Below, piece after piece: positions 1-64,000 of a stretch of 64,000 nt of DNA. The translations under genes and the position numbers were made by a program. The stretch covers positions 248,001 through 312,000 of the forward strand of contig JOEL01000012.1 of the NCBI GenBank assembly GCA_000720995.1, given 5' to 3'. The stretch comes from Streptomyces celluloflavus. Lineage in GTDB: Bacteria > Actinomycetota > Actinomycetes > Streptomycetales > Streptomycetaceae. Numbering within the stretch: the first letter of the stretch is position 1; the number at the start of each line of letters is the position of its first letter. Below the pieces are notes generated by a model that searched no databases, was not told where the DNA came from, and worked only from the letters and a program-made list of their open reading frames with translations.

Positions 1-1704
1 AGCGGCGGCGTCGAGGCGGCGGGCACGCAAGTGGACAAGGCCCACGAGGTTGAGGGCGTGTGCCTCCTCCCCGCGATTCCCCGTGGTGCGGGCCAGATCG
101 AGGGCGCGGCTCAGGTGGTCCGCCGCCAGGTCGAGCCGGTTGGCGGACCGGTGGGACATCCCGAGCTGGTTGAGCAGCAGGAGCTGCCCGTTGGTGTCGT
201 TCACGTGCTCTGCGGAAGCCAGGCCGATGTGCCCGAAGCCGAGCCAGTCGGCGAAGGAAACGGACGCGGACAGCGCGTTCCACAGGGTTGCGGTCAGTTG
301 CCAGGCGTGCTGGTGCAGTCCGGCCGCGGCTGCGGCCCGTACGAGGTGCGGGAAGGTGGCGCGTTCGCGTTCTGCCCAGTCGGCGGCGGCGTCGTAGTCG
401 GCGAAGGCCGGTGGCGGCAGGGGTGTGGTCGTCTCGGGCAGCGGCAAGTGGTCCTCGCCGGGCTGGAGCCACGTCTGTGCCGCGTCCGCGGTGTGCAGGT
501 AGCGGTCCAGCACGCGGCGCAGGGCGGCTTCGCGCTGCTCGGCGGGTTCCTCGTCGTGGGCCTGTTCGGAGGCGTAGGCGCGCAGCAGGTCGTGGAACTG
601 GAAGCGGTCGGGGCCGCTCTGCTCCAGCAGATGGGCGCCGACGAGGTCGTCGAGGAGCTGCCGGGCGCGGCTGAGGGGGAGGCCGGCGAGCGCGGCGGCC
701 GCCTGGAGCCCGAACTCCGGTCCCGGATGCAGGCCGAGGAGCCGGAAGAGGCGCCCGGAGTGCGGCGGCAGCGCGCGGTAGGACCAGGCGAAAACGGTCC
801 GGACGGCTTCGGCCTCCTCGTCGGTTCCCGTGCTGAGCGCGTCCCAGAGCGCGGACTCGTCGTGGAGGTCGGCGAGCAGGTCGTCCAGGCTCAGATGCGG
901 GTGGCCGGCGGCGCGCTCGGCGGCGATCCGCAGGGCGAGCGGGAGGTGTGCGCACCGCCGGGCCAGCTCCGTGAGCTTGTCCGGGTCGTCTCCCGGGCGG
1001 TGGTCGCGGGTGACGGTCCGCAGCAGTGCGACAGCTTCCGGTTCGGGGAGCGTGCCGAGGGTGATCCTGCGCGCGCCGTCGCGTACGGCGAGGGCGGCCA
1101 GGCGGTTGCGGCTGGTCACCAGGGTCAGGCTGTCCCCGCTGCCGGGAAGCAGCGGCCGTACCTGGCCGACGGTGGCGGCGTTGTCGAGCACGATGAGCAT
1201 CCGGCGGTCGGCGAGCAGGGAACGGTAGAGCGCGGCCGCGTCGTCCACGTCCTGCGGTACGTCGCCCGGGGCCACGCCGAGCGCGCGCAGGAAACCGCGT
1301 AACGCCTGCTCGGCGGTGACGGGCTCGCGCGGATCGTGGCCCCGGAGGTTCACGAAGAGCTGGCCGTCGGGGAGGCGGTCCCTGACCCGGTGGGCCCAGT
1401 GCAGGACCAGGGAGGTCTTGCCCGCTCCGGCCGTACCGGCCACCACATGCACGGACACGACGAGCTGACCGCCGTCCCGTCCCGTCAGGATGGCGTCCAA
1501 CTGCCCCAGTTCCGCGGTCCGGTTGACGAATGCGTGCACATCGGCGGGGAGCTGCCGAGGAACGGTTCGCGGACGGTCGGACGCTGCCGGTGCCTGGTGG
1601 AAGTGGATGTCGCCGGAGACGTTCCCGGCCTGGACGACATCGCGGGACTCCCCGGAGAGGTCGTTGGCCGAGTCTCCGGACCGCCCGTTGGTGTCTGCCG
1701 GCAT
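1..1704 (-). CDS. NB-ARC/TPR STAND ATPase (AfsR/NLR-like), C-terminus cut by window edge
   Basis: The minus-strand frame is open from an ATG at 1704 to the window edge (568 codons seen), so the 3' end is missing. Residues ~20-40 carry a short Gly/His/Val motif (VVQAGNVSGDIHFH) and then a PRQLPADVHAFVNR linker. The NB-ARC NTPase follows: Walker A GTAGAGKTS near residue 90, Walker B MLIVLDNA near 169 and VTSRNRL near 197. After these come a winged-helix-like part and helical TPR-like sequence up to the edge. Such STAND proteins act as NTP-dependent switches; no SARP DNA-binding domain is present, so a regulatory or conflict-system role is inferred. The start has a GGAGGG about 13 nt upstream, rather far. 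Frames read on the plus strand here are shadows. Confidence 0.85.
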   Translation of the reverse strand, partial: MPADTNGRSGDSANDLSGESRDVVQAGNVSGDIHFHQAPAASDRPRTVPRQLPADVHAFVNRTAELGQLDAILTGRDGGQLVVSVHVVAGTAGAGKTSLVLHWAHRVRDRLPDGQLFVNLRGHDPREPVTAEQALRGFLRALGVAPGDVPQDVDDAAALYRSLLADRRMLIVLDNAATVGQVRPLLPGSGDSLTLVTSRNRLAALAVRDGARRITLGTLPEPEAVALLRTVTRDHRPGDDPDKLTELARRCAHLPLALRIAAERAAGHPHLSLDDLLADLHDESALWDALSTGTDEEAEAVRTVFAWSYRALPPHSGRLFRLLGLHPGPEFGLQAAAALAGLPLSRARQLLDDLVGAHLLEQSGPDRFQFHDLLRAYASEQAHDEEPAEQREAALRRVLDRYLHTADAAQTWLQPGEDHLPLPETTTPLPPPAFADYDAAADWAERERATFPHLVRAAAAAGLHQHAWQLTATLWNALSASVSFADWLGFGHIGLASAEHVNDTNGQLLLLNQLGMSHRSANRLDLAADHLSRALDLARTTGNRGEEAHALNLVGLVHLRARRLDAAA

Positions 1705-2174
1705 GCCGATGGGTGTCCCTCCCGGGTCGGGCCGCCGGGGGCGGCGGCAGCGGTGCGACGGTTCGGTCGAAAGAGAAGGCGGTGTCCTCCGCGGCCGCGC
1801 AGGCGTTCCGCACGTATGCCGTCCATGGGGCAACGGTGTCCGGGGTGGTGCAGCGGATCGCCCCGTCCAGTGCCCCGGTCTCGGTGTGCAGAGCGTGAAA
1901 CATCACCCTGCCGTCCGAATGGTCAGTTCCGGAAGCGGTCCGCCGGCCATCGGGACGGCTTCCAGGCTCGGGCCGCGAGGTGCCACCTCCGGACTCCCGC
2001 TGTCGCGGAAGGCGACAGGAACGATACCGCGCGGGGCGGGGCGCGGTCAGTGTGCATCCGCGCCACCAGAATGCCGACGACGGCGCACGGGGAGAAGAGG
2101 CCCCCGCATCCCGATGACGGCATGCGATCGGTTTCGGGCGGATTGTCCGACGGCGCCGGGCCCCGCGGCGGTGT
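1705..2174. other. Intergenic region upstream of the NB-ARC gene
   Basis: This 470-bp stretch separates the NB-ARC gene from the histidine kinase; both are on the minus strand. A minus-strand ATG at 1903 opens a frame starting MFHALHTETG that then runs into the NB-ARC gene out of frame; it has no convincing ribosome-binding site. I see no clear terminator or RNA gene. Confidence 0.4.
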
Positions 2175-3314
2175 TCAGTTCTGGCGGGCCGGGAGGCGCA
2201 TGCGGACGCGGTAGCCGCCGTCGGCGGCGGGGCCCGCTTCGAAGGTGCCGTGCAGCATGTCGGCGCGTTCCTGCAGGCCCACCAGGCCCTGGCGGGCGCT
2301 CGGGAGGGGAAGGGAGGGCCGGGTCGGCGGGGCGTTGGTGACGGTCACTCCGATTTCGTCCGTGTCGTGGCTGAGTTCGACGCGGGCGGCGGCTCCGGGG
2401 GCGTGTTTGCGTACGTTCGTCAGGGCTTCCTGCACCGTGCGGTAGAGGGCGCGTTGTGCGGGTGTGCCGACGGTGGCGGGGAGTTCGCCGGTCAGCTCGA
2501 CGGGGATGCCGCTGGTCTCGACGAGCCGGTGCAGGTCCGCGAGGGTGGGCTGCGGGGTCAGCTCGGTGGCGTCGCCGCCGGAGGCGCGCAGCAGCGAGAC
2601 CATGGTGCGCAGTTCGTCGAGGGTGCCCACGCTCAGGGAGCGGATGGTGCGCGCGGCCTCGACGGTGCCGGTGTCCTTGGCGGCGACCTGCAAGGCGCCC
2701 GCCTGGATGGCGATCAGGCTGACCTGGTGGGACACGACATCGTGCATCTCGCGGGAGAGCTGGGCGCGTTCGCGGGCGAGCACCGCCTGTGCGTGCAGTT
2801 CCCGCTCGTGGTCCTTCGCCTCCTCGATCTCCACCAGCCGCCGCGACAGGTCCCGGCGGGCCTGGACGAGTTGGCCGAGCAGCACGGGGGCGGCGGCCGT
2901 GGCGAGCGGGTAGCCGAAGTACACCAGGGTCCAGGGGCGGTCGTAGGCGCCGGCGACGTCCAGGGGAGAGGGGACGGCGGTGGCGATCGCGGCCAGGGTG
3001 ACGCAGAAGGCGAGCAGCCGGCGGTCGCGGGAGCGTACGGCCAGGGTGAACAGGGCCGCCAGCGGGGCCACGACGACGTCTTCGAGCAGGGTGACCGGCA
3101 GGGTGAGCAGGAGGACGGTCAGGGGGAACCGGCGGCGGAAGACGAGGGCGGCGCAGGCGACGGCGGCCAGCGCCAGGCCTTGGGAGGTCTCGTTCCACAG
3201 GTTGAGCCAGACATCGAGCGCGGCGAGTGCGACGAGCCCGGCGTCGGCCAGCGGCGCCGGGATGCGCTCCCGAAGGCTCTGCCACCGCCCGGTGGTCCCG
3301 GCCACCCCCGTCAT
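2175..3314 (-). CDS. Sensor histidine kinase of NarL-type two-component system
   Basis: Encodes 379 aa. Residues ~20-150 contain about four hydrophobic segments forming a membrane sensor. The dimerisation/phosphoacceptor region reads LSREMHDVVSHQVSL with the phosphorylated His near 191 (HisKA_3 type), and a HATPase_c domain follows with the N-box-like EALTNVRKHAP and a G-box region GLVGLQERADML. It phosphorylates the response regulator encoded directly upstream; start and stop overlap by 4 bp (ATGA at 3311-3314), so the two are translationally coupled. The frame extends far upstream without a stop, but the ATG at 3314 gives the usual family length. The stimulus cannot be read from the sequence. 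Confidence 0.9.
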   Translation of the reverse strand: MTGVAGTTGRWQSLRERIPAPLADAGLVALAALDVWLNLWNETSQGLALAAVACAALVFRRRFPLTVLLLTLPVTLLEDVVVAPLAALFTLAVRSRDRRLLAFCVTLAAIATAVPSPLDVAGAYDRPWTLVYFGYPLATAAAPVLLGQLVQARRDLSRRLVEIEEAKDHERELHAQAVLARERAQLSREMHDVVSHQVSLIAIQAGALQVAAKDTGTVEAARTIRSLSVGTLDELRTMVSLLRASGGDATELTPQPTLADLHRLVETSGIPVELTGELPATVGTPAQRALYRTVQEALTNVRKHAPGAAARVELSHDTDEIGVTVTNAPPTRPSLPLPSARQGLVGLQERADMLHGTFEAGPAADGGYRVRMRLPARQN

Positions 3315-3991
3315 CGCCCGGCACCCGGTCGTTCCCGGTCCGTCTCCAGCAGGCCCGCCCGCTGGGCGAGCAGCGCGGCCTGCACCCGTCCGCCCACGCG
3401 CAGCTTGGTGAGGATGGCGCTGACGTGGTCCTTGACCGTACCGGTGCCGAGGTGCAGCCGGGCTCCGATGTCCGCGTTCGACAGTCCCTCCGCGACGCGT
3501 ACGAGCACGTCCCGCTCCCGGTCGGTCAGCCGCTCGACGCGGGCCGCCTCCTCGTCGGCCTCGGCGGCGGGGCCGGTGCCGGGATGGCCGCGCAGGAGGG
3601 TCCGGGACGCTTTCGGGGACATCACGACACCGCCCGCGGCCAGGCTGCGCACCAGGTGGGCCAGTTGATCGGGCTCGGTGTCCTTGAGCAGGAAGCCGGC
3701 GGCGCCGGAGTGCAGCGCGGTCAGGACGTACTCGTCGGTGTCGAAGGTCGTCAGCATCGCCACCACGGGCGGTTCCGGGTGCGCGCGCAGCTCCCGCAGG
3801 ACGGCCAGCCCGTCCACGTCCGGCATCCGGATGTCGAGCAGGACCACGTCCGGGCGGTGCTCGCGGACGGTGGCGACGGCTTCCGCACCGGTCGCGGTCG
3901 CGACGACCTCGATGGCGTCCGACGCGTTGAGGATGAGTCTGAAGCCGGACCGGACCAGTGCCTCGTCGTCCACCACTACCACCCGGATCAC
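3311..3991 (-). CDS. NarL/FixJ-family response regulator
   Basis: Encodes 226 aa. The N-terminal receiver domain begins MIRVVVVDDE and carries the phosphoacceptor Asp near residue 53 (VVLLDIRMPD), a switch Thr in LTTFDTDEYV and the conserved Lys of FLLKDTEP. A C-terminal LuxR-type HTH (~160-210) reads LTDRERDVLVRVAEGLSNADI followed by VKDHVSAILTKL. It is the first gene of a two-gene operon with the overlapping kinase gene and most likely controls the divergent membrane-protein gene or its own operon; that target is inferred from the shared 318-bp upstream region only. Confidence 0.92.
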   Translation of the reverse strand: MIRVVVVDDEALVRSGFRLILNASDAIEVVATATGAEAVATVREHRPDVVLLDIRMPDVDGLAVLRELRAHPEPPVVAMLTTFDTDEYVLTALHSGAAGFLLKDTEPDQLAHLVRSLAAGGVVMSPKASRTLLRGHPGTGPAAEADEEAARVERLTDRERDVLVRVAEGLSNADIGARLHLGTGTVKDHVSAILTKLRVGGRVQAALLAQRAGLLETDRERPGAGR

Positions 3992-4309
3992 GTGTGCTCC
4001 GCCTCGTCGCTGTCGTCGGGGTTGTTGTCGGGGTGCCGCCGAGGGCCGGGGGTGTTCCCCGGCCTCGCCCGTACACCATCAGTGTCTTTGCAGTGCTTGC
4101 TGCTGTCCGTACCGGCCGGCGGTCGTGCGGCCCCGGGTTCCGGCCCGTACGCCGACCGCCGTCCCACCGAGCCTAAAGTCCGGCGCGGCCGGGGCGTCGG
4201 CGCGTGCGGTGGCTCCGGCCGTCCGGAGGGGCTGTTCCGGCCGGGCGGCGGGGGCGGCTCGGCCGGACGCCGGATACCCCGCCCACCAGCGCTTTTCCAG
4301 TCTGGAGGC
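3992..4309. other. Divergent promoter region, regulator/DUF418 gene
   Basis: This 318-bp region lies between the minus-strand response regulator and the plus-strand membrane protein. It must hold both promoters, but I could not identify convincing -10/-35 boxes or an operator by eye. Confidence 0.4.
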
Positions 4310-5494
4310 ATGTCACAGCACACAGTCACCGCAGCGCCTCCGCCCGAGCGGACGCCGGCCGTCGTCCCGGACCGCGGGAAGGCTCCCCTGGGCCGGCTGG
4401 TCGGGGTGGATCTGGCCCGCGGCCTGGCGGTCTTCGGCATGTACGCGGCGCATGTCGGACCGGACCCGGACCGGGGCGGCGGTACGGGCTTACTGATGGA
4501 GCTGGCGCACGGCAGGGCCTCCGCGCTGTTCGCCCTGCTGGCCGGCTTCGCCGTCGTCCTCATCACGGGGCGCCGCGCACCGAAGACCGGGCGGGCCGGA
4601 CGCCAGGCCGTCGTCAAAGTGATCATCCGGGCCGTCATCCTGCTGGCCCTGGGCACCGCGCTGACCCTGACCGACACCCCGGTGCAGGTGATCCTCGCCT
4701 TCTACGGGCTGTACTTCCTGCTCGTGCTGCCGCTGTACCGGCTCGGCGCCGGGCAGCTGGCGCTGATCGCGGCCGGTGGGGCGCTGGTCTGCCCTCAGGT
4801 GCTGTACGCGCTGGAGCGGGTGTTCGGCGACGAGGTCCTCCGGATACCCGGCGAGCCCGCCGGTCTCGCCTCGCTGCTCTTCACCGGCCTGATCTCGCTG
4901 CTCTTCGCCGGTACCTACCCGGCCCTGACCTGGCTCCCGCTCGTCGTGGCCGGTATGGCCATCGCCCGCCTCGACCTGGCCGCCGCCGGAGTCCGCATAC
5001 GCCTCGCCCTGACCGGCGCCGCCCTCGCCCTCGCGGGCCATGGGGGTTCCTGGCTGGCCCTGCGCCTCTTTCTCGGTGCGGCGACGCCGGCCTGGTGGTC
5101 CGACACCGCGGACTTCCCGTCCGCCGGCACTCCGGGCTGGCTGCTGGTCGCCTCCCCGCACAGCGAGACGACCCTGTCGATACTGGGCAACGCGGGCGTG
5201 GCGATCATGGTCCTGGTCGCGTGCCTCGCCGCCATGGACGCCCTCCCCCGCCTGCGCCGCCTGGCCGGTCCGGTCATCGCGGTCGGGTCGATGTCGCTGA
5301 CGGCGTACGTCTTCCACATCGTCGGCATTCAGCTCCTGGGCATCGAGGAACTGCCCGGCTCGCCCCTGCCCGTCCTGCTCGGCTTCATCGCGTCGGTCAC
5401 CGTCTTCGCCGCCGTCTGGTCCCGCTTCTTCCGGCGCGGGCCGCTCGAATGGCTGATGAGCAAGGCGACCGGGACCGCCCGGCACGTGCGGTGA
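4310..5494 (+). CDS. DUF418 / heparan-alpha-glucosaminide acetyltransferase-like membrane protein
   Basis: Encodes 394 aa with roughly ten hydrophobic segments. The N-terminal RLVGVDLARGLAVFGM matches the opening of the DUF1624/HGSNAT-type membrane acyltransferase fold, and the C-terminal FFRRGPLEWLM is the DUF418 signature. Related proteins are thought to move acyl groups across the membrane; substrate unknown. The chosen ATG sits right behind GGAGGC, an unusually tight spacing, but the protein starts at the expected place; the long upstream extension of the frame is non-coding. It is divergent from the two-component pair, which may control it. Confidence 0.85.
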   Translation: MSQHTVTAAPPPERTPAVVPDRGKAPLGRLVGVDLARGLAVFGMYAAHVGPDPDRGGGTGLLMELAHGRASALFALLAGFAVVLITGRRAPKTGRAGRQAVVKVIIRAVILLALGTALTLTDTPVQVILAFYGLYFLLVLPLYRLGAGQLALIAAGGALVCPQVLYALERVFGDEVLRIPGEPAGLASLLFTGLISLLFAGTYPALTWLPLVVAGMAIARLDLAAAGVRIRLALTGAALALAGHGGSWLALRLFLGAATPAWWSDTADFPSAGTPGWLLVASPHSETTLSILGNAGVAIMVLVACLAAMDALPRLRRLAGPVIAVGSMSLTAYVFHIVGIQLLGIEELPGSPLPVLLGFIASVTVFAAVWSRFFRRGPLEWLMSKATGTARHVR

Positions 5495-5815
5495 ACCGGC
5501 GTGGGGATACCCGGCCGTAGGGATACCGCCGGTACGGGGCGTCGGGGCTCCGGTACGTGCCGGGCGGGTGGGACGGCCGGCGCCCCCACCGACGCGCCGG
5601 ACCTGAGCGGCGGAGCGGCGCATCGGCTCGTGGCGGCTGTCCTGGCATACGGAGGGGGCGAACCGGATGGGCCGTCAGGCGGCGGCCGACGACCGGCCGT
5701 ACGGCGCCGCCCCGCCCGCCCCGTTGCGGCTCTCCCCCGGCCGCGGAAAGCGACGACCGGGCACGCGGCCATTCGGCCAAGTGCCCGGTCGTGGGGTCGT
5801 CGCGAAAAGGGACGG
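5495..5815. other. Convergent intergenic region with terminator
   Basis: 321 bp between the DUF418 gene and the convergent P450 gene. It contains the hairpin listed at 5753-5792 and otherwise no supported feature. Confidence 0.45.
5753..5792 (-). terminator. Stem-loop downstream of the P450 gene
   Basis: Perfect 12-bp arms ACGACCGGGCAC / GTGCCCGGTCGT enclose a 16-nt loop with an inner GGCC/GGCC stem. It lies 23 nt beyond the P450 stop. There is no clear U-run, as usual in streptomycetes. It may also stop the convergent transcript. Confidence 0.7.
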
Positions 5816-7102
5816 TCAGCCGTCGAGGCGTACCGGCAGGGACTCGATCCCGTAGACGATCGACAGTTTCCGGAATGCCAGCTCCTCCGGTTTGACGTCC
5901 AGCCGCATATGGGGGAACCGGCGTACGAGCGCGGGATAGGCGGCGCGGAGTTCCATCCGGGCCAGTTCCGCGCCGACGCAGCGGTGGATTCCGTAACCGA
6001 AGGCGAGATGCGAGGGGACGTTGCGTGACGGGTCGAACCGCTCCATCTCCGGACCCAGTTCGCCGTCCCGGTCCGCGCCGCTCAGGGAGCACAGCACCAC
6101 ATCCCCGGAGGTGATCTGCACACCGCCGATCTCCAGGTCCTCGCGCGCGAAACGCGGGAACGCGACCTGTACGACGGTCAGGTAGCGCAGCAGCTCCTCG
6201 ACATAGCGCTCGACCACCTCGTCGCCGTCCTTCAGGGCCGCGAAATGCTTCGGGTCCTGGAGGAGGACCAGGGCACCGAGCGCCAGCATGCTGGCCGTGG
6301 TCTCGAAACCGCCGGTCAGCACGCCGTCGGCCAGGCCCGCCAGCTCCTCGTCGCTGACCGAGTCGCCGTGTTCCTTCACGATCATGCCGAGCAGACCGTC
6401 GCCCGGATTCTCACGCTGCTTCTTGACGACTTCCCGGAAGTAGGAAAGCGATTCCGATATGGCGCCGAAAGAAGCGTTCGCACCGCTGAAAAGGTCGAAA
6501 CGGGCGGCGCTGAGCCGCTCGAAGTCCTCACGGTCCTCATAAGGCACACCGAGGAGTTCGCAAATAACCAGGGAAGGGATCGGCAGCGCGAAGGAATGGA
6601 CGATGTCCACCGGTTCGCCGTTCTTGCCGGCGCGCTCCATGGCGTCCAGGCGCTCTTCGACGATCTCGTGGATACGCGGCGTCAGCCGGCTGAGCCGGCG
6701 CATGGTGAATTCGGGGGTGAGCAGCCTGCGCAGCCGGGTGTGTACGGGCGGATCGGCGAAACCGAGACCGCCGGGATTCTGGTCGGCCCCGGCGCCGGCC
6801 TTGCCGACGAGGTTGGTGAAATCCGAGCTGAAGGCGTTGCCCTTGCCCAGTACCGCCTTGACTTCGTCGTAGCCGGTGACCAGCCAGACGTTGGCGGCTA
6901 TCGGCACCGGGAGCTTGGTGATGGGTTCCTTCTCCCGGACGGCCGCCAGCTCGCCCACCGGGTCGAGTCCATCGCGCCGCAAAGGCATCAGGACAGACTC
7001 GGGCAAGAAAGACATTCGAGACAGGTCGAAGCCTTTCTTCTGTGTTCTCGCCAGATACATGCGGCCGGCCCAGGCGATGATCCGGGAGCGGAGAGTCGTC
7101 AT
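5816..7102 (-). CDS. Cytochrome P450
   Basis: Encodes 428 aa, normal for a bacterial soluble P450. The haem loop FGYGIHRCVGAEL holds the axial Cys near 375. The I-helix reads GGFETTASML (oxygen-activating Thr present) and the K-helix ExxR is EELLR. FADPPVHTRLRRLL matches the C-helix region. It is a monooxygenase needing a ferredoxin and reductase, neither of which is adjacent, and the substrate cannot be assigned. The ATG at 7102 is preceded by GAAAGG about 12 nt upstream; a longer in-frame extension lacks support. Two inverted repeats lie in its upstream region, suggesting repressor control. Confidence 0.93.
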   Translation of the reverse strand: MTTLRSRIIAWAGRMYLARTQKKGFDLSRMSFLPESVLMPLRRDGLDPVGELAAVREKEPITKLPVPIAANVWLVTGYDEVKAVLGKGNAFSSDFTNLVGKAGAGADQNPGGLGFADPPVHTRLRRLLTPEFTMRRLSRLTPRIHEIVEERLDAMERAGKNGEPVDIVHSFALPIPSLVICELLGVPYEDREDFERLSAARFDLFSGANASFGAISESLSYFREVVKKQRENPGDGLLGMIVKEHGDSVSDEELAGLADGVLTGGFETTASMLALGALVLLQDPKHFAALKDGDEVVERYVEELLRYLTVVQVAFPRFAREDLEIGGVQITSGDVVLCSLSGADRDGELGPEMERFDPSRNVPSHLAFGYGIHRCVGAELARMELRAAYPALVRRFPHMRLDVKPEELAFRKLSIVYGIESLPVRLDG

Positions 7103-7234
7103 GACGTTAATACTGCCTTTCGTCGAGGGAGATGGTCGCCCGCACCCGGTGCCCCAAGGAGGCCGGGAGAGCGCGGGACCTCCGCTCGGCGTGTATTGAT
7201 GTGACGTATGCCATAGCCCCTCGCTCGCGGCGGT

Positions 7235-7251
7235 CATGGACCGGGTCCATG
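7235..7251. promoter_or_regulatory. Perfect 17-bp inverted repeat upstream of the P450 gene
   Basis: CATGGACC-G-GGTCCATG has 8-bp perfect arms and ends 133 bp upstream of the P450 start. It has the size of a TetR/MarR-type dimer site. The binding protein is unknown. Confidence 0.45.
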
Positions 7252-7321
7252 CCGTCGACCGGTCGTCGGTCGTCCGCATCCAGCGTGACGAGCTCGGCCT
7301 TAGTTCTTTTCGTTCTGAAGG

Positions 7322-7333
7322 AGTTTACAAACT
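7322..7333. promoter_or_regulatory. Short inverted repeat AGTTT-AC-AAACT
   Basis: An AT-rich 12-bp palindromic element in the P450/SH3 intergenic region, in a locally AT-rich stretch. It could be an operator or part of a promoter; the assignment is weak. Confidence 0.3.
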
Positions 7334-7640
7334 GCCATTGCCCGCGATCGCGGAACAACCCTTGAACGCCCCTGGGAAGACCCTGAATCATCCCCTACGA
7401 CTCCCGGCGAAACGTCTACTAACGACTACGACTTCCGACGCAGGTCCCACCCCGCGACCTCCCCGGCCTCTCACGCCACCCGGCGGCCCAGGGACGGCCG
7501 CCGCCTCCCGCCACGCGACCGCACCGACCGGGAGCCGGCCCGCGCACCGCGCCGCCGCGACACCCGACGGCGCCCGAGCACGCCCGCACCGGGCGGGAAT
7601 GCCCTGATTTTTCGGGCCTGACACTCTCACGAACGGTGAT

Positions 7641-7672
7641 GAGTTGCGAACTCTCCGTTGCCTCCTTACCGT
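7641..7672 (+). promoter_or_regulatory. Candidate promoter with overlapping inverted repeat
   Basis: A -35-like TTGCGA (7644-7649), 17-bp spacer and -10-like TACCGT (7667-7672) point toward the SH3-protein gene, giving a leader of about 170 nt. The palindrome GAGTT-GCG-AACTC (7641-7653) covers the -35 box, a position suited to repression. Read by eye only. Confidence 0.45.
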
Positions 7673-7850
7673 GAGGCGAGCAAGATAGGCAAAATACATC
7701 AAAGCGACACAAATTCGCACACGCGGCCGAGCTTGGGCGCAGATATCGCGCCAGAAGCGACGCAGCCCCCGCCCCGTCCGTCACCCGGCGCCCGGCGACC
7801 TCCACTCGAACTCATCCCCCAGGGATCTTCCCCTCCGCAGGAGGAAGTGC

Positions 7851-8198
7851 ATGTTTCCGAAGTCGAAGTCCGGCAAGCTCGCCCTCTGCGCCCTCGCGGG
7901 CGCGCTGACCTCCGCCGTCGTGACCGGTCCGGCCCTGGCGTCCGGCGGCGACGGCGAGCACGGCCACTTCCGGGGCCGTGTCGTCGCCAGAGACGGTCTG
8001 CTGGTCCGCTCGGGCCCGAGCGAGCACCACCGCGTGGTGGGCCACAACCGGTACGGCCGGATCGTCCGCATCGAGTGCAAGGTCACCGGCGAGAAGGTGC
8101 GGGGCAACCGTCGCTGGTACAAGCTCGCCGACGGCAGGTACGCCTGGTCGTCCGCCCGCTACATCGTGAACCTCGGCGAGCCGCCGCACTGGTGCTGA
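7851..8198 (+). CDS. Small secreted SH3-like protein
   Basis: Encodes 115 aa. A signal peptide is evident: a Lys-rich start, a hydrophobic core LALCALAGALTSAVV and a probable cleavage after GPALA. The mature ~85 residues resemble a bacterial SH3 domain (RVVARDGLLVRSGPSEHHRVVG, then RWYKLADGRYAWSSARYI), a fold often found in cell-wall-binding proteins. Two Cys (in IECKV and the C-terminal WC) could form a disulfide. The start has a good GGAGGAAG site. No enzymatic domain is attached, so it probably binds wall material or another exported protein; its exact role is unknown. Confidence 0.85.
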   Translation: MFPKSKSGKLALCALAGALTSAVVTGPALASGGDGEHGHFRGRVVARDGLLVRSGPSEHHRVVGHNRYGRIVRIECKVTGEKVRGNRRWYKLADGRYAWSSARYIVNLGEPPHWC

Positions 8199-8205
8199 CC
8201 CGGTA

Positions 8206-8247
8206 GCCGGGCGGGCGCCGGACGGCCCCCGCCGACGCCCGCCCGGC
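8206..8247 (+). terminator. Stem-loop after SH3-protein gene
   Basis: Arms GCCGGGCGGGCG / CGCCCGCCCGGC (12 bp, perfect) enclose an 18-nt loop and start 8 nt after the stop codon. Confidence 0.65.
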
Positions 8248-8384
8248 ACCAGCACCAGCGCCAGCACCACGAACCGCCCACCCCGAACGCCGAACCAGCA
8301 CGATCGCCACGACCGCCGCAACCGCCACGACCCCCGCAACCGACATAACGGAAATATCGCCCGCCGCTTGCTACGTTGCCAGGC

Positions 8385-9851
8385 ATGACGTCAACGGCGA
8401 CGGCGGCCACCGCGACCCCGGCGGACACTCCCCCGCCGGCCCCGCCGCAGCCCAGCCGGCGCGGCGTCGAACTGGTCCTCCTGGTGGCCGCCGTGCTCAT
8501 CAGCGTCTGCGGCTATCTCGGTGTGGGCCTGGTCAAACAGCACGCCGTACCGGCCGACGCGGCGGGCTACGGCGCCGGGCTCGGCGTCCTCGCGCTCCTC
8601 GCCCACATCGCCGTCCGCCTCCGCGCCCCGTACGCCGATCCGCTGCTGCTGCCGATCGCCGTACTCCTCAACGGGCTCGGGCTGGTCTTCATCTTCCGGC
8701 TCGATCTGGAGACCCCCGACGACCAGGCCGCGCCCGCCCAGCTGATCTGGTCCGCCGTCGGCGTCGCGCTCTTCACCGCCGTCGTGGTGCTGCTGCGCGA
8801 CCACCGGGTGCTCCGGCGGTACGCCTACCTCTGTGCGGCCCTGGCGCTGCTCCTCATGGTCGCGCCGGGCCTCTTCCCGGCCGTCAACGGGGCGAGGATC
8901 TGGGTCCGGATCGCGGGGTTCTCCCTCCAGCCGGCCGAGTTCGCCAAGGTGCTCATCACCGTCTTCTTCGCCGCCTATCTGGCCGCCAACCGCGGTGCGC
9001 TGGCCCATACCGGCCGCCGGGTCGGCCGGCTGCGGCTGCCCGCCGGCCGGGTGCTCGGCCCGATCGTCACGATCTGGCTGCTCACGGTCGCCGTCCTGGT
9101 CCTGGAACGCGATCTGGGCACTTCGCTCCTCTTCTTCGCGGTCTTCGTCGTCCTGCTGTACGTGGCCACCGGGCGGACCGGGTGGATCGCGGTCGGCGTA
9201 CTGCTCGCGGTCGCCGGCGCGGCCGCCGTCGGCACCGTGGAGCCGCATGTGCACGGCCGGGTCGAGGACTGGCTGCACCCGTTCGCCGGTATCGAGGCGG
9301 GCAAGGGGCCCGGCCAGCTCGCCCAGTCGCTGTTCGCCTTCGGCGCGGGCGGCGTGCTCGGCACCGGTCTCGGCCGGGGCGGCTCACCGCTGATCGGCTT
9401 CGCCATGAAGTCCGACTTCATCCTGTCGACGTTCGGCGAGGAACTGGGACTGGCCGGGCTGACCGCCGTCTTCCTGCTCTACGCACTGCTGGTGGCCCGC
9501 GGCTACCGCGCCGCCCTGGGCCTGCGGGACCCGTTCGGCAGCCTGCTGGCCGTCGGCCTCGCCACGCTGCTCGCCGTCCAGGTCTTCGTCATCGCGGGCG
9601 GGGTGACGGGGCTGATCCCGCTGACCGGCATGGCGATGCCGTTCCTCGCACAGGGCGGCTCGTCCGTCATCACCAACTGGATCATCATCGCGCTGCTGCT
9701 GCGCCTCAGCGACCGGGCCCGCGCACCCGGGCCACCGGACCGGGACGGAGCCGCCACCGGCCACCCGGGCCTCACCGACACCGGCCCCGGCCCCCTCTCC
9801 ACCGTCGGCATCGGCGCCTCCGTCCCCGCCTCCCGCGGGGCCGGACGGTGA
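8385..9851 (+). CDS. FtsW/RodA/SpoVE-family SEDS peptidoglycan glycosyltransferase
   Basis: Encodes 488 aa with about ten membrane segments after a Pro-rich cytosolic N-terminus. Family signatures are visible: NGARIWVRIAGFSLQPAEFAKV, LERDLGTSLLFF, then KSDFILSTFGEELGL and LIPLTGMAMPFLAQGGSS near the C-terminus. SEDS proteins polymerise lipid II and work with a class B PBP; here the PBP gene overlaps by 4 bp (GTGA, 9848-9851), so the two are translationally coupled. The ATG at 8385 is preferred over the TTG three codons earlier. Whether the pair serves spore wall, tip growth or septation cannot be read from the sequence. Confidence 0.93.
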   Translation: MTSTATAATATPADTPPPAPPQPSRRGVELVLLVAAVLISVCGYLGVGLVKQHAVPADAAGYGAGLGVLALLAHIAVRLRAPYADPLLLPIAVLLNGLGLVFIFRLDLETPDDQAAPAQLIWSAVGVALFTAVVVLLRDHRVLRRYAYLCAALALLLMVAPGLFPAVNGARIWVRIAGFSLQPAEFAKVLITVFFAAYLAANRGALAHTGRRVGRLRLPAGRVLGPIVTIWLLTVAVLVLERDLGTSLLFFAVFVVLLYVATGRTGWIAVGVLLAVAGAAAVGTVEPHVHGRVEDWLHPFAGIEAGKGPGQLAQSLFAFGAGGVLGTGLGRGGSPLIGFAMKSDFILSTFGEELGLAGLTAVFLLYALLVARGYRAALGLRDPFGSLLAVGLATLLAVQVFVIAGGVTGLIPLTGMAMPFLAQGGSSVITNWIIIALLLRLSDRARAPGPPDRDGAATGHPGLTDTGPGPLSTVGIGASVPASRGAGR

Positions 9852-11299
9852 TCCGCTGCATCCGGCACGCCGCGGCCTTCTCGCTGCTGCTGCTCGTCGC
9901 CCTGCTCGCCAACTCCTCGCGGGTCCAGGTCTTCACGGCCGACGCGTACGCCGGGAACCCGGCCAACCGCCGTGCCGCGATGGCCCGTTACGGCCAGCCG
10001 CGGGGCGCCGTGCTCGTCGCGGGCCGGCCCGTCACCGGCTCCCGGGACAGCGGCGGCCGGCTGCGCTACGAGCGCACGTACACCGAGGGCCCGCTGTACG
10101 CGCCGGTCACCGGCTACTCCTCGCAGAGCTACGGCACCTCCCTCGTCGAGCGCGCCGAGGACGGCATCCTCGCCGGCACCGACGACCGGCTCACCACGTT
10201 CCCCTGGTGGGACGAGATGACCGGCGCCCGGCGGCCCGGCGGCGATGTCGCGACCACCATCCGGCCCGCGATGCAGCGCGCCGCGTTCGACGGGCTCGGC
10301 CGCAGGAAGGGCGCGGTCGCCGCGGTCGAACCGCGCACCGGCCGGATCCTCGCGCTGGCCAGCACCCCCTCGTACGACCCGAACCTGCTCTCCGGCAACG
10401 GCCGTTCGGTCACCGACGCCTGGCGGCGGCTGACCGGTGCCGCGGACCAGCCGATGCTCAACCGGGCCATCCGGCAGACCTATCCGCCCGGCTCCGCCTT
10501 CAAGGTCGTCACCGCGGCGGCCGCGCTGGACAGCGGCACGGTGCCCGATATCGACGCCCCGACGGGCGCCCCCGACCCGTACGTCCTGCCCGGCACCACC
10601 GCCCGGCTCGGCAATGCGGCGGGCGACTGCGCGGACGCCAGCCTCAAGGACGCCTTCCTGGTCTCCTGCGACACCGTCTTCGCACATCTGGGTGCCGAGA
10701 TCGGCCTGCCCGGCATGGTCGCGGCCGCCCGCCGGTTCGGCTTCGACGACGACCGGCTGCGCATCCCCTCCCCCGTCGCGCGGAGCAACTTCGACACCCG
10801 GATGGACACCGCGCAGGTCGCGCTCTCGGCCATCGGCCGGTACGACACCACCGCCACCCCGCTCCAGATGGCCATGGTCGCGGCGGCGGTCGCCAACGAC
10901 GGGGTGCTGACGCCGCCGTATCTCGTCGAAGCGGTGACCGATGCCCGGGGGCACACCGTCGCCACCGCCCCGCACCAGCCCTCGCGCCAGGCGATCGGGC
11001 CGGCCGCCGCCCGGCAACTCCAGGAGATGATGACCGATGTCGTCGAGAACGGCGCCGGTGCGCAGGCCGCCATCGAGGACGCCGTCGTCGGCGGCAGGAC
11101 CGGCGCCGCCCGGCACGGTGCGGACGGCGAGAGCACGCCGTACGCCTGGTTCATCTCGTGGGCCAAGGCGAAGGAGGACAGCGGGTCCGCGGTGGCGGTG
11201 GCCGTGGTCGTCGAGGACCCGGCGGCGGAGCGCGCGGACATCAGCGGCGGCAGCGCGGCGCCGATCGCCCGCGCGGTGGTGCGGGCCGCGCTGCGCTGA
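9848..11299 (+). CDS. Class B penicillin-binding protein (transpeptidase)
   Basis: Encodes 483 aa from a GTG overlapping the SEDS stop. A single N-terminal membrane anchor (AAAFSLLLLVALLANSS) precedes a PBP dimerisation-like region (RRAAMARYGQPRGAV). The transpeptidase domain shows the catalytic SxxK in PPGSAFKVV, the SxN-type motif in LVSCDTVF (SCD instead of SxN) and the KTG-box equivalent GGRTGAA, where Arg replaces Lys. It cross-links peptidoglycan outside the membrane in complex with its SEDS partner. The SCD and RTG replacements are seen in some actinobacterial PBPs; activity is likely but not proven by the motifs. Confidence 0.92.
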   Translation: MIRCIRHAAAFSLLLLVALLANSSRVQVFTADAYAGNPANRRAAMARYGQPRGAVLVAGRPVTGSRDSGGRLRYERTYTEGPLYAPVTGYSSQSYGTSLVERAEDGILAGTDDRLTTFPWWDEMTGARRPGGDVATTIRPAMQRAAFDGLGRRKGAVAAVEPRTGRILALASTPSYDPNLLSGNGRSVTDAWRRLTGAADQPMLNRAIRQTYPPGSAFKVVTAAAALDSGTVPDIDAPTGAPDPYVLPGTTARLGNAAGDCADASLKDAFLVSCDTVFAHLGAEIGLPGMVAAARRFGFDDDRLRIPSPVARSNFDTRMDTAQVALSAIGRYDTTATPLQMAMVAAAVANDGVLTPPYLVEAVTDARGHTVATAPHQPSRQAIGPAAARQLQEMMTDVVENGAGAQAAIEDAVVGGRTGAARHGADGESTPYAWFISWAKAKEDSGSAVAVAVVVEDPAAERADISGGSAAPIARAVVRAALR

Positions 11300-11423
11300 C
11301 GGACCGTCATGAACCACGGTCACGCACTGCGCACCGGGCGGCGCACATCGCCCGTCACGGCGTACGTGCCCAGCACCCGCTGTGACCGCCATGACCGCCG
11401 TGACCGCGCGGCACAATGTCCGC

Positions 11424-11903
11424 ATGGCCGATACGACCCCGGACCCGCTCCCGCCGACGCCCCCGTTGCTCTCCCTCGCCGAGGTGGCGGCGCTGGCCCG
11501 GCGCGCGCACGCGGATCAGACCGACAAGGCGGGACGTCCGTACGCGGAGCATCTGGCCGCGGTCGCGGCGGGGGTGCGCGAGCGCGGCGGCAGCGATGAG
11601 CAGATCGCCGCGGCCTGGCTGCACGACGCCGTCGAGGACGGTGTGCTCACGCCGGAGTGGCTGGCCCGTGCGGCGCTCACCGAGGCGACCAAGGCCATGA
11701 TCATGGCCGTCACCAAACGCGCGGACGAGCCGGCCGAGGAGTACGCCGCCCGCATCCTGGCCACGCCCGGCGCGCTGCTGGTCAAGGAGTCCGACCTCGC
11801 GCACAACGCCGATCCGGCGCGGCTGGCCGTCCTGGACGCGGCGACGCGGGCGCGGCTGACGGCGAAGTACGCACGGATGCGGGCGCTGCTCGGGTCTGCC
11901 TGA
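11424..11903 (+). CDS. HD-domain phosphohydrolase-like protein
   Basis: Encodes 159 aa from the ATG at 11424. The HD-fold residues are visible: H in RRAHADQTDKAGRPYAEHL, the HD pair in AAWLHDAVEDG and a downstream Asp in KESDLAHNADPARL. This small form resembles the hydrolase half of SpoT/MESH1 proteins that act on (p)ppGpp, but it could equally act on other nucleotides. It is a stand-alone gene between the PBP and the ABC ATPase. Just upstream (from about 11382) the sequence repeats TGACCGCC-like units; an in-frame extension through them is unlikely to be translated. Confidence 0.75.
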   Translation: MADTTPDPLPPTPPLLSLAEVAALARRAHADQTDKAGRPYAEHLAAVAAGVRERGGSDEQIAAAWLHDAVEDGVLTPEWLARAALTEATKAMIMAVTKRADEPAEEYAARILATPGALLVKESDLAHNADPARLAVLDAATRARLTAKYARMRALLGSA

Positions 11904-12158
11904 ACGAACTGAACGGCCGGCCCGGGGAACGGACTCCACGCCGCGGCGGCGACGCCGCGCCCGGAGCCGCGGGCCGCAGGCCGCACGGACCACCGCCCGG
12001 CCGGGCCACCTGCTGTACCGACCATCGGCCAACAGGACCACGGGCCAGGAGAGTCGCTGCCCAAGAACGTCGCGGGCCGAGGAAGTCACAGGCCAAGGAA
12101 GTCGCAGGTCAAGCGCTTCGCACGTCCAGGCATCGGACAGCCCCTACGGAAAGGTGCC

Positions 12159-13094
12159 GTGCACAGCTACCCTGCGCCGATGCGCCCTTCGCACCCGTCG
12201 CGGCCCGCGGCCGCAGCACAGCCGTCACCGCAGCCGTCGCAGCCGTCGCAGCCGTCGCAGCCGTCGCAGCCGTCAGAGGCTTCCCGGACGCCGGAGCCGG
12301 GCGCGGCCCGGGTGATCGCCGCCCTCGCCGGTGTCGGTGTCCGGCGCCACGCCACCGGACAGGTCATCCTCGACGCCGTCGACTGGACCGTCCGGTCCGG
12401 TGAGCACTGGGCGCTGCTCGGCGCGAACGGTGCGGGCAAGACGACCGTCCTGCGGCTGGCCGGCGCGCTGATGTTCCCCACCGTCGGCACCGTCGAGGTG
12501 CTCGGCCACCGGCTCGGCTCGGTGGACGTCCGCGAACTGCGTGCCGCCATCGGCCTGGTCTCCGGCGCGCAGCAGGTGCCGCAGGGCGCGACCGGCCACA
12601 CCGTCGTCCTGACCGGCGCCACCGGGACCGTGCAGCCGCTGTGGCGGAAGTACGACGACGCCACCCGCGAACGGGCCCACGGACTCCTCGCCGAGCTGGA
12701 CTGCAAGGAGCTGGCGGACCGCCCGTTCGGGGTCTGCTCGGGCGGCCAGCGGGCCCGGATCCTGATCGCCCGCGCGCTGATGGCCGAGCCCTCGCTGCTG
12801 CTGCTCGACGAGCCGTTCAACGCGCTCGACCTGCCCTCCCGCGAGGACCTGATCGACGCGCTGCACCGACTGGCCCTGGGGCGGCCGGAGTTGGCGACCG
12901 TGACGGTCACCCACCATCTGGAGGAACTGTCACCGGCCATCGGCCACGCGCTGCTGCTGCGGGACGGCCGGGTGACGGGGCGCGGTCCGGTGGACGAGGT
13001 GCTGACCGGTGAGCGGATGACGGCCTGCTTCGGCCGTCCGATCGAGGTCTCCCGGCACGAGGGCCGCTGGCTGGCCCGGTCGGGCAGGCGCTGA
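12159..13094 (+). CDS. ABC transporter ATP-binding protein with Pro-Ser-Gln N-terminal tail
   Basis: Encodes 311 aa from a GTG at 12159 (AAGG just upstream); ATG at 12180 is the alternative. Residues ~20-45 form a low-complexity PSQ tail encoded by a 9-bp tandem repeat. The ATPase core has Walker A GANGAGKTT, Q-loop region, signature CSGGQRARILIARAL, Walker B LLLLDEPF and the switch His in VTHHLEEL. No permease or binding protein is adjacent, so its partner is unknown; it resembles single ATPases of the iron/YlmA-ModF type. The tail varies in length through repeat slippage and is likely disordered. Confidence 0.88.
   Translation: MHSYPAPMRPSHPSRPAAAAQPSPQPSQPSQPSQPSQPSEASRTPEPGAARVIAALAGVGVRRHATGQVILDAVDWTVRSGEHWALLGANGAGKTTVLRLAGALMFPTVGTVEVLGHRLGSVDVRELRAAIGLVSGAQQVPQGATGHTVVLTGATGTVQPLWRKYDDATRERAHGLLAELDCKELADRPFGVCSGGQRARILIARALMAEPSLLLLDEPFNALDLPSREDLIDALHRLALGRPELATVTVTHHLEELSPAIGHALLLRDGRVTGRGPVDEVLTGERMTACFGRPIEVSRHEGRWLARSGRR
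12231..12275 (+). repeat. 9-bp tandem repeat coding Pro-Ser-Gln
   Basis: Four exact CAGCCGTCG units and a fifth ending in A lie back to back inside the ABC ATPase gene. The unit is a multiple of three, so copy-number changes keep the frame. Confidence 0.9.
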
Positions 13095-13119
13095 GGGCGG
13101 CGGCGCGTACCGCGCCTGC

Positions 13120-14238
13120 TCAGCCGGCCCCCTCCGCAGCGGCCCCCTGCGCGATGGCCGCCGCGACCTCCGCCGTGCGGGCCGCTTCCTCGGCGGCGAA
13201 GCGCTGGGCGTCCAGTTCCTCGGCCAGTTCCTCGTCCTGGGCCATCAGCAGGTCCAGATTGGAGTCGCCCAGCTCGTAGACGCCCAGGTCGGCGTAGGCG
13301 CGTTGCAGCCGCTCGCCCCAGAGGCCGATGTCCTTGACGCACGGCACGATCCGGCTGAAGAGCAACTTGCGGAAGAGGTGCAGGAATTCGGAGTTCTCGG
13401 TGATCTCGGCGGCCTCCTGCCGGGGTATGCCGAAGTTCTCCAGGACCTCCAGACCGCGCAGCCGGTCGCGCATCAGATAGCAGCCCTCGATGACGAATTC
13501 CTCGCGTTCGCGCAGTTCGGCGTCGGTGAGCTGGCGGTAGTAGTCGCGCAGCGCCATCCGGCCGAAGGCGACATGGCGGGCCTCGTCCTGCATGACGTAG
13601 GTGAGTATCTGGCGGGGCAGCGGCTCGGTGGTGGTGTCGCGGATCATGCCGAAGGCGGCCAGCGCCAGGCCCTCGATCAGCACCTGCATGCCCAGGTACG
13701 GCATGTCCCAGCGGGCGTCCCGCAGGGTGTCGCCGAGCAGCGCCTGGAGGTTGTCGTTGACGGGGTAGAACATCCCGATCTTGTCCTGGAGGAAGCGGCT
13801 GTAGATCTCGGCGTGCCGCGCCTCGTCCATGGTCTGGGTGGCGGAGTAGAACTTCGCGTCCAGGTCGGGGACGGATTCCACGATCCGGGCCGCGCACACC
13901 ATCGCGCCCTGCTCACCGTGCAGGAACTGGCTGAACTGCCAGGAGGTGTAGTGCCGGCGCAGGTCGCCGCGGTCCTGCTCCGTCAGCTTGTCCCAGTACC
14001 GGGTGCCATACAGGGCCATCGACTCGTCGGGGGTGCCGAGCGGGTTTCGGGGGTCCACTTCGAGGTCCCAGTCGATCCGCGTGGCGGCGTCCCACTGCTT
14101 GTCCTTGCCCTTCTGGTAGAGGGCGAGCAGCCGCTCCCGGCCGTCGCCGTACTCCCAGCTGAAGCGGGCCGAACCGGTGGCGGGCACCGTCCACAGAGCG
14201 TCGCCGGGGCCCTGCACATAGAGATCTCGGGTCGACAC
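13120..14238 (-). CDS. Ferritin-like diiron protein (R2/desaturase-like)
   Basis: Encodes 372 aa from a GTG at 14238 that has a perfect AGGAGG 5 nt upstream; the upstream ATG at 14271 is poorer. The helical-bundle iron ligands are visible as a Glu in HGEQGAMVCAARIVE, an ExxH in MDEARHAEIYSRF, a Glu in LIEGLALAAFGM and a second ExxH in QDEARHVAFGRM. This is the EX..EXXH..E..EXXH pattern of ribonucleotide-reductase-R2-like oxidases and related oxygenases. The C-terminal ~40 residues are Ala/Glu-rich. It is divergent from a second diiron protein; the two may serve one pathway under the nearby TetR regulator. The substrate is unknown. Confidence 0.85.
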   Translation of the reverse strand: MSTRDLYVQGPGDALWTVPATGSARFSWEYGDGRERLLALYQKGKDKQWDAATRIDWDLEVDPRNPLGTPDESMALYGTRYWDKLTEQDRGDLRRHYTSWQFSQFLHGEQGAMVCAARIVESVPDLDAKFYSATQTMDEARHAEIYSRFLQDKIGMFYPVNDNLQALLGDTLRDARWDMPYLGMQVLIEGLALAAFGMIRDTTTEPLPRQILTYVMQDEARHVAFGRMALRDYYRQLTDAELREREEFVIEGCYLMRDRLRGLEVLENFGIPRQEAAEITENSEFLHLFRKLLFSRIVPCVKDIGLWGERLQRAYADLGVYELGDSNLDLLMAQDEELAEELDAQRFAAEEAARTAEVAAAIAQGAAAEGAG

Positions 14239-14300
14239 GAGTGCCTCCTGATTCACCGAACCCCTTGTCACGGGCGGTCGTTGGCAGGCTCACACGCTTC

Positions 14301-14318
14301 TTACCGGTGGGTCAATAA
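14301..14318. promoter_or_regulatory. Possible operator between the two diiron-protein genes
   Basis: TTACCGGTGGGTCAATAA lies in the 167-bp divergent region and has TTA/TAA ends with an ACCGGTGGGT core, reminiscent of TetR-type operators. A -35-like TTGACG follows at 14334 toward the plus-strand gene. Assignment is by eye and weak. Confidence 0.25.
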
Positions 14319-14405
14319 GTCGCGCACAAGGGATTGACGTCCTTGCTGACACGCAGTCTCATAATACGTGACCGCGGGTAACCCCACTAGCGAGGTACCA
14401 CAGCC

Positions 14406-15359
14406 ATGACGAGCGTGACGACGACGAACGCGATGACTGCGGCGGACACCGAGGTCCTGCGGGACGCCCTCGGGCTGCTCAAGGACCGGGAGCAGGTGGC
14501 CGAACGCCTGCTGGAGTCCTCCGCCAAGCACTCCTACGACCCGGACACCGCGCTCGACTGGGACGCGCCGCTGGAGGACGGCAAGTGGTTCTGGCCGCCG
14601 GAGCTGGTCTCGCTCTACGACACCCCCCTGTGGCGGCGGATGTCACCGGAGCGCCAGCGCGACCTGTCCCGGCACGAGGCCGCCTCGCTGGCCTCACTGG
14701 GCATCTGGTTCGAGATCATCCTGATGCAGCTGCTGGTCCGGCACATCTACGACAAGCCGGTGACCAGCGCACATGTCCGCTATGCGCTCACCGAGATCGC
14801 CGACGAGTGCCGGCACTCCAAGATGTTCGCGCGCCTGATCCAGCGGAGCGGCGCCCCGGCGTACCCGGTCTCCCGCCTCAACCACCAGCTCGCCCGCGTC
14901 CTCAAGACCGTCTCCACCACCCCGGGTTCGTTCGCCTGCACCCTGCTCGGTGAGGAGATCCTCGACTGGATGCAGCGGCTGACGTTCCCGGACGAGCGGG
15001 TGCAGACCCTCGTCCGCGGGGTGACCCGTATCCATGTCGTCGAGGAGGCCCGGCACGTCCGCTACGCGCGCGAGGAGCTGCGCCGCCAGATGGTCTCCGC
15101 GCCGCGCTGGGAACGGGAGTTGACCCGGATCAGCTCCGGCGAGGCGGCCCGGGTCTTCTCCGTCGCGTTCGTCAATCCGGAGGTCTACGCCCGCATCGGC
15201 CTGGACAAGCGCGAGGCCGTCGCCCAGGTGAAGGCCAGCGGCCACCGCCGCGAGGTGATGCAGACCGGCGCCCGGCGGCTCACCGACTTCCTGGACGAGA
15301 TCGGCGTACTGCGCGGTGTGGGCCGCCGGTTGTGGACGAGCTCGGGACTGCTGCCCTGA
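14406..15359 (+). CDS. AurF-like diiron oxygenase
   Basis: Encodes 317 aa. The sequence follows the p-aminobenzoate N-oxygenase (AurF, PF11583) pattern: WFWPPELVSLYDTPLW near the N-terminus, iron ligands in EIILMQLLVRHIYD, ALTEIADECRHSKMF, LLGEEILDW and HVVEEARHVRYARE. Characterised members oxidise arylamines or aliphatic substrates using a diiron centre. There is no biosynthetic cluster around it, so the substrate is open. It is divergent from another ferritin-like protein and followed by a TetR regulator on the same strand, which is its likely regulator. Confidence 0.85.
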   Translation: MTSVTTTNAMTAADTEVLRDALGLLKDREQVAERLLESSAKHSYDPDTALDWDAPLEDGKWFWPPELVSLYDTPLWRRMSPERQRDLSRHEAASLASLGIWFEIILMQLLVRHIYDKPVTSAHVRYALTEIADECRHSKMFARLIQRSGAPAYPVSRLNHQLARVLKTVSTTPGSFACTLLGEEILDWMQRLTFPDERVQTLVRGVTRIHVVEEARHVRYAREELRRQMVSAPRWERELTRISSGEAARVFSVAFVNPEVYARIGLDKREAVAQVKASGHRREVMQTGARRLTDFLDEIGVLRGVGRRLWTSSGLLP

Positions 15360-15501
15360 GGGCGGACCGGACGGCCGGCGCGCGGGCAGGGACACGGACG
15401 CCCGCGCCGGGACGGGCGTACCGGCCCGACCCGGCCAAAGGCTCGCCGGCGCGTACGCGCATATGTGCGAAGGGAAATCCGGGGCGGTTACGCTGCTGTC
15501 C

Positions 15502-16242
15502 ATGAACGGCAGCGGCACCGCCCCAGCAGTACCCCGACCCGCCTACCGCAGACTGAGCGTCGAGCAACGCCGCAGCCAACTGCTCGGCGCGGCGCTGGGC
15601 CTGTTCGCCCAACGCGCCCCCGAGGACGTCTCGCTGGACGATGTCGCGACCGCCGCCGAGGTCTCGCGGCCGCTCGTCTACCGCTACTTCCCCGGCGGCA
15701 AGCAGCAGTTGTACGAGGCGGCGCTGCGCAGCGCCGCCGAGGACCTCGAACGCTGCTTCGCCGAGCCGCAGTCCGGCCCGCTCACCCAGCGGCTCTCCCG
15801 CGCGCTGGACCGCTATCTGACATTCGTCGACGGGCACGACACGGGATTCAGCGCGCTGCTCCAGGGCGGCAGCGTCGTGGCGACCTCCCGGACGTCCGCG
15901 ATCGTGGACCAGGTGCGGCGCGCCGCCGCCGAGCAGATCCTGCGCCATCTGGGCGAGCCGGAGCCCGGTCCGCGGCTGCGGACGGCGGTCCGCATGTGGA
16001 TCACCGCCGTCGAGGGCGCCTCGCTGATCTGGCTGGACGGCGGCAAACAGCCTCCCCTCGACGAGCTGCGCGACGGGCTGGTCGACCACTTCATCGCGCT
16101 GCTGGCCGCGACCGCCGCCCGCGATGCGCAGACCGCGCGGGTGACCCGGGCGGCGCTGGCACTGGAGACCCCCGACGGCCCGGTCGGCGATCTGGTCCGG
16201 CGCCTGCTCCCGGTCGTACGCGACGCGTCCCACCTGCTGTGA
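15502..16242 (+). CDS. TetR-family transcriptional regulator
   Basis: Encodes 246 aa from the ATG at 15502. The N-terminal HTH reads RRSQLLGAALGLFAQ, VSLDDVATAAEVSRPLVYRYFPGGK, a classic TetR motif. The ligand-binding C-terminal half is helical and not diagnostic. It lies 140 bp after the AurF-like gene on the same strand and 3 bp before a small hypothetical gene, so it may control the diiron-protein pair. The ligand is unknown. Confidence 0.9.
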   Translation: MNGSGTAPAVPRPAYRRLSVEQRRSQLLGAALGLFAQRAPEDVSLDDVATAAEVSRPLVYRYFPGGKQQLYEAALRSAAEDLERCFAEPQSGPLTQRLSRALDRYLTFVDGHDTGFSALLQGGSVVATSRTSAIVDQVRRAAAEQILRHLGEPEPGPRLRTAVRMWITAVEGASLIWLDGGKQPPLDELRDGLVDHFIALLAATAARDAQTARVTRAALALETPDGPVGDLVRRLLPVVRDASHLL

Positions 16243-16245
16243 CCC

Positions 16246-16623
16246 ATGGCAGCGGGCCTGTCACGCGGTGCGGCGGCGCGTCCGGTGCGCGGTGCGGCGG
16301 CGCGTCCGGTGCGCGGTGCGGCGGCGCGTCCGGTGCGCGGTGCGGCGGCGCGTCCGGTGCGCGGTGCGGCGGCGACCCCCTTCGTCGGCGGACCGCTGGA
16401 CGGCCGGGTGCTGCCGGTGCTGCTCGGCGCGACCGGGCAGCCACCGAAGACGTACGAGATCCCGGTGCCGAACGACGACGGGCGACCGCCGACGCTGTAC
16501 CTCTACCGGCGCGCCCCCGGACGGGTGGGACGGCTGGGGCTGCCGAGCGGCTGGAAGTACGAGTACGACCCGGAGGGCAAACCACCGGGCGGCCCCAAGT
16601 GGCCGTGGCAGAAGCGGAGTTGA
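16246..16623 (+). CDS. Hypothetical protein with repetitive N-terminus
   Basis: Encodes 125 aa. Residues ~8-43 consist of repeats of GAAARPVR made by a 24-bp DNA tandem repeat. The rest looks like a conserved small streptomycete protein: ATPFVGGPLDGRVLPVLLG, KTYEIPVPND, and a Trp/Pro-rich end GLPSGWKYEYDP...GPKWPWQ. I do not recognise a function. It starts 3 nt after the TetR stop with no clear ribosome-binding site, so it may depend on coupling, or translation may begin at an in-frame GTG inside the repeats. Confidence 0.6.
   Translation: MAAGLSRGAAARPVRGAAARPVRGAAARPVRGAAARPVRGAAATPFVGGPLDGRVLPVLLGATGQPPKTYEIPVPNDDGRPPTLYLYRRAPGRVGRLGLPSGWKYEYDPEGKPPGGPKWPWQKRS
16267..16374 (+). repeat. 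24-bp tandem repeat (4.5 copies)
   Basis: Four consecutive copies of GGTGCGGCGGCG-CGTCCGGTGCGC appear identical, followed by a half copy. The unit length keeps the reading frame of the hypothetical protein. Confidence 0.9.
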
Positions 16624-16744
16624 CGGGTCCGGAAGCCGTCACCACGGCCCTCGTCGCGGTCAGCGGCGTGGCCACCGCCCCGGCCGTCACCTGATTCGCC
16701 ACCACTGAGGCCACCGCGGTCACCGCCGCACCCATCACCGAGTC

Positions 16745-16778
16745 TGGTCCGGACCATTGACACTAGTGGTCTAGTCCT
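16745..16778 (+). promoter_or_regulatory. Chitinase promoter direct repeats flanking a -35 box
   Basis: Two 12-bp boxes, TGGTCCGGACCA (16745-16756) and TGGTCTAGTCCT (16767-16778), flank TTGACA (16757-16762). This is the known architecture of Streptomyces chi promoters, whose 12-bp TGGTCCAGACCT-like repeats mediate chitin induction and glucose repression; the sites also resemble DasR sites. It lies about 125 bp upstream of the chitinase start. Confidence 0.8.
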
Positions 16779-16904
16779 GTTTGCTGCCTGCCCAGGGGAG
16801 CCGCCCCAAGCCTCCCTGGCCGGCCCCAGCCCGCAGGGGCGGCTCCCCTCCCGCTCGGCCCGCGCACCCCCACTCCAGCGCCGTCGACCGAAGGAGCAGC
16901 CCCC

Positions 16905-18140
16905 ATGCGTCTCCGTTCCCGCCGCCCCTCCCCCACCGGCCGCACCCACCGCCCCCGGACCCTGTCCGCCGCACTGGCCGCCGTCGCGCTGGCGGCAGTC
17001 CTGGGGCTCACCGCCCAGCCGGGTACCGCGCGCGCCGCCGCGGCCCCGGAGACCGCCCCGGCCGGCGCCCGGCCGGGGACCGCCGCGCTCCCCGCGCACA
17101 CTCTCGTCGGCTACCTCCACACCAGCTTCGCCAACGGCTCCGGCTACACCCGGCTCGCCGACGTGCCCGACAGCTGGGGGATCATCGATCTGGCCTTCGG
17201 CGAGCCGACCTCGGCCACCTCGGGCGATATCCGCTTCTCGCTCTGTCCGCAGGCCGAGTGCCCGGGAGTGGAGTCCGAGGACGAGTTCAAGGCCGCGGTC
17301 AAGGCCAAGCAGGCGGCCGGCAAGAAGGTGCTGATCTCCATCGGCGGGCAGAACGGCCAGGTCCAGCTCACCACCACCGCGGCCCGCGACGCGTTCGTAC
17401 GGTCGGTCGGCGCCATCATCGACCGCTACGGACTCGACGGTCTGGACATCGACTTCGAGGGCCACTCGCTCGCCCTGGACAACGGCGACACGGACTTCAA
17501 GAACCCCACCACGCCCGCCGTCGTCAACCTCATCTCCGCGGTGCGGACCCTCAAGGCCGAGTACGGCGCGGGCTTCACGCTGACCATGGCGCCCGAGACC
17601 TTCTTCGTCCAGCTCGGCTACCAGTTCTACGGTTCCGGGCCGTTCGGCGGCCAGGACCCGCGGGCCGGCGCGTACCTCCCGGTCATCCACGCGCTGCGCG
17701 ACGACCTCACCCTGCTGCACGTCCAGGACTACAACTCGGGCCCGATCATGGGGCTGGACGGGCAGTACCACACCATGGGCGGTGCGGACTTCCACCTGGC
17801 GATGACGGACATGCTGCTGACCGGCTTCCCCGTGGCGGGCAACAAGGACCACGTCTTTCCCCCGCTCCAGCCGTCCCAGGTCGCCATCGGCCTGCCCGCC
17901 TCCTCCCTCGCGGGCAACGGCTACACCCCGCCCGCGCAGGTCACCCAGGCGCTCGACTGCCTGACGAAGAACACCGGCTGCGGCGGTTACCAGCCGCACG
18001 GCAGCTGGCCCGGTCTGCGCGGTCTGATGGCCTGGTCGATCAACTGGGACCGCTACAACAACGGCGAGTTCCGGAAGAACTTCGACAGCTACTTCGGCAG
18101 CACCTTCCACAGCTACGCCGACGGCCGCTCCGACGGCTGA
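16905..18140 (+). CDS. Secreted GH18 chitinase
   Basis: Encodes 411 aa. The N-terminus is an Arg-rich signal peptide with a hydrophobic core (AALAAVALAAVLGLTA) and a probable AxA cleavage near residue 45. The catalytic motif DGLDIDFEG gives the DxxDxDxE of glycoside hydrolase family 18 with the acid Glu; SIGG (VLISIGGQ), MAPETF and the C-terminal LMAWSINWD complete the barrel signatures. No carbohydrate-binding domain is attached. It cleaves chitin outside the cell and should be chitin-induced through the upstream direct repeats. The Arg-rich n-region has no clear twin-Arg consensus; Sec export is assumed. Confidence 0.95.
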   Translation: MRLRSRRPSPTGRTHRPRTLSAALAAVALAAVLGLTAQPGTARAAAAPETAPAGARPGTAALPAHTLVGYLHTSFANGSGYTRLADVPDSWGIIDLAFGEPTSATSGDIRFSLCPQAECPGVESEDEFKAAVKAKQAAGKKVLISIGGQNGQVQLTTTAARDAFVRSVGAIIDRYGLDGLDIDFEGHSLALDNGDTDFKNPTTPAVVNLISAVRTLKAEYGAGFTLTMAPETFFVQLGYQFYGSGPFGGQDPRAGAYLPVIHALRDDLTLLHVQDYNSGPIMGLDGQYHTMGGADFHLAMTDMLLTGFPVAGNKDHVFPPLQPSQVAIGLPASSLAGNGYTPPAQVTQALDCLTKNTGCGGYQPHGSWPGLRGLMAWSINWDRYNNGEFRKNFDSYFGSTFHSYADGRSDG

Positions 18141-18317
18141 CCGAGTGATCCGGCCGCCGCGCCCCTCGCCCTTCCGCCCCCATTCGCCCTAAATGTATGA
18201 CTGTCATGACACGATCCGGATCGCGGCCGGCCGCTCGGCCGGACGGTCTGTCAGGCGGTCGGACGGTCCGGGTACGGAGTACGCGGCCGGGCGGCCACGG
18301 GAGTCGGAGGTGGGCGC

Positions 18318-19319
18318 GTGTCCGGACGGTTCCCGCGCTGGGCGGGCGCGCTGGCGGTCGTCGGCGCCGTGCCCCTGGCGCTGCCCGCGTACTCGGTGCT
18401 CGCCGAACCGGGACCGGCGCCGCCGCACACGGGGGCACCGGGCACCCGGTCCACGGACACCGGCACCGCGGTCGGCGGCGCGTCGGGCACCGGGCCGCCG
18501 GAGACGGCGTCGCGGGACACCGGCGAGGGCGGCCTCGGGCGGGTCACCGAGGGCGTCGACGGGGGCGGCACCGAGACCGGCACCGGCACCACCGCGGGTC
18601 CGGGGACCCGTACGGGCACCCGCCCGGACGCGGACGCGGCGGTGGACGCGGAGCGGGCAGCCGGGGCGGACGCCGATCCGGACGCCGGCGCCGAGGACCG
18701 TACCGGGATCGGCGGCGGCTCCGCCGTCCGCGACCCCGGCGCCCTGCTGGGACGGCTGCGGACGCTCTACCGCGCGAGCGAGGCGTCCGCCGCGGCGTAC
18801 CGGGAGAGCCGGGCGGACCTGCGGGCGGCGCGGCAGCGAGCCGAGGAGCTCACCTCCCGGCTGGCGGCGGCCCGTGCGCGGCTGGCCCGCGGGCGGGCCG
18901 ACGTGGGGCGGCTGGCCCGGCAGCAGTACCAGGGGGCGGGACCGGGCGTGCTCGCATCGTATCTGCGGGTCCTGTGGGCCCGGGATCCGCAGCGGGCGAT
19001 GGACCGGGGCCAGGTGCTCCGGCAGGCGGCCCGCGGACAGGCCGCCCTCGTCGCCCGGCTCACCGCGGAGGAGCGGCGGGCCGGCCGGCTGGCCCGCCGG
19101 GAGCGCGCCGCGCTCGCCGAGCAGCGGCGGCTCACCGACCGGTGCAAGGAGCGGCGGAACGCGGCGCGGGCCGGGCTCAAGGCCGTCGAGCGGCTGCTCG
19201 CCGGGCTCTCCGAGGAGCAGCTCGTCCGGCTGGTCCGGCAGGACACCCCGGCCGCGGGCGGCCGGGCGGCGTCCGCGGGCCGGGGCCCGGAGGGGGTCAG
19301 CCGGCCGGCTGCCCGGTGA
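18318..19319 (+). CDS. Secreted coiled-coil protein (NlpC/P60-type N-terminal region only)
   Basis: Encodes 333 aa from a GTG with GGAGG upstream. A signal-like segment (AGALAVVGAVPLALPAYSVLA) is followed by ~110 residues rich in Gly/Thr/Asp/Ala. A long helical region follows (~140-300) rich in Arg/Ala/Glu, including ARQQYQGAGPGVLASYLRVLWARDP, the pattern of the coiled-coil found before NlpC/P60 domains in streptomycete wall hydrolases. No catalytic domain is present, so it may be a regulator or scaffold of wall hydrolysis. Its last 23 bp overlap the end of the convergent flavoprotein gene. Function inferred only. Confidence 0.7.
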   Translation: MSGRFPRWAGALAVVGAVPLALPAYSVLAEPGPAPPHTGAPGTRSTDTGTAVGGASGTGPPETASRDTGEGGLGRVTEGVDGGGTETGTGTTAGPGTRTGTRPDADAAVDAERAAGADADPDAGAEDRTGIGGGSAVRDPGALLGRLRTLYRASEASAAAYRESRADLRAARQRAEELTSRLAAARARLARGRADVGRLARQQYQGAGPGVLASYLRVLWARDPQRAMDRGQVLRQAARGQAALVARLTAEERRAGRLARRERAALAEQRRLTDRCKERRNAARAGLKAVERLLAGLSEEQLVRLVRQDTPAAGGRAASAGRGPEGVSRPAAR

Positions 19320-20541
19320 CCGAGGCGAGGTAGGCGTTGGCCTTGTCCGGGTCGAAGAAGAAGTTCTCGAAGTCGGCCGGGTTGTTGAAGCCGTTGGCGA
19401 AGCGGTCGGCGACGGGCTGGAGCTGGCCGGCCGCGCCGATGATGTTGAGGACGTGCTCGGGCGGCGGCGCCAGCATCGCGTTGGTCCACTTCGTGACGTG
19501 CTGGGCGGTCTGCCAGTAGCGGTCGAAGGTGGCCTGCATCCACTCCGCGTCGAACGGCTGGTCGCCGCGCTCGACGATGGAGGCGAGGTAGGCGGCGGCG
19601 CACTTGGAGGCCGAGTTGGAGCCCTGGCCGGTGATCGGGTCGTTGGCGACGACGACATCCGCGACGCCGAGGACCAGGCCGCCGGAGGGCAGCCGGCCGA
19701 TGGGGTTGCGCACGGTCGGGGCGTAGCGGCCGGCCAGCGTGCCGTTGGCGTCGGTCAGCTCGACCTTGGTGGAACGGTCGTACTCCCAGGGCAGGAACCG
19801 CTTCAGCAGCTCCAGGGTCAAGGCGAGGTGCTCGTTCGGGTCCTTGATGCCCTGGAAGGCGTCCAGCGGGCCGCCGGGGACGCCCTCCCAGAAGAGGATG
19901 TCGGCGCGGCCGGTGTTCGTCAGCGTCGGCATGACGAAGAGTTCGCCGACGCCGGGGACGAGGTTGCAGCGCACCGCGTCGAACTCGGGGTGCTCGGGGC
20001 GCGGGCCCATGCCGTGGACGTAGGCGACGGAGAGCGCCCGCTGCGGGGCGTCGTACGGCGAACGCGACGCGTCCCGGCCGAACATGGAGACCAGCTCGCC
20101 CTTGCCGGCCGAGACCAGCGTCAGGTCGTAGCGGCTCGCGAAGAAGTCGAGGTCGGAGACGGCGGCGCCGTGGATGACGAGCTGGCCGCCGCGCTGCGCG
20201 AAGGTCTCCATCCAGCCGGCCATCTTGACCCGCTGGTCGACGGACTGCGCGTAGCCGTCCAGCTTGCCCACCCAGTCGACGGCGCGCGAGGCGTCGGGGG
20301 CGGCGACCGAGACGCCGAGGCCCTCGATGCGCGGGGCCTGGCTCTCCCAGAAGTTGATGCCCAGGTCGCGCTCGTGCTGGAGGGCGGTGTGGAACATGCA
20401 CTGCGTCGACATGACCCGGCCGGAGCGGATCTCGTCGGCGGTGCGGTTGGACATGAGGGTGACCTCGTAGCCCTTGGACTGGAGGCCGAGGGCGAGTTGG
20501 AGACCGGACTGACCGGCTCCGATGATGAGTATCTTCCGCAT
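19297..20541 (-). CDS. Styrene monooxygenase-like FAD-dependent oxygenase (StyA type)
   Basis: Encodes 414 aa. The N-terminal Rossmann motif is ILIIGAGQSGLQLALGL, with no second NAD(P)H motif, as expected for group E flavoprotein monooxygenases that obtain FADH2 from a partner reductase. Later motifs GQGSNSASKCAAAYL and FFFDPDKANAYL fit StyA/indole monooxygenase relatives. It probably epoxidises or hydroxylates a hydrophobic or aromatic compound; no reductase gene is adjacent. It follows the conservon on the same strand after a 99-bp gap containing a hairpin, in the place where other conservons carry a P450. The start has AGAAGAG upstream. Confidence 0.88.
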   Translation of the reverse strand: MRKILIIGAGQSGLQLALGLQSKGYEVTLMSNRTADEIRSGRVMSTQCMFHTALQHERDLGINFWESQAPRIEGLGVSVAAPDASRAVDWVGKLDGYAQSVDQRVKMAGWMETFAQRGGQLVIHGAAVSDLDFFASRYDLTLVSAGKGELVSMFGRDASRSPYDAPQRALSVAYVHGMGPRPEHPEFDAVRCNLVPGVGELFVMPTLTNTGRADILFWEGVPGGPLDAFQGIKDPNEHLALTLELLKRFLPWEYDRSTKVELTDANGTLAGRYAPTVRNPIGRLPSGGLVLGVADVVVANDPITGQGSNSASKCAAAYLASIVERGDQPFDAEWMQATFDRYWQTAQHVTKWTNAMLAPPPEHVLNIIGAAGQLQPVADRFANGFNNPADFENFFFDPDKANAYLASVTGQPAG

Positions 20542-20596
20542 GGCGGCGCTCTTCTCTGCTTACTGTGCTGCTGCTTCAGGGGGGTGGCGTCATGGG

Positions 20597-20620
20597 CGGG
20601 CCCGCCCCGCGGCGGGCCCG
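20597..20620 (-). terminator. Stem-loop between cvnD-type gene and flavoprotein gene
   Basis: Perfect arms CGGGCCCGCC / GGCGGGCCCG around a 4-nt loop sit 21 nt after the GTPase stop. It may end the conservon transcript or lower read-through into the flavoprotein gene. Confidence 0.6.
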
Positions 20621-20640
20621 GCGTGCTCGTGGGGCGTGGC

Positions 20641-21315
20641 CTATTCGGGCGTGACGTCCAGGGCCTGCCCGACCAGCGCGAGCAGCGCTTCGATCACCGT
20701 GGCCCGCTTGCGCGCGTCCATGATCACGATCGGCACGTGCGGCGGCACGGTCAGCGCGTCACGGACGTCCTCCGCGGCGTACGCGGGGGTCCCCTCGAAG
20801 TGGTTGACCGCGACGACGTAGGGCAGCTGGCAGCTCTCGAAGTAGTCCAGCGCCGGGAAGCAGTCCTCCAGCCGCCGGGTGTCGGCCATCACGACCGCGC
20901 CGATCGCACCGCGCACCAGGTCGTCCCACATGAACCAGAAGCGCTGCTGTCCGGGGGTGCCGAACAGGTAGAGCACCAGCTCCTGATCGAGGGTGATCCG
21001 CCCGAAGTCCATCGCGACCGTGGTCGTGGTCTTGTCCGGGGTGGCGCTGAGATCGTCCGTGTCGGCGCTGGCCTGCGTCATCAGCGCCTCGGTCTTGAGC
21101 GGCGTGATCTCCGAGACCGATCCGACGAACGTCGTCTTGCCGACGCCGAAGCCGCCCGCCACCACGATCTTGGTGGCGACCGGTGCCTGCGTGCGGTCCG
21201 TCTGCCAGCTCTGCAACCCCGCCTCGGCGGCCGGTGCCACGGTATCGGCCCGGCCCGCGGAGCCGGCGGTCGACGCCGGCCCGGCCGGTATCGTGTCAGA
21301 GCCGTTGAAGTCCAC
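20641..21315 (-). CDS. cvnD: Conservon GTPase (CvnD family)
   Basis: Encodes 224 aa from a GTG with GAAAGGG upstream, overlapping the previous gene by 20 bp. After a flexible 45-residue N-terminus come the P-loop AGGFGVGKTT (~54-62), the switch region TTTTVAMDFGRI, the G3-like FGTPGQQRFWFMWD and a VAVNHFEG segment in place of NKxD. Conservon GTPases are MglA/Ras-like and act as the output of the roadblock/sensor-kinase complex at the membrane. It is the last of four tightly coupled conservon genes. Confidence 0.93.
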   Translation of the reverse strand: MDFNGSDTIPAGPASTAGSAGRADTVAPAAEAGLQSWQTDRTQAPVATKIVVAGGFGVGKTTFVGSVSEITPLKTEALMTQASADTDDLSATPDKTTTTVAMDFGRITLDQELVLYLFGTPGQQRFWFMWDDLVRGAIGAVVMADTRRLEDCFPALDYFESCQLPYVVAVNHFEGTPAYAAEDVRDALTVPPHVPIVIMDARKRATVIEALLALVGQALDVTPE

Positions 21316-21697
21316 TCAGCACCCTTTCGAGCAGCGCGCGGTCCGGCCGGCCGGTGCCGTGCCCGGTGCCGTAGACGCGAATCTTTCCCTGGTCGGCGAG
21401 ATCGCTGAGCAGTACGCGGACCACGCCCAGCGGCATCTTGAGGAGCGCGGATATCTCCGCGACCGAGCGCATCCGTCGGCACAGCTCGACGATCGCGCGC
21501 ATCTCCGGCATCACCCGGTCACCCCAGCCGCCGGACGTCAGCTCGCGCCGCTCCTCGGGGGCGTCCAGCGCGGCCACGAACGTCTCGACGAGCAGCACGT
21601 GGCCGAACTTCGTGCGGCCGCCGGTGAGCGAGTACGGCCGGACGCGTGCGGGTTTCCGGTCCCCGCCGCGTACGGGGAGTTTGGCGGTGGGGCTCAC
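21296..21697 (-). CDS. cvnC: Conservon DUF742 protein (CvnC family)
   Basis: Encodes 133 aa. The DUF742 pattern is clear: RVRPYSLTGGRTK near the N-terminus, then a winged-helix-like region LCRRMRSVAEISALLKMPLGVVRVLLSDLADQGKI. The GTG start overlaps the roadblock stop by 4 bp (GTGA at 21694-21697). In conservons this protein joins the kinase-like, roadblock and GTPase proteins in a membrane-associated complex. Confidence 0.93.
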   Translation of the reverse strand: MSPTAKLPVRGGDRKPARVRPYSLTGGRTKFGHVLLVETFVAALDAPEERRELTSGGWGDRVMPEMRAIVELCRRMRSVAEISALLKMPLGVVRVLLSDLADQGKIRVYGTGHGTGRPDRALLERVLSGLQRL

Positions 21698-22188
21698 TGG
21701 GCGCTCTCCATCGACTTGCGCAGCTCGCTGCGGAGTTCGGGGGTGAGGACATGGCCTGCCCGGCCGACGAAGAGCGCCATGTGGTAGGCGATGACGCTCA
21801 TATCGCAGTCGGGGGTGGCGTGGACGCCGAGCAGCGAACCGTCGCTGATGACCATGACGAAGAGGCTGCCCTCGTCCATCGCGACCATCGTCTGCTTGAC
21901 GACTCCGCCGTTCATCAGCTTCGCGGCGCCGTTGGTGAGGCTGCCGAGCCCGGAGACGATGGTGGCCAGGTCGGCGCTGGAGCCCCTGGGCCCGTTGTTC
22001 TCACCGGTCTGCGCCGCCTCGTCCGCCCGGTCGGGGTCCGAGGACAGCAGCATCAGTCCGTCGGAGGAGACCACGGCGACCGAGCGGATACCGGGCACCT
22101 CGTCGACCAGGTTGGTCAGCAGCCAGTGCAGATTCCGTGCCTGACTGCTCGGACCGCGTCCCTGAGCAGTGGGCGCTTGCGCGTTCAA
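21694..22188 (-). CDS. cvnB: Conservon roadblock/LC7 protein (CvnB family)
   Basis: Encodes 164 aa. It has the roadblock/LC7 fold signatures LHWLLTNLVDEVPGIRSVAVVSSDGL and LFVMVISDGSLLGV. The start is a rare TTG at 22188 with GGAGG 7 nt upstream, and it overlaps the kinase stop as TTGA, so coupling fixes the start. Roadblock proteins act as GTPase-activating or scaffold partners of MglA-type GTPases, here the CvnD-type protein two genes downstream. Confidence 0.93.
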   Translation of the reverse strand: MNAQAPTAQGRGPSSQARNLHWLLTNLVDEVPGIRSVAVVSSDGLMLLSSDPDRADEAAQTGENNGPRGSSADLATIVSGLGSLTNGAAKLMNGGVVKQTMVAMDEGSLFVMVISDGSLLGVHATPDCDMSVIAYHMALFVGRAGHVLTPELRSELRKSMESAQ

Positions 22189-25100
22189 TCGCGTGCCTCC
22201 TCGACAACGTGGCTCTCTCCCGGGGCCCCCGCGCCGTCGGTGTCCTTCTGTGGGATGGTCTGCTCCGCTGTTCGTTCCGCGATCTCCGCCTCCACCTCGC
22301 GCCGGCCGTCCCGGGCCCCTTGCTGGAATCCGCCGAGCCGGCGCCGCAGCGCCTCGGCGTGCGCCGCGCCGCTCTTGCGCGGCGCGGCGGCCGGCTTCTG
22401 CTGCGCCACGACCTTGGGGGTCCGCTTGGGCAGTCCGGTGACGGTGGTCCGCCGCTGCCCCTGCTCCGGTGCGTCGGCGGGGGCGTCGGCCCGTACGTCG
22501 GCCGGTGCCGGTGCCGCGTCGGTCGCGGGACGGCTGTGCTGGTCCGGTCCGACGGCGTACGGGTCGGACGTGGCGGGCCGGACCGGCGGACGGGCCGCGC
22601 CGGCCGGTGCGGCGTGCCGGCCGCCGCCGGGGGCCTGAGCTGCCGGGCCGTCGGCCGGGGCCGTCGCCTCCTCGGGCCGGGTGTGCTCGGCCGCGCCGGT
22701 GGCGTACGGGCCGGAGGACCGCGGGCCGTACGGGCTCGGGTCGGGCGCGGCATGGGTGGTGGGGCCGGCCGGCCCGGCGCCGAGACCGGCGGCGTCGATG
22801 GCCCGCTCCGCCGCGGCGACGATCGGATCGGTGGCGGGGGTGAACGGCCGGCCGGGGGCCGGACCGGTCCCCTGGCCGGTGTCCGCCCCGCCGTCCCGGT
22901 CCGGGGCGATGACCGGGAGCTGGATGGTGGAGTCGTCGAAGGGCGCGGGGGCGGGGGCCGGGGGCTGCGGTGCGGCGGGCTCAATGGGCACAGCCGGTGC
23001 GGCGGCCGGGCCCGCGGCCGGGTCGGCGCCGCTGTCGGCGCCCGCACCGGGGCCGCTGTCCGCGCCTGTGTCCGCACCTGTGTCCGTGCCGCCGGGCTCC
23101 GTACGGTCCGTGGTGTGCGGCGCGTCGTCGGCGCCCGCGTCGGGCCGGCCGGTGGCCGGATCGGTCCGCGGCATCCGCGTCTGGAGGGTGTTGGAGTTCG
23201 CCTCGGCGACCGAGCCGGGCAGGCTCGGGGCGGCGCCCGCGGCGGTGTGCGCCGGGCCGCCGACCGGGTCCGGGGCGGCGGGCAGGATCGAACCGGGCAG
23301 CACGACAACGGCGGCGATACCGCCCTGCTCCTGTTCGCGCAGCTGCACCCGTACGCCGTGCCGGGCGGCCAGCCGCACCACGACGTACAGCCCGAGGCCC
23401 AGCGCCTCGTCGATGGTCTCGGCGGCCGCCGCGCCCGGCGCGTCCGCCAGCCGGGCGTTGAGCTCCGCCATCCGCTCGGCGGTCATGCCGATGCCCTCGT
23501 CCTGCACGGAGAGCATCACCTCGCCGGTCTCCAGCAGCCAGCCGGAGAGCTCGACATACGCCTCCGGCGGCGAGAACGAGGTGGCGTTCTCCAGGAGTTC
23601 GGCGATCAGGTGGCTGATGTCGTCCGCGGCGAACCCGGCGACCTGGGCGTGCGGCGGCAGGGACCGGACGCGGACCCGCTGGTAGCGCTCGATCTCGCTG
23701 ATCGAGGCGCGCAGCACGTCCAGCAGCGGTACGGGACCCGGGTGGCCGCTGCCGTGTTCCGCGCCCGCCAGGACGAGGAGGTTCTCGCTGTTGCGGCGCA
23801 TCCGCGCGGCGAAGTGGTCCAGCTTGAAGAGGGTCTCCAGCCGCTCCGGGTCCGCCTCGCTCTCCTCCAGCGACTCGATGACGCCGAGCTGGCGCTCCAC
23901 CAGGCCGAGGGTGCGCAGCGAGAGGTTGACGAACTGGCCGTGCACGCCGGTGCGCAGCGCCGTCAGCCGCTCGGAGAGGTCGGCCAGCCGCTCGGTCAGC
24001 TCGGCCCGCTGCCCGGTCAGGTCGGTCAGCTGCCCGGTGAGCTCGGTCAGCTGCGCGGTGCGGGCGGCCAGCTCCCGCTTGAGCTCCACCCGCTCGTCCT
24101 GGAGCACATCGCGCTCGGCGACCAGCCGCTGCCGGCCGCCGACCAGCCGGGTGCGCTCGCCCTCCAGCTCCCCGGTCCGCACGGCCAGCTCGCCGACCTT
24201 GCCGTGCAGCGCGTTGACGGACCGTACGGTGGCGGCGAACTCGTCGTTGCGGCCCTTGAAGGTGATGGGCTCCTCGTGCGACGGGTCGGCGGCGACCCGC
24301 TGGGCGCCGAGCCGCAGTGCGGCCAGCGGGCGGGTCATCGAACGCGCGGCGGAGACACCGGCGCCGACCGCGACCAGCAGGCAGAGCCCGGCGAGCGCGA
24401 TGCGGATCTCCAGTGCCGTCACATCGTCGTCGCGCAGCCCGCCGAGCCGCTCGATGTCGGCGGTGGCCATCGCGGACTCGACACCGCGCATCAGCCCGAC
24501 GCGGGCGGTGAGGGCGGCCCGCACCCGGTCGCGGCCGATCGCCTGGTCGGCGGTGTCCAGGCGCGGCTGAGCGGTGAGCCGGGTCAGGTAGTTCTCGGCG
24601 TTGGTGACGTCGGTGCCGTTGACGGTGCGGTCGTAGCGGTCCCGCGCACCGGCGCTCGCGGACTGCGCGAAGTCGGCCAGCGCGCCCTGTTCGCGGGTGT
24701 GCGCGAGCTGGGCGGCGGTGGTCAGCTTGGACTGCGGGCCGCCCGCACCGAGCGCGGCGAGCAGCAGACCGCGGGTGGCGGCTGCCTGGTCGGTGGCGCG
24801 GCCGAGTGCGGGCAGTGCACGGGTGTCGGCGTCGGCGCCGTTCGCGCGGGCCGGCAGTCCCCGGGCGATGTCGGCGCTGATTGCGCCGAGCGCCTGGACG
24901 GCCTTGGTGTACGCGGTGAAGGTGTCCTCGGCCGATCCGGGCCCGGACAGCGCCTTCTGACGGGTCTGCGGCAGCGCGGTGAGGAATGTGTCCGCGGCGG
25001 TGAACACCGCGCTCTCCCCGGCGGTGCCGTGGGACTTCCCGCGCAGCTCGGTGATCTGCCGGTCCACGCGGGCGCGCTGGTCCTCCGGGACCCCGGCGCC

Positions 25101-25472
25101 GGATTTGCTGCTGCGGCCGTCGGCGACGTAGGCGGTCATCGCGTCGCGCTCGTCGGCGAGGGAGTGCGCGAGCGCGATGGCGCGCGCGTTCAGCTCGGCG
25201 AGGTCGACGAGTTGCTGGCTGGTGTGGGTGTGGTCGACGGCGGTCATGACGCCGGGCGCACCGGCCCCCAGGACGGCCACCGCGACGACGGCGACGGCCC
25301 CGGCGAGACGGTTGCGCACCCGTGCGGCGGGGCGCCCTCTGTGGTCGTCACCGCTGCCCGCCGTACCCGGACCGGGGACCGTGCCCGTGCCCGGTCCCGA
25401 GACCGAACGGGCCGGTGATCCCGGCTTCCCTGCGCCGCCCCGAAGCCGCTTCTTCCGCACCGCTGCTCGCAT
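22185..25472 (-). CDS. cvnA: Conservon sensor kinase-like protein (CvnA family)
   Basis: Encodes ~1095 aa from the ATG at 25472; the exact start is uncertain because the ribosome-binding site is weak. A first membrane helix (AVAVVAVAVLGAG) and a second (IALAGLCLLVAVGAGV) bracket an extracytoplasmic nitrate/NIT-like helical domain with QLVDLAELNARAIALAHSLADE near its start. A HAMP segment (SMTRPLAAL) follows, then a coiled coil full of ELTGQL/DLTGQR repeats and a HATPase_c domain (ELLENATSFSPP, DEGIGMT, GLGLYVVVRLAARHGV). No classical phosphoacceptor His box is evident. The last ~300 residues are Pro/Ala/Gly-rich and probably disordered. Confidence 0.92.
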   Translation of the reverse strand: MRAAVRKKRLRGGAGKPGSPARSVSGPGTGTVPGPGTAGSGDDHRGRPAARVRNRLAGAVAVVAVAVLGAGAPGVMTAVDHTHTSQQLVDLAELNARAIALAHSLADERDAMTAYVADGRSSKSGAGVPEDQRARVDRQITELRGKSHGTAGESAVFTAADTFLTALPQTRQKALSGPGSAEDTFTAYTKAVQALGAISADIARGLPARANGADADTRALPALGRATDQAAATRGLLLAALGAGGPQSKLTTAAQLAHTREQGALADFAQSASAGARDRYDRTVNGTDVTNAENYLTRLTAQPRLDTADQAIGRDRVRAALTARVGLMRGVESAMATADIERLGGLRDDDVTALEIRIALAGLCLLVAVGAGVSAARSMTRPLAALRLGAQRVAADPSHEEPITFKGRNDEFAATVRSVNALHGKVGELAVRTGELEGERTRLVGGRQRLVAERDVLQDERVELKRELAARTAQLTELTGQLTDLTGQRAELTERLADLSERLTALRTGVHGQFVNLSLRTLGLVERQLGVIESLEESEADPERLETLFKLDHFAARMRRNSENLLVLAGAEHGSGHPGPVPLLDVLRASISEIERYQRVRVRSLPPHAQVAGFAADDISHLIAELLENATSFSPPEAYVELSGWLLETGEVMLSVQDEGIGMTAERMAELNARLADAPGAAAAETIDEALGLGLYVVVRLAARHGVRVQLREQEQGGIAAVVVLPGSILPAAPDPVGGPAHTAAGAAPSLPGSVAEANSNTLQTRMPRTDPATGRPDAGADDAPHTTDRTEPGGTDTGADTGADSGPGAGADSGADPAAGPAAAPAVPIEPAAPQPPAPAPAPFDDSTIQLPVIAPDRDGGADTGQGTGPAPGRPFTPATDPIVAAAERAIDAAGLGAGPAGPTTHAAPDPSPYGPRSSGPYATGAAEHTRPEEATAPADGPAAQAPGGGRHAAPAGAARPPVRPATSDPYAVGPDQHSRPATDAAPAPADVRADAPADAPEQGQRRTTVTGLPKRTPKVVAQQKPAAAPRKSGAAHAEALRRRLGGFQQGARDGRREVEAEIAERTAEQTIPQKDTDGAGAPGESHVVEEARD

Positions 25473-25935
25473 TCCTGTCTCGCCTGCCCACGCCGTGTGG
25501 CCTCGCGGACCCGGCTCGCTCCTCCGCTCGCGGGGCGGAGCTGCGCGGAGACCGCAGCAGCGCACACCTCCGCGAAGGGAAACAGCCCGGCTCTGCGCGT
25601 TGCGACGAACGTCCTGGCCCACCCCAATAATCCGGGAAACGACCATTCCACCGGCGCTGCGCAGTGGCTCGGCAACACATGCCCGGCCACCTGAACGAGT
25701 GAACATCAATCCGAGATTGACCATCAACTTCCGCGCGTCGGCGGGACGGGCCGCAACCTCGCGCAACCCCCCGGCGGGTTTGGAGAACCGCCGCGGTCCT
25801 GAAAAGATGCGCGCCCGCATCCCGCCCGCCGCCCTGGTCCGGACTTTCCGCCCACCGGCGGCCCGGCCGTCCGCCCGCACCCGGGAAGCGTCCCGCCGCC
25901 GGGAGAATACGGGCGGCTCCGGCAGACTCGTTCCC
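25473..25935. other. Divergent region, conservon / PP2C-like gene
   Basis: 463 bp between the minus-strand conservon and the plus-strand phosphatase-like gene. Frames run through it in several directions, but none has a family signature. It must contain the promoters for both sides; I could not identify them. Confidence 0.4.
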
Positions 25936-26781
25936 ATGCGCATCGAACTCGCCACCGAACCGGGCGATCCCCAACGACCGAACGAGGACTACGCATCGGT
26001 CGCCCTTCCGGCCTCCGGCCAGGGCGGAGTCCTGGTCCTGCTGGACGGTGTGACACCGCCGGAGGAGGCGTACGGCTGCGTCCACTCCGTACCGTGGTTC
26101 ACCGCGCGCCTGGGGGGCGCAATGCTCGAACTGTCCGGTTCATGGCGGGATATGACGCTCGCTGAGGTTCTCTCGGCGGCCATCTCCCGGACGGCCGATA
26201 TGCATCGATCGACCTGTGACCTTTCTCACGCCCGCACTCCGCAGGCGACCGTGGTCACCGCGCGTTGGTCCGCGGACACCGTCGAGTACCTCGTACTGTC
26301 CGATTCCGTGCTCCTGCTGGAGCGGCCGGACGGCACCGTGCGGCCGGTGCAGGACCCCCGGCTGGACGAACTGCCGCCCGCGGTCCGCGCCCGGGGCGCC
26401 GCCGTCCGGGCGCTGCCCCGCGGCTCCGCCGAACGCGCCGCCGCGGGCCGGGCGTACGGCCGCGCGGTCGAGGCGCTGCGCAACGCCGAGGGCGGCTTCT
26501 TCACCGCGGCCGCCGATCCGTCCGTGGCCGCCCGCGCGGTCACCGGCCGCGTCCCGCGCGGCGAGGTCCGCTCGCTGACCGCCCTCAGCGACGGGGCGGG
26601 CCGCTGGGTCGAGGTGTTCCGCGAGGGCTCCTGGGCGGACTGCGCGGCCCTGGTGGCGAAGCAGGGGCCGCAGGCGCTGATCGACCAGGTCCGGGCGGCC
26701 GAGGCGGCGGACCCGGACGGTGCCGCGTACCCGCGCGGCAAGGCGCGGGACGATGCCGCGGTGGTCTTCGTGGCGCCGTGA
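25936..26781 (+). CDS. PP2C-like serine/threonine phosphatase family protein
   Basis: Encodes 281 aa from the ATG at 25936. PP2C metal-site motifs are recognisable: RPNEDYASV near residue 15, LVLLDGVTPP near 40, ALSDGAGRW near 215 and ARDDAAVVFVAP at the C-terminus, so the Asp ligands look complete. The protein is cytosolic, with no membrane or sensor domain. It is divergent from the conservon, which makes a role in the same signalling circuit possible but unproven. Confidence 0.78.
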   Translation: MRIELATEPGDPQRPNEDYASVALPASGQGGVLVLLDGVTPPEEAYGCVHSVPWFTARLGGAMLELSGSWRDMTLAEVLSAAISRTADMHRSTCDLSHARTPQATVVTARWSADTVEYLVLSDSVLLLERPDGTVRPVQDPRLDELPPAVRARGAAVRALPRGSAERAAAGRAYGRAVEALRNAEGGFFTAAADPSVAARAVTGRVPRGEVRSLTALSDGAGRWVEVFREGSWADCAALVAKQGPQALIDQVRAAEAADPDGAAYPRGKARDDAAVVFVAP

Positions 26782-26910
26782 CCGCGACGCCCGTCCGCGG
26801 CCGGGGGCTGACGACTGCCAGGGCCTCGGCCTCGGTGCGGGGCCCGCTGGGCGACCGGCGGACGGGCCGGGGATGCGGGGGACGGCGGTGTACGCGCCCT
26901 CAGCCGTCCC

Positions 26911-27429
26911 TCAGCAGCACTCCCCCTCCTGCTCGGCGTTGAGCCGGTGCAGCAGGCGGGCCAGGTCGGCGACCTCGGTCCGGTCCCAGGCGGCGAGGCG
27001 GCGGGCGTACTGGGCGCGGCGTCCTTCGCGGACCCGGGAGAAGCGCTCCCGGCCCTCGTCGGTGATGCGCACCAGGACCGCCCGGCCATCGGCCGGATCC
27101 GGTTCGCGGGCGACCAGCCCGAGGTCCTCCAGGGCGTGCAGCTGACGGCTCATCGTGGCCTTGCCGACGCCGAAGAAGCCGGCCAGGTCCGTGGCGCGCT
27201 GCGCGCCGATGTCGGCCAGCCGGACGAGGAGACCGTAGGCGGCCGGTTCCAGATCGGGGTGGACCTCGCGCGCCATCTCACCGGACGAGGCGCGGGCGCG
27301 GCGCAGGAACACCGCCAACTCGCGTTCCAGGGACAGGAATACGTGATCCACGTGGTCCGCGTGCGGCGCGTGGTCCGCGCTCCCCGGCCCGCCGTCCGCC
27401 GCCGTACCGTCGGCTCCGGTGTTGTGCAC
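26911..27429 (-). CDS. MarR-family transcriptional regulator
   Basis: Encodes 172 aa from a GTG at 27429. The winged-helix core reads QRATDLAGFFGVGKATMSRQLHALEDLGLV followed by the wing REPDPADGRAVLVRITDEG, typical of MarR. The N-terminal ~25 residues are a His/Asp-rich tail and the protein ends EGECC. It is divergent from the secreted lysozyme gene and could regulate it. The ligand is unknown. Confidence 0.9.
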   Translation of the reverse strand: MHNTGADGTAADGGPGSADHAPHADHVDHVFLSLERELAVFLRRARASSGEMAREVHPDLEPAAYGLLVRLADIGAQRATDLAGFFGVGKATMSRQLHALEDLGLVAREPDPADGRAVLVRITDEGRERFSRVREGRRAQYARRLAAWDRTEVADLARLLHRLNAEQEGECC

Positions 27430-27557
27430 GTCAGCGACCTCTCCCGCTTTCCCGAGAATGAAAATTTCTTGCCGCCGCGACAGAAACCGCAGCTTGGCCA
27501 GTATTTCGCAGGATTAGACCAACGACAGCCCCGCGACCCTCTTTTGTCACGCCGGTC

Positions 27558-27602
27558 TACGCGCGTATCGTCATTTCTGGCATGACCACACCAAACGCCA
27601 GA
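27558..27602. promoter_or_regulatory. Palindromes upstream of the lysozyme gene
   Basis: A perfect 10-bp palindrome TACGCGCGTA (27558-27567) is followed by the inverted repeat TCTGGC-N15-GCCAGA (27576-27602) in the MarR/lysozyme divergent region. Either could be an operator, for instance for the adjacent MarR protein. Confidence 0.35.
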
Positions 27603-27713
27603 GGCTCCACCAGGTGCCCCACGCACCGCACCGCCGCATCCTCGCGCCGGTGAACCCCTGCCGTCAGCCCCGTCCCCCCTCAGGTCAGCTCACCGAGCTC
27701 TTCGGAGGCACGC

Positions 27714-28577
27714 ATGCCCGCGTCCAGATCCGGCTCCCCCCACCGCCCCGCGCGCTCCCTCGCGACCGCGGCCGGCATCCTCCTCGCGACCCTCTCCCTC
27801 CTCCTCGGCCTGCCCGGTGCCGCCGGGGCCGCCGCCGCGTCCGCGCGGCACGCGCCGGAGCCCACCCACCCCGGCCAGGACTGGGCCGGTTCCCAGATCG
27901 CCGCGCACGAGGGCACCGCCCCGGGCGCCCCGCCGACGGCCGCGCTCACCGCCTCCGTCGAGGGCGTGGACGTCAGCGGCCACCAGGGCAACGTCGACTG
28001 GCAGTCGCTCTGGAACAGCGGGGTCCGCTTCGCCTACGTCAAGGCGACCGAGTCCACCAGCTACACCAACCCGTACTTCGCGCAGCAGTACAACGGCTCG
28101 TACAACGTCGGGATGATCCGCGGCGCGTACCACTTCGCCACGCCGGACACCTCCAGCGGCGCCGCGCAGGCCACCTATTTCGTCAATCACGGCGGCGGCT
28201 GGTCCAGGGACGGCAAGACGCTGCCCGGCGCGCTCGACATGGAGTACAACCCCTACGGCGCGACCTGCTACGGCCTGAGCGCGACCGGGCTGGTCAACTG
28301 GATGAAGGACTGGTTCGCCACCTACCGGGCGCGCACCGGCCGGGACGCCGTCCTCTACACCTCCACCAGCTGGTGGTCTCAGTGCACCGGCAACTACACC
28401 GGGTTCGGCAGCGTCAATCCGCTGTGGGTGCCGCGCTACGGCTCCTCGGTCGGCGAACTCCCGGCCGGCTGGGGCTTCCACACCATCTGGCAGTACACCT
28501 CCACCGGCCCCGCCGTCGGTGACCACAACCTCTTCAACGGCGCACAGGACCGCCTCCAGGCCCTCGCCAACGGCTGA
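27714..28577 (+). CDS. Secreted GH25 lysozyme (N-acetylmuramidase)
   Basis: Encodes 287 aa with GGAGG 5 nt before the ATG. A signal peptide (LATAAGILLATLSLLLGLPGA) ends in an AxA-rich site near 40, followed by a ~45-residue Ala/Pro linker. The GH25 barrel carries GVDVSGHQGNVDW (first Asp), FAYVKATE, RGAYHFA and the catalytic pair region ALDMEYNP, with WQYTSTG near the C-terminus. It cuts the beta-1,4 bond between MurNAc and GlcNAc in peptidoglycan. There is no separate wall-binding domain. Confidence 0.94.
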   Translation: MPASRSGSPHRPARSLATAAGILLATLSLLLGLPGAAGAAAASARHAPEPTHPGQDWAGSQIAAHEGTAPGAPPTAALTASVEGVDVSGHQGNVDWQSLWNSGVRFAYVKATESTSYTNPYFAQQYNGSYNVGMIRGAYHFATPDTSSGAAQATYFVNHGGGWSRDGKTLPGALDMEYNPYGATCYGLSATGLVNWMKDWFATYRARTGRDAVLYTSTSWWSQCTGNYTGFGSVNPLWVPRYGSSVGELPAGWGFHTIWQYTSTGPAVGDHNLFNGAQDRLQALANG

Positions 28578-28636
28578 CGGAGCCCGGCCGGGGTCCGCGA
28601 CCGATGCGGCCGCACCCGCGCGGCCGGACGCACGGC

Positions 28637-28673
28637 GGCGCCCCGCCCGCACGAGGTGTGCGGACGGGGCGCC
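28637..28673. terminator. Convergent terminator between lysozyme and lon
   Basis: Arms GGCGCCCCGCCCGCAC / GTGCGGACGGGGCGCC pair over 16 bp with one C-A mismatch and a 5-nt loop. It lies between two convergent stop codons and can serve both strands. Confidence 0.75.
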
Positions 28674-28695
28674 TGCCCGGTCCCGGCCGCGTCCG

Positions 28696-31155
28696 TCACG
28701 CCGCGACCGGAACCTCCGGCGCCGCGCCGGCCGCTGTCACGGCCGGTGTCAGCGCCAGCTCCAGGACCTGGCGGACGTCCGCGACCGGGTGCACCCGGAG
28801 CGCCTCCAGGATCTCGGCCGGCACCTCGTCCAGATCGGGTTCGTTGCGCTGCGGGATGATCACGGTGGTGATACCGGCCCGGTGCGCCGCGAGCAGCTTC
28901 TGCTTGACGCCGCCGATCGGCAGCACCCGCCCGGTCAGCGAGATCTCACCGGTCATCGCCACGTCCGGCCGGACCTGCCGGCCCGACAGCAGCGAGGCCA
29001 GGGCGGTGGTCATCGTCACGCCCGCGCTCGGCCCGTCCTTGGGGACCGCACCGGCCGGTACGTGCAGATGCACCCCGCGCTCCTTCAGATCGGCCACCGG
29101 CAGCTCCAGCTCCGCGCCGTGCGAGCGCAGGAACGACAGCGCGATGTGCGCGGACTCCTTCATCACGTCGCCCAGCTGTCCGGTCAGCTGGAGGCCGGAC
29201 GCACCGGTCTCCGCGTCCGCGAGCGACGCCTCGACGTACAGCACGTCGCCACCGGCACCGGTGACCGCGAGACCGGTCACCACCCCGGGCACCGCGGTCC
29301 GCCGCCCGGCCGGGTCCTGCGCCGACTCGGGGGTGTGGTGCGGGCGCCCGACCAGCGGGCGCAGCTCTTCGCCGCCGATGGTGAACGGCAGCTCCCGCTC
29401 GCCGAGTTCGTGCTGCGCGGTGACCTTGCGCAGCAGCCGGGCGACGGCCCGCTCCAGATTCCGTACGCCCGCCTCGCGGGTGTACTCACCGGCCAGCTTG
29501 CGCAGCGCCTCGTCGGTGACGGTCACCTCACCGGGTTCCAGACCGGCCCGCTCCAGTTGGCGGGGCAGCAGGTGGTCCCGGGCGATGACGACCTTCTCGT
29601 CCTCGGTGTAGCCGTCGAGCCGCACCAGCTCCATACGGTCCAGCAGCGGTTCCGGGATGGCTTCGAGGACGTTGGCGGTGGCCAGGAAGACCACATCGCT
29701 CAGGTCCAGTTCGACCTCCAGATAGTGGTCCCGGAAGGTGTGGTTCTGCGCCGGGTCGAGGACTTCCAGCAGCGCCGCGGCCGGGTCGCCCCGGAAGTCG
29801 GAGCCCACCTTGTCGATCTCGTCGAGCAGCACCACCGGGTTCATCGATCCGGCCTCCTTGATGGCCCGCACGATCCGGCCGGGCAGCGCGCCGACGTAGG
29901 TGCGCCGGTGGCCGCGGATCTCCGCCTCGTCCCGGACGCCGCCGAGTGCGACCCGGACGAACGAGCGCCCCATGGCGCGTGCGACGGACTCGCCGAGCGA
30001 GGTCTTTCCGACGCCCGGCGGCCCGACGAGCGCCAGCACGGCGCCGCCCGCCCGCCGTCCGCCGCCCTTGGCACCGCCGTCGCCCGCCGCCGCGGACGGC
30101 CCGCCGACCAGTCCGAGCCCCCGGTCCGCCCGGCGCTTGCGGACGGCCAGGTATTCGGTGATCCGCTCCTTGACGTCCTCCAGGCCCGCGTGGTCCGCGT
30201 CCAGGACCCGGCGGGCACCGGCGATGTCGTACGCGTCCTCGGTCCGCTCGTGCCACGGCAGCTCCAGGACGGTGTCCAGCCAGGTCCTGATCCACGAGCC
30301 CTCGGGGCTCTGGTCGCTGGACCGCTCCAGCTTGTCGACCTCCTTGAGGGCGGCCTTGCGGACGTCCTCGGGGAGGTCGGCGGCCTCGACCCGGGCGCGG
30401 TAGTCGCCGCCCTCGTCCTCCGGGTCGCCGTTGAGCTCGGCCAGCTCCCTGCGGACCGCCTCCAGCTGGCGGCGGAGCAGGAATTCCCGCTGCTGCTTGT
30501 CGACGCCCTCCTGGACGTCCTTGGCGATGGATTCGGCGACGTCCTGCTCGGCGAGGTGTTCGCGCAGCATGTCGGTGGCGGACTTCAGCCGGTCGACCGG
30601 GTCGACGGTCTCCAGCAGCCGGAGCTTCTGATCGGTGGTCAGGAACGGCGAGTACCCGGAGTTGTCGGCGAGCGCCGAGACGTCCTCGATCTGCTGCACC
30701 CGGTCCACGACCTGCCAGGCGCCGCGCTTGCGCAGCCAGCTGGTGGTCAGCGCCTTGTACTCGGTGACGAGCTCGCCGACCGATCCCGGCAGCCGGTCGG
30801 GCACCGGTTCCTCGACGGTGGTGCCCGCCACCCAGAGCGCGGCACCGGGCCCGGTCGTACCGGAGCCGATCCGCACCCGCCCCAGGCCCCGGATCAGCGC
30901 CCCGGGATCGCCGTCGGACAGCCGCCCGACCTGCTCGACCCGCCCGAGCGTGCCGATGCCCGCGTAGGTGCCGTCGACCCGGGGCACAAGCAGCACCTCC
31001 GGCTTGTTACCCCCGGAGGCGGCCGCCTGCGCGGCCTCCACCGCGGCCCGTACCTCCGCGTCGGACAGGTCCAGCGGCACCACCATGCCGGGCAGGACGA
31101 CCTCGTCATCGAGGGGCAGCACGGGCAGTGTGAGCGAGGTGGACGTCGAAGCCAT
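28696..31155 (-). CDS. lon: ATP-dependent protease Lon
   Basis: Encodes 819 aa from the ATG at 31155 (GGGGAG upstream), the usual LonA length. The N-terminal LON substrate-binding domain starts LPVLPLDDEVVLPGMVVPL. The AAA+ module has Walker A GPPGVGKTS, Walker B VVLLDEIDK and the sensor region FLATANVLEAIPEPLLDRME. The protease domain carries the catalytic Ser in KDGPSAGVTM and Lys in GGVKQKLLAA. A Gly-rich insert (~GDGGAKGGGRR) lies just before the AAA+ core. It degrades misfolded and regulatory proteins; the upstream HAIR element indicates heat-shock control by HspR. Confidence 0.97.
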   Translation of the reverse strand: MASTSTSLTLPVLPLDDEVVLPGMVVPLDLSDAEVRAAVEAAQAAASGGNKPEVLLVPRVDGTYAGIGTLGRVEQVGRLSDGDPGALIRGLGRVRIGSGTTGPGAALWVAGTTVEEPVPDRLPGSVGELVTEYKALTTSWLRKRGAWQVVDRVQQIEDVSALADNSGYSPFLTTDQKLRLLETVDPVDRLKSATDMLREHLAEQDVAESIAKDVQEGVDKQQREFLLRRQLEAVRRELAELNGDPEDEGGDYRARVEAADLPEDVRKAALKEVDKLERSSDQSPEGSWIRTWLDTVLELPWHERTEDAYDIAGARRVLDADHAGLEDVKERITEYLAVRKRRADRGLGLVGGPSAAAGDGGAKGGGRRAGGAVLALVGPPGVGKTSLGESVARAMGRSFVRVALGGVRDEAEIRGHRRTYVGALPGRIVRAIKEAGSMNPVVLLDEIDKVGSDFRGDPAAALLEVLDPAQNHTFRDHYLEVELDLSDVVFLATANVLEAIPEPLLDRMELVRLDGYTEDEKVVIARDHLLPRQLERAGLEPGEVTVTDEALRKLAGEYTREAGVRNLERAVARLLRKVTAQHELGERELPFTIGGEELRPLVGRPHHTPESAQDPAGRRTAVPGVVTGLAVTGAGGDVLYVEASLADAETGASGLQLTGQLGDVMKESAHIALSFLRSHGAELELPVADLKERGVHLHVPAGAVPKDGPSAGVTMTTALASLLSGRQVRPDVAMTGEISLTGRVLPIGGVKQKLLAAHRAGITTVIIPQRNEPDLDEVPAEILEALRVHPVADVRQVLELALTPAVTAAGAAPEVPVAA

Positions 31156-31176
31156 GATCTCCCCTTCGGCAAGCAA

Positions 31177-31197
31177 GTTGAGCTGTACTCACTCAAT
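31177..31197. promoter_or_regulatory. HAIR-like HspR operator upstream of lon
   Basis: GTTGAGC-N7-ACTCAAT matches 11 of 14 positions of the HAIR consensus CTTGAGT-N7-ACTCAAG bound by the repressor HspR. It lies 22-42 bp upstream of the lon start. HspR control of lon is established in Streptomyces lividans, which supports the call. Confidence 0.82.
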
Positions 31198-31258
31198 GCG
31201 GAGGGAGGGGTGGATGTTCCCCGGAGTGTGTTCGCTGTGAGCGATCGGCGGGGCGGGC

Positions 31259-31480
31259 CGGATTGATGGATTGATGGACCGGTGGATCGAGGGACCGGCG
31301 TATCGAGGGACCGGCGGGCCGAGGGGGTGGCGGGCCGGTGGATCGCGGAGGTGGGGGGAGGGCGGCGGGGGCTGTGGCCGGTTGGCTCGCTGTGGCCGGT
31401 AGCTGGTCGTGGCCGGTTGGCTCGCCGTGGCCGGTTGGGTCGGTCGCTGCGACCGGTGGCTCGTCGTGGCCGGTGGGCGT
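31259..31480. repeat. Degenerate short tandem repeats
   Basis: Two neighbouring blocks of imperfect repeats: GGATTGATGGATTGATGG plus TATCGAGGGACCGGCG-like units (31259-31340), then about five ~18-bp units around TGGCCGGTTGGCTCG (31373-31480). The spacing is irregular and there are no unique spacers, so it is not a CRISPR array. It lies upstream of lon, beyond the HAIR site. Confidence 0.65.
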
Positions 31481-31622
31481 CATCTGACGGTCACTGAGGT
31501 CCGGCTGTGCGCGAACCGGCGTTCACCACGACGGCGAAGAAGGCCGATGGGGCCGGTGAGGTGGCGGGAGCCGGACCGGCGGCGGGGCGGTACGGCCGCC
31601 GGTCGTGGCCGTACCGGGCCCG

Positions 31623-32468
31623 CTACCAGTGCGCCGGACGGTCGAGGGCCGACGGCAGCCGGGTGTTCAAGTCGCCCTTGGCCGCGTTGAGCTGGGCCTG
31701 CGTGAGGAAGATGCTGCCGGTGAGATCGGCACCGCTCAGGTCCGCACCGCGCAGATCGGCACCGATGAGGTCGGCCAGGCGCAGATCGGCGCCCGTGAGG
31801 TCGGCGCCGATCAGATAGGCGCCACGGAGATTGGCGCCCCGCAGATCGGCCTTCCGGAGCCGCGCCCCGATGAGATCGGCGCCCCGCCGGTTCTTCTTGC
31901 GGCCGCCGGTCCCGGCCCGGACGAGTTCGCTGGTGCGCAGCAGCAGGGTGTTGACCTCGCCGCGGTGGGCGGCCACGTCCAGTTCGGACAGTTCCCGGGC
32001 GCTGCCGCGGGTGAGGCGTTCGGTCCGCTCCAGGGCGCGGCGCAGCTCGTCGTGGACGGGGCGGGCCGGCGGCAGGTTCAGCGCCTCGGTCAGGTACCAC
32101 AGGAGTTCGTGGAGCTGCCGCATGACGGGGAACACCTCCGTCATCTGCCGGACGGTGCCCGGTGCCTGCCGCCAGTCCCGGCCGTCGAAGGTGACCTGGG
32201 AGACCTTCTGGCCCGCGCCGAAGCAGTCGAAGACGGTGCAGCCGGTGAAGCCGCGCCCGCGCAGGTCGGTGTGGATGCCGCAGCGGGAGTCCGTACGCAG
32301 ATGGGGGCAGGGCCGCCCGGCGTCCTTGTCGATCGCGAAGTCCGCCGAGGCCGCGAACGGCAGCACGACACAGCACAGTCCGAAGCAGCTGCCGCAGTCG
32401 GCGGTCAGATCGAGCCGCCGGCCGGGGTCGATGGCGTCGGGAATCGGGGGTTCGCGGTCCTCGGACAC
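31623..32468 (-). CDS. Cysteine-cluster (YkgJ-like) and pentapeptide-repeat fusion protein
   Basis: Encodes 281 aa from a GTG at 32468. The first ~100 residues hold a Cys-rich domain: [10 protein letters not shown], then CPHL, CGIH, GC and FDCFGAGQ, the CxxC...CC pattern of YkgJ-type putative metal or Fe-S binding proteins. A helical middle (~110-190) follows. The C-terminal ~75 residues are pentapeptide repeats ([23 protein letters not shown]), which fold as a right-handed quadrilateral helix. Pentapeptide proteins often mimic DNA or bind partners; here the repeats may tether the metal domain. Function unknown. Confidence 0.85.
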
Positions 32469-32757
32469 GGTGCGTGCACTCCTGCGACGGGGAGGCGCCG
32501 CTGCTCAGCGCACTCGGAAGGGGCCGCCATTCTCCCAGGCGCGGCACTCGGCCCGGCCGTCCTTTTTCGCGCGGGGCGCCGACCGGCCCGCCCACTCCCC
32601 CGGCATTGTCGGTGGCCCCGCCCGTCATCCGGCCATGGGCATGATCGGAGAGTACGTACGGGTCACGGCCGCCGAGCCCCCACGGACGCAGCGCCGGTCC
32701 ACGACCGCAGCGCCCCGCAGCGCCGGTCCCCGGCTCCCGGCCGGCCGCCCCCGGACC

Positions 32758-33579
32758 TCAGCGCGGGCCGCTGCCGCGCAGGGCCGGATGGCCCAGATCG
32801 CCGAGGAGCGGTACGGCCGCGGTGCGCCGGTCGCGCCAGCGGCGCAGCAGCGGCCAGCTCACCACGCCGAGGGCGAGCGAGAGCAGATGGCCCCAGTTGG
32901 TCACCGGGTCGGCGTAGGCGAGCAGATCGGCGACGGCCACATACCCCACGCCGAGGACCAGCGGCCAGCGCAACCAGGCCGGGAGCAGCCCGGCGAGCGC
33001 CCCGGTGCAGGTCATCACGCCGAAGCTGATGCCGTAGTCGAGGCGCTCCAGGGAGCTGTCCGGCAGCCCGCCGGCGGCGACCGAGAAGCCCACGGTCAGT
33101 TCGGTGGCCACGGTGGCCAGCGCATGGCCGCCGAAGAAGACGGCGGCGGTGCGCAGCCCGCCGATACGCCGTTCGAGCGCCGTCAGGACGAAGACGAAGC
33201 CGAGGGCGTACGCGGAGGTGAGGCCGCCCGCTATCCACAGGGCGCTGGCGACGAGCACCAGCAGCGGGGCCTGGGCGAGATGGACGACGTCCGTGCTGGA
33301 GCCGCGGAGCAGCTCGGAGACGAGCGCGGGGTCGGCGTGGTCGGCGAAGAGGGTGGTCACCACGAGGAGGGCGGCGTAGCCGAAGGTGAAGGGGGTGCCG
33401 AGCGGGGTCGGCAGCAGCAGCCAGGGCCGCCACCGCCGGCGGGGGGCGCCCGCGGGCGGGTCCGCCGCCGGGCCGCCATCGCCGACGGGGGCGGCCGCCG
33501 CCACGCCGCGCTGCCGCGGAATCCCCGCCAGCCCGGCCGGCCGCACACCGCCGTCCGGTGCGGTGTCCGTCGTCCCCAT
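32758..33579 (-). CDS. Rhomboid-like integral membrane protein
   Basis: Encodes ~273 aa from the ATG at 33579 (in-frame starts further upstream are possible). A Pro/Ala-rich ~50-residue cytosolic tail precedes about six hydrophobic segments. The pattern PTPLGTPFTFGYAALLVVTTL, VFFGGHALATVATEL and NWGHLLSLALGVVSWPLL matches actinobacterial rhomboid-like proteins. The catalytic GxSG of active rhomboid proteases is not evident; the segments GGHALA and GVMTCTGALAG occupy the comparable places. It is therefore probably not a protease, or an untested variant. Confidence 0.75.
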   Translation of the reverse strand: MGTTDTAPDGGVRPAGLAGIPRQRGVAAAAPVGDGGPAADPPAGAPRRRWRPWLLLPTPLGTPFTFGYAALLVVTTLFADHADPALVSELLRGSSTDVVHLAQAPLLVLVASALWIAGGLTSAYALGFVFVLTALERRIGGLRTAAVFFGGHALATVATELTVGFSVAAGGLPDSSLERLDYGISFGVMTCTGALAGLLPAWLRWPLVLGVGYVAVADLLAYADPVTNWGHLLSLALGVVSWPLLRRWRDRRTAAVPLLGDLGHPALRGSGPR

Positions 33580-33857
33580 CCTGCTCACCACCCGAGGCCC
33601 CTTCCGTTCGATCCGCTCCGCCGGTTCAGCCGGTTCACCAGGTTTCACCGCTCCCACGGCCTCCGCCGCCGGCACCGTCCACGGCGTCTGGACAACGTGC
33701 GCGACCAGCCTGCGCGTTCAACCCATGAGCCAGCTGTGTGCGTGACGTTCGTCACATCGGACAACCTTCGTGGGGCGCGACCGGTTGGCGGCGGCCGCGG
33801 CCCGCGCCGCGGTCCAAACCGGTGGACCGGCGGACCGGGGGCGATCAAGATGGCCGC

Positions 33858-34589
33858 ATGGCTCCCGCGCTCCCCCAGCACTCCACGGCCGGCCTCCCGG
33901 AGGCGCCACGCACCCTCGACCGCCGGGAGGGCCCGTACGGCGAGGTGGCACTGCGGCAGCGGGACGGGGGCCCCGGCGCACCGCCGGTCTACGAGATCAT
34001 CGCCAACGGCTGCTTCCTGATGGACACCTCCGACGGCCGTTCCGAGCGGCTGCTGATCGACGCCGCGCTGGCCGAGCTGCCGGCCGCCCGGCCGCGGCCC
34101 GCCGTCCTGATCGGCGGTCTCGGCGTCGGCTTCTCACTGGCGCGGGCGGCCGCCGAACCGCGCTGGGGCCGGATCGCCGTCGTCGAACGGGAGGCCGCGG
34201 TCATCGACTGGCACCGCACGGGTCCGCTGTCGGCGGTCTCGGCGGCGGCGCTGGCCGATCCGCGCACCGAGATCCTGGCCACCGATCTCGTCGCGTACCT
34301 CCGTACCGGAGCGGACGGGGACACCTACGACGCACTCTGCCTGGACATCGACAACGGGCCCGACTGGACCGTCACCGACGGCAACGGCAGCCTCTACTCC
34401 CCCGCCGGCCTCGCCGCCTGCCGGGACCGACTGGCACCGGGCGGCGTGCTCGCCGTCTGGTCCGCTCAGCCGTCCCCCGGTTTCGAACAGGCCCTTCGAA
34501 ATGCCGGGTTCAGCGGGGTACGTACGAAAGAGATCCCGGTTGTCCGAGGCGTCCCCGACGTGGTGCATCTCGCGCGTAAGGGCGCGTAG
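33858..34589 (+). CDS. Spermidine synthase-like class I methyltransferase-fold protein
   Basis: Encodes 243 aa from the ATG at 33858. The spermine/spermidine-synthase pattern is seen in GEVALRQRDG, YEIIANGCFLMDTSDGRSERLL, the nucleotide-binding loop VLIGGLGVGFSLARA, and VVEREAAVIDWHR followed by YDALCLDIDNGPDW. The aminopropyl-transferase gatekeeper motif is not clear, so a polyamine substrate is not proven. It lies upstream of an OmpR-type two-component pair with a 77-bp gap. Likely cytosolic. Confidence 0.8.
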   Translation: MAPALPQHSTAGLPEAPRTLDRREGPYGEVALRQRDGGPGAPPVYEIIANGCFLMDTSDGRSERLLIDAALAELPAARPRPAVLIGGLGVGFSLARAAAEPRWGRIAVVEREAAVIDWHRTGPLSAVSAAALADPRTEILATDLVAYLRTGADGDTYDALCLDIDNGPDWTVTDGNGSLYSPAGLAACRDRLAPGGVLAVWSAQPSPGFEQALRNAGFSGVRTKEIPVVRGVPDVVHLARKGA

Positions 34590-34666
34590 CCGACGGTCAC
34601 ATCCTGCCCTTACGCTGCTGCCCAGCACTACGCGACCGGGCACACGGGGACATGCAGGGGCGGGCG

Positions 34667-35407
34667 ATGGACCAGACTCAGACCAGCCAGGGCGGCACCG
34701 CCGCGGCCACGCCGGGCGCCCAGCGCCGGGTGCTGGTCGTGGAGGACGACCCGACGATCGTCGACGCCATCGCGGCCCGGCTGCGCGCCGAGGGCTTCCA
34801 GGTGCAGACGGCCACCGACGGCCCGGCCGCCGTCGACACCGCCGAGGCGTGGCAGCCGGACCTGCTGGTCCTGGACGTGATGCTGCCGGGCTTCGACGGC
34901 CTGGAGGTGTGCCGCCGGGTCCAGGCCCAGCGGCCGGTGCCGGTGATGATGCTCACCGCCCGCGACGACGAGACCGACATGCTCGTCGGCCTAGGGGTCG
35001 GCGCCGACGACTACATGACCAAACCGTTCTCGATGCGCGAGCTGGCCGCCCGGGTGCACGTCCTGCTGCGCCGGGTGGAGCGCGCCGCGCTGGCCGCGCA
35101 CACCCCGCGCAGCGGCATCCTGCGCCTCGGTGAGCTGGAGATCGACCACGCCCAGCGCCGGGTGCGGGTGCGCGGCACCGACGTCCACCTCACCCCGACC
35201 GAGTTCGACCTGCTGGTCTGCCTGGCGAACACCCCGCGCGCGGTGCTCTCCCGCGAGCAGCTGCTCGCCGAGGTCTGGGACTGGGCGGACGCCTCCGGGA
35301 CGCGCACGGTCGACAGCCACATCAAGGCGCTGCGCCGCAAGATCGGCGCCGAGCGCATCCGCACGGTCCACGGCGTCGGCTACGCCCTGGAGACCCCGGC
35401 CGCATGA
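34667..35407 (+). CDS. OmpR/PhoB-family response regulator
   Basis: Encodes 246 aa from the ATG at 34667, which has AGGGGC at a good distance; ATG 34652 is the alternative. The receiver domain reads RRVLVVEDDPTIVDAI, with the phosphoacceptor Asp in LLVLDVMLPGFDGLEV and the Lys of YMTKPFS. The C-terminal winged helix ends with RTVDSHIKALRRKIG and IRTVHGVGYAL, the OmpR DNA-recognition and wing segments. The stop overlaps the kinase start by 4 bp. Target genes unknown. Confidence 0.94.
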   Translation: MDQTQTSQGGTAAATPGAQRRVLVVEDDPTIVDAIAARLRAEGFQVQTATDGPAAVDTAEAWQPDLLVLDVMLPGFDGLEVCRRVQAQRPVPVMMLTARDDETDMLVGLGVGADDYMTKPFSMRELAARVHVLLRRVERAALAAHTPRSGILRLGELEIDHAQRRVRVRGTDVHLTPTEFDLLVCLANTPRAVLSREQLLAEVWDWADASGTRTVDSHIKALRRKIGAERIRTVHGVGYALETPAA

Positions 35408-36519
35408 CGCGGCGGTGGCGGGCGCCCGCGCGGGGGCTCTGGGCGCGGGTCTGGGACGGATTGCGGCCGCTGGACCCGTACCGCTCCGTCAAGGCGGCCC
35501 TCGGCGCGCTGGTCATCGTCTCGGTGATCATCACGACCCTGCTGGTGTTCGTCGCGATGCACTCGGCGACCGAACTGCGGGTGATCACCATCTTCTCGAT
35601 CATCGCGTCGCTGCTGATCACCCAGTTCGTGGCGAACAGCCTCACCGCGCCGCTGGGCGAGATGACCGACGTGACGCAGTCGATGGCGCACGGTGACTAC
35701 ACCCGCCGGGTGCACTCGGCGCGCCGTGACGAGTTCGGCGATCCGGCGGACGCCTTCAACCGGATGGCGGCCGATCTGGAGGCGGTGGACACCCACCGCA
35801 AGGAACTGGTCGCCAATGTCTCGCACGAGCTGCGCACCCCCATCGCGGCGCTCCGGGCGGTGCTGGAGAACGTCGTGGACGGTGTCTCCCAGCCCGACCC
35901 GGAGACGATGCGGACGGCGCTGAAGCAGACCGAGCGGCTCGGCCGGCTGGTCGAGCACCTCCTGGACCTGTCCCGGCTGGACAACGGCGTGGTGCCGCTG
36001 CACACCACCCGCTTCGAGGTCTGGCCCTATCTGTCCGGGGTGCTCAAGGAGGCCAACATGAGCCGCGGCGCCGCGACGCTGGCCGGCTCGGGCACCCACA
36101 CCCGCACGGACGTCCATCTGCATCTCGACGTCTCCCCGCCCGAGCTGACCGCGCACGCCGACGCCGAGCGGCTGCACCAGGTCGTCGCCAACCTCATCGA
36201 CAACGCGATCAAGCACAGCCCGCGGCACGGCCGGGTCACGGTCCACGCTCGGCGCGGCGAGGGCCCGGGGAGTCTGGAGCTGGATGTCCAGGACGAGGGC
36301 CCCGGCATCCCCGAGTCGGAGCGGTACCGGGTCTTCGAGCGGTTCAACCGCGGCGGACCGGCGGCGTCCGGCCCCGGGAGCGACGGCGGTACGGGCCTCG
36401 GCCTGGCCATCGCGCGCTGGGCGGTGGATCTGCACGGCGGCCGGATCGGCGTGGCCGAATCCCCACGTGGCTGCCGTATCCGCGTCACTCTTCCGGGGCT
36501 GGAGCCAGCTCGGAGCTGA
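35404..36519 (+). CDS. Sensor histidine kinase with HAMP domain
   Basis: Encodes 371 aa. Two adjacent membrane helices (ALGALVIVSVIITTLLVFVAM and VITIFSIIASLLITQFV) are separated by only a few residues, so there is essentially no extracytoplasmic sensor loop. A HAMP domain follows (TAPLGEMTDVTQSMAHGDYTRRV). The HisKA box is LVANVSHELRTPIAALRAVLE, and the ATPase domain has NLIDNAIKHSP, DEGPGIP and GTGLGLAIARW. It forms an operon with the OmpR regulator. The lack of a sensor loop suggests it detects a membrane or cytosolic signal. Confidence 0.95.
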   Translation: MTRRWRAPARGLWARVWDGLRPLDPYRSVKAALGALVIVSVIITTLLVFVAMHSATELRVITIFSIIASLLITQFVANSLTAPLGEMTDVTQSMAHGDYTRRVHSARRDEFGDPADAFNRMAADLEAVDTHRKELVANVSHELRTPIAALRAVLENVVDGVSQPDPETMRTALKQTERLGRLVEHLLDLSRLDNGVVPLHTTRFEVWPYLSGVLKEANMSRGAATLAGSGTHTRTDVHLHLDVSPPELTAHADAERLHQVVANLIDNAIKHSPRHGRVTVHARRGEGPGSLELDVQDEGPGIPESERYRVFERFNRGGPAASGPGSDGGTGLGLAIARWAVDLHGGRIGVAESPRGCRIRVTLPGLEPARS

Positions 36520-36668
36520 CGGCCTGTGGCGTAGGGTCGGTGGTGGGAGCACTGATCAGGGGGTGCGACGGCGCCGCGATCTGTCCGCACGCAGCCAAAC
36601 CCCGTGTGTTTCCCGCCAAGTCATGCTCTGAAACCCAGCGGTGAATGTGACGTGCGCGACGAGTGACC

Positions 36669-36697
36669 CTCCCGGACTGCATTAACGGTCCGGGGAG
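36669..36697 (+). terminator. Stem-loop between two-component pair and kgd
   Basis: CTCCCGGAC / GTCCGGGGAG arms with a 10-nt AT-rich loop and a single bulge lie 150 nt after the kinase stop and 60 nt before kgd. It could be a terminator for the kinase transcript or a leader element of kgd. Confidence 0.4.
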
Positions 36698-36756
36698 GCG
36701 TAGCCTTTATTCCCGCTGTCCACCACCTTAGGAAGCGGAAGAGGGCGGTTGCCGCC

Positions 36757-39700
36757 GTGTCGCTACAGTCCCCCAACAGCTCGAGCATCTCGACCGACCA
36801 AGAGGGGCAGGGAAAGAACCCTGCCGCCGCGTTCGGTCCCAATGAGTGGCTCGTCGACGAGATCTACCAGCAGTACCTCCAGGACCCGAACTCGGTAGAC
36901 CGAGCCTGGTGGGACTTCTTCGCCGACTACAAGCCGGGCGGCGCCGCGGCGCCGAGCCAGCCGACGGAGGCCATCGCCCCCGCACCGGCCGCCCCGGCGA
37001 CCCCGGCCGTTCCGGCCGCCCCGACCACGTCGGCCGCCCCCGCTGCCACGAGCGCTCCCGCAGGCTCCTCGGCGCAGCAGGGCGCGGCCCCCGCCGCCCC
37101 GGCTCCGGCGAAGCCCGCGCCGAGCGCTCCGGCGCCCGCCGCTGCCAAGCCGGCCGCTGCCAAGCCGGCCGCCGAGCCCGCGGCCAAGCCGGCCGGCCCC
37201 GAGCTGGTCACGCTGCGTGGCCCCTCGGCCGCCGTCGCGAAGAACATGAACGCCTCCCTGGAGCTGCCGACGGCCACGTCCGTGCGCGCGGTGCCGGTGA
37301 AGCTGCTGTTCGACAACCGCATCGTCATCAACAACCACCTCAAGCGCGCCCGCGGTGGGAAGGTCTCCTTCACCCACCTCATCGGGTACGCGATGGTGCA
37401 GGCCCTCAAGGCCATGCCGTCGATGAACTACTCCTTCGCGCAGAAGGACGGCAAGCCGACGCTGGTCAAGCCGGAGCACGTCAACCTCGGTCTGGCCATC
37501 GACCTGGTCAAGCCGAACGGTGACCGCCAGCTCGTCGTCGCGGCCATCAAGAAGGCCGAGACGCTGACCTTCTTCGAGTTCTGGCAGGCGTACGAGGACA
37601 TCGTCCGCCGCGCCCGCGACAACAAGCTGACGATGGACGACTTCACCGGGGTCACCGCGTCGCTGACGAACCCGGGCGGCATCGGCACCGTCCACTCCGT
37701 GCCGCGGCTGATGCCCGGCCAGGGCCTGATCCTCGGCGTCGGCGCGATGGACTACCCGGCGGAGTTCCAGGGCACCTCCCAGGACACCCTGAACAAGCTG
37801 GGCATCTCCAAGGTCATGACGCTGACCAGCACCTATGACCACCGCGTGATCCAGGGCGCCGCCTCCGGCGAGTTCCTGCGCGTGATGAGCCAGCTGCTGC
37901 TCGGCGAGAACGACTTCTTCGACGACATCTTCAAGTCGCTGCGGATCCCCTACGAGCCGGTCCGCTGGCTGCGCGACATCGACGTCTCGCACGACGACGA
38001 CGTCACCAAGGCGGCCCGGGTCTTCGACCTGATCCACTCCTACCGGGTCCGCGGCCATGTCATGGCCGACACCGACCCGCTGGAGTACCACCAGCGCAAG
38101 CACCCCGACCTCGACATCATCGAGCACGGCCTCACCCTGTGGGACCTGGAGCGCGAGTTCGCGGTCGGCGGCTTCGCCGGCAAGACCATGATGAAGCTGC
38201 GCGACATCCTCGGCGTGCTGCGCGACTCGTACTGCCGCACCACCGGCATCGAGTTCATGCACATCCAGGACCCCAAGCAGCGCAAGTGGATCCAGGACCG
38301 CGTCGAGCGCTCGCACAAGTCGCCCGAGCGCGAGGAGCAGCTGCGCATCCTGCGCCGGCTGAACTCCGCCGAGGCGTTCGAGACGTTCCTCCAGACGAAG
38401 TACGTCGGCCAGAAGCGCTTCTCGCTGGAGGGCGGCGAGTCCGTCATCCCGCTGCTGGACGCGGTCATCGACTCCGCGGCCGAGTCGCGGCTGGACGAGG
38501 TCGTCATCGGCATGGCCCACCGCGGCCGGCTGAACGTCCTCGCGAACATCGTCGGCAAGTCGTACGCGCAGATCTTCCGGGAGTTCGAGGGCAACCTCGA
38601 CCCGAAGTCGATGCACGGCTCCGGCGACGTGAAGTACCACCTGGGCGCCGAGGGCACCTTCACCGGTCTGGACGGCGAGCAGATCACCGTCTCGCTGGCC
38701 GCGAACCCCTCCCACCTGGAGGCCGTCGACCCGATCGTCGAGGGCATCGCGCGCGCCAAGCAGGACCTCATCAACAAGGGCGGCACGGACTTCACGGTCC
38801 TGCCGGTCCAGCTGCACGGTGACGCGGCCTTCGCGGGCCAGGGTGTCGTCGCCGAGACGCTGAACATGTCGCAGCTGCGCGGCTACCGCACCGGCGGCAC
38901 GGTGCACATCGTCATCAACAACCAGGTCGGGTTCACCGCCCCGCCGGAGTCGGCCCGCTCCTCCATGTACGCCACGGACGTGGCCCGCATGATCGAGGCG
39001 CCGATCTTCCACGTGAACGGTGACGACCCGGAGGCCGTGGTCCGCGTGGCGCGGCTCGCCTTCGAGTTCCGCCAGGCGTTCAACAAGGACGTCGTCATCG
39101 ACCTGATCTGCTACCGCCGCCGCGGTCACAACGAGTCCGACAACCCGGCCTTCACCCAGCCGCTGATGTACGACCTGATCGACAAGAAGCGCTCGGTGCG
39201 CAAGCTCTACACCGAATCGCTCATCGGTCGCGGCGACATCACGCTGGAAGAGGCCGAGCAGGCGCTGCAGGACTTCCAGGGCCAGCTGGAGAAGGTCTTC
39301 ACCGAGGTCCGCGACGCGACCACGGCCCCGATGACCCCCGAGGTGCCGCAGCCGCAGGCGGAGTTCCCGGTCGCCGTGGACACCGCGATCTCCCAGGAGG
39401 TCGTCAAGCGGATCGCCTCCTCCCAGGTCAACATCCCCGACCGGGTCACCGTCCACCCCCGCCTGCTGCCGCAGTTGCAGCGCCGCGCGGCCCAGGTGGA
39501 GGACGGCACGATCGACTGGGGCATGGGCGAGACCCTCGCCATCGGTTCGCTGCTGATGGAGGGCACCCCCGTCCGGCTCGCCGGCCAGGACTCCCGCCGC
39601 GGCACCTTCGGTCAGCGCCACTCGGTGCTCATCGACCGCGAGACCGGCGAGGACTACACCCCGCTGCTCTACCTCTCCGAGGACCAGGCCCGTTTCAACG

Positions 39701-40560
39701 TCTACGACTCGCTGCTGAGCGAGTACGCGGCGATGGGCTTCGAGTACGGCTACTCGCTGGCCCGTCCGGAGTCGCTGGTCATGTGGGAGGCGCAGTTCGG
39801 TGACTTCGTCAACGGCGCCCAGACCGTCGTCGACGAGTTCATCTCCTCCGCCGAGCAGAAGTGGGGCCAGACCTCCGGCGTCACCCTGCTGCTGCCGCAC
39901 GGCTACGAGGGCCAGGGCCCGGACCACTCCTCGGCCCGGATCGAGCGCTTCCTCCAGCTGTGCGCGCAGAACAACATGACGGTCGCCATGCCGACGCTGC
40001 CGTCGAACTACTTCCACCTGCTGCGCTGGCAGGTCCACAACCCGCACCACAAGCCGCTGGTCGTCTTCACCCCGAAGTCGATGCTGCGTCTGAAGGCCGC
40101 GGCGTCGAAGACGGAAGAGTTCACGACGGGCGGCTTCCGCCCCGTCATCGGCGACACCACGGTGGACGCGGCCGCCGTCCGCAAGGTCGTCTTCTGCGCC
40201 GGCAAGGTCTACTACGACCTGGAGGCCGAGCGCGAGAAGCGCGGTGCGCACGACACGGCGATCGTCCGTATCGAGCGGCTCTACCCGCTGCCCGGCAAGG
40301 AGCTCCAGGCGGAGATCGCCAAGTTCCCGAACGCCGAGAAGTACCTGTGGGCCCAGGAGGAGCCGGCGAACCAGGGTGCCTGGCCGTTCCTCGGTCTCAA
40401 CCTGATCGACCACCTGGACCTGGCCGTCGGCGCCGATGTGCCGCACGGTGAGCGCCTGCGCCGCATCTCGCGCCCGCACGGCTCGTCCCCGGCCGTCGGT
40501 TCCGCCAAGCGTCACCAGGCGGAGCAGGCCCAGCTGATCGCCGAGGTCTTCGACGCGTAG
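36757..40560 (+). CDS. kgd: Multifunctional 2-oxoglutarate dehydrogenase/decarboxylase (E1o-E2 fusion)
   Basis: Encodes 1267 aa from a GTG. The N-terminal ~45 residues carry the E1o segment [18 protein letters not shown]. An Ala/Pro linker (~65-145) leads to an E2-type acyltransferase domain (~150-390) with [19 protein letters not shown]. The ThDP-dependent E1 part follows: [47 protein letters not shown] and [15 protein letters not shown]. No lipoyl domain is present, as in the mycobacterial enzyme, so lipoyl groups come from other E2 proteins. It catalyses the 2-oxoglutarate to succinyl-CoA step of the TCA cycle; FHA-protein (GarA/OdhI-type) inhibition is known for the family. Confidence 0.97.
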
Positions 40561-40580
40561 TCACCGGCACCGGCAGTGAC

Positions 40581-40621
40581 CGAAGGGCCCGTCCCCGCAT
40601 CTCGCGGGGGCGGGCCCTTCG
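40581..40621. terminator. Strong convergent terminator after kgd
   Basis: Eighteen-bp arms starting CGAAGGGCCC and ending GGGCCCTTCG, with one G-U pair and a 5-nt loop, lie 20 nt after the kgd stop and 49 nt from the stop of the convergent fxsT-like gene. It can serve both strands. Confidence 0.88.
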
Positions 40622-40669
40622 GGTTCGGGTGCCGCGTCCTGGGAGGCGGCGCCGATGGCGTGGCGACGC

Positions 40670-43600
40670 CTATACGGGCTGCGGTTCGAAGTCCCAGTAC
40701 GGTCGCCGGCGGCGGCGGGCGGACAGCGTGTGCGGATGCTCGGCGCCCAGGGTCTCGGCGAGCTGCTGGACGGCCTCCTGCTCCAGCTTCGCCGCCTCCT
40801 GACCGCGGCGCAGCGTGCGCAGGTCCTCGGCGAGCGCCGTCTTGGCGGAGAGCGTCAGCGGATGGGTCCCGCCCAGCGCCGCCTTGGCCCGCTCCAGGGT
40901 GTCGTGGCTGAGCTCCACCGCGCCGTCCTCGTCCTCGACGCGGTTGCGGGCGGCGGCGGTGTTCAGCGCGCAGCCCAGCGTCCAGGGGTGGTCGGGTCCC
41001 ATGATCCGGGTCATATCGCCCAGTGCCCGTTCGGCGATGTCCAGCGCCTCGGTGAGCTCCCCGAACGCGCCACGGGCCAGGCCGGTGTTGCCCAGGGTGC
41101 CGATGGTGTACGGGTGGTCCGCACCGGCCAGGGCTCGGTAGCGCTCGGCGACCTCCTCGGCGAGGTCGCGGGCGTGCCCGAGGTCGCCGTGCTCGCGCAG
41201 GAAGGTGGCGTAGTCGGCGCGCACCATCAGCGTCTCGGGGTGCCGGGGCCCCTGCACCCGGCGGGAGCGCTCGACGAGGTCGGCCATCAGGGCGTCGGCC
41301 CGGCCGAGTTCACCGGAGCGGCGCAGGCAGAGCGCGAGGTCGTGTTCGGCGCGCAGCGTCTGCGGTGTGTGCGAGCCCATCACCTGCCGGTGCAGCCGGG
41401 CGTTCAGCTCCTGGCTGGAGGTGGCGTCGCGGTAGCGGCCCAGCAGCCGCAGCATCCGGGAGTAGGAGGCGCCGGCGTTGAGGGTGAGGTGGTGGCGGGC
41501 GCGCAGCTCGCGCTCCCGGAAGGCCAGCACATCGCGGAAGGTGCCCAGCGCGTCCTCGTAGCGGCCGAGCAGGGCGAGGGCGGAGCCGAGGTTGTGCCGC
41601 GAGGAGAGGGTGCGGGGCGCCTCGGGGCCGAGCACCTCGGTGTAGGTCCGCCACACGGTGTCGAAGAGGGTGTACGCCTCCTCGTACGAGCCGAGCGCCA
41701 TCAGCGTGCCGGCCAGGCCGTCCTGGGCGCGCAGCAGATCGGAGTCGGCCGGGGTGCGTTCGGCGGCGAGCTGGTCGACGATGGCGCTGCCGACCGCCTC
41801 GGCCTCGCGGTAACGGCCCATCCGGCGCAGCATGTTGGCGTGCTGGTGGGTGAGGACGAGCATGGTGCGCCGGGTGGGCTCCATGCGGGTGCTCCAGCGC
41901 GCGAGGAACTGCTCGCACAGCCGCAGGCCCATGCGGTTCTCGCCGCGCACCCGCAGGTATTCGATGCAGTTGAGCAGGAGTTCCTGGACGGCCGGTTCGG
42001 GGCTGTCCAGGACGCCGGCCGGCTCCAGGTGCGGGATGAGTTCGGCGTAGCGCTCCCAGTAGCGGGTGTCGGAGGGGTTCTGCGGGTCGGCGGTGACCAG
42101 TACCCGGCAGGCCGTCGCGGACATCTGGTCGCGCTCGTCCTCGGTCATGTCGCTGCGCAGGAAACGGTGGTAGAGCCGGTGCATCTGCGCGGTCTCGACG
42201 GCCGGGTCGGACTCCTCGGAGAGCTGGTAGTCCAGGCGGACGGCGGTGGATTCGGTCAGCCGGCGCAGCGCGGTGTTCCAGCTGATCGGCTCGACGGCGA
42301 GGTCCGCGAGGTGTTCGGGCAGATCGCCGCGGCGGGCCTTGGCGAGCATCGGTACGGGGATGGCGTCGGGGGTGAAGAACGCGAACAGCTTGAGGAGTTC
42401 CACCGCGGCGGGGCTGCGTTCGCGCAGGGTGTTGAGGGTTATGGCCCAGCTGGTCTGGAAGGCCATCGGGTAGTCGGAGGAGATGCGGATGCCGACCAGG
42501 CTGGGTTCGCCGCGGCGGATCAGCTCGATGTACTCCTTGGGGGACATCGGGTTGGCGTCCAGCCAGGCGGCGGTCTGCGCGAGCAGCAGCGGCAGGTCCT
42601 GGACGGCCTCGGCGAGCAGGTCGGCCTCCAGCGGCGTCAGCCGCGGCGCCCGGCGCCTGGCGTAGGCGACGCTCTCCATCCGGTTGAAGGGCCGCACCTC
42701 GATCTCCTGGGCGCTGCCGGATCCCGACCAGTCGCGGGTGAGCGTGGTGATCAGGACATGGCCGCGGCCGTCGGGGACGAGGTCCTCGATCTGCTCCATG
42801 TCGTCGGCGCTGTCGAAGACCAGCAGCCAGCGGCGGTAGGGGCGGCCGACCCGCAGCGCCTCGTGGACGGCCCGGATGCGGTCGCCGAGTTCATGGCCCA
42901 CCGGGAGGCCCAGGCGGTTGGCGAGTTCGGCGAGCTGTTCGCGGGCGGCGCCGCGGTTGGTGGCGCTGATCCACCACACCACGTCGTAGTCGTTGCCGAA
43001 GCGGTGGGCGTATTCGGCGGCGATCTGGCTCTTGCCGACGCCGGAGATGCCGTACAGCGCGATCCGGGTCTCCAGCGGCGGGCCGGCGCCGAGGCCGCCG
43101 CCGGCGAGCTTGTCGTGCAGCTCCTCCAGGACGTGGTCGCGGCCGGTGAAGCGGTTGTTGCGGCGCGGGACGTTCCAGACCTCGGGCGGGTCGTTGGGGA
43201 AGCGCGGGGCGCCGGGGGACGGTTCGCCGCGCGGGCGCCGTGCGGAGGTGACGCCGAGGCGTTGCAGGACGCGGCGGTTGGCCTCGACGGCGTCCAGGTC
43301 GCGCAGGTCGGCGGGGCGCAGCACGGCGGCGGTGGCGGGCAGCTTCTGGGTGGCGACGCTGACGGCGGCGAACCGGTCGGCGTGCGGTGTCACCACTTCC
43401 TGGAGCGCGTCCGTCCACTCCTCGTGGGACTTGGGTCCGAGCCGGAAGTACCAGTCGTCCAGCACCATCAGGAGGCGGCCCTCGGCGGCGAGCAGTCCGG
43501 ACAGCTCGTCGGCGAGCGGGGTCTCCGGGACGGGGTCCCAGCGCAGCAGGGTGGTGCCGTGGCCCAGCTGCTCCAGCTGGTGGGAGATCCACGCCGCCCA

Positions 43601-43744
43601 GGGCCGGTTGAATCCGGCGTAGCTGATCGTGATGTGTTCGTGGGAGCGGGCGGGACCGGAGGTGCCGGCGGGACCCGGAGAACCGGAGGAACCTGAGGTA
43701 CCCGAGGAACCAGAGGAATCAGAAAACGTCGACTGATCGGCCAT
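40670..43744 (-). CDS. fxsT: TIR-NB-ARC-TPR protein (FxsT-type)
   Basis: Encodes 1024 aa with GGGAGA upstream of the ATG at 43744. A ~30-residue Gly/Ser tail precedes a TIR-like domain (~36-165: HITISYAGFNRPWAAWISHQLE, LLRWDP, SHEEWTDAL). NB-ARC follows with WNVPRRNNRFTGRD, Walker A YGISGVGKS (~231-239) and Walker B WLLVFDSADD (~306-315). The C-terminal ~400 residues are TPRs with repeating LGPEAPRTLSSRHNLG-like units. This is the architecture named FxsT in FxSxx-COOH gene sets and of STAND/NLR immune ATPases: TPRs sense, NB-ARC switches, TIR may act on NAD+ or nucleotides. The TIR catalytic Glu candidate is in SHEEW. It is last in the block. Confidence 0.9.
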   Translation of the reverse strand: MADQSTFSDSSGSSGTSGSSGSPGPAGTSGPARSHEHITISYAGFNRPWAAWISHQLEQLGHGTTLLRWDPVPETPLADELSGLLAAEGRLLMVLDDWYFRLGPKSHEEWTDALQEVVTPHADRFAAVSVATQKLPATAAVLRPADLRDLDAVEANRRVLQRLGVTSARRPRGEPSPGAPRFPNDPPEVWNVPRRNNRFTGRDHVLEELHDKLAGGGLGAGPPLETRIALYGISGVGKSQIAAEYAHRFGNDYDVVWWISATNRGAAREQLAELANRLGLPVGHELGDRIRAVHEALRVGRPYRRWLLVFDSADDMEQIEDLVPDGRGHVLITTLTRDWSGSGSAQEIEVRPFNRMESVAYARRRAPRLTPLEADLLAEAVQDLPLLLAQTAAWLDANPMSPKEYIELIRRGEPSLVGIRISSDYPMAFQTSWAITLNTLRERSPAAVELLKLFAFFTPDAIPVPMLAKARRGDLPEHLADLAVEPISWNTALRRLTESTAVRLDYQLSEESDPAVETAQMHRLYHRFLRSDMTEDERDQMSATACRVLVTADPQNPSDTRYWERYAELIPHLEPAGVLDSPEPAVQELLLNCIEYLRVRGENRMGLRLCEQFLARWSTRMEPTRRTMLVLTHQHANMLRRMGRYREAEAVGSAIVDQLAAERTPADSDLLRAQDGLAGTLMALGSYEEAYTLFDTVWRTYTEVLGPEAPRTLSSRHNLGSALALLGRYEDALGTFRDVLAFRERELRARHHLTLNAGASYSRMLRLLGRYRDATSSQELNARLHRQVMGSHTPQTLRAEHDLALCLRRSGELGRADALMADLVERSRRVQGPRHPETLMVRADYATFLREHGDLGHARDLAEEVAERYRALAGADHPYTIGTLGNTGLARGAFGELTEALDIAERALGDMTRIMGPDHPWTLGCALNTAAARNRVEDEDGAVELSHDTLERAKAALGGTHPLTLSAKTALAEDLRTLRRGQEAAKLEQEAVQQLAETLGAEHPHTLSARRRRRPYWDFEPQPV

Positions 43745-43878
43745 GCGACCGTCTCCCTGGGATGCGGTGGTGCGCGCGTGCAGAGGCTGTGCGTGGGCGG
43801 GCTGATTGGCACGATAGCCCAAGTGTCGCTCCCTGTGACGACGGTGCGTCAGGCGATCTTGTGGGCGGGGCGGTGGGG

Positions 43879-45021
43879 CTACATCGCGGCGGCCAGCCGG
43901 GCGGCGATATGCCGGATCAGGCGTTCCAGATCGGCGCAGTAGACGGACGGATTGGCGAATCCGCTGGGGCCCGCGCGGTAGCGGTGCGCGTAGTTGCCGC
44001 CGCCGCACACCCGCATCAGGGCGCAGCTGCGGCACTGGGCGCCGAGCGCGTCCGGGCCGCGCCGGCGGGCGGCCATACCGGGGTGGGCGAGGGCCTCGTC
44101 GAAGCTGTGGTGGAAGACGTCGAGGCCGGTGGCGGCGGCGCCCTCGTAGGTGGATTTGAGCGAGTCGACCTGTTCGATGGCGCCGTCGGTGTCGACCACG
44201 AGGGCGACGACCGGGGAGAGGCCGACCGCTTCGCTGGAGCTGGGGCGCCCCAGGAGCAGACCGATGATCTCGGTGAAGAGCCGTACCCGGGGGCCCGGTC
44301 CGCCGTCCCACCAGAGGTCGAAGACGGTGCACAGCCAGTCGCCGTACGGGGTGCGGCGCGCGGGGCCCAGGGGGGCGGGCGGCGGGCTGGACCAGTTGGC
44401 GTGCGGGAGCAGGAAGTCGAGCACGGGCGGGCCGAGGGCGCGCAGCGAGCCGTAGACCTCGGCCGGGTCGGTGGTGATGTCGATGGTGGACAGGATGCCG
44501 GCGAAGACGCCGGGGCGGTCGGCGAGCATCCGTACGGCGCGGGAGACGGCGGGCCAGGAGGGGCGTCCGGCGTGGTCGACGCGGCGGTGGTTGAGACCGG
44601 GGGTGCCGCCGTCGAGGCTGAGGCCGAGGCGGAATCCGGCGGCGCCCAGGGTGTCGATCAGCTCCGGGGTGAGCAGGGTGCCGTTGGTCTGCACGCCGAA
44701 TTCGGCGGTGCATCCGGCGGGCAGCGCGGCGCGGAGGGCGGCGGCCTGGTCGAGGAGCGGGCCGGGGCCGGTGAGCAGCGGTTCGCCGCCGTGCAGGTCG
44801 ATGCGGATCTCGCGCAGGCGGTGGGCGCGGGCGTGTTCGGCGATGCGCAGGGCGCTCTGGCGGAGGGTGGCGGTGGGGACGAGCCGCGGGCGGGCGCGCC
44901 AGCTGCGGTCGGGACCGGCGTAGATGTAGCAGTAGGTGCAGGCGAGGTTGCACCGGCTGTGCATCTTCAGGACGAACTGGCGGAAGGGCACGGTGGTCCT
45001 GCCGGTCTCCACAGCCACCAC
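43879..45021 (-). CDS. fxsB: FxsB-type radical SAM/SPASM peptide maturase
   Basis: Encodes ~380 aa from a GTG at 45021 (GGGGGA upstream; further GTGs follow, so the start may be a few codons later). The radical SAM cluster is CNLACTYCY (C24, C28, C31 in this numbering), preceded by PFRQFVLKMHSR. Next come DLHGGEPLL, GVQTNGTLL and SLDGGTPGLNHRR. The C-terminal Cys-rich part CRSCALMRVCGGGNYAHRY...NPSVYCADL matches the auxiliary-cluster region of FxsB proteins. Family members form cyclophane C-C cross-links at aromatic residues of a short peptide. The 72-aa gene 151 bp upstream is the natural substrate candidate. Confidence 0.88.
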   Translation of the reverse strand: MVAVETGRTTVPFRQFVLKMHSRCNLACTYCYIYAGPDRSWRARPRLVPTATLRQSALRIAEHARAHRLREIRIDLHGGEPLLTGPGPLLDQAAALRAALPAGCTAEFGVQTNGTLLTPELIDTLGAAGFRLGLSLDGGTPGLNHRRVDHAGRPSWPAVSRAVRMLADRPGVFAGILSTIDITTDPAEVYGSLRALGPPVLDFLLPHANWSSPPPAPLGPARRTPYGDWLCTVFDLWWDGGPGPRVRLFTEIIGLLLGRPSSSEAVGLSPVVALVVDTDGAIEQVDSLKSTYEGAAATGLDVFHHSFDEALAHPGMAARRRGPDALGAQCRSCALMRVCGGGNYAHRYRAGPSGFANPSVYCADLERLIRHIAARLAAAM

Positions 45022-45172
45022 GGCGCCGTCCCCCTGCTCTCGTCGGCGGCCGGAACCGTCAACTCCCGCCCGCTGACTGATACATGGCACCACCACCGAT
45101 TGAGGAACCGAATTGCCGCGACAACTGGCCGATTCCCTTGCGCGTTTGCCCAAAAACAACTGCTTCTGACCG

Positions 45173-45391
45173 TCAGTGCAAGAGTTTTTCCGGGCCGTCT
45201 TCGTAGTACGCCACCGCGTCATCCGCCGACGGCCAGTTGCGCAGCAGCAGCGCCGCCACTTCTCCCAGCACCGCGTGGTCCGTCCGCGCCGCCAGACCGG
45301 CCACGTCCACGCCGCCGAAGTCCGGCAGCGGCTCGGCCGACGGACCGGACGGGGCGGCCCCGGCCGGTTCGGTGCGAGGGATCGTCGCCAC
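45173..45391 (-). CDS. Putative RiPP precursor-like peptide beside the radical SAM gene
   Basis: Encodes 72 aa from a GTG at 45391 with GAGGAG 6 nt upstream (a 17-codon longer ATG form from 45442 has no such site). The N-terminal ~22 residues are Pro/Ala-rich; ~25-50 is probably a helix with DFGGVDVAGLAARTDHAVLG and VAALLLRNW. The tail reads WPSADDAVAYYEDGPEKLLH. FxSxx-COOH precursors have a similar acidic, helical leader, but their last five residues are F-x-S-x-x; this peptide has none. Aromatic candidates for cyclophane formation are W53, Y62 and Y63 (WPS, YED). A precursor role is inferred from position only. Confidence 0.72.
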   Translation of the reverse strand: MATIPRTEPAGAAPSGPSAEPLPDFGGVDVAGLAARTDHAVLGEVAALLLRNWPSADDAVAYYEDGPEKLLH

Positions 45392-45454
45392 GCTGCTCTC
45401 CTCTGGGCCGGCTGGACGGGGTGTTCCCGAACTCCCGTCCACAGAAACACGTTC

Positions 45455-45485
45455 CGCCCCGCGCGACCAGGCGGCCGGCGGGGCG
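45455..45485 (-). terminator. Stem-loop between vWA gene and peptide gene
   Basis: Arms CGCCCCGC / GCGGGGCG with a 15-nt loop start 12 nt after the vWA-type gene stop and end 64 nt before the peptide start, suggesting the peptide cassette is a separate transcription unit. Confidence 0.55.
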
Positions 45486-45496
45486 CTCGGGGGCGG

Positions 45497-48400
45497 TCAG
45501 GCGGGGGATTCGAGGGCGCGCATCCGGGCGCGGGTGCGCCGGGCCTCCGGGCCGCTCTCCTCGGCCGCGTGCTGCCACTGCTCCCAGCTCTCGCGGTAGG
45601 CGTGCAGCGCCGGCTGGGGGCCCGCGGTCTCCTCCAGGACCTCGCCGCGCCGGTGGTGGGCGCGGGCCGCGAGCAGCGGACTGCCGCCCCGGTGGGCGTG
45701 CGTCGCGGCGCGGCGGTAGCAGGCGGCGGCCCGGTCGTGCCGCTCCCGGGAGTCGAAGCGGCGGTCCAGCAGCAGTTGGACATCGCCCACTTCGAGCCAT
45801 GCCTCGGCCGCGACGAGCGGCTCCACCCCGGAGCCCCGGGCGGCCAGCTCCAGGATCCAGTCGGCCTCGTGCAGATCGGCGAGCGAGGGCTGGCGTTCGT
45901 GGCGCAGCCGCAGCGCGCGGCCGAAGGCCAGCCGGTGGGCGCCCAGCTCCGGATCCTGCGGCGCGACCCGGGCCAGCGCCTCCCGCAGGACGTGCACCGC
46001 GTCGTTGGCCAGCCGCCTGCCCGGTTCGGGGTCCGGCTCCAGCCGGGCCCGCAGCAGCAGCGCCGCGCCGCGCTCGGCGAGCAGCGCGCTGTGCTCGGGG
46101 GAATCGGGGACGGTCAGCCGCTGCGCGGCGGCCAGCGCGGCGATGGCCTCGTCCAGGGGGCCCGGCGCGCCCGTCCAGGTGTGCACGGCGCGCTGCGCGG
46201 CCGCGATCCGGCGCAGGCTGTCGGCCTCCAGGGCCGGTTCGGCGAGGGTCCGCGCCATCGCGCGGGCCCGCTCCAGGGTGGGCAGCACGGACGGCAGCGC
46301 GCTGCCGCCGGTCAGCGAGCGGGCCGCCGCCAGATCCAGCAGCGTCTCGCAGACCACCCGGTCGGCGGCGCTGCCACGGCGGCGCAGCAGCAGGGTGGCG
46401 GTGTCGAGGTCGTCCGCGGCACGGACCGCGAGCGCCTCGGCGGGGCGCGGCCCGTCCGGGCGTACGCGGCCGGCCCGGCGGGCCTGGTCCAGCAGGACGC
46501 CGCCGCGCGCCGCGTACACCTCGCCGGGAACCTGCTCGCCGCTGGGCCACCGGTCGAGGACGGTGGTGAGGGACCGTTCCGCCTCGTCCAGGGGGTCGGG
46601 CGGACCGGCCCCCTCGGGAGCGCCGGGCCCGGCGGGCGCCCCGGTGGCCGGCGGCAGGGCGGCCATCCGGCGCAGGACCTCGGTCCGTAGCACCGTGCTC
46701 TCCAGGAAACGCGGGTCGAGCAGGCTCATCAGCCCGCAGGCGGCGTGCAGTTGGCGCGCGGCGTCCGCCAGCGCGGTGCGCTCCTCCTCCGGTGCGCCGG
46801 CCCCCGCACGCTCCCGGGCGCGGGCGTACCGGACCCGGCCGAGCACGATCAGCGCCCGGGTGCGCTCCGCCTCCCGGCCCGCGGCCTCCGCCGCCCCGGC
46901 TTCCTCCCCGGCCGTCCCCACCTCCTGGTCGTCGGCCGGGCCCGGCGCGGTGGCCCGCTCCGCGGCGCGCACCGCGCGTTCGGCCTCCGCCAGGGCGTCG
47001 GGCTGGCGCCACTTCGCCCAGGCGTGCAGCAGGGCGCGGGCCAGGTCGGTGCCGGCCGGCGGCAGCCGGTGGGCCGCCGCGCGCAGCAGCCGGACGGCCT
47101 CGATCAGGTCCCGTACGGCGCTGCCCTGTTCGTAGCGCTCCAGTAGGGCGGCGCCCTCGGCGGCCGGGCCGTCGCCGGGGTAGGGCGGCTGCTCGGGCGG
47201 CCGCAGCGCCGGTTCGAAGCGGCGCAGGACGTGTTCGGAGACCCGGGCGAACGGTTCGGGGACGGGGCGGCGGCCGGACTCCGGCTCCCGGCCGCTGCCG
47301 GAGAGCATCGCGACGGCGACGGCCGGGAAGTTGCGGGCGCCGCGGCCGAAGGTGCGCTCCACGTAGAGCGAGCAGTGCTTGAGGACCAGCGCGGCCTCGC
47401 CCGCGCTCAGCCGGCCGAGCAGTTCGTCCCGTACGCCGGGCACGAAGTCGTACCACGGGCCGCTCGCCCCGTCCGCCTCCCCCGCCGGCCGGTCCGCCGC
47501 CGGGAGTTGGGTGACCAGGCCGCCGAGCAGCACCTCGGCCAGCTCGGCCGGTCCGGTGTGCGGCAGCATCGCGCGCTGTACGAGCTGGATGACCGGCAGC
47601 GCCAGCGGGACCGCCGACAGGTGCACCGCGAGCAGCCGGGCGTCCGGCGAGGCGGACCGGTCGAATTCGCGGACCCTGCGGGCCGGTGCGGAGGGCTCCG
47701 CCTCGGCCGGGCGGCCGCCGGGCTCCGCGCCGTGGTCGGCGCGGACCACACAGGCGGCGCCGCGCAGCGACAGGCCGGCATCGGCCGCGGCCAGCCTGGC
47801 CCAGGCGCCGAGCGCGGCGGGCGTCGCGGAGAGCACCGGGATGGCGCGGCCGCGGCCGGCGTCCGGGGCCGGTCCGGGCGCCGCGGGGGCCCGGCGGCGC
47901 CTGGCGGGCCGGAAGCCGAGGGCCTGGTACGGGCCCTGGTGGCGGACGAGGGTACCGGCGACGGCGGGCAGCCGGGTGCGCGCCCACATCCGCTGCGGCA
48001 GCGGCTGGACGACGGCGACCGGCGCGTCGGCCGCCCAGCGGTGGAGCAGCCGCTGGAGCCGGCCGTCCTGCCACAGCGGGCCCGCGCAGTCACTGACGAC
48101 GAGGGTGAGGTGGTGGCCGGTGGGATCGTGCAGCTGGCCGGCGGGGCGCAGCGGCCGGCCGGGGCCGGGGGCCGCGGCGACACCGACGTCCGGGCCGTGC
48201 GGGTGGAGGTAGTGCACCGTGACGTCGCGGAAGGCGCCCACCCGCTCGCAGACCTGGCGCAGATCGTGCAGCATCTGCTCCCAGACGGCCATCGAGGACG
48301 AGCCGTCCATCAGCAGCCGCAGACCGGCCTCCCGGCGGTGCACCCCGCGCAGCACCGGGATGACCGTCTCGGCGTGTGCGGAGAGTTCGGCGGTGGCGGG

Positions 48401-48886
48401 CTCGTCCAGCTCCCGGCGGACCGGTGCGACCGGCGGGTGGTAGCGCTGGACGGGCCGCAGGGCGCGCTGGAGCGGCAGCAGCCCGGGGAAGGCGGCGGCG
48501 ATCGGGACGGCGACCTCGCCGAGCCGGTGGCGGTCCGGATCGGGCGGCCGCGCCTCCCGGGCGGGCCGCAGCTCCGCCTCCGTGCGGCGGGCGCCGTCCC
48601 GGGGCGCGTACGGGCCGCCGGGCTCGGGTGCGGCCGCCGCGCCGGGCTCCACGGATCCGGCCGGGCCCACGGTGAAAGTGGCCGGATCGCTGCATCCGGC
48701 GGTGGTGGAACCGGCCTCGCCCGTGGCGTCCCGGGCGGTCTGCTGATCACCCGGCGTGATCCACTGGGCGAGCCAGAGGGCATCGGCCATCCCCCGGGCG
48801 TCGGCGGGCAGCCCCGCCGCGGTCAGCCGGGCGACGAGCTGGTCGAGGGGTCCCGGACCGGACTCCCCCACAGCCATCGCGTTCAC
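45497..48886 (-). CDS. SAV_2336-type protein with vWA-like domain and helical repeats
   Basis: Encodes 1129 aa from a GTG overlapping the MoxR stop by 4 bp (ATG 48877, with AGGTG upstream, is the alternative). The N-terminal LDQLVARLTAAGLPADARGMADALWLAQW is the SAV_2336 N-terminal pattern. A vWA-like domain follows: LRLLMDGSSSMAVWEQML gives the MIDAS DxSxS near 194, with HLTLVVSDCAGPLW later. Beyond ~450 the sequence is helical and TPR-like, rich in Ala/Arg/Glu. vWA proteins encoded next to MoxR ATPases act as its adaptors, here within a vWA-MoxR-VMAP ternary conflict system. Confidence 0.85.
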   Translation of the reverse strand: MNAMAVGESGPGPLDQLVARLTAAGLPADARGMADALWLAQWITPGDQQTARDATGEAGSTTAGCSDPATFTVGPAGSVEPGAAAAPEPGGPYAPRDGARRTEAELRPAREARPPDPDRHRLGEVAVPIAAAFPGLLPLQRALRPVQRYHPPVAPVRRELDEPATAELSAHAETVIPVLRGVHRREAGLRLLMDGSSSMAVWEQMLHDLRQVCERVGAFRDVTVHYLHPHGPDVGVAAAPGPGRPLRPAGQLHDPTGHHLTLVVSDCAGPLWQDGRLQRLLHRWAADAPVAVVQPLPQRMWARTRLPAVAGTLVRHQGPYQALGFRPARRRRAPAAPGPAPDAGRGRAIPVLSATPAALGAWARLAAADAGLSLRGAACVVRADHGAEPGGRPAEAEPSAPARRVREFDRSASPDARLLAVHLSAVPLALPVIQLVQRAMLPHTGPAELAEVLLGGLVTQLPAADRPAGEADGASGPWYDFVPGVRDELLGRLSAGEAALVLKHCSLYVERTFGRGARNFPAVAVAMLSGSGREPESGRRPVPEPFARVSEHVLRRFEPALRPPEQPPYPGDGPAAEGAALLERYEQGSAVRDLIEAVRLLRAAAHRLPPAGTDLARALLHAWAKWRQPDALAEAERAVRAAERATAPGPADDQEVGTAGEEAGAAEAAGREAERTRALIVLGRVRYARARERAGAGAPEEERTALADAARQLHAACGLMSLLDPRFLESTVLRTEVLRRMAALPPATGAPAGPGAPEGAGPPDPLDEAERSLTTVLDRWPSGEQVPGEVYAARGGVLLDQARRAGRVRPDGPRPAEALAVRAADDLDTATLLLRRRGSAADRVVCETLLDLAAARSLTGGSALPSVLPTLERARAMARTLAEPALEADSLRRIAAAQRAVHTWTGAPGPLDEAIAALAAAQRLTVPDSPEHSALLAERGAALLLRARLEPDPEPGRRLANDAVHVLREALARVAPQDPELGAHRLAFGRALRLRHERQPSLADLHEADWILELAARGSGVEPLVAAEAWLEVGDVQLLLDRRFDSRERHDRAAACYRRAATHAHRGGSPLLAARAHHRRGEVLEETAGPQPALHAYRESWEQWQHAAEESGPEARRTRARMRALESPA

Positions 48887-49962
48887 CTCGTCCGGTCAAG
48901 AGGCCGCATGAGCTCGGCCGTCAGGCGCCGTCGGGTCTCCTCCTCGTCCTGGTCCGTCCAGCCGGCCTGCTGTGTGAGGTGGATGGCGTTGAACAGCTGG
49001 TCGACGGCGCGGACATCGCCGGGCTCGCGGTCCAGGAAGCGGTCGATCACCGAGGCGTGGCGCTCGGCGGCGCCCTCGCCGAAGTGGGCCCGCACCATGG
49101 CGGCGAGCCGCTCCTTGTCCGGTGCCGGGATGTGGAGGTGGATGCAGCGGCGCAGCAGGGGCGCCGGGAAGTCCCGTTCGCCGTTGCTGGTGAGCACGAT
49201 GAACGGGAAGGCGTGGCAGCGCACCCGGCCGTCGCGCACCGTCACCGGCGCGCCGTCGTCGCTGAGCACCCGCACCTCGGGGGCGGATCCGGCCAGCCGC
49301 TCCAGCTCCGGAATCCTGAACTCCCCCTCCTCCAGGACGTTGAGCAGGTCGTTGGGCAGGTCGATATCGCTCTTGTCCAGCTCGTCGACGAGCAGCACCC
49401 GGGGTCTGGCGGCGGGCAGCAGGGCCGTGCCCAGCGGGCCGAGGCGGATGTAGCGGCCGATGCCGCCGCCGGGCTCGGCGGTGTGGTCCGGGTCCGGGGC
49501 GGGCGCGGCGGCGCCCTCCGGGGCGTCCTGGCCGGCGGGCCGCGGCGGGGTGGCGCGGGCGATCTGGAGGTCCTGGAGGCGGCCGATGGCGTCGTAGGCG
49601 TACAGGCCGTCGCGGAGCGTGCTGCGGCTGACGACCGGCCAGCTGAGCACCCGGCCGAGGCCGAGTTCGTAGGCGACCGAGTGGGCCAGGGTGCTCTTGC
49701 CGCTGCCCGGGGCACCGGTCACCAGCAGCGGCCTGCGCAGATAGAGCGCGGCGTTGACCAGCTCGCGCTCGGTCTCGCCGGGCCGGTGGTGGCTGGCCTC
49801 CCTGCGCAGCACGCCGAGCCGGCGTTCGGAGGCGGGGTCGAGGGCGGTCGGCGGCGGGATGTCGGGCCCGCCGTCGAAATCGCGCCAGGGCGGGGGCGGC
49901 GGGAGCTGTTCGATTCCGTCGTGCGGTGCTCCCGCGCCGCGGTAGATGAGCCAGTCGCTCAC
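48883..49962 (-). CDS. MoxR-type AAA+ ATPase
   Basis: Encodes 359 aa from a GTG at 49962 with GAGGAG 7 nt upstream. Walker A is TGAPGSGKST (~82-91), Walker B VLLVDELDKSDIDLP, and FIVLTSNGERDFPAPLLRRC is the sensor-1/arginine-finger region of MoxR proteins. A ~40-residue insert with Pro/Asp/Glu-rich sequence (QDAPEGAAAPAPDPDHTAEPG) lies between the Walker boxes. MoxR ATPases remodel protein complexes with a vWA partner; the partner gene overlaps by 4 bp downstream. The protein starts SDWLIYRGAGAPHDGIEQLP, a typical opening for this subgroup. Confidence 0.92.
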   Translation of the reverse strand: MSDWLIYRGAGAPHDGIEQLPPPPPWRDFDGGPDIPPPTALDPASERRLGVLRREASHHRPGETERELVNAALYLRRPLLVTGAPGSGKSTLAHSVAYELGLGRVLSWPVVSRSTLRDGLYAYDAIGRLQDLQIARATPPRPAGQDAPEGAAAPAPDPDHTAEPGGGIGRYIRLGPLGTALLPAARPRVLLVDELDKSDIDLPNDLLNVLEEGEFRIPELERLAGSAPEVRVLSDDGAPVTVRDGRVRCHAFPFIVLTSNGERDFPAPLLRRCIHLHIPAPDKERLAAMVRAHFGEGAAERHASVIDRFLDREPGDVRAVDQLFNAIHLTQQAGWTDQDEEETRRRLTAELMRPLDRTR

Positions 49963-50379
49963 GTCGGAACTCCTCGTCGCCGGCCAGCCATCGGGCAGGG
50001 AGCGATGGTCGCGGCGGACCGCCCCGGAGACGGTGGCGTCCGCCCCGGCCCTTCCCCCACGCCCGCCACGCACACTCACGAATCAATGTCTCATGACGCT
50101 ATGACAGGAGCGAGCCGTACGGAAGCTCACGGGGGCGGTTTCCGGTCTCCCGCACCGTCGCCACGCGCCGCCAAGTGCCGTGCAGGGGACGTGACTTGCG
50201 GTATCCGGCGGCGCCGGGTCCGGTCGCGGCGGCCGGGCGCATGCAGGGCGTACGGGCGCGCGGGGGCGTACGGAGGACGGGGCGGACCGACGGACGAAGG
50301 GGCCTGGAGGAGGGGGACGGCGGCGCAACCCGGCCCGCCGGCGGGGGCCCGTTGCGGCGGCCGCGTACCGGCCGGGCGG
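49963..50379. other. 417-bp gap inside the VMAP block
   Basis: The gap separates the VMAP/Trypco1 pair from the MoxR/vWA pair. It contains a GC-rich hairpin next to the VMAP stop (50321-50359). An AT-richer part at 50060-50125 includes TCATGACGCTATGACAG and is a plausible place for the MoxR promoter. No small gene with a family signature was found. Confidence 0.5.
50321..50359 (-). terminator. Stem-loop after the VMAP gene
   Basis: Imperfect arms CGGCGCAACCCGGCCCGCC and GGCGGGGGCCCGTTGCGGCG face each other without a spacer, 21 nt beyond the VMAP stop. Confidence 0.6.
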
Positions 50380-52578
50380 TCACCGGGGCGACACCTGCGG
50401 CCGGGCCGTGAAGAGCTGCGGGATGGGGTCCTCGGGGTCGTCGTAGAGGAGCACCAGATCGCGGGCCCAGTGGGCGCCTTCCTCCGCGGCCTTCGCCCGC
50501 AGCTCCCGGACGAGCTCGGGGAGGCGGGCCAGTGAGCCGGACCCCTGGAGCAACTCCCGTACGCCGCGGTGGAATTCCTCGCAGGAGGCGTCGCAGGACC
50601 GCTCGCCGTGGCCGGCCGCGGACCACAGTCCGGCCGGGAAGCCGGTGTCCAGGGCGGCGCCGGCCGCGTCCCGGCCGGTCCCGTCGGCGACCGTATGGCA
50701 CAGCGCGGGCACCGCACCGTCGTCCGCCTCCTCCAGGAGCCGCCAGACCCCGTCGGCGGAGCCCGCCGCCGCTCCCGCGCCGTCCCGGCGGGGCGGCGGG
50801 ACGCGCAGCGCGTGCAGTGCGGGGGCGACGGCGACGCGCTGCCAGCGGCGCAGCCAGGCCGGGTCGATCTCCTCGCGGCGCCCCTGGTCGCGCAGGATCA
50901 CCGCGCGCCCCGGGCCCACCGGCCGCGCCCGTGCGGTGCGCCGGGTCGAGGCCGCGACCTCCCAGCGGTCGGCCGGGGTGTGCCAGTGCCCCTCGGGGAC
51001 GGCGACCTCCAGGCGCACCCGGGCGCCCGGTCCCGCGTCGCCGTCGGCGCGCAGCAGCCGGGCCCCGAGCCGCCGCAGGACCTGCGCCCGCGCCTGCTCG
51101 AAGGGCACCCCGCCGTCCGACTCCTGGACGTCCACCCGCAGCCACTGCCCCCGGCCGTACCCCTCGCTGACCGACCAGTTGAACAGCTCGCCCTCGCCGT
51201 CGTCGTAGAACAGCGGCTCGAACTCGACGAGTACGGAGCGCGGCCGGCGCCGCACGGGGCCGATCCGGCGGCGGTCCTGCGGCTGCAGCACCACTGCTTT
51301 GGCCTGGACGAACTCCGCGAGGTGGGCGGCGTGTTCGCGCGCCTCGGCGGCCGCTTCGCCGGGCGCCTCGCGCACCTCGTCCGCGACCCGCTGTGCCACG
51401 ATCCGCAGATAGTGCACGAAGGCGCAGAGTTCGGTGTACGGGTCGCTGCCCTGGTAGAGCGCGCCGTGGCCGTCCCGCCAGGTGCGCAGCGCCCAGGCCC
51501 CGGGGCCCTCGCCTCGGTCCAGCGCCTCGCCGACCGCCGCCTCCACGACGAGCGGATCGCGCGGCGCGGGCAGCCGGGCGAGCAGGTCGAGCGCCTGCAA
51601 CCGCTCCTGCACGCCCCACAGCCGGCCGCGCCCCGCCATGATGGCGTGCTGGGCGTCGAACCAGGTGGGCCCGCCGGGGCGGCCGAGGTCCTGTCCGCTC
51701 CAGTGCCAGCGGTCGTGCAGGCCCATCAGCGCGTGGTACGGGTCGGGGCCGAGCCCGGTGGCGCCCGCGACGAGGTGTTCGGGGCCCAGTCCGCGCAGCG
51801 CGGTGACCGGCACCGCGAGTCCGACGTGGTCCTGCTGGTGGCGCCCCTTGACGATGCCGACCACCTCGCCGCGGTCGCAGTCGAGCAGCGGTCCCCCGGA
51901 GGCGCCGGGGGTGACCCGGACGTCGCTGCCGAACTGGAGCCCCCGGGCGTCCCGGGCACCGAACCGGACGGCGATGAACGGGGTGAACGGATCGGCGGCT
52001 CCCCCGGGTGCGCCGGGAGCGCCACCCGCCTCACCTGCGCCGCCCGCCTCGGCCGCATCGCCCGCCGCGCGTACGCCGCCCCCGTCACGTACTACGCGTT
52101 CGTGCGCGGCGTCCGTACGCGGCGGGCGGTCCGTACCGGGCCGGTCGTGGCCCCGGAAGATGTACGCGTCCTCCAGGAGCGTCGCCGGCTGGTCGCTGAA
52201 CCAGGCGCAGGGGTGCTCGGTGTCCGGGTCGAGCAGCCGGACCAGGGCGAGATCGGCGCGGGCGGTGCCCGGTCCGGCCGCCGGGTCGGGCCGGCTCAGG
52301 TCGTACTCCAGCCGGGCGGCCGCCAGCCGTCCGCCGAACGCGACGCCGAACACCCCGTCGGGGCCGAGGTCGCGCCGCCGCCCGTCGCTCGCGGCGAGCA
52401 CATGGGCGCAGGTCAGGACCCAGCCGGGGGCGATCAGCACACCGCTGCCCCACAGCCGGGGATCCGGTGCGTCCGGTGCGGCGCGCAGGGCGACGGTGGT
52501 GCGTCCGGCGTGTGCGAGGAGCTGTCCGTACCGCGCCCGGTCGCCGCGGCCGTGGGTCCGCTCCTCCGAGGTCGCCAT
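50380..52578 (-). CDS. Trypsin-like serine protease with VMAP-type C-terminal domain
   Basis: Encodes 732 aa from the ATG at 52578. The trypsin-like domain (~15-250) has WGSGVLIAPGWVLTCAHVLA (His59), ARADLALVRLL (Asp109) and TPGASGGPLLD (Ser228), so the triad looks complete. An Ala/Gly/Glu-rich insert (~165-195) sits before the Ser strand. The rest is an alpha/beta and helical region with WEVAASTRRTARARPVGPGRAVIL and a C-terminal LLYDDPEDPIPQ, matching the vWA-MoxR-associated protein (VMAP) pattern. It is the likely effector or sensor of the ternary system. It shares a 1-bp stop/start overlap (TGATG) with the Trypco1-like gene. Confidence 0.86.
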   Translation of the reverse strand: MATSEERTHGRGDRARYGQLLAHAGRTTVALRAAPDAPDPRLWGSGVLIAPGWVLTCAHVLAASDGRRRDLGPDGVFGVAFGGRLAAARLEYDLSRPDPAAGPGTARADLALVRLLDPDTEHPCAWFSDQPATLLEDAYIFRGHDRPGTDRPPRTDAAHERVVRDGGGVRAAGDAAEAGGAGEAGGAPGAPGGAADPFTPFIAVRFGARDARGLQFGSDVRVTPGASGGPLLDCDRGEVVGIVKGRHQQDHVGLAVPVTALRGLGPEHLVAGATGLGPDPYHALMGLHDRWHWSGQDLGRPGGPTWFDAQHAIMAGRGRLWGVQERLQALDLLARLPAPRDPLVVEAAVGEALDRGEGPGAWALRTWRDGHGALYQGSDPYTELCAFVHYLRIVAQRVADEVREAPGEAAAEAREHAAHLAEFVQAKAVVLQPQDRRRIGPVRRRPRSVLVEFEPLFYDDGEGELFNWSVSEGYGRGQWLRVDVQESDGGVPFEQARAQVLRRLGARLLRADGDAGPGARVRLEVAVPEGHWHTPADRWEVAASTRRTARARPVGPGRAVILRDQGRREEIDPAWLRRWQRVAVAPALHALRVPPPRRDGAGAAAGSADGVWRLLEEADDGAVPALCHTVADGTGRDAAGAALDTGFPAGLWSAAGHGERSCDASCEEFHRGVRELLQGSGSLARLPELVRELRAKAAEEGAHWARDLVLLYDDPEDPIPQLFTARPQVSPR

Positions 52579-52997
52579 CAGCGGCCCGGGTCGGCCGGCT
52601 CCCGGCGGCCGACGGCGGGCTGCTCGCCACCGGACGCGTTCCCGTCCTCGCGCCGCCAGGTGAGCGTCACCGAGAGGTTCGCCTTCGCCTCGCCGTCCGC
52701 GAGGAGGGCGACGGCCTTGCCGGGTTTGGCCGAGACCTCCACGCCGAAGGTCACGCTGGTCTCGTGCGGCGCCACCCGCTCGGTGGCCTGCCGGACGCTG
52801 GCGGCGACCCCGCCGATCACCTCGCGGAGCCCCTCGACCCGGGCGCCGAGCGCCTCCCAGGTGCCGACGTCCTCGAAGTCGGCGTACTCGCCGTCCGGCC
52901 CGACCGGATCGTCCAGCCCCGCGGCGTCCAGTCTGGAGACCCGGGCCCAGACCTCCGTACCGTCGGGCAGTGCGATGCGCTGCGCGCGATCTTGCAT
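52578..52997 (-). CDS. CU044_2847 / trypsin-co-occurring domain 1 (Trypco1) protein
   Basis: Encodes 139 aa from the ATG at 52997, with GGGAGG 5 nt upstream (the GTG just before is too close to it). The sequence has RIALPDGTEVWARVSRL, a helix LREVIGGVAASVRQA, and the strands ETSVTFGVEVSAKPGKAVALLADGEAKANLSVTLTW, the Trypco1 pattern. Trypco1 proteins are encoded with trypsin-like proteases in predicted bacterial conflict systems and may be their substrate or regulator. It is the first gene of the protease operon. Confidence 0.88.
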   Translation of the reverse strand: MQDRAQRIALPDGTEVWARVSRLDAAGLDDPVGPDGEYADFEDVGTWEALGARVEGLREVIGGVAASVRQATERVAPHETSVTFGVEVSAKPGKAVALLADGEAKANLSVTLTWRREDGNASGGEQPAVGRREPADPGR

Positions 52998-53148
52998 CAC
53001 GGCCTCCCGCTCCCCGTTGGCGGCAATTCCCCATCGCCGCAGGACCGTTGACAGGCGCTCAGGTTAGCTCCCGGGTGCCCGCGGCGCGAGAGCCGTGCGG
53101 GCCTGCCTATCCTGGCCGGAATGTCCCATGACCCCTGGTGGAGCGCAC

Positions 53149-53331
53149 GTGTATTTCACTGACCGCGGTATCGAGGAGCTGGAGAACCGGCGTGGCGAGG
53201 AGGAGGTCACCCTCGGCTGGGTGGCCGATCAGCTGCGTACGTTCGTCGACCTGAACCCGGATTTCGAGGTGCCGGTGGAGCGGCTGGCTACCTGGCTGGC
53301 CCGGCTCGACGACGACGAGGACGAAGACTGA
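53149..53331 (+). CDS. DUF6104-family small protein
   Basis: Encodes 60 aa from a GTG at 53149 with GGAG upstream. The sequence YFTDRGIEELENRRG, VTLGWVADQLRTFVDLNPDFEVPVERLATWLARL and an acidic DDDEDED tail match a conserved streptomycete small protein (DUF6104). Function unknown. It is divergent from the Trypco1/VMAP operon, and the downstream sequence contains short TGACGAGGACTGACG-like repeats. Confidence 0.85.
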   Translation: MYFTDRGIEELENRRGEEEVTLGWVADQLRTFVDLNPDFEVPVERLATWLARLDDDEDED

Positions 53332-53479
53332 CGCAGGCTGACGAGGACTGACGAGGGCTGAGGACGGCAGCCGGCCGAGGAGGCATGGCGGCCCGGTACC
53401 GGGCGGGCCGCCGGTGCGCGGACGGGGACGGGCGGGTGGCACGGGTCCGGTGGGGCGCCCGTCGCGGCACGGGGTGCGC

Positions 53480-53533
53480 TTGACTTCCCGAACCCGCGAT
53501 ATATCGTGTCTAAAGAAGACGCGATATGTTGCG
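53480..53533 (+). promoter_or_regulatory. Promoter and PadR-type operator of the DUF4097 operon
   Basis: TTGACT (53480-53485), a 16-bp spacer and TATCGT (53502-53507) form a promoter. The palindrome CGATATATCG (53497-53506) overlaps the -10, and a second half-site GCGATAT occurs at 53521-53527. ATAT-rich palindromes of this kind fit autorepression by the PadR protein encoded second in the operon; this is inferred. Confidence 0.6.
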
Positions 53534-53560
53534 TTGTCCGCCTGCCCGGGGAGGCCAGAA

Positions 53561-54550
53561 ATGTCAGACCGGACCGAGTGGTCGATCTCCGCACCACAGA
53601 AGCTGGAATTCGAAGCGCCCGTCACGGCGCTGAACGTGCGCGTGATCGGCGGCACCGTCAATGTCGTCGGCACCTCGGACGGCGGCCCGCCCCGCCTGGA
53701 GATCAGCGAGCTGACCGGCCCGCCACTGCTCGTCTCGTGCCGCGACGGCGTCCTGTCCATCGGGTACGAGGACGTCACCTGGCCCGGCATCCTGGGCCAG
53801 TTCGACCCCAAGGAATGGGGCCGCGGCCTCTTCGACCCCAAGGCGTGGCGACACGGCCTCAAGGGCTGGAACCCCACGGGGTGGCACCGCAGCGCGGTGA
53901 TCTCGGTGACCGTCCCGGCCGCCACCCGCGTCGAGGTCGGCGCGGCCACCGCGAGCGCGGTGATCTCCGGCATCTCGGGGCGTACGGAGCTGCGCGGGGT
54001 CTCCGGTGACGGCACCCTCGCGGGGCTGACCGGCCCGGTGCGGGCCGACACCGTCAGCGGCCGGATCGAGGCCCAGGCCGTCACGGGCGAGCTGCGGTTC
54101 CACTCCGTCTCGGGGGATCTGACGGTGATCGAGGGCGCGGGCGGTTCGGTGCGCGCCGACTCCGTCAGCGGCGACATGGTCCTGGATCTGGACCTGCCGC
54201 CCGCCGCCCCGGACGGGACCGCCGCCGCCCGGACGGACATCAGCCTGACGACGGTCTCCGGTGAGGTCGCCATCCGGCTGCCCGACCCGGCCGACACCCG
54301 GGTGACGGCCAACACCACGAGCGGCACGGTCTCCAACGCCTTCGACGATCTGCGGGTCAGCGGCCAGTGGGGCGCCAAGCGGATCACCGGCTCGCTCGGC
54401 GCGGGCACCGGCACACTGAAGGTCACCACCGTCTCCGGCGGGCTGGCCCTGCTCCGCCGCCCCGCCGCCGAGGAGCCGCACGGCGCCCCCGGCGGCGGAG
54501 CGGACGGCGCCGCCCCCACCGGTACCCCCACAGAGAAGAAGGTGCGCTGA
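53561..54550 (+). CDS. DUF4097-family beta-strand repeat protein
   Basis: Encodes 329 aa with GGGGAGG 6 nt before the ATG. It consists of repeating short beta strands with SGRIE, SGDLT, SGDMV, SGEVAI and SGTVS turns (~150-310), the DUF4097/DUF4098 adhesin-like pattern. There is no signal peptide or membrane segment, so it is cytosolic. It is coupled to the PadR gene 2 bp downstream. In many actinobacteria and firmicutes such proteins pair with PadR regulators and affect envelope stress responses; the role here is unknown. Confidence 0.87.
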   Translation: MSDRTEWSISAPQKLEFEAPVTALNVRVIGGTVNVVGTSDGGPPRLEISELTGPPLLVSCRDGVLSIGYEDVTWPGILGQFDPKEWGRGLFDPKAWRHGLKGWNPTGWHRSAVISVTVPAATRVEVGAATASAVISGISGRTELRGVSGDGTLAGLTGPVRADTVSGRIEAQAVTGELRFHSVSGDLTVIEGAGGSVRADSVSGDMVLDLDLPPAAPDGTAAARTDISLTTVSGEVAIRLPDPADTRVTANTTSGTVSNAFDDLRVSGQWGAKRITGSLGAGTGTLKVTTVSGGLALLRRPAAEEPHGAPGGGADGAAPTGTPTEKKVR

Positions 54551-54552
54551 GC

Positions 54553-55725
54553 ATGCCCCCCGTCTTCGCCCACGGCCGCCTCCGGCTCTATCTCCTCAAG
54601 CTGCTGGACGAAGCCCCCCGGCACGGCTACGAGATCATCCGCCTCCTGGAGGAGCGCTTCCAGGGCCTGTACGCCCCCTCGGCCGGCACGGTCTACCCGC
54701 GGCTGGCCAAGCTGGAGGCCGAGGGCCTGGTCACGCACGCCACCGAGGGCGGCCGCAAGGTCTACTCCATCACCGACGCCGGCCGGGCCGAACTCGCCGA
54801 CCGGGGCGGCGAGCTGGCCGATCTGGAGCTGGAGATCCGGGAGTCGGTGGCCGCACTGGCCTCCGACATCCGGGAGGACGTCCGCGGCTCCGCGCGGGAC
54901 CTGCGCCGCGAGATGCAGGAGGCCGCGCAGCAGGCCCGCAAGGAGTCCGCCGCGAGCGCCTTCGGGGGCGGCGCCAAGGGCGGGCGGAGCGGCGCCCCGC
55001 AGGACGGCGGCACCGGCCGCCCCTTCCCGGAAGCCTCGGACTACTTCGACGGCGCGTTCGCCGACAAGGAGTCCTGGCGGCAGGCGAAGGAGGAGTTCCG
55101 GCGCGCCAAGGAGGGGTGGAAGGAGCAGGCGCGGCGGGCGAAGGAGGAGAGCCGGCGGGCCCGGCAGGACGCCCAGCGGGCCCGTAAGCAGGCCCGGGAC
55201 GCCCAGGTGTTCGCGCGCGAGGAGGTCCAGCAGGTCATCAAGCGCGTCCAGGAGCAGGCCCAGGAGCATGTCCGCTCCGGCGACTGGGCGGGGGCGGTGC
55301 GCGAGGCGCTGTCCGAGGTGTCCCGCGAGGTCGGACGCTTCACCGGCGGGCAGACCGGCGCGGACCACGGCGGCGACCGGGACCGGACCGGCCACAGCGG
55401 CGCGGCCGCTCCCGACAGCGACGCCGCCGACGCCACGCGGGTCACGGTCGAGCGCCTGGACCTGTCCAAGGAAGCCCCCGCGGGCGAGCCGGAGCCCCCG
55501 GCCCCCGACTGGGCGGGCGAACCCGGCAGCGGCGATCCGGCCCGCGACTTCGACCGGCTGCTGGACCGCTTCCGCGACGATCTGCGGGACGCGGCGCGCG
55601 ATCACGGCGTCACGGCGGAACAGCTGCGGGAATCCCGCCGCCGGCTGTCGACGGCCGCCGCCCACATCGGCGCACTGCTGCGGGATCCGGAGCAGTACTC
55701 CACGCTCACCGATCCGGACGATTAG
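54553..55725 (+). CDS. PadR-family regulator with long charged C-terminal region
   Basis: Encodes 390 aa. The N-terminal winged helix has LLKLLDEAPRHGYEIIRLLEERFQGLYAPSAGTVYPRLAKLEAEGLV and RKVYSITDAGR, a standard PadR domain. The remaining ~280 residues are unusual for PadR (normally 110-200 aa in total): a long helix rich in Lys/Arg/Glu (ARRAKEESRRARQDAQRARKQ) and an acidic linker, ending in a helical region (DRLLDRFRDDLRDAARDHG). It probably represses its own operon; the extension may mediate oligomerisation or bind another protein. Confidence 0.9.
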   Translation: MPPVFAHGRLRLYLLKLLDEAPRHGYEIIRLLEERFQGLYAPSAGTVYPRLAKLEAEGLVTHATEGGRKVYSITDAGRAELADRGGELADLELEIRESVAALASDIREDVRGSARDLRREMQEAAQQARKESAASAFGGGAKGGRSGAPQDGGTGRPFPEASDYFDGAFADKESWRQAKEEFRRAKEGWKEQARRAKEESRRARQDAQRARKQARDAQVFAREEVQQVIKRVQEQAQEHVRSGDWAGAVREALSEVSREVGRFTGGQTGADHGGDRDRTGHSGAAAPDSDAADATRVTVERLDLSKEAPAGEPEPPAPDWAGEPGSGDPARDFDRLLDRFRDDLRDAARDHGVTAEQLRESRRRLSTAAAHIGALLRDPEQYSTLTDPDD

Positions 55726-56099
55726 CCGGTCGCGGCGCACGGGGACGGGCGGGACGACGGGGGACACGGGGGCGACGGGGCACGGGCGGGGCGGAGTTCA
55801 CCAGGACTCCGCCCCGCCCGTACGCGTCCCTTCCGCCCCCTCGGTCCCGTCCGCCGCTACCGGCCCCGCGGTCGACCCCCGTCCCGCCCAACTGTCCGAC
55901 AGTTACGTAGAGTTGCCTGCGGCGGCCTGGGTTCACCGCACGTAATCGGGGAAGTCAATCTTTCGCACGGCTTTTCGTCCGGCACCGGGACGTGGGGGCC
56001 TCAGCCGCCGACTCCGCGGACCGCCGGCCGTGCCCTGGCCCCCGGACCACGGTCAACTCCCCCTGCCTGTAAGCATCGTGAAGGCCATGAGGTAAAGCG
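55726..56099. other. Intergenic region after the PadR gene
   Basis: 374 bp holding the terminator at 55783-55820. The rest is a GC-rich spacer with the ribosome-binding site GAGGTA of the next gene. Nothing else supported. Confidence 0.5.
55783..55820 (+). terminator. Terminator of the DUF4097-PadR operon
   Basis: Perfect 15-bp arms CGGGCGGGGCGGAGT / ACTCCGCCCCGCCCG with an 8-nt loop, 57 nt after the PadR stop. Confidence 0.8.
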
Positions 56100-56981
56100 A
56101 TGTTGGAATACCTTTCGGTCGCCCGCCGGATGTGGCACCAGTTCGAGCCACTGCACGCCACGCTCTACTTCGCCCCCGAGGCCCGTCAGGTCGCCGCGGA
56201 CCTCGGGTACGACGTCGCCTCCCGCTGGCCCAGCTACTTCGCCTGGCGGACCGCCCCGCTGGGCGCGGCCGGGCCCGAGCTGGTGGCCGCGACGTACTAC
56301 AGCTTCAGCCCCCGGATGATCGCCCGCTACGTCCCGCAGATCTGGGCCACGGCGGACCCGGCCAAGGTGCTGGACGGACGGCTGCGGGCCATGGACCGCG
56401 CGCTGGTCCCCCTCATCGGCGGCCGGCTGAGCGCCACGCAGCTCGCCGAGGCGGCCCGGCTGGCCCGCCAGGCCGCCGAGAACACCGGCCTCGCGGCCCG
56501 TCCGCTGGCCGCCGCCAACCGCGATCTGCCCTGGCCCGACGCCCCGCATCTGGCGCTCTGGCAGGCCGCGACCATACTGCGCGAGCACCGCGGCGACGGC
56601 CATCTGGCGGCGCTGCTGACCAGCGGACTCGATCCGTGCGAGGCGCTGGTGTCGGTCGCCGTGGTCGGCGCCGCACCGGCCGCCGGCTTCGTCGGCCGCG
56701 GCTGGAGCGCCCAGGAGTGGCACGACGCCCGGTACCGCCTCGCCGCCCGCGGCTGGATCGCCCCGGACGGCACCGCGACCCAACTCGCCCACCGGGAGCG
56801 GGCGGCCATCGAGCGGATGACGGACCGGCTGGCCGCCGGCCCCTGGCGGGCCCTGGGCCGCTGCCGCGCCGAACGGCTGGCCCAGCTGCTCGGCCCCGTA
56901 CTCGACGCGATCTTCGAGGCCGGTTACGCACCCCGGCGCGGCGCCCCGGGAACCGTCGCGGTGAAGGCCGGCCACCCGTAA
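56100..56981 (+). CDS. SCO6745-family protein
   Basis: Encodes 293 aa with GAGGTA 7 nt before the ATG. The sequence RRMWHQFEPLHATLYFAPEA, GLDPCEALVSVAVVGAAPAAGFVGRGWSAQEW and LDAIFEAGY fits the conserved actinobacterial SCO6745 family. It is helical with no membrane segment and resembles helix-bundle/DinB-like or winged-helix proteins only superficially. Function unknown; it stands alone between two terminated units. Confidence 0.82.
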   Translation: MLEYLSVARRMWHQFEPLHATLYFAPEARQVAADLGYDVASRWPSYFAWRTAPLGAAGPELVAATYYSFSPRMIARYVPQIWATADPAKVLDGRLRAMDRALVPLIGGRLSATQLAEAARLARQAAENTGLAARPLAAANRDLPWPDAPHLALWQAATILREHRGDGHLAALLTSGLDPCEALVSVAVVGAAPAAGFVGRGWSAQEWHDARYRLAARGWIAPDGTATQLAHRERAAIERMTDRLAAGPWRALGRCRAERLAQLLGPVLDAIFEAGYAPRRGAPGTVAVKAGHP

Positions 56982-57014
56982 CCGGCCACCCCCGCTCCCC
57001 GACCCCCGCCCCGC

Positions 57015-57572
57015 TCAGCCGCCCGCGGCCGCGCGTGCCAGCACCCGCAGCACGGCGTCGTGCGTCACGCCGTGGTCGGCGAGCACGGCCGCGGCCGGTC
57101 CCGTCCCGGCCGTCAGGGCGATCAGCAGATGTTCGTCACCGATGTGCCGGTCGCCGCGGCCGAGCGCGATCCGCAGGGACCGCTCCAGTACGGATTTCGC
57201 CTCCGCGGTGAACGCACCGCGCACCCGCTTCCGGCGCCCGGCCGGCTCCGCGGCCGCCAGCGCGCCGACGCCGTGCTCCCGTTCCACCCGCGCGACGATC
57301 TCCTCGACGTCGATCCCGAGCCCGGCCAGCGCCGCCGCGTCCGCGGACGAGACGCCCCCGCGGCGGCGCACCGCCGCCAGGGCGTCCACCACGGACTGCC
57401 GGCGCTCGTGGACGCCGAGCGCGCCGAGCGCCGCGGCGGCGGGCGAGTCCGTACGGTCCAACAGCGCGAGCAGCAGCTCCGGTTCGCCGGCCGCGGTGGC
57501 GCCCGTGCGGTCCGCGTGTGCGACGGCGCCGCGCACCACCGCGCGCGCGTCCTGCGTGAACTTCTCGAACAT
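57015..57572 (-). CDS. Clp N-terminal-domain protein (stand-alone)
   Basis: Encodes 185 aa from the ATG at 57572 with GGGAGG 5 nt upstream. Two Clp-N repeats are seen: FEKFTQDARAVVRGAVAHADRTG...EPELLLALLD and FTAEAKSVLERSLRIALGRGDRHIGDEHLLIALTAG. No AAA+ module follows, so it can bind Clp-type substrates or adaptors but not unfold them. The start overlaps the stop of the small HTH gene (TGATG). Likely an adaptor or competitor of ClpC; inferred. Confidence 0.88.
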   Translation of the reverse strand: MFEKFTQDARAVVRGAVAHADRTGATAAGEPELLLALLDRTDSPAAAALGALGVHERRQSVVDALAAVRRRGGVSSADAAALAGLGIDVEEIVARVEREHGVGALAAAEPAGRRKRVRGAFTAEAKSVLERSLRIALGRGDRHIGDEHLLIALTAGTGPAAAVLADHGVTHDAVLRVLARAAAGG

Positions 57573-57781
57573 CAGCGCCTCCCGTGCTTCTTGTGGACCG
57601 CCTGCCGGCTGACTCCCAGCTCGGCGGCGATCTCCTGCCACGACCAGCCCTTCGCCCGCGCGCTGCGCACCTGCACGGCTTCGAGCTGCTCCAGCAGCCG
57701 GCGGAGCGCGGCCACGGCGCGGAGCCCGGTCCGGGGGTCCCGATCGCCCGCCCGCGCGGCGAGATCCGTTGCTTCGGTCAT
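57572..57781 (-). CDS. Small HTH protein, probably leaderless
   Basis: Encodes 69 aa from the ATG at 57781, MTEATDLAARAGDRDP. The C-terminal part is a helix-turn-helix, RSARAKGWSWQEIAAELGVSRQAVHKKH, of sigma-region-4/resolvase type. There is no ribosome-binding site: the -10 box lies only 7 nt before the ATG, so the mRNA should start at the A of ATG. It forms an operon with the Clp-N gene, overlapping by 1 bp, and probably represses its own promoter through the two palindromes upstream. Confidence 0.86.
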   Translation of the reverse strand: MTEATDLAARAGDRDPRTGLRAVAALRRLLEQLEAVQVRSARAKGWSWQEIAAELGVSRQAVHKKHGRR

Positions 57782-57784
57782 ACG

Positions 57785-57830
57785 TGTCAATCTAGGTTGA
57801 CAGACGCCATGCGTCAACCCTCGTTGACGC
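57785..57830 (-). promoter_or_regulatory. Leaderless promoter with two palindromic operators
   Basis: On the minus strand TTGACG (57817-57812), a 17-bp spacer and TAGATT (57794-57789) are followed by 7 nt and the ATG of the HTH gene. Two palindromes of the form GTCAA-N6-TTGAC, TGTCAA-N6-TTGACA (57785-57802) and GCGTCAA-N6-TTGACGC (57811-57830), cover the -10 and -35. Their centres are 27 bp apart, so they lie at an angle on the helix. Confidence 0.75.
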
Positions 57831-57925
57831 CAGAACTGCCGCACACCCCGCCCTCCTTGACCTCAACCGCACTTGAGGGAGAAGGCTTCCGGACACCGGA
57901 GACCCACCGCGGAACGGAGCCCGAG

Positions 57926-58741
57926 ATGCCCTTGACCACCGACTTCCCCGACATACGGCGCGCCGACGCCGGCACCGCCCTCGTCAGCACGTGGCTGGTG
58001 CCCACCGCCGGTCTCCAGCGTCCGGCCGCCGACGCCGTCCACACCGAGTGGGAGCACCAGGAGCGCCCGGACGCGATGCTCTCGCTCACCACCTTCCTGA
58101 GCACCGACGGCGGCCACCTGCTCCACTACGCGCAGTGGACGAACGACGACGACCACCGGGAGTGGGCACGCACCCGGCGGGAGGCGGCCGTCGGCCGGAT
58201 CGACGAGGCGGTGCCCGGCATCCGGCGCCCCGGGCTGGTGCGCTACCGGCGGTACCGCAGCTACGTACCCGAGCGGCCGGCCGGCCGCCGGCCGGCCCTC
58301 CTCGTCGTACCGGCGTTCGCCACGACCGGCCCGGCCGCCCAGCACACCCTCGCCGACGCCGTGCTCGGCGTCCTGGCCCGGGAACAGGTGCCGGGGCTGC
58401 TCGGCGCCCACTTCCACCTGAGCCAGGACGGTACGAAGGTGCTCAACTACGCCGAGTGGGAGGACCTCTCGGCGTGGCGGGAATTCGCCGACCGCGGGGT
58501 GTCGGCGGAGCTGGCCGCGGCGATCCGCGCCATGGACGGCGTCAGGCCCGTCCCCCCGGAGTTCCCGGCGCCCCCGGAGCCCGGAGTGTCCCCTCTGCGC
58601 GCCGTGGCTCGTTACCACCTGTACCGAAGCCTGATCAACGTGCCCGTCCCGGCCGGCACCGCATCCCCGGCCGCCGGCCGCGCCGCCACTCCCCCGCGAG
58701 GAGACCGAGATGACCTACCCCGACCCCCGCTACCTGGGTGA
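57926..58741 (+). CDS. Tandem antibiotic-biosynthesis-monooxygenase (ABM)-fold protein
   Basis: Encodes 271 aa from the ATG at 57926. Two ABM-type ferredoxin-like halves can be aligned: HTEWEHQERPDAMLSLTTFLSTDGGHLLHYAQWTNDDDHREW (first) and GVLAREQVPGLLGAHFHLSQDGTKVLNYAEWEDLSAWREF (second). Each has the same H/Y...Y.EW pattern. A Pro/Ala-rich tail follows. Single-domain ABM proteins oxidise aromatic polyketides or act on haem; here the function is open. The last 32 bp overlap the next gene. It is divergent from the HTH/Clp-N pair. Confidence 0.82.
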   Translation: MPLTTDFPDIRRADAGTALVSTWLVPTAGLQRPAADAVHTEWEHQERPDAMLSLTTFLSTDGGHLLHYAQWTNDDDHREWARTRREAAVGRIDEAVPGIRRPGLVRYRRYRSYVPERPAGRRPALLVVPAFATTGPAAQHTLADAVLGVLAREQVPGLLGAHFHLSQDGTKVLNYAEWEDLSAWREFADRGVSAELAAAIRAMDGVRPVPPEFPAPPEPGVSPLRAVARYHLYRSLINVPVPAGTASPAAGRAATPPRGDRDDLPRPPLPG

Positions 58742-59204
58742 CCACGGTGAGATCAGCGCCGTCCACCGCCCGGCGGACACCGCACCCGACATCGTCAGCG
58801 GCACCCAGCGCACCCACTACCTGGCGACGCACGCCGCCACCGGGGGCGAATTCGGCCTCTACCGGCTGGACATGAGCCCCCGGGCGCCCGGCGCGGCCAC
58901 CCACTTCCACCGGACCATCTCGGAGTCCTTCTTCGTCCTGTCCGGGGCGGTGCGGCTCTACAACGGCGAGCGCTGGACCACCTGCCGCGCGGGCGACTTC
59001 CTGTACGTACCGGTGGGCGGGCTGCACGCGTTCCGGAACGCATCCGACGACCCGGCGTCGATGCTGCTGCTCTTCGCACCGGGCGCGCCGCGCGAGGAGT
59101 ACTTCGAGCGGGTCGCGGAGATGTCCCTGCGCGGCGGCCGGGACCTCGACGAGTTCCGGCTCCGGCACGACAGTTATTTCGCGGACGGGGCGCCGGAGAG
59201 CTGA
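58710..59204 (+). CDS. Cupin-domain protein
   Basis: Encodes 164 aa with GAGGAG upstream, starting inside the 3' end of the ABM gene, so the two are probably one operon. The cupin motif THFHRTISESFFVLSGAVRLYNG (metal ligands in HFH and the Glu) is followed by the second motif RAGDFLYVPVGGLHAFRN. It is a small single-domain cupin, a metal-dependent enzyme or binding protein of unknown substrate. Its 3' end overlaps the convergent TetR gene by 31 bp. Confidence 0.88.
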   Translation: MTYPDPRYLGDHGEISAVHRPADTAPDIVSGTQRTHYLATHAATGGEFGLYRLDMSPRAPGAATHFHRTISESFFVLSGAVRLYNGERWTTCRAGDFLYVPVGGLHAFRNASDDPASMLLLFAPGAPREEYFERVAEMSLRGGRDLDEFRLRHDSYFADGAPES

Positions 59205-60022
59205 TCCCGGCCGAGTGCGGCCCGGCCGCGGCCCCGCGCTCCGGCCGGGCCGAGGATGCGGTCGAGGTGGTAGTCGAGGGTGCGCGACACCTCGGCCATC
59301 GTGCGGCGGCCGTGCAGTACGTCCAGGCCCAGCCCCGTGACGCCGGACACCAGCAGGTCCGCCTCGTGCCGGGGGTCGGTGTCCGGGGCCGCCCGCCCGG
59401 CCCGCCCCGCCGCCCCCGCCTGCCGGATCAAGGTGGCCACCAGTTCCTCCAGCGGATGGCTGCCGTGCAGGAGGACCGCGGCCAGCTCGGGGTCGGTCAG
59501 ACTGCGGACGTAGTAGGCGAGGAACACCCGCAGCGCGGTGCGCCGTTGCTCGTCCACCGGCAGGAACGTCATCAGGACGCCGCGCAGCACCGCGCGCGGA
59601 TCGCGGGGCTCGGGCAGCCGCGCCAGCCGGTCGCGGGCGCGCCGTTCGTTCTCCTCGTGCAGCAGCCGGAGCGATTCGACCAGCAGCCGCCGTTTGCTGC
59701 CGAAGGCGTACTGGACCACCCGGAGCGAGACCCCGGCCTCGGCGGCGACCTCGCGCATGCTCGCCGACTCCAGACCGCGCCCGGCCGCGATCCGCCACAC
59801 CGCCTCGGCGATCTCCCGCCGCCGCCGGGCCGCCGCGCTCGCGGCGGGCACCTCGGCGGGCGCGGCGGCGAGCCGCGGGGTCGCCGCACGCTCCCGCTTC
59901 CGCCGTCGGTACGCCTTCGCCTGACAGCTCCGGGAGCAGTACGCGGGCGGCCGCCCGCGCTCCGCCGCCGGCAGTCGCGATCCGCACACCAGGCATCCGT
60001 CCGTTCCCTTTTCCGCACGCAC
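59174..60022 (-). CDS. TetR-family regulator with N-terminal Cys4 zinc-binding-like motif
   Basis: Encodes 282 aa. The first ~45 residues have CLVCGSRLPAAERGRPPAYC and SCQAKAYRRRKRER, a CxxC...CxxxC treble-clef-like motif found at the N-terminus of various actinobacterial proteins. A standard TetR HTH follows (~65-115: ASMREVAAEAGVSLRVVQYAFGSKRRLL). The C-terminal half is a ligand-binding helical domain. It is convergent with the cupin gene and may regulate the ABM/cupin operon. The Cys motif could bind zinc and add redox or DNA contacts; unproven. Confidence 0.88.
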   Translation of the reverse strand: MRAEKGTDGCLVCGSRLPAAERGRPPAYCSRSCQAKAYRRRKRERAATPRLAAAPAEVPAASAAARRRREIAEAVWRIAAGRGLESASMREVAAEAGVSLRVVQYAFGSKRRLLVESLRLLHEENERRARDRLARLPEPRDPRAVLRGVLMTFLPVDEQRRTALRVFLAYYVRSLTDPELAAVLLHGSHPLEELVATLIRQAGAAGRAGRAAPDTDPRHEADLLVSGVTGLGLDVLHGRRTMAEVSRTLDYHLDRILGPAGARGRGRAALGRDQLSGAPSAK

Positions 60023-60165
60023 GCGGCCAGCGTACCGCGCTGCGGAGCGTGACGAATATCGGAGAATATCCCTGCTCAGAGGCGGTCTGGAGCTGTGGAT
60101 AAGGGCCCTGGTGAAGTGTGCCGGAACACCGGACCCCGACCATTAATGGATACAGTCGTACCCCT

Positions 60166-60813
60166 TCACACCGACAGCGTGACCACGGCCGCGACCCCGT
60201 CCGTCCCCAGCTCGGCCGCCGCCGCCCGCGCCCCCGCCAGCCACACCGCGTCGAACCGCTCCAGCGTCACCACCGGCTCCCCCGGCGCACTCAGCCGCGT
60301 ACGGCCCTCCAGCGCCATCACGAGCACGCCGTGCCCTGCGGACCGGCCACTATCCGTCCCGGACCCGGTCCCGGACTCGCTCCCGGGCCCCGCCGCCACC
60401 CGCCGGCTCCCGCGCACCATCTCCACCGTCGCCCGCGCCCGCCCCTCCCGGAGCATCACATTCAGGTTGACGACCGGACCGTGGAGCAGCCGGCCGGCGG
60501 TGGCCGCGCCGCCGGGGAAGGCGCACGGCCGGTAGCGGTCCGCGCGCAGCCGGGAGGCGCCCGCCACCGTCAGTTCCGTACCGGCGCCGGCCACCACGGT
60601 GAGGATGCGCCGGACGCCGGGCAGCGGCGAGTACGGTCCGTCCGCCGTCACCTCGGCAAGGCTCACCCGCCAGTCGAAGGCGTCCCAGCCGGCGCCCGGC
60701 GGGTGGACCGCCACCTCCCGGGTCACCCCACCGCCGTTGCGCCAGGCCACGGCGGTGCGCCCGGCCGCCCGCAGGATGCGCGACGGGCCCAACTCGTCCC
60801 CGGCTCCGCTCAC
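60166..60813 (-). CDS. HutD/Ves-family cupin-like protein
   Basis: Encodes 215 aa from a GTG at 60813. The family pattern is clear: WRNGGGVTREVAVHP, FDWRVSLAEVTADGPYSPLPGVRRILTVV, and GPVVNLNVMLR followed by RFDAVWLAG. A Gly/Ser/Thr-rich insert (~GPGSESGTGSGTDSG) is present. HutD accompanies histidine-degradation genes in other bacteria, but no hut genes are adjacent here. It is upstream of the quinone oxidoreductase stop on the same strand, 26 bp apart. Confidence 0.85.
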   Translation of the reverse strand: MSGAGDELGPSRILRAAGRTAVAWRNGGGVTREVAVHPPGAGWDAFDWRVSLAEVTADGPYSPLPGVRRILTVVAGAGTELTVAGASRLRADRYRPCAFPGGAATAGRLLHGPVVNLNVMLREGRARATVEMVRGSRRVAAGPGSESGTGSGTDSGRSAGHGVLVMALEGRTRLSAPGEPVVTLERFDAVWLAGARAAAAELGTDGVAAVVTLSV

Positions 60814-60839
60814 TTGCCGCCCCCGTCCTCACACATCCC

Positions 60840-61802
60840 TCAGACCGTGAGGACGACCTTGCCGAACAGATCGCCCTCCGCCATCTTCGCGAAGCCCTCG
60901 CGCGCCCGGTCCAGCGGCAGCGTCGAGTCGATCACCGGCCGGACGCCCTTGGCGGCGCAGAAGCTGAGCAGCGACGCCAGCTCCTCCTTGCTGCCCATCG
61001 TCGAGCCGACGATCCGCAGCTCCAGGAAGAAGATCCGGTTGAGCTCGGTGCGCTCGGGGTGGAAGCCGCTGGTGGCGCCGGAGATGACGAGGGTGCCGCC
61101 GGGGCGCAGCGACCGGACGGAGTGCGACCAGGTGGCGGCGCCGACCGTTTCGAGCACCGCGTCCACCCGGTGCGGCAGCCGCTCCCCGGTGCCGAACGCC
61201 GCCTCGGCGCCCAGCTCTTCGGCCCGGCGGCGCTTGGACTCGTCCCGGCTGGTGGCGAAGACCCGCAGCCCGGCGGCGGCGCCCAGCACGATGGCGGCGG
61301 TGGCCACCCCGCCGCCCGCGCCCTGCACCAGGACGCTCTCCCCGGGCCGTACGCCCGCGTTGGTGAAGAGCATCCGGTACGCGGTCAGCCAGGCCGTGGG
61401 CAGGCAGGCGGCCTCCTCGAAGGTCAGCTCCTTGGGTTTGGGCAGGACGTTCCAGGAGGGCACGGTGACCTGTTCGGCGAAGCTGCCCTGGTAGCGCTCG
61501 GTGAGGATGGAGGGCTTCTCACCGGGGCCGACGCCGTGACCGGTCTGCCCGATGACGGAGTGCAGGACGACGTCGTTGCCGTCCGCGTCGGTCCCGGCGG
61601 CGTCGCAGCCGAGGATCATCGGCAGCGATTCCTCCGCGAGCCCCACCCCGCGCAGCGACCACAGGTCGTGGTGGTTGAGTGAGGCGGCCTTGACGTTGAC
61701 GGTCGTCCAGCCGGGGCGTACCTCGGGAGCCGGCCGCTCCCCCAGTTCGAGCCCGTTGAGCGGCTGGTCACGGTCGATGCGGGCGGCGTAGGCAGCAAAC
61801 AT
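60840..61802 (-). CDS. Zinc-binding-dehydrogenase/quinone-oxidoreductase family protein (MDR)
   Basis: Encodes 320 aa from the ATG at 61802. The GroES-like N-terminal domain has VNVKAASLNHHDLWSLRG and ILGCDAAGTD, and the nucleotide-binding domain has VLVQGAGGGVATAAIVLGAAAG and FATSRDESK. The structural zinc cysteines of alcohol dehydrogenases are absent, as in quinone oxidoreductases. It reduces quinone or enone substrates with NADPH. It may be cotranscribed with the HutD-like gene. Confidence 0.9.
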   Translation of the reverse strand: MFAAYAARIDRDQPLNGLELGERPAPEVRPGWTTVNVKAASLNHHDLWSLRGVGLAEESLPMILGCDAAGTDADGNDVVLHSVIGQTGHGVGPGEKPSILTERYQGSFAEQVTVPSWNVLPKPKELTFEEAACLPTAWLTAYRMLFTNAGVRPGESVLVQGAGGGVATAAIVLGAAAGLRVFATSRDESKRRRAEELGAEAAFGTGERLPHRVDAVLETVGAATWSHSVRSLRPGGTLVISGATSGFHPERTELNRIFFLELRIVGSTMGSKEELASLLSFCAAKGVRPVIDSTLPLDRAREGFAKMAEGDLFGKVVLTV

Positions 61803-61929
61803 GAGCCCAACGTAGGCCGCGGGTGCGCGCGACGGTAGCGCGCGGGCGTGTGACACGCACCGCGCCCCCGCGCCCACCGGTGGAACCGGCGCGTCCCGGC
61901 GCCCGGCGGGACCGGTGCCGGGCAGCGGA

Positions 61930-61974
61930 AAGGGCCCCGCCCGGGGTGTTCAACGCTCCCCGGGCGGGGCCCTT
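61930..61974 (-). terminator. Terminator after malic enzyme gene
   Basis: Perfect 17-bp arms AAGGGCCCCGCCCGGGG / CCCCGGGCGGGGCCCTT with an 11-nt loop lie 16 nt beyond the malic enzyme stop. Confidence 0.85.
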
Positions 61975-61989
61975 CCGGTCAGCCGGCGG

Positions 61990-63243
61990 TCAGCGGCGGG
62001 CCACCCCGTCGGCGCGCGCCGCGGCGGCCACGGCGGCGGTGACGGCCGGGGCGACGCGCTCGTCGAACGGCGAGGGGATGACCCGGTCGGCGGCGAGCTC
62101 GTCGGCGACGACCGCGGCCAGCGCCTCGGCGGCGGCGAGCTTCATGCCCTCGGTGATCCGCGAGGCGCGCACCTGGAGCGCACCGGCGAAGATGCCGGGG
62201 AAGGCCAGCACGTTGTTGATCTGGTTCGGGTAGTCGCTGCGCCCGGTGGCGACCACGGCCGCGTACTTGTGCGCGACGTCCGGGTGGATCTCCGGGGTCG
62301 GGTTGGCCATGGCGAAGATCAGCGAGTTCTTCGCCATCGACGCCACCGCCGCCTCCGCCACCGTGCCGCCGGAGACCCCGATGAAGACATCGGCACCGGC
62401 CATGGCGGCCTCCAGCGAACCGGTCAGCCCGGCCTTGTTGGTGAAGCCGGCCACCTCGCGCTTGATGTCCGTGAGGTCGTCGCGGTCCGCCGAGACGACG
62501 CCCTTGCGGTCGCAGACCGCCACATCGCCGATGCCCGCCTCGATGAGGATCCGGGCGATGGCGACACCGGCCGCCCCGGCGCCCGAGATGACGGCGCGCA
62601 GCGCGCCGAGCGGCCGCTCGGTGAGCCGGGCGGCGTTGCGCAGCGCGGCGAGGGTGACGACGGCGGTGCCGTGCTGGTCGTCGTGGAAGACCGGGATGTC
62701 CAGCCGCTCCTGGAGCCGCCGCTCGATCTCGAAGCAGCGGGGGGCGGAGATGTCCTCCAGGTTGATCCCGCCGAAGGAGGGGGCGAGCCGGACGACGGTC
62801 TCCACGATCTCGTCGGCGTCGGTGGTGGCGAGCGCGATGGGCACCGCGTCCACCCCGCCGAACTGCTTGAAGAGGATGGCCTTGCCCTCCATCACGGGGA
62901 GGGATGCCTCCGGGCCGATGTCGCCCAGGCCGAGCACCGCGGTGCCGTCCGTGACGACGGCGACGACCTGGGACTTCCAGGTGTAGTCGTGGACCAGCTC
63001 GGGCTGCTCGGCGATGGCGCTGCACACCTTGGCCACGCCCGGTGTGTACGCGAGGGACAGGTCGTCCGCGTCGCGGACCGGGACGGTCGCCCGGATGGCC
63101 ATCTTGCCGCCGCGATGCAGCGCGAAGGCCGGATCGAAGGGCGCGTCGGGGCCGCTGTCCGGGCCCGCGCCCGACTCGGCGCCCGCGTCCGCGGCCGCGC
63201 CGGTGGTGCTGTCGCTGCGAGGATTGACGATCTCCGCTGCCAC
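61990..63243 (-). CDS. NAD(P)-dependent malic enzyme
   Basis: Encodes 417 aa from a GTG at 63243 with AAAGGGG upstream, the size of the small bacterial malic enzyme. The malate-binding domain has [13 protein letters not shown] and [27 protein letters not shown], with metal ligands in [18 protein letters not shown] and [11 protein letters not shown]. The Rossmann fold has [17 protein letters not shown] ~35-residue Ala/Gly/Asp tail precedes the core. It makes pyruvate, CO2 and NAD(P)H from malate, supplying precursors and reducing power. Cofactor preference cannot be decided by eye. Confidence 0.95.
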
Positions 63244-63773
63244 TTGTTCAACCCCTTTATTCGTAAATCAGTTGAGGGTGTGACCACTCCCTGGTCAAGG
63301 GGTGGGCGGGCACCGCGTCCGCGCCCGGCGCGGCGGTTGGCCACCGCGCGGGGGAGGTACGGACGCCGGGCGCGCCGCACACGCGCCCTGAGCCCCGGAT
63401 GAGGGGTGTAACGGTCCTTTCTACCCGACGGGCGCGGGCCCCGACGAGTCGGATTCGCGACCCCACGGATCATGGTTTCGACAATAGCGGCGAACTGCAC
63501 ATAAGCGCAGAAGAGTCACCCCTGCTGTCCGGATGACGAGACGGCCGCGCTCCACCAGGGACTTCGCGCGCTCCCCCGCCGCCGGGTCCTCCTTGGCACA
63601 CAAGGCCCGCGCGCCGCTCGAACATTCCCGTTATCCGATTTTGACCTCTTCGGCAGTCCGCATTCCGGTGTCCGGATGGCAGGATTCCCAAAATCAACCG
63701 GGGGCTCGACAGTCGAATCCGGGTGCCCCGGTCGCTGCCCGTCAGCTACTCCCTCATCAGCAGGAGGAACAGC
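63244..63773. other. Divergent intergenic region, malic enzyme / binding protein
   Basis: 530 bp with no supported gene. TTTTGACCTC around 63639-63648 offers a -35-like box toward the binding-protein gene but no matching -10 was found. A tRNA T-arm-like TCGAATCC near 63713 is not part of a cloverleaf. Confidence 0.4.
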
Positions 63774-64000
63774 ATGACCGCACGCACCAGCCGTCGCCCG
63801 GCCGTCGGCAGGTCTCGTTCAGCCGTGGCCGCCGCGACCGCGGTCGCGGCCTCGTTGCTGCTGCTCAGCGGCTGCGGGGACCAGACCGACGCGGCGATAG
63901 CCAAGCGCGAGGCGCAGAAGAACCGGAACACCGGCGCGCCGCTCTTCAAGATGCTCCCCAAGGACATCCAGGAGAAGGGCCTGATACAGGTCGGCTCGGA
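63774..64000 (+). CDS. ABC transporter solute-binding lipoprotein, cut by window edge
   Basis: Only the first ~75 codons are inside the window. AGGAGG lies about 6 nt before the ATG. An Arg-rich n-region and a hydrophobic core (AVAAATAVAASLLLL) end in the lipobox LLSGCG, so the mature protein would be lipid-anchored at its Cys. The following LFKMLPKDIQEKGLIQVGS is the opening of family-3 (polar amino acid type) solute-binding proteins. Permease genes would lie beyond the edge. The ligand is unknown. Confidence 0.82.
   Translation, partial: MTARTSRRPAVGRSRSAVAAATAVAASLLLLSGCGDQTDAAIAKREAQKNRNTGAPLFKMLPKDIQEKGLIQVGS

What the first reader, a model, noticed from the sequence alone, without database searches (positions are those of the whole stretch)
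40670..52997. Composite locus joining a vWA-MoxR-VMAP/Trypco1 conflict system to a TIR-NB-ARC-TPR plus radical SAM peptide cassette
Seven minus-strand genes in a row: Trypco1, trypsin-like/VMAP with an intact-looking triad, MoxR ATPase, vWA/SAV_2336 protein, a 72-aa peptide, FxsB-type maturase and TIR-NB-ARC-TPR protein. Each part is known in predicted NTP-dependent conflict systems or FxSxx gene sets. The arrangement suggests a full pathway: infection or damage sensed by the TPR/VMAP proteins, switching by the NB-ARC and MoxR ATPases, and effect through protease, TIR domain or modified peptide. The flow is inference.
Basis: partly seen in the sequence, partly recalled or inferred. Interest (0 to 1): 0.88.

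Follow-up and report, generated by a model that had tools for sequence, protein, structure and literature searches.

The report
Swappable peptide-armed NLR-like Streptomyces cassette
Seven neighbouring Streptomyces genes form one known type of predicted immune or cell-death cassette, here in a variant whose peptide is predicted to carry a tyrosine-aspartate crosslink, and in relatives the cassette is present, absent or swapped for another version at one fixed address in the chromosome.

Summary
[quoted passage not shown] The join is not chance: at 137 DUF6104/kgd sites the block is present in 49, wholly absent in 81, unresolved in 7, and the halves' trees agree (r=0.86). Nor is the composite new: Kaur et al. 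2020 (PMC7159879, section 24) describe it for FxSxx peptides. The window carries a variant: a YxD-tail peptide (NF041709) and no HExxH gene. A second allele in the same slot has FxSxx-like tails plus a gene whose one scanned example is an aKG-HExxH peptide hydroxylase, not the peptidase assumed in 2020. Tail and HExxH gene co-vary: of 75 distinct loci without it, 73 have aromatic-x-Asp and 2 aromatic-x-Asn. The slot lies about a third of the chromosome from an end, full or empty, which may explain part of the published preferred location of VMAP systems. Function (defence, cell death or self-recognition) is inferred, not shown. New variant of a known kind.

The parts
52578..52997 (-). Trypco1 (trypsin-co-occurring domain 1), 139 aa
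   Evidence: PF19493 65.3 bits, NF041216 66 bits
50380..52578 (-). VMAP: N-terminal trypsin-like protease with H, D, S of the triad, C-terminal VMAP-C domain, 732 aa
   Evidence: PF13365, PF20028; triad kept in 20 aligned sequences; ATG shares TGATG with the Trypco1 stop
48883..50079 (-). MoxR-like AAA ATPase, 398 aa (start uncertain), Walker A GAPGSGKS
   Evidence: PF07728 over cut-off; MadB and bpMoxR under cut-off; Walker A
45497..48886 (-). vWA-TPR protein: SAV_2336 N-terminal domain with a DxSxS motif, C-terminal all-helical TPR superhelix, 1129 aa
   Evidence: NF041121 418 bits; motif; model of the last 614 residues, pLDDT 87.9, and Foldseek TPR matches
45173..45391 (-). 72-aa precursor peptide, YxD-tail cyclophane RiPP family
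   Evidence: NF041709 83 bits, cut-off 55
45197..45205 (-). predicted crosslink core Y63-E64-D65 in the tail AVAYYEDGPEKLLH
   Evidence: sequence; aromatic-x-Asp in 73 and aromatic-x-Asn in 2 of 75 distinct loci without HExxH (L200 read by eye)
43879..45021 (-). FxsB-type radical SAM/SPASM maturase, about 380 aa (start uncertain), CNLACTYC
   Evidence: TIGR04269 423 bits, cut-off 370; motif
40670..43744 (-). TIR-NB-ARC-TPR protein, 1024 aa
   Evidence: NF040586 865 bits; TIR_2, NB-ARC, TPR_12; TIR model and Foldseek
43418..43420 (-). Glu before an invariant Trp at the start of a TIR helix; candidate catalytic Glu
   Evidence: Glu in 20 of 22 aligned and in 43 of 47 TIR proteins by pattern; equivalence to known NADase Glu is recalled, not computed
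36757..40560 (+). left border of the slot: 2-oxoglutarate dehydrogenase (kgd)
   Evidence: NF008907 2106 bits, cut-off 878
53128..53331 (+). right border of the slot: DUF6104 gene (start uncertain)
   Evidence: PF19599 121.9 bits, cut-off 27

Best explanation
The block is one inherited unit: a VMAP-MoxR-vWA ternary system with a radical-SAM-made cyclophane peptide and a TIR-NB-ARC-TPR (NLR-like) effector, in a YxD allele. Shown here: the genes, their joint presence or absence, their co-divergence, the slot and the tail-HExxH link. Inferred: FxsB crosslinks Tyr63 to Asp65 of the peptide; the crosslinked tail stays inside the cell and is a ligand or a guarded decoy read by a TPR superhelix (of the TIR-NB-ARC protein or of the vWA-TPR protein). 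Infection or damage is sensed by the VMAP/vWA complex; MoxR ATP hydrolysis frees the trypsin domain (in this allele perhaps held by Trypco1), which cuts the peptide leader or the complex, and the NB-ARC oligomer then lets the TIR domain consume NAD+, stopping the hyphal compartment.
For: Slot: 49 occupied, 81 empty, 7 unresolved of 137 DUF6104 sites; 44 of the 49 carry trypsin, MoxR, SAV_2336, FxsB, TIR and NB-ARC together. 56 of 63 named loci with long enough flanks carry all seven core domains, 55 of them with Trypco1 (the query was A-type FxsB and only the best 80 of 218 relatives were kept). MoxR and FxsB distances agree, Mantel r=0.86, n=46 with L041 left out, 0 of 2000 permutations as high. 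A maturase called YxdB makes a C3(Tyr)-Cbeta(Asp) link (passages of PMC11002830). TIR fold and Glu kept; the vWA protein ends in a TPR superhelix. Trypsin triad kept in 20 of 20 aligned, and trypsin-type models are the only peptidase models matched in the seven proteins. No transporter model is matched.
Against: No experiment on this cassette was found in the searches made (open-access library only). PADLOC matches are only viperin-type radical SAM for FxsB and IetA/Mad8-type AAA and similar for the ATPase, read here as generic. Trypco1 has no tblastn match in 26 of the 49 occupied sites, and in the gaps inspected no Trypco1-like frame was seen except in L048, which has one, so a Trypco1 lock is not general. 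TIR-NB-ARC-TPR relatives (NF040586) are in 150 of 150 genomes in several copies, so the effector type is not special to the cassette. VMAP dN/dS near 1 against L033 is near saturation and proves nothing. Arg/Lys upstream of the tail (109 of 113) fits trypsin, but such residues are common. TIR TM-scores are modest, about 0.5.
Confidence: 0.42

Rival explanations
1. Same unit, but its job is development or programmed hyphal death, not phage defence.
For: Fixed address away from the chromosome ends in most genomes measured; purifying selection on all seven genes against L032; no convincing PADLOC system.
Against: Absent at 81 of 130 resolved sites, unlike a core developmental gene; VMAP is the least conserved part (33% identity to L033, against 64% for MoxR and 69% for FxsB).
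Confidence: 0.2
2. A RiPP biosynthesis cluster whose exported peptide is an antimicrobial or signal, with the ternary system as regulator or immunity.
For: FxsB and YxD families are RiPP families by name; precursors differ much outside the tail.
Against: No transporter model among the seven proteins; the ternary half co-diverges with the peptide half. An exporter elsewhere in the genome was not looked for.
Confidence: 0.15
3. Two unrelated halves lie side by side by chance in this strain.
For: Standalone peptide systems exist (PMC7159879, section 24); five named loci (L214, L216, L219, L224, L242) have a YxD peptide and FxsB without a SAV_2336 or VMAP match; L061 and L168 hold the ternary half without an FxsB or TIR match.
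Against: 44 of 49 occupied sites hold both halves; distances agree.
Confidence: 0.02

Closest known systems
VMAP ternary system with peptide-processing system and a separate TIR-AP-ATPase-TPR gene (Kaur et al. 2020, PMC7159879; section 24 read, passages of section 9)
   Same: Gene set; order VMAP-MoxR-vWA, with the TIR-AP-ATPase-TPR gene downstream of the peptide system; vWA protein with TPRs only; Trypco beside trypsin.
   Different: The paper's four peptide types are FxSxx, RxD, acidic and FtsH-associated; YxD is not in its main text; the metallopeptidase gene it calls the core of the peptide system is absent here.
YxD cyclophane peptides and YxdB (Sugiyama et al. 2022, seen only as cited in PMC11002830; NCBIfam NF041709)
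   Same: Peptide family over cut-off; predicted Tyr-x-Asp crosslink.
   Different: Chemistry not tested for this peptide; a link to the ternary system was not in the passages seen.
FxSxx-like allele of the same slot (33 of 49 occupied sites)
   Same: Same address, same order of the shared genes.
   Different: Mostly W-G-F-[ND]-[SN] tails and an HExxH gene between FxsB and TIR; the one example scanned is TIGR04267, 162 bits, cut-off 40.

Membership tests
VMAP ternary conflict system | VMAP-C protein, MoxR ATPase and vWA protein in that gene order | tested here: met
   PF20028 and NF041121 over cut-off with an AAA ATPase between them; order as stated in the section 9 passage
VMAP ternary conflict system | MoxR clade AAA (helix-2 insert) | tested here: inconclusive
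   bpMoxR 18.5 bits under cut-off 27; PDB search gave only weak RuvB and clamp-loader matches; the insert was not modelled
VMAP ternary conflict system | vWA metal-site aspartates | tested here: met
   DGSSSM and SDC in the window; simple patterns found the first motif in 44 of 50 proteins and both in 35 of 50
FxSxx-type peptide-processing system (Kaur et al.) | FxSxx C-terminal motif | tested here: not met
   tail is AYYEDGPEKLLH
FxSxx-type peptide-processing system (Kaur et al.) | zincin-like HExxH gene | tested here: not met
   no HExxH motif from FxsB to TIR, gap 138 bases; no HExxH family match in the seven proteins (for FxsB only the best 25 of 50 families were shown)
YxD-tail cyclophane RiPP peptide NF041709 | curated score cut-off and YxD tail | tested here: met
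   83 bits, cut-off 55
YxD-tail cyclophane RiPP peptide NF041709 | Tyr-Asp crosslink present | not testable with these tools
   needs mass spectrometry or NMR
FxsB maturase TIGR04269 | curated cut-off and CxxxCxxC | tested here: met
   423 bits, cut-off 370; CNLACTYC
TIR NADase | TIR fold with catalytic Glu | tested here: inconclusive
   12 of the 15 Foldseek matches at E<=0.001 are TIR structures, the other 3 are not; Glu before the invariant Trp in 43 of 47; no PDB sequence match; catalytic equivalence recalled
Known anti-phage system (PADLOC) | convincing match to a system's models | tested here: not met
   only pVip (radical SAM) and IetA, Mad8 and similar AAA matches

The most novel reading that the evidence does not exclude
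The kgd-DUF6104 slot is a bacterial self-recognition locus, a counterpart of fungal vegetative-incompatibility loci: divergent alleles (YxD; FxSxx-like plus HExxH; and one HExxH-only form) at one address, each pairing a chemically marked peptide with its own NLR-like TIR-NB-ARC-TPR reader, so that mixing the cytoplasm of unlike hyphae, or a phage that disturbs the pairing, triggers death.
Probability: 0.07. Interest if true: 0.88.

Novelty: new variant of a known kind. Interest (0 to 1): 0.5.

Why it matters
It turns a predicted system into a testable one: natural presence, absence and allele differences at one address give ready controls. It suggests that the published one-third chromosomal preference of VMAP systems may partly reflect a single fixed slot. 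It shows that the HExxH gene, once read as the peptide's protease, is dispensable and tied to tail type, which leaves trypsin-VMAP as the candidate protease.

Tried and rejected
Chance adjacency: rejected. FxSxx label for the peptide: rejected. Metallopeptidase reading of the HExxH gene in the other allele: doubtful, since the family is now named aKG-HExxH-type peptide beta-hydroxylase and passages of PMC12636437 report hydroxylation by a radical-SAM-fused HExxH protein; but the same passages report that PflC, another HExxH enzyme, cleaves backbones, also proteolytically without the leader, so cleavage is not excluded. Phage or plasmid origin: no phage match for the peptide; 20 plasmid records match FxsB, all below 60% identity. 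PDB sequence search with the TIR alignment gave 0 matches. Presence outside the family: 24 of 296 class genomes match NF041709 at E<=0.001, 2 over the cut-off, both in the window's genus. A possible second address for VMAP systems near 0.31 of the chromosome was not followed.
Full report
What is there. [quoted passage not shown] They are packed: TGATG shared by Trypco1 and VMAP, a four-base overlap of MoxR and vWA. The peptide is NF041709 (83 bits, cut-off 55), a YxD-tail peptide; its end is AVAYYEDGPEKLLH, not FxSxx. The MoxR label is weak by family models and rests largely on its place between VMAP and vWA. The own genome has one SAV_2336, one VMAP-C and one FxsB over cut-off, all in this block, but 11 matches to the TIR-NB-ARC-TPR family NF040586 (the lower ones were not listed).

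Is the join real. DUF6104 was found in 149 of 150 genomes of the family. I read 137 of these 149 sites: the window, 36 stretches fetched around NF041709 matches, and 100 stretches anchored on DUF6104. Twelve sites were left out by choice, because DUF6104 lies near a contig start or the assembly is poor or fragmented (chosen). NF041709 matched in 44 genomes; 40 were fetched, the others being the window itself and G109, G118, G127, which the DUF6104 set covered. Four of the 40 stretches (L041, L043, L047, L070) do not show DUF6104. Result (recounted): 49 occupied, 81 empty, 7 unresolved. Empty means kgd on the expected side of DUF6104 and none of ten block queries; in 48 of the 81 less than 600 bases lie between, in 33 other DNA up to 5.8 kb. 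kgd itself is seen in 39 of the 49 occupied stretches; the rest end before it or lack it. Trypsin, MoxR, SAV_2336, FxsB, TIR and NB-ARC are together in 44 of 49. The five others: L038 and L154 stop at stretch or contig ends; L061 keeps the peptide but has no FxsB or TIR match; L168 has no FxsB or TIR match and runs into a gene that looks like a polyketide synthase (not scanned); L085 has TIR-NB-ARC and an HExxH gene but no FxsB match. Two unresolved sites (G044, G128) and one left out (G146) have VMAP and SAV_2336 within about 11 kb on the other side of DUF6104.

Named relatives. A scan with A-type FxsB gave 76 loci from Streptomyces, Streptantibioticus and Actinacidiphila (best 80 of 218 kept, so biased to this type). 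With long enough flanks: 63. All seven core domains: 56 of 63; Trypco1 in 55 of those; kgd and DUF6104 both seen in 43, at least one in 54. Seven of the 63 lack part of the set, among them L214, L219, L224 and L242, where a YxD peptide and FxsB stand without SAV_2336 or VMAP matches.

Co-inheritance. FxsB and MoxR trees separate the two alleles (one change for FxsB, two for MoxR; quick trees). Path lengths of MoxR and FxsB correlate at 0.86 (46 loci, L041 left out because of its very long branch); with a 390-base end of kgd the values are 0.41 and 0.59 (38 loci). In the window's own genus, 3 occupied sites carry allele A and 10 allele B. This fits exchange at the slot, but an old polymorphism with losses is not excluded; no species tree was built.

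Two alleles. At the slot 12 sites are A and 33 B, 4 not assigned. A (window): FxsB-TIR gap of 124-239 bases in the 12 loci where it could be measured, one of them (L047) not beside DUF6104, and no HExxH motif. L041, elsewhere in its genome, has a gap of 5214. B: a gap of 1181-2149 bases with an HExxH frame. One B example scanned is TIGR04267, aKG-HExxH-type peptide beta-hydroxylase. Over 118 distinct loci with FxsB (of 125), 116 have a known HExxH state. Of 75 without it, 73 have aromatic-x-Asp and 2 aromatic-x-Asn (L200 read by eye). Of 41 with it: F-x-N 24, F-x-S 10, Y-x-S 1, F-x-A 1, F-x-E 1, F-x-D 1, and 3 without a match (L055 has an odd tail; for L169 and L245 no peptide was found). The state for unnamed loci was assigned by hand. 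L226 counts as without HExxH, because its HExxH match lies upstream with other genes. In A, 38 of 75 end exactly two residues after the Asp or Asn, a YxDxx-COOH form that mirrors FxSxx-COOH.

Known chemistry. Passages of PMC11002830 report a C3(Tyr)-Cbeta(Asp) link by YxdB and a C4(Phe)-Cbeta(Ser) link by MscB. [quoted passage not shown] So the 2020 reading of the HExxH gene as the peptide's protease is doubtful, and allele A lacks the gene. Trypsin-VMAP, triad kept in all 20 sequences aligned, is then the one candidate protease common to both alleles. This is inference.

Effector parts. The TIR model (mean pLDDT 83.8) matches TIR structures in 12 of the 15 hits at E<=0.001, with TM-scores near 0.5; the Glu before an invariant Trp is kept in 43 of 47 (one Ala, one Gln, two not matched by the pattern). 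The last 614 residues of the vWA protein form an all-helical superhelix (mean pLDDT 87.9) with OGT and LGN TPR domains among its matches. This agrees with the paper's statement that the vWA protein of this type has only TPRs.

Address. In 45 genomes whose main contig is about 90% or more of the assembly (picked by hand), the slot lies at 0.324 of the length from the nearer end (16 occupied, range 0.18-0.41; G044 counted as occupied here though unresolved) or 0.339 (29 empty, range 0.12-0.41). By the per-genome counts these genomes hold 56 SAV_2336 matches; 42 were listed and used, 14 weaker ones were not. Of the 42, 16 are within 20 kb of DUF6104 and 26 elsewhere. All 42 depart from a uniform spread (p=0.006); the 26 do not (p=0.23). 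Bins are small, genomes are related, and 7 of the 26 lie between 0.28 and 0.38, so a second address is possible. Kaur et al. report a preferred location near 33% and suggest arm recombination. A fixed slot beside kgd would explain part of it.

Known or new. The architecture is known and the YxD peptide is a named family. The YxD allele in this system, the allele swap at one slot and the address were not found in the main text of that paper (no oxoglutarate, no YxD) nor in the open-access searches; subscription papers and supplements were not seen.

Noticed in passing
L085 (genome G092), about 9600-11724 in the orientation: Third form at the same slot: a related precursor with tail AWCEGQGDQAA, an HExxH gene (HEIHH) but no radical SAM match, and TIR-NB-ARC downstream.
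   Followed up: partly
L214, L216, L219, L224, L242, and L226: YxD peptide and FxsB in another gene context. In the first five a MoxR-like match lies downstream and no SAV/VMAP match is seen; NB-ARC and TIR matches lie downstream in all but L224; L226 has other ternary genes upstream.
   Followed up: no
L220 and L227: Precursor tails with two YxD-like motifs (AYFSDAP and a second AYFADxP), perhaps two crosslinks.
   Followed up: no
genomes G044, G128, G146: VMAP and SAV_2336 matches lie within about 11 kb of DUF6104 but on its other side, as if the slot was rearranged.
   Followed up: no
26 listed SAV_2336 matches away from the slot: Six lie between 0.30 and 0.35 of the chromosome; a second fixed address is possible.
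   Followed up: no
B-allele loci of genus g7, e.g. L060, L052, L067: No Trypco1 match and no convincing reading frame between DUF6104 and trypsin, though the trypsin triad is kept in those aligned.
   Followed up: partly
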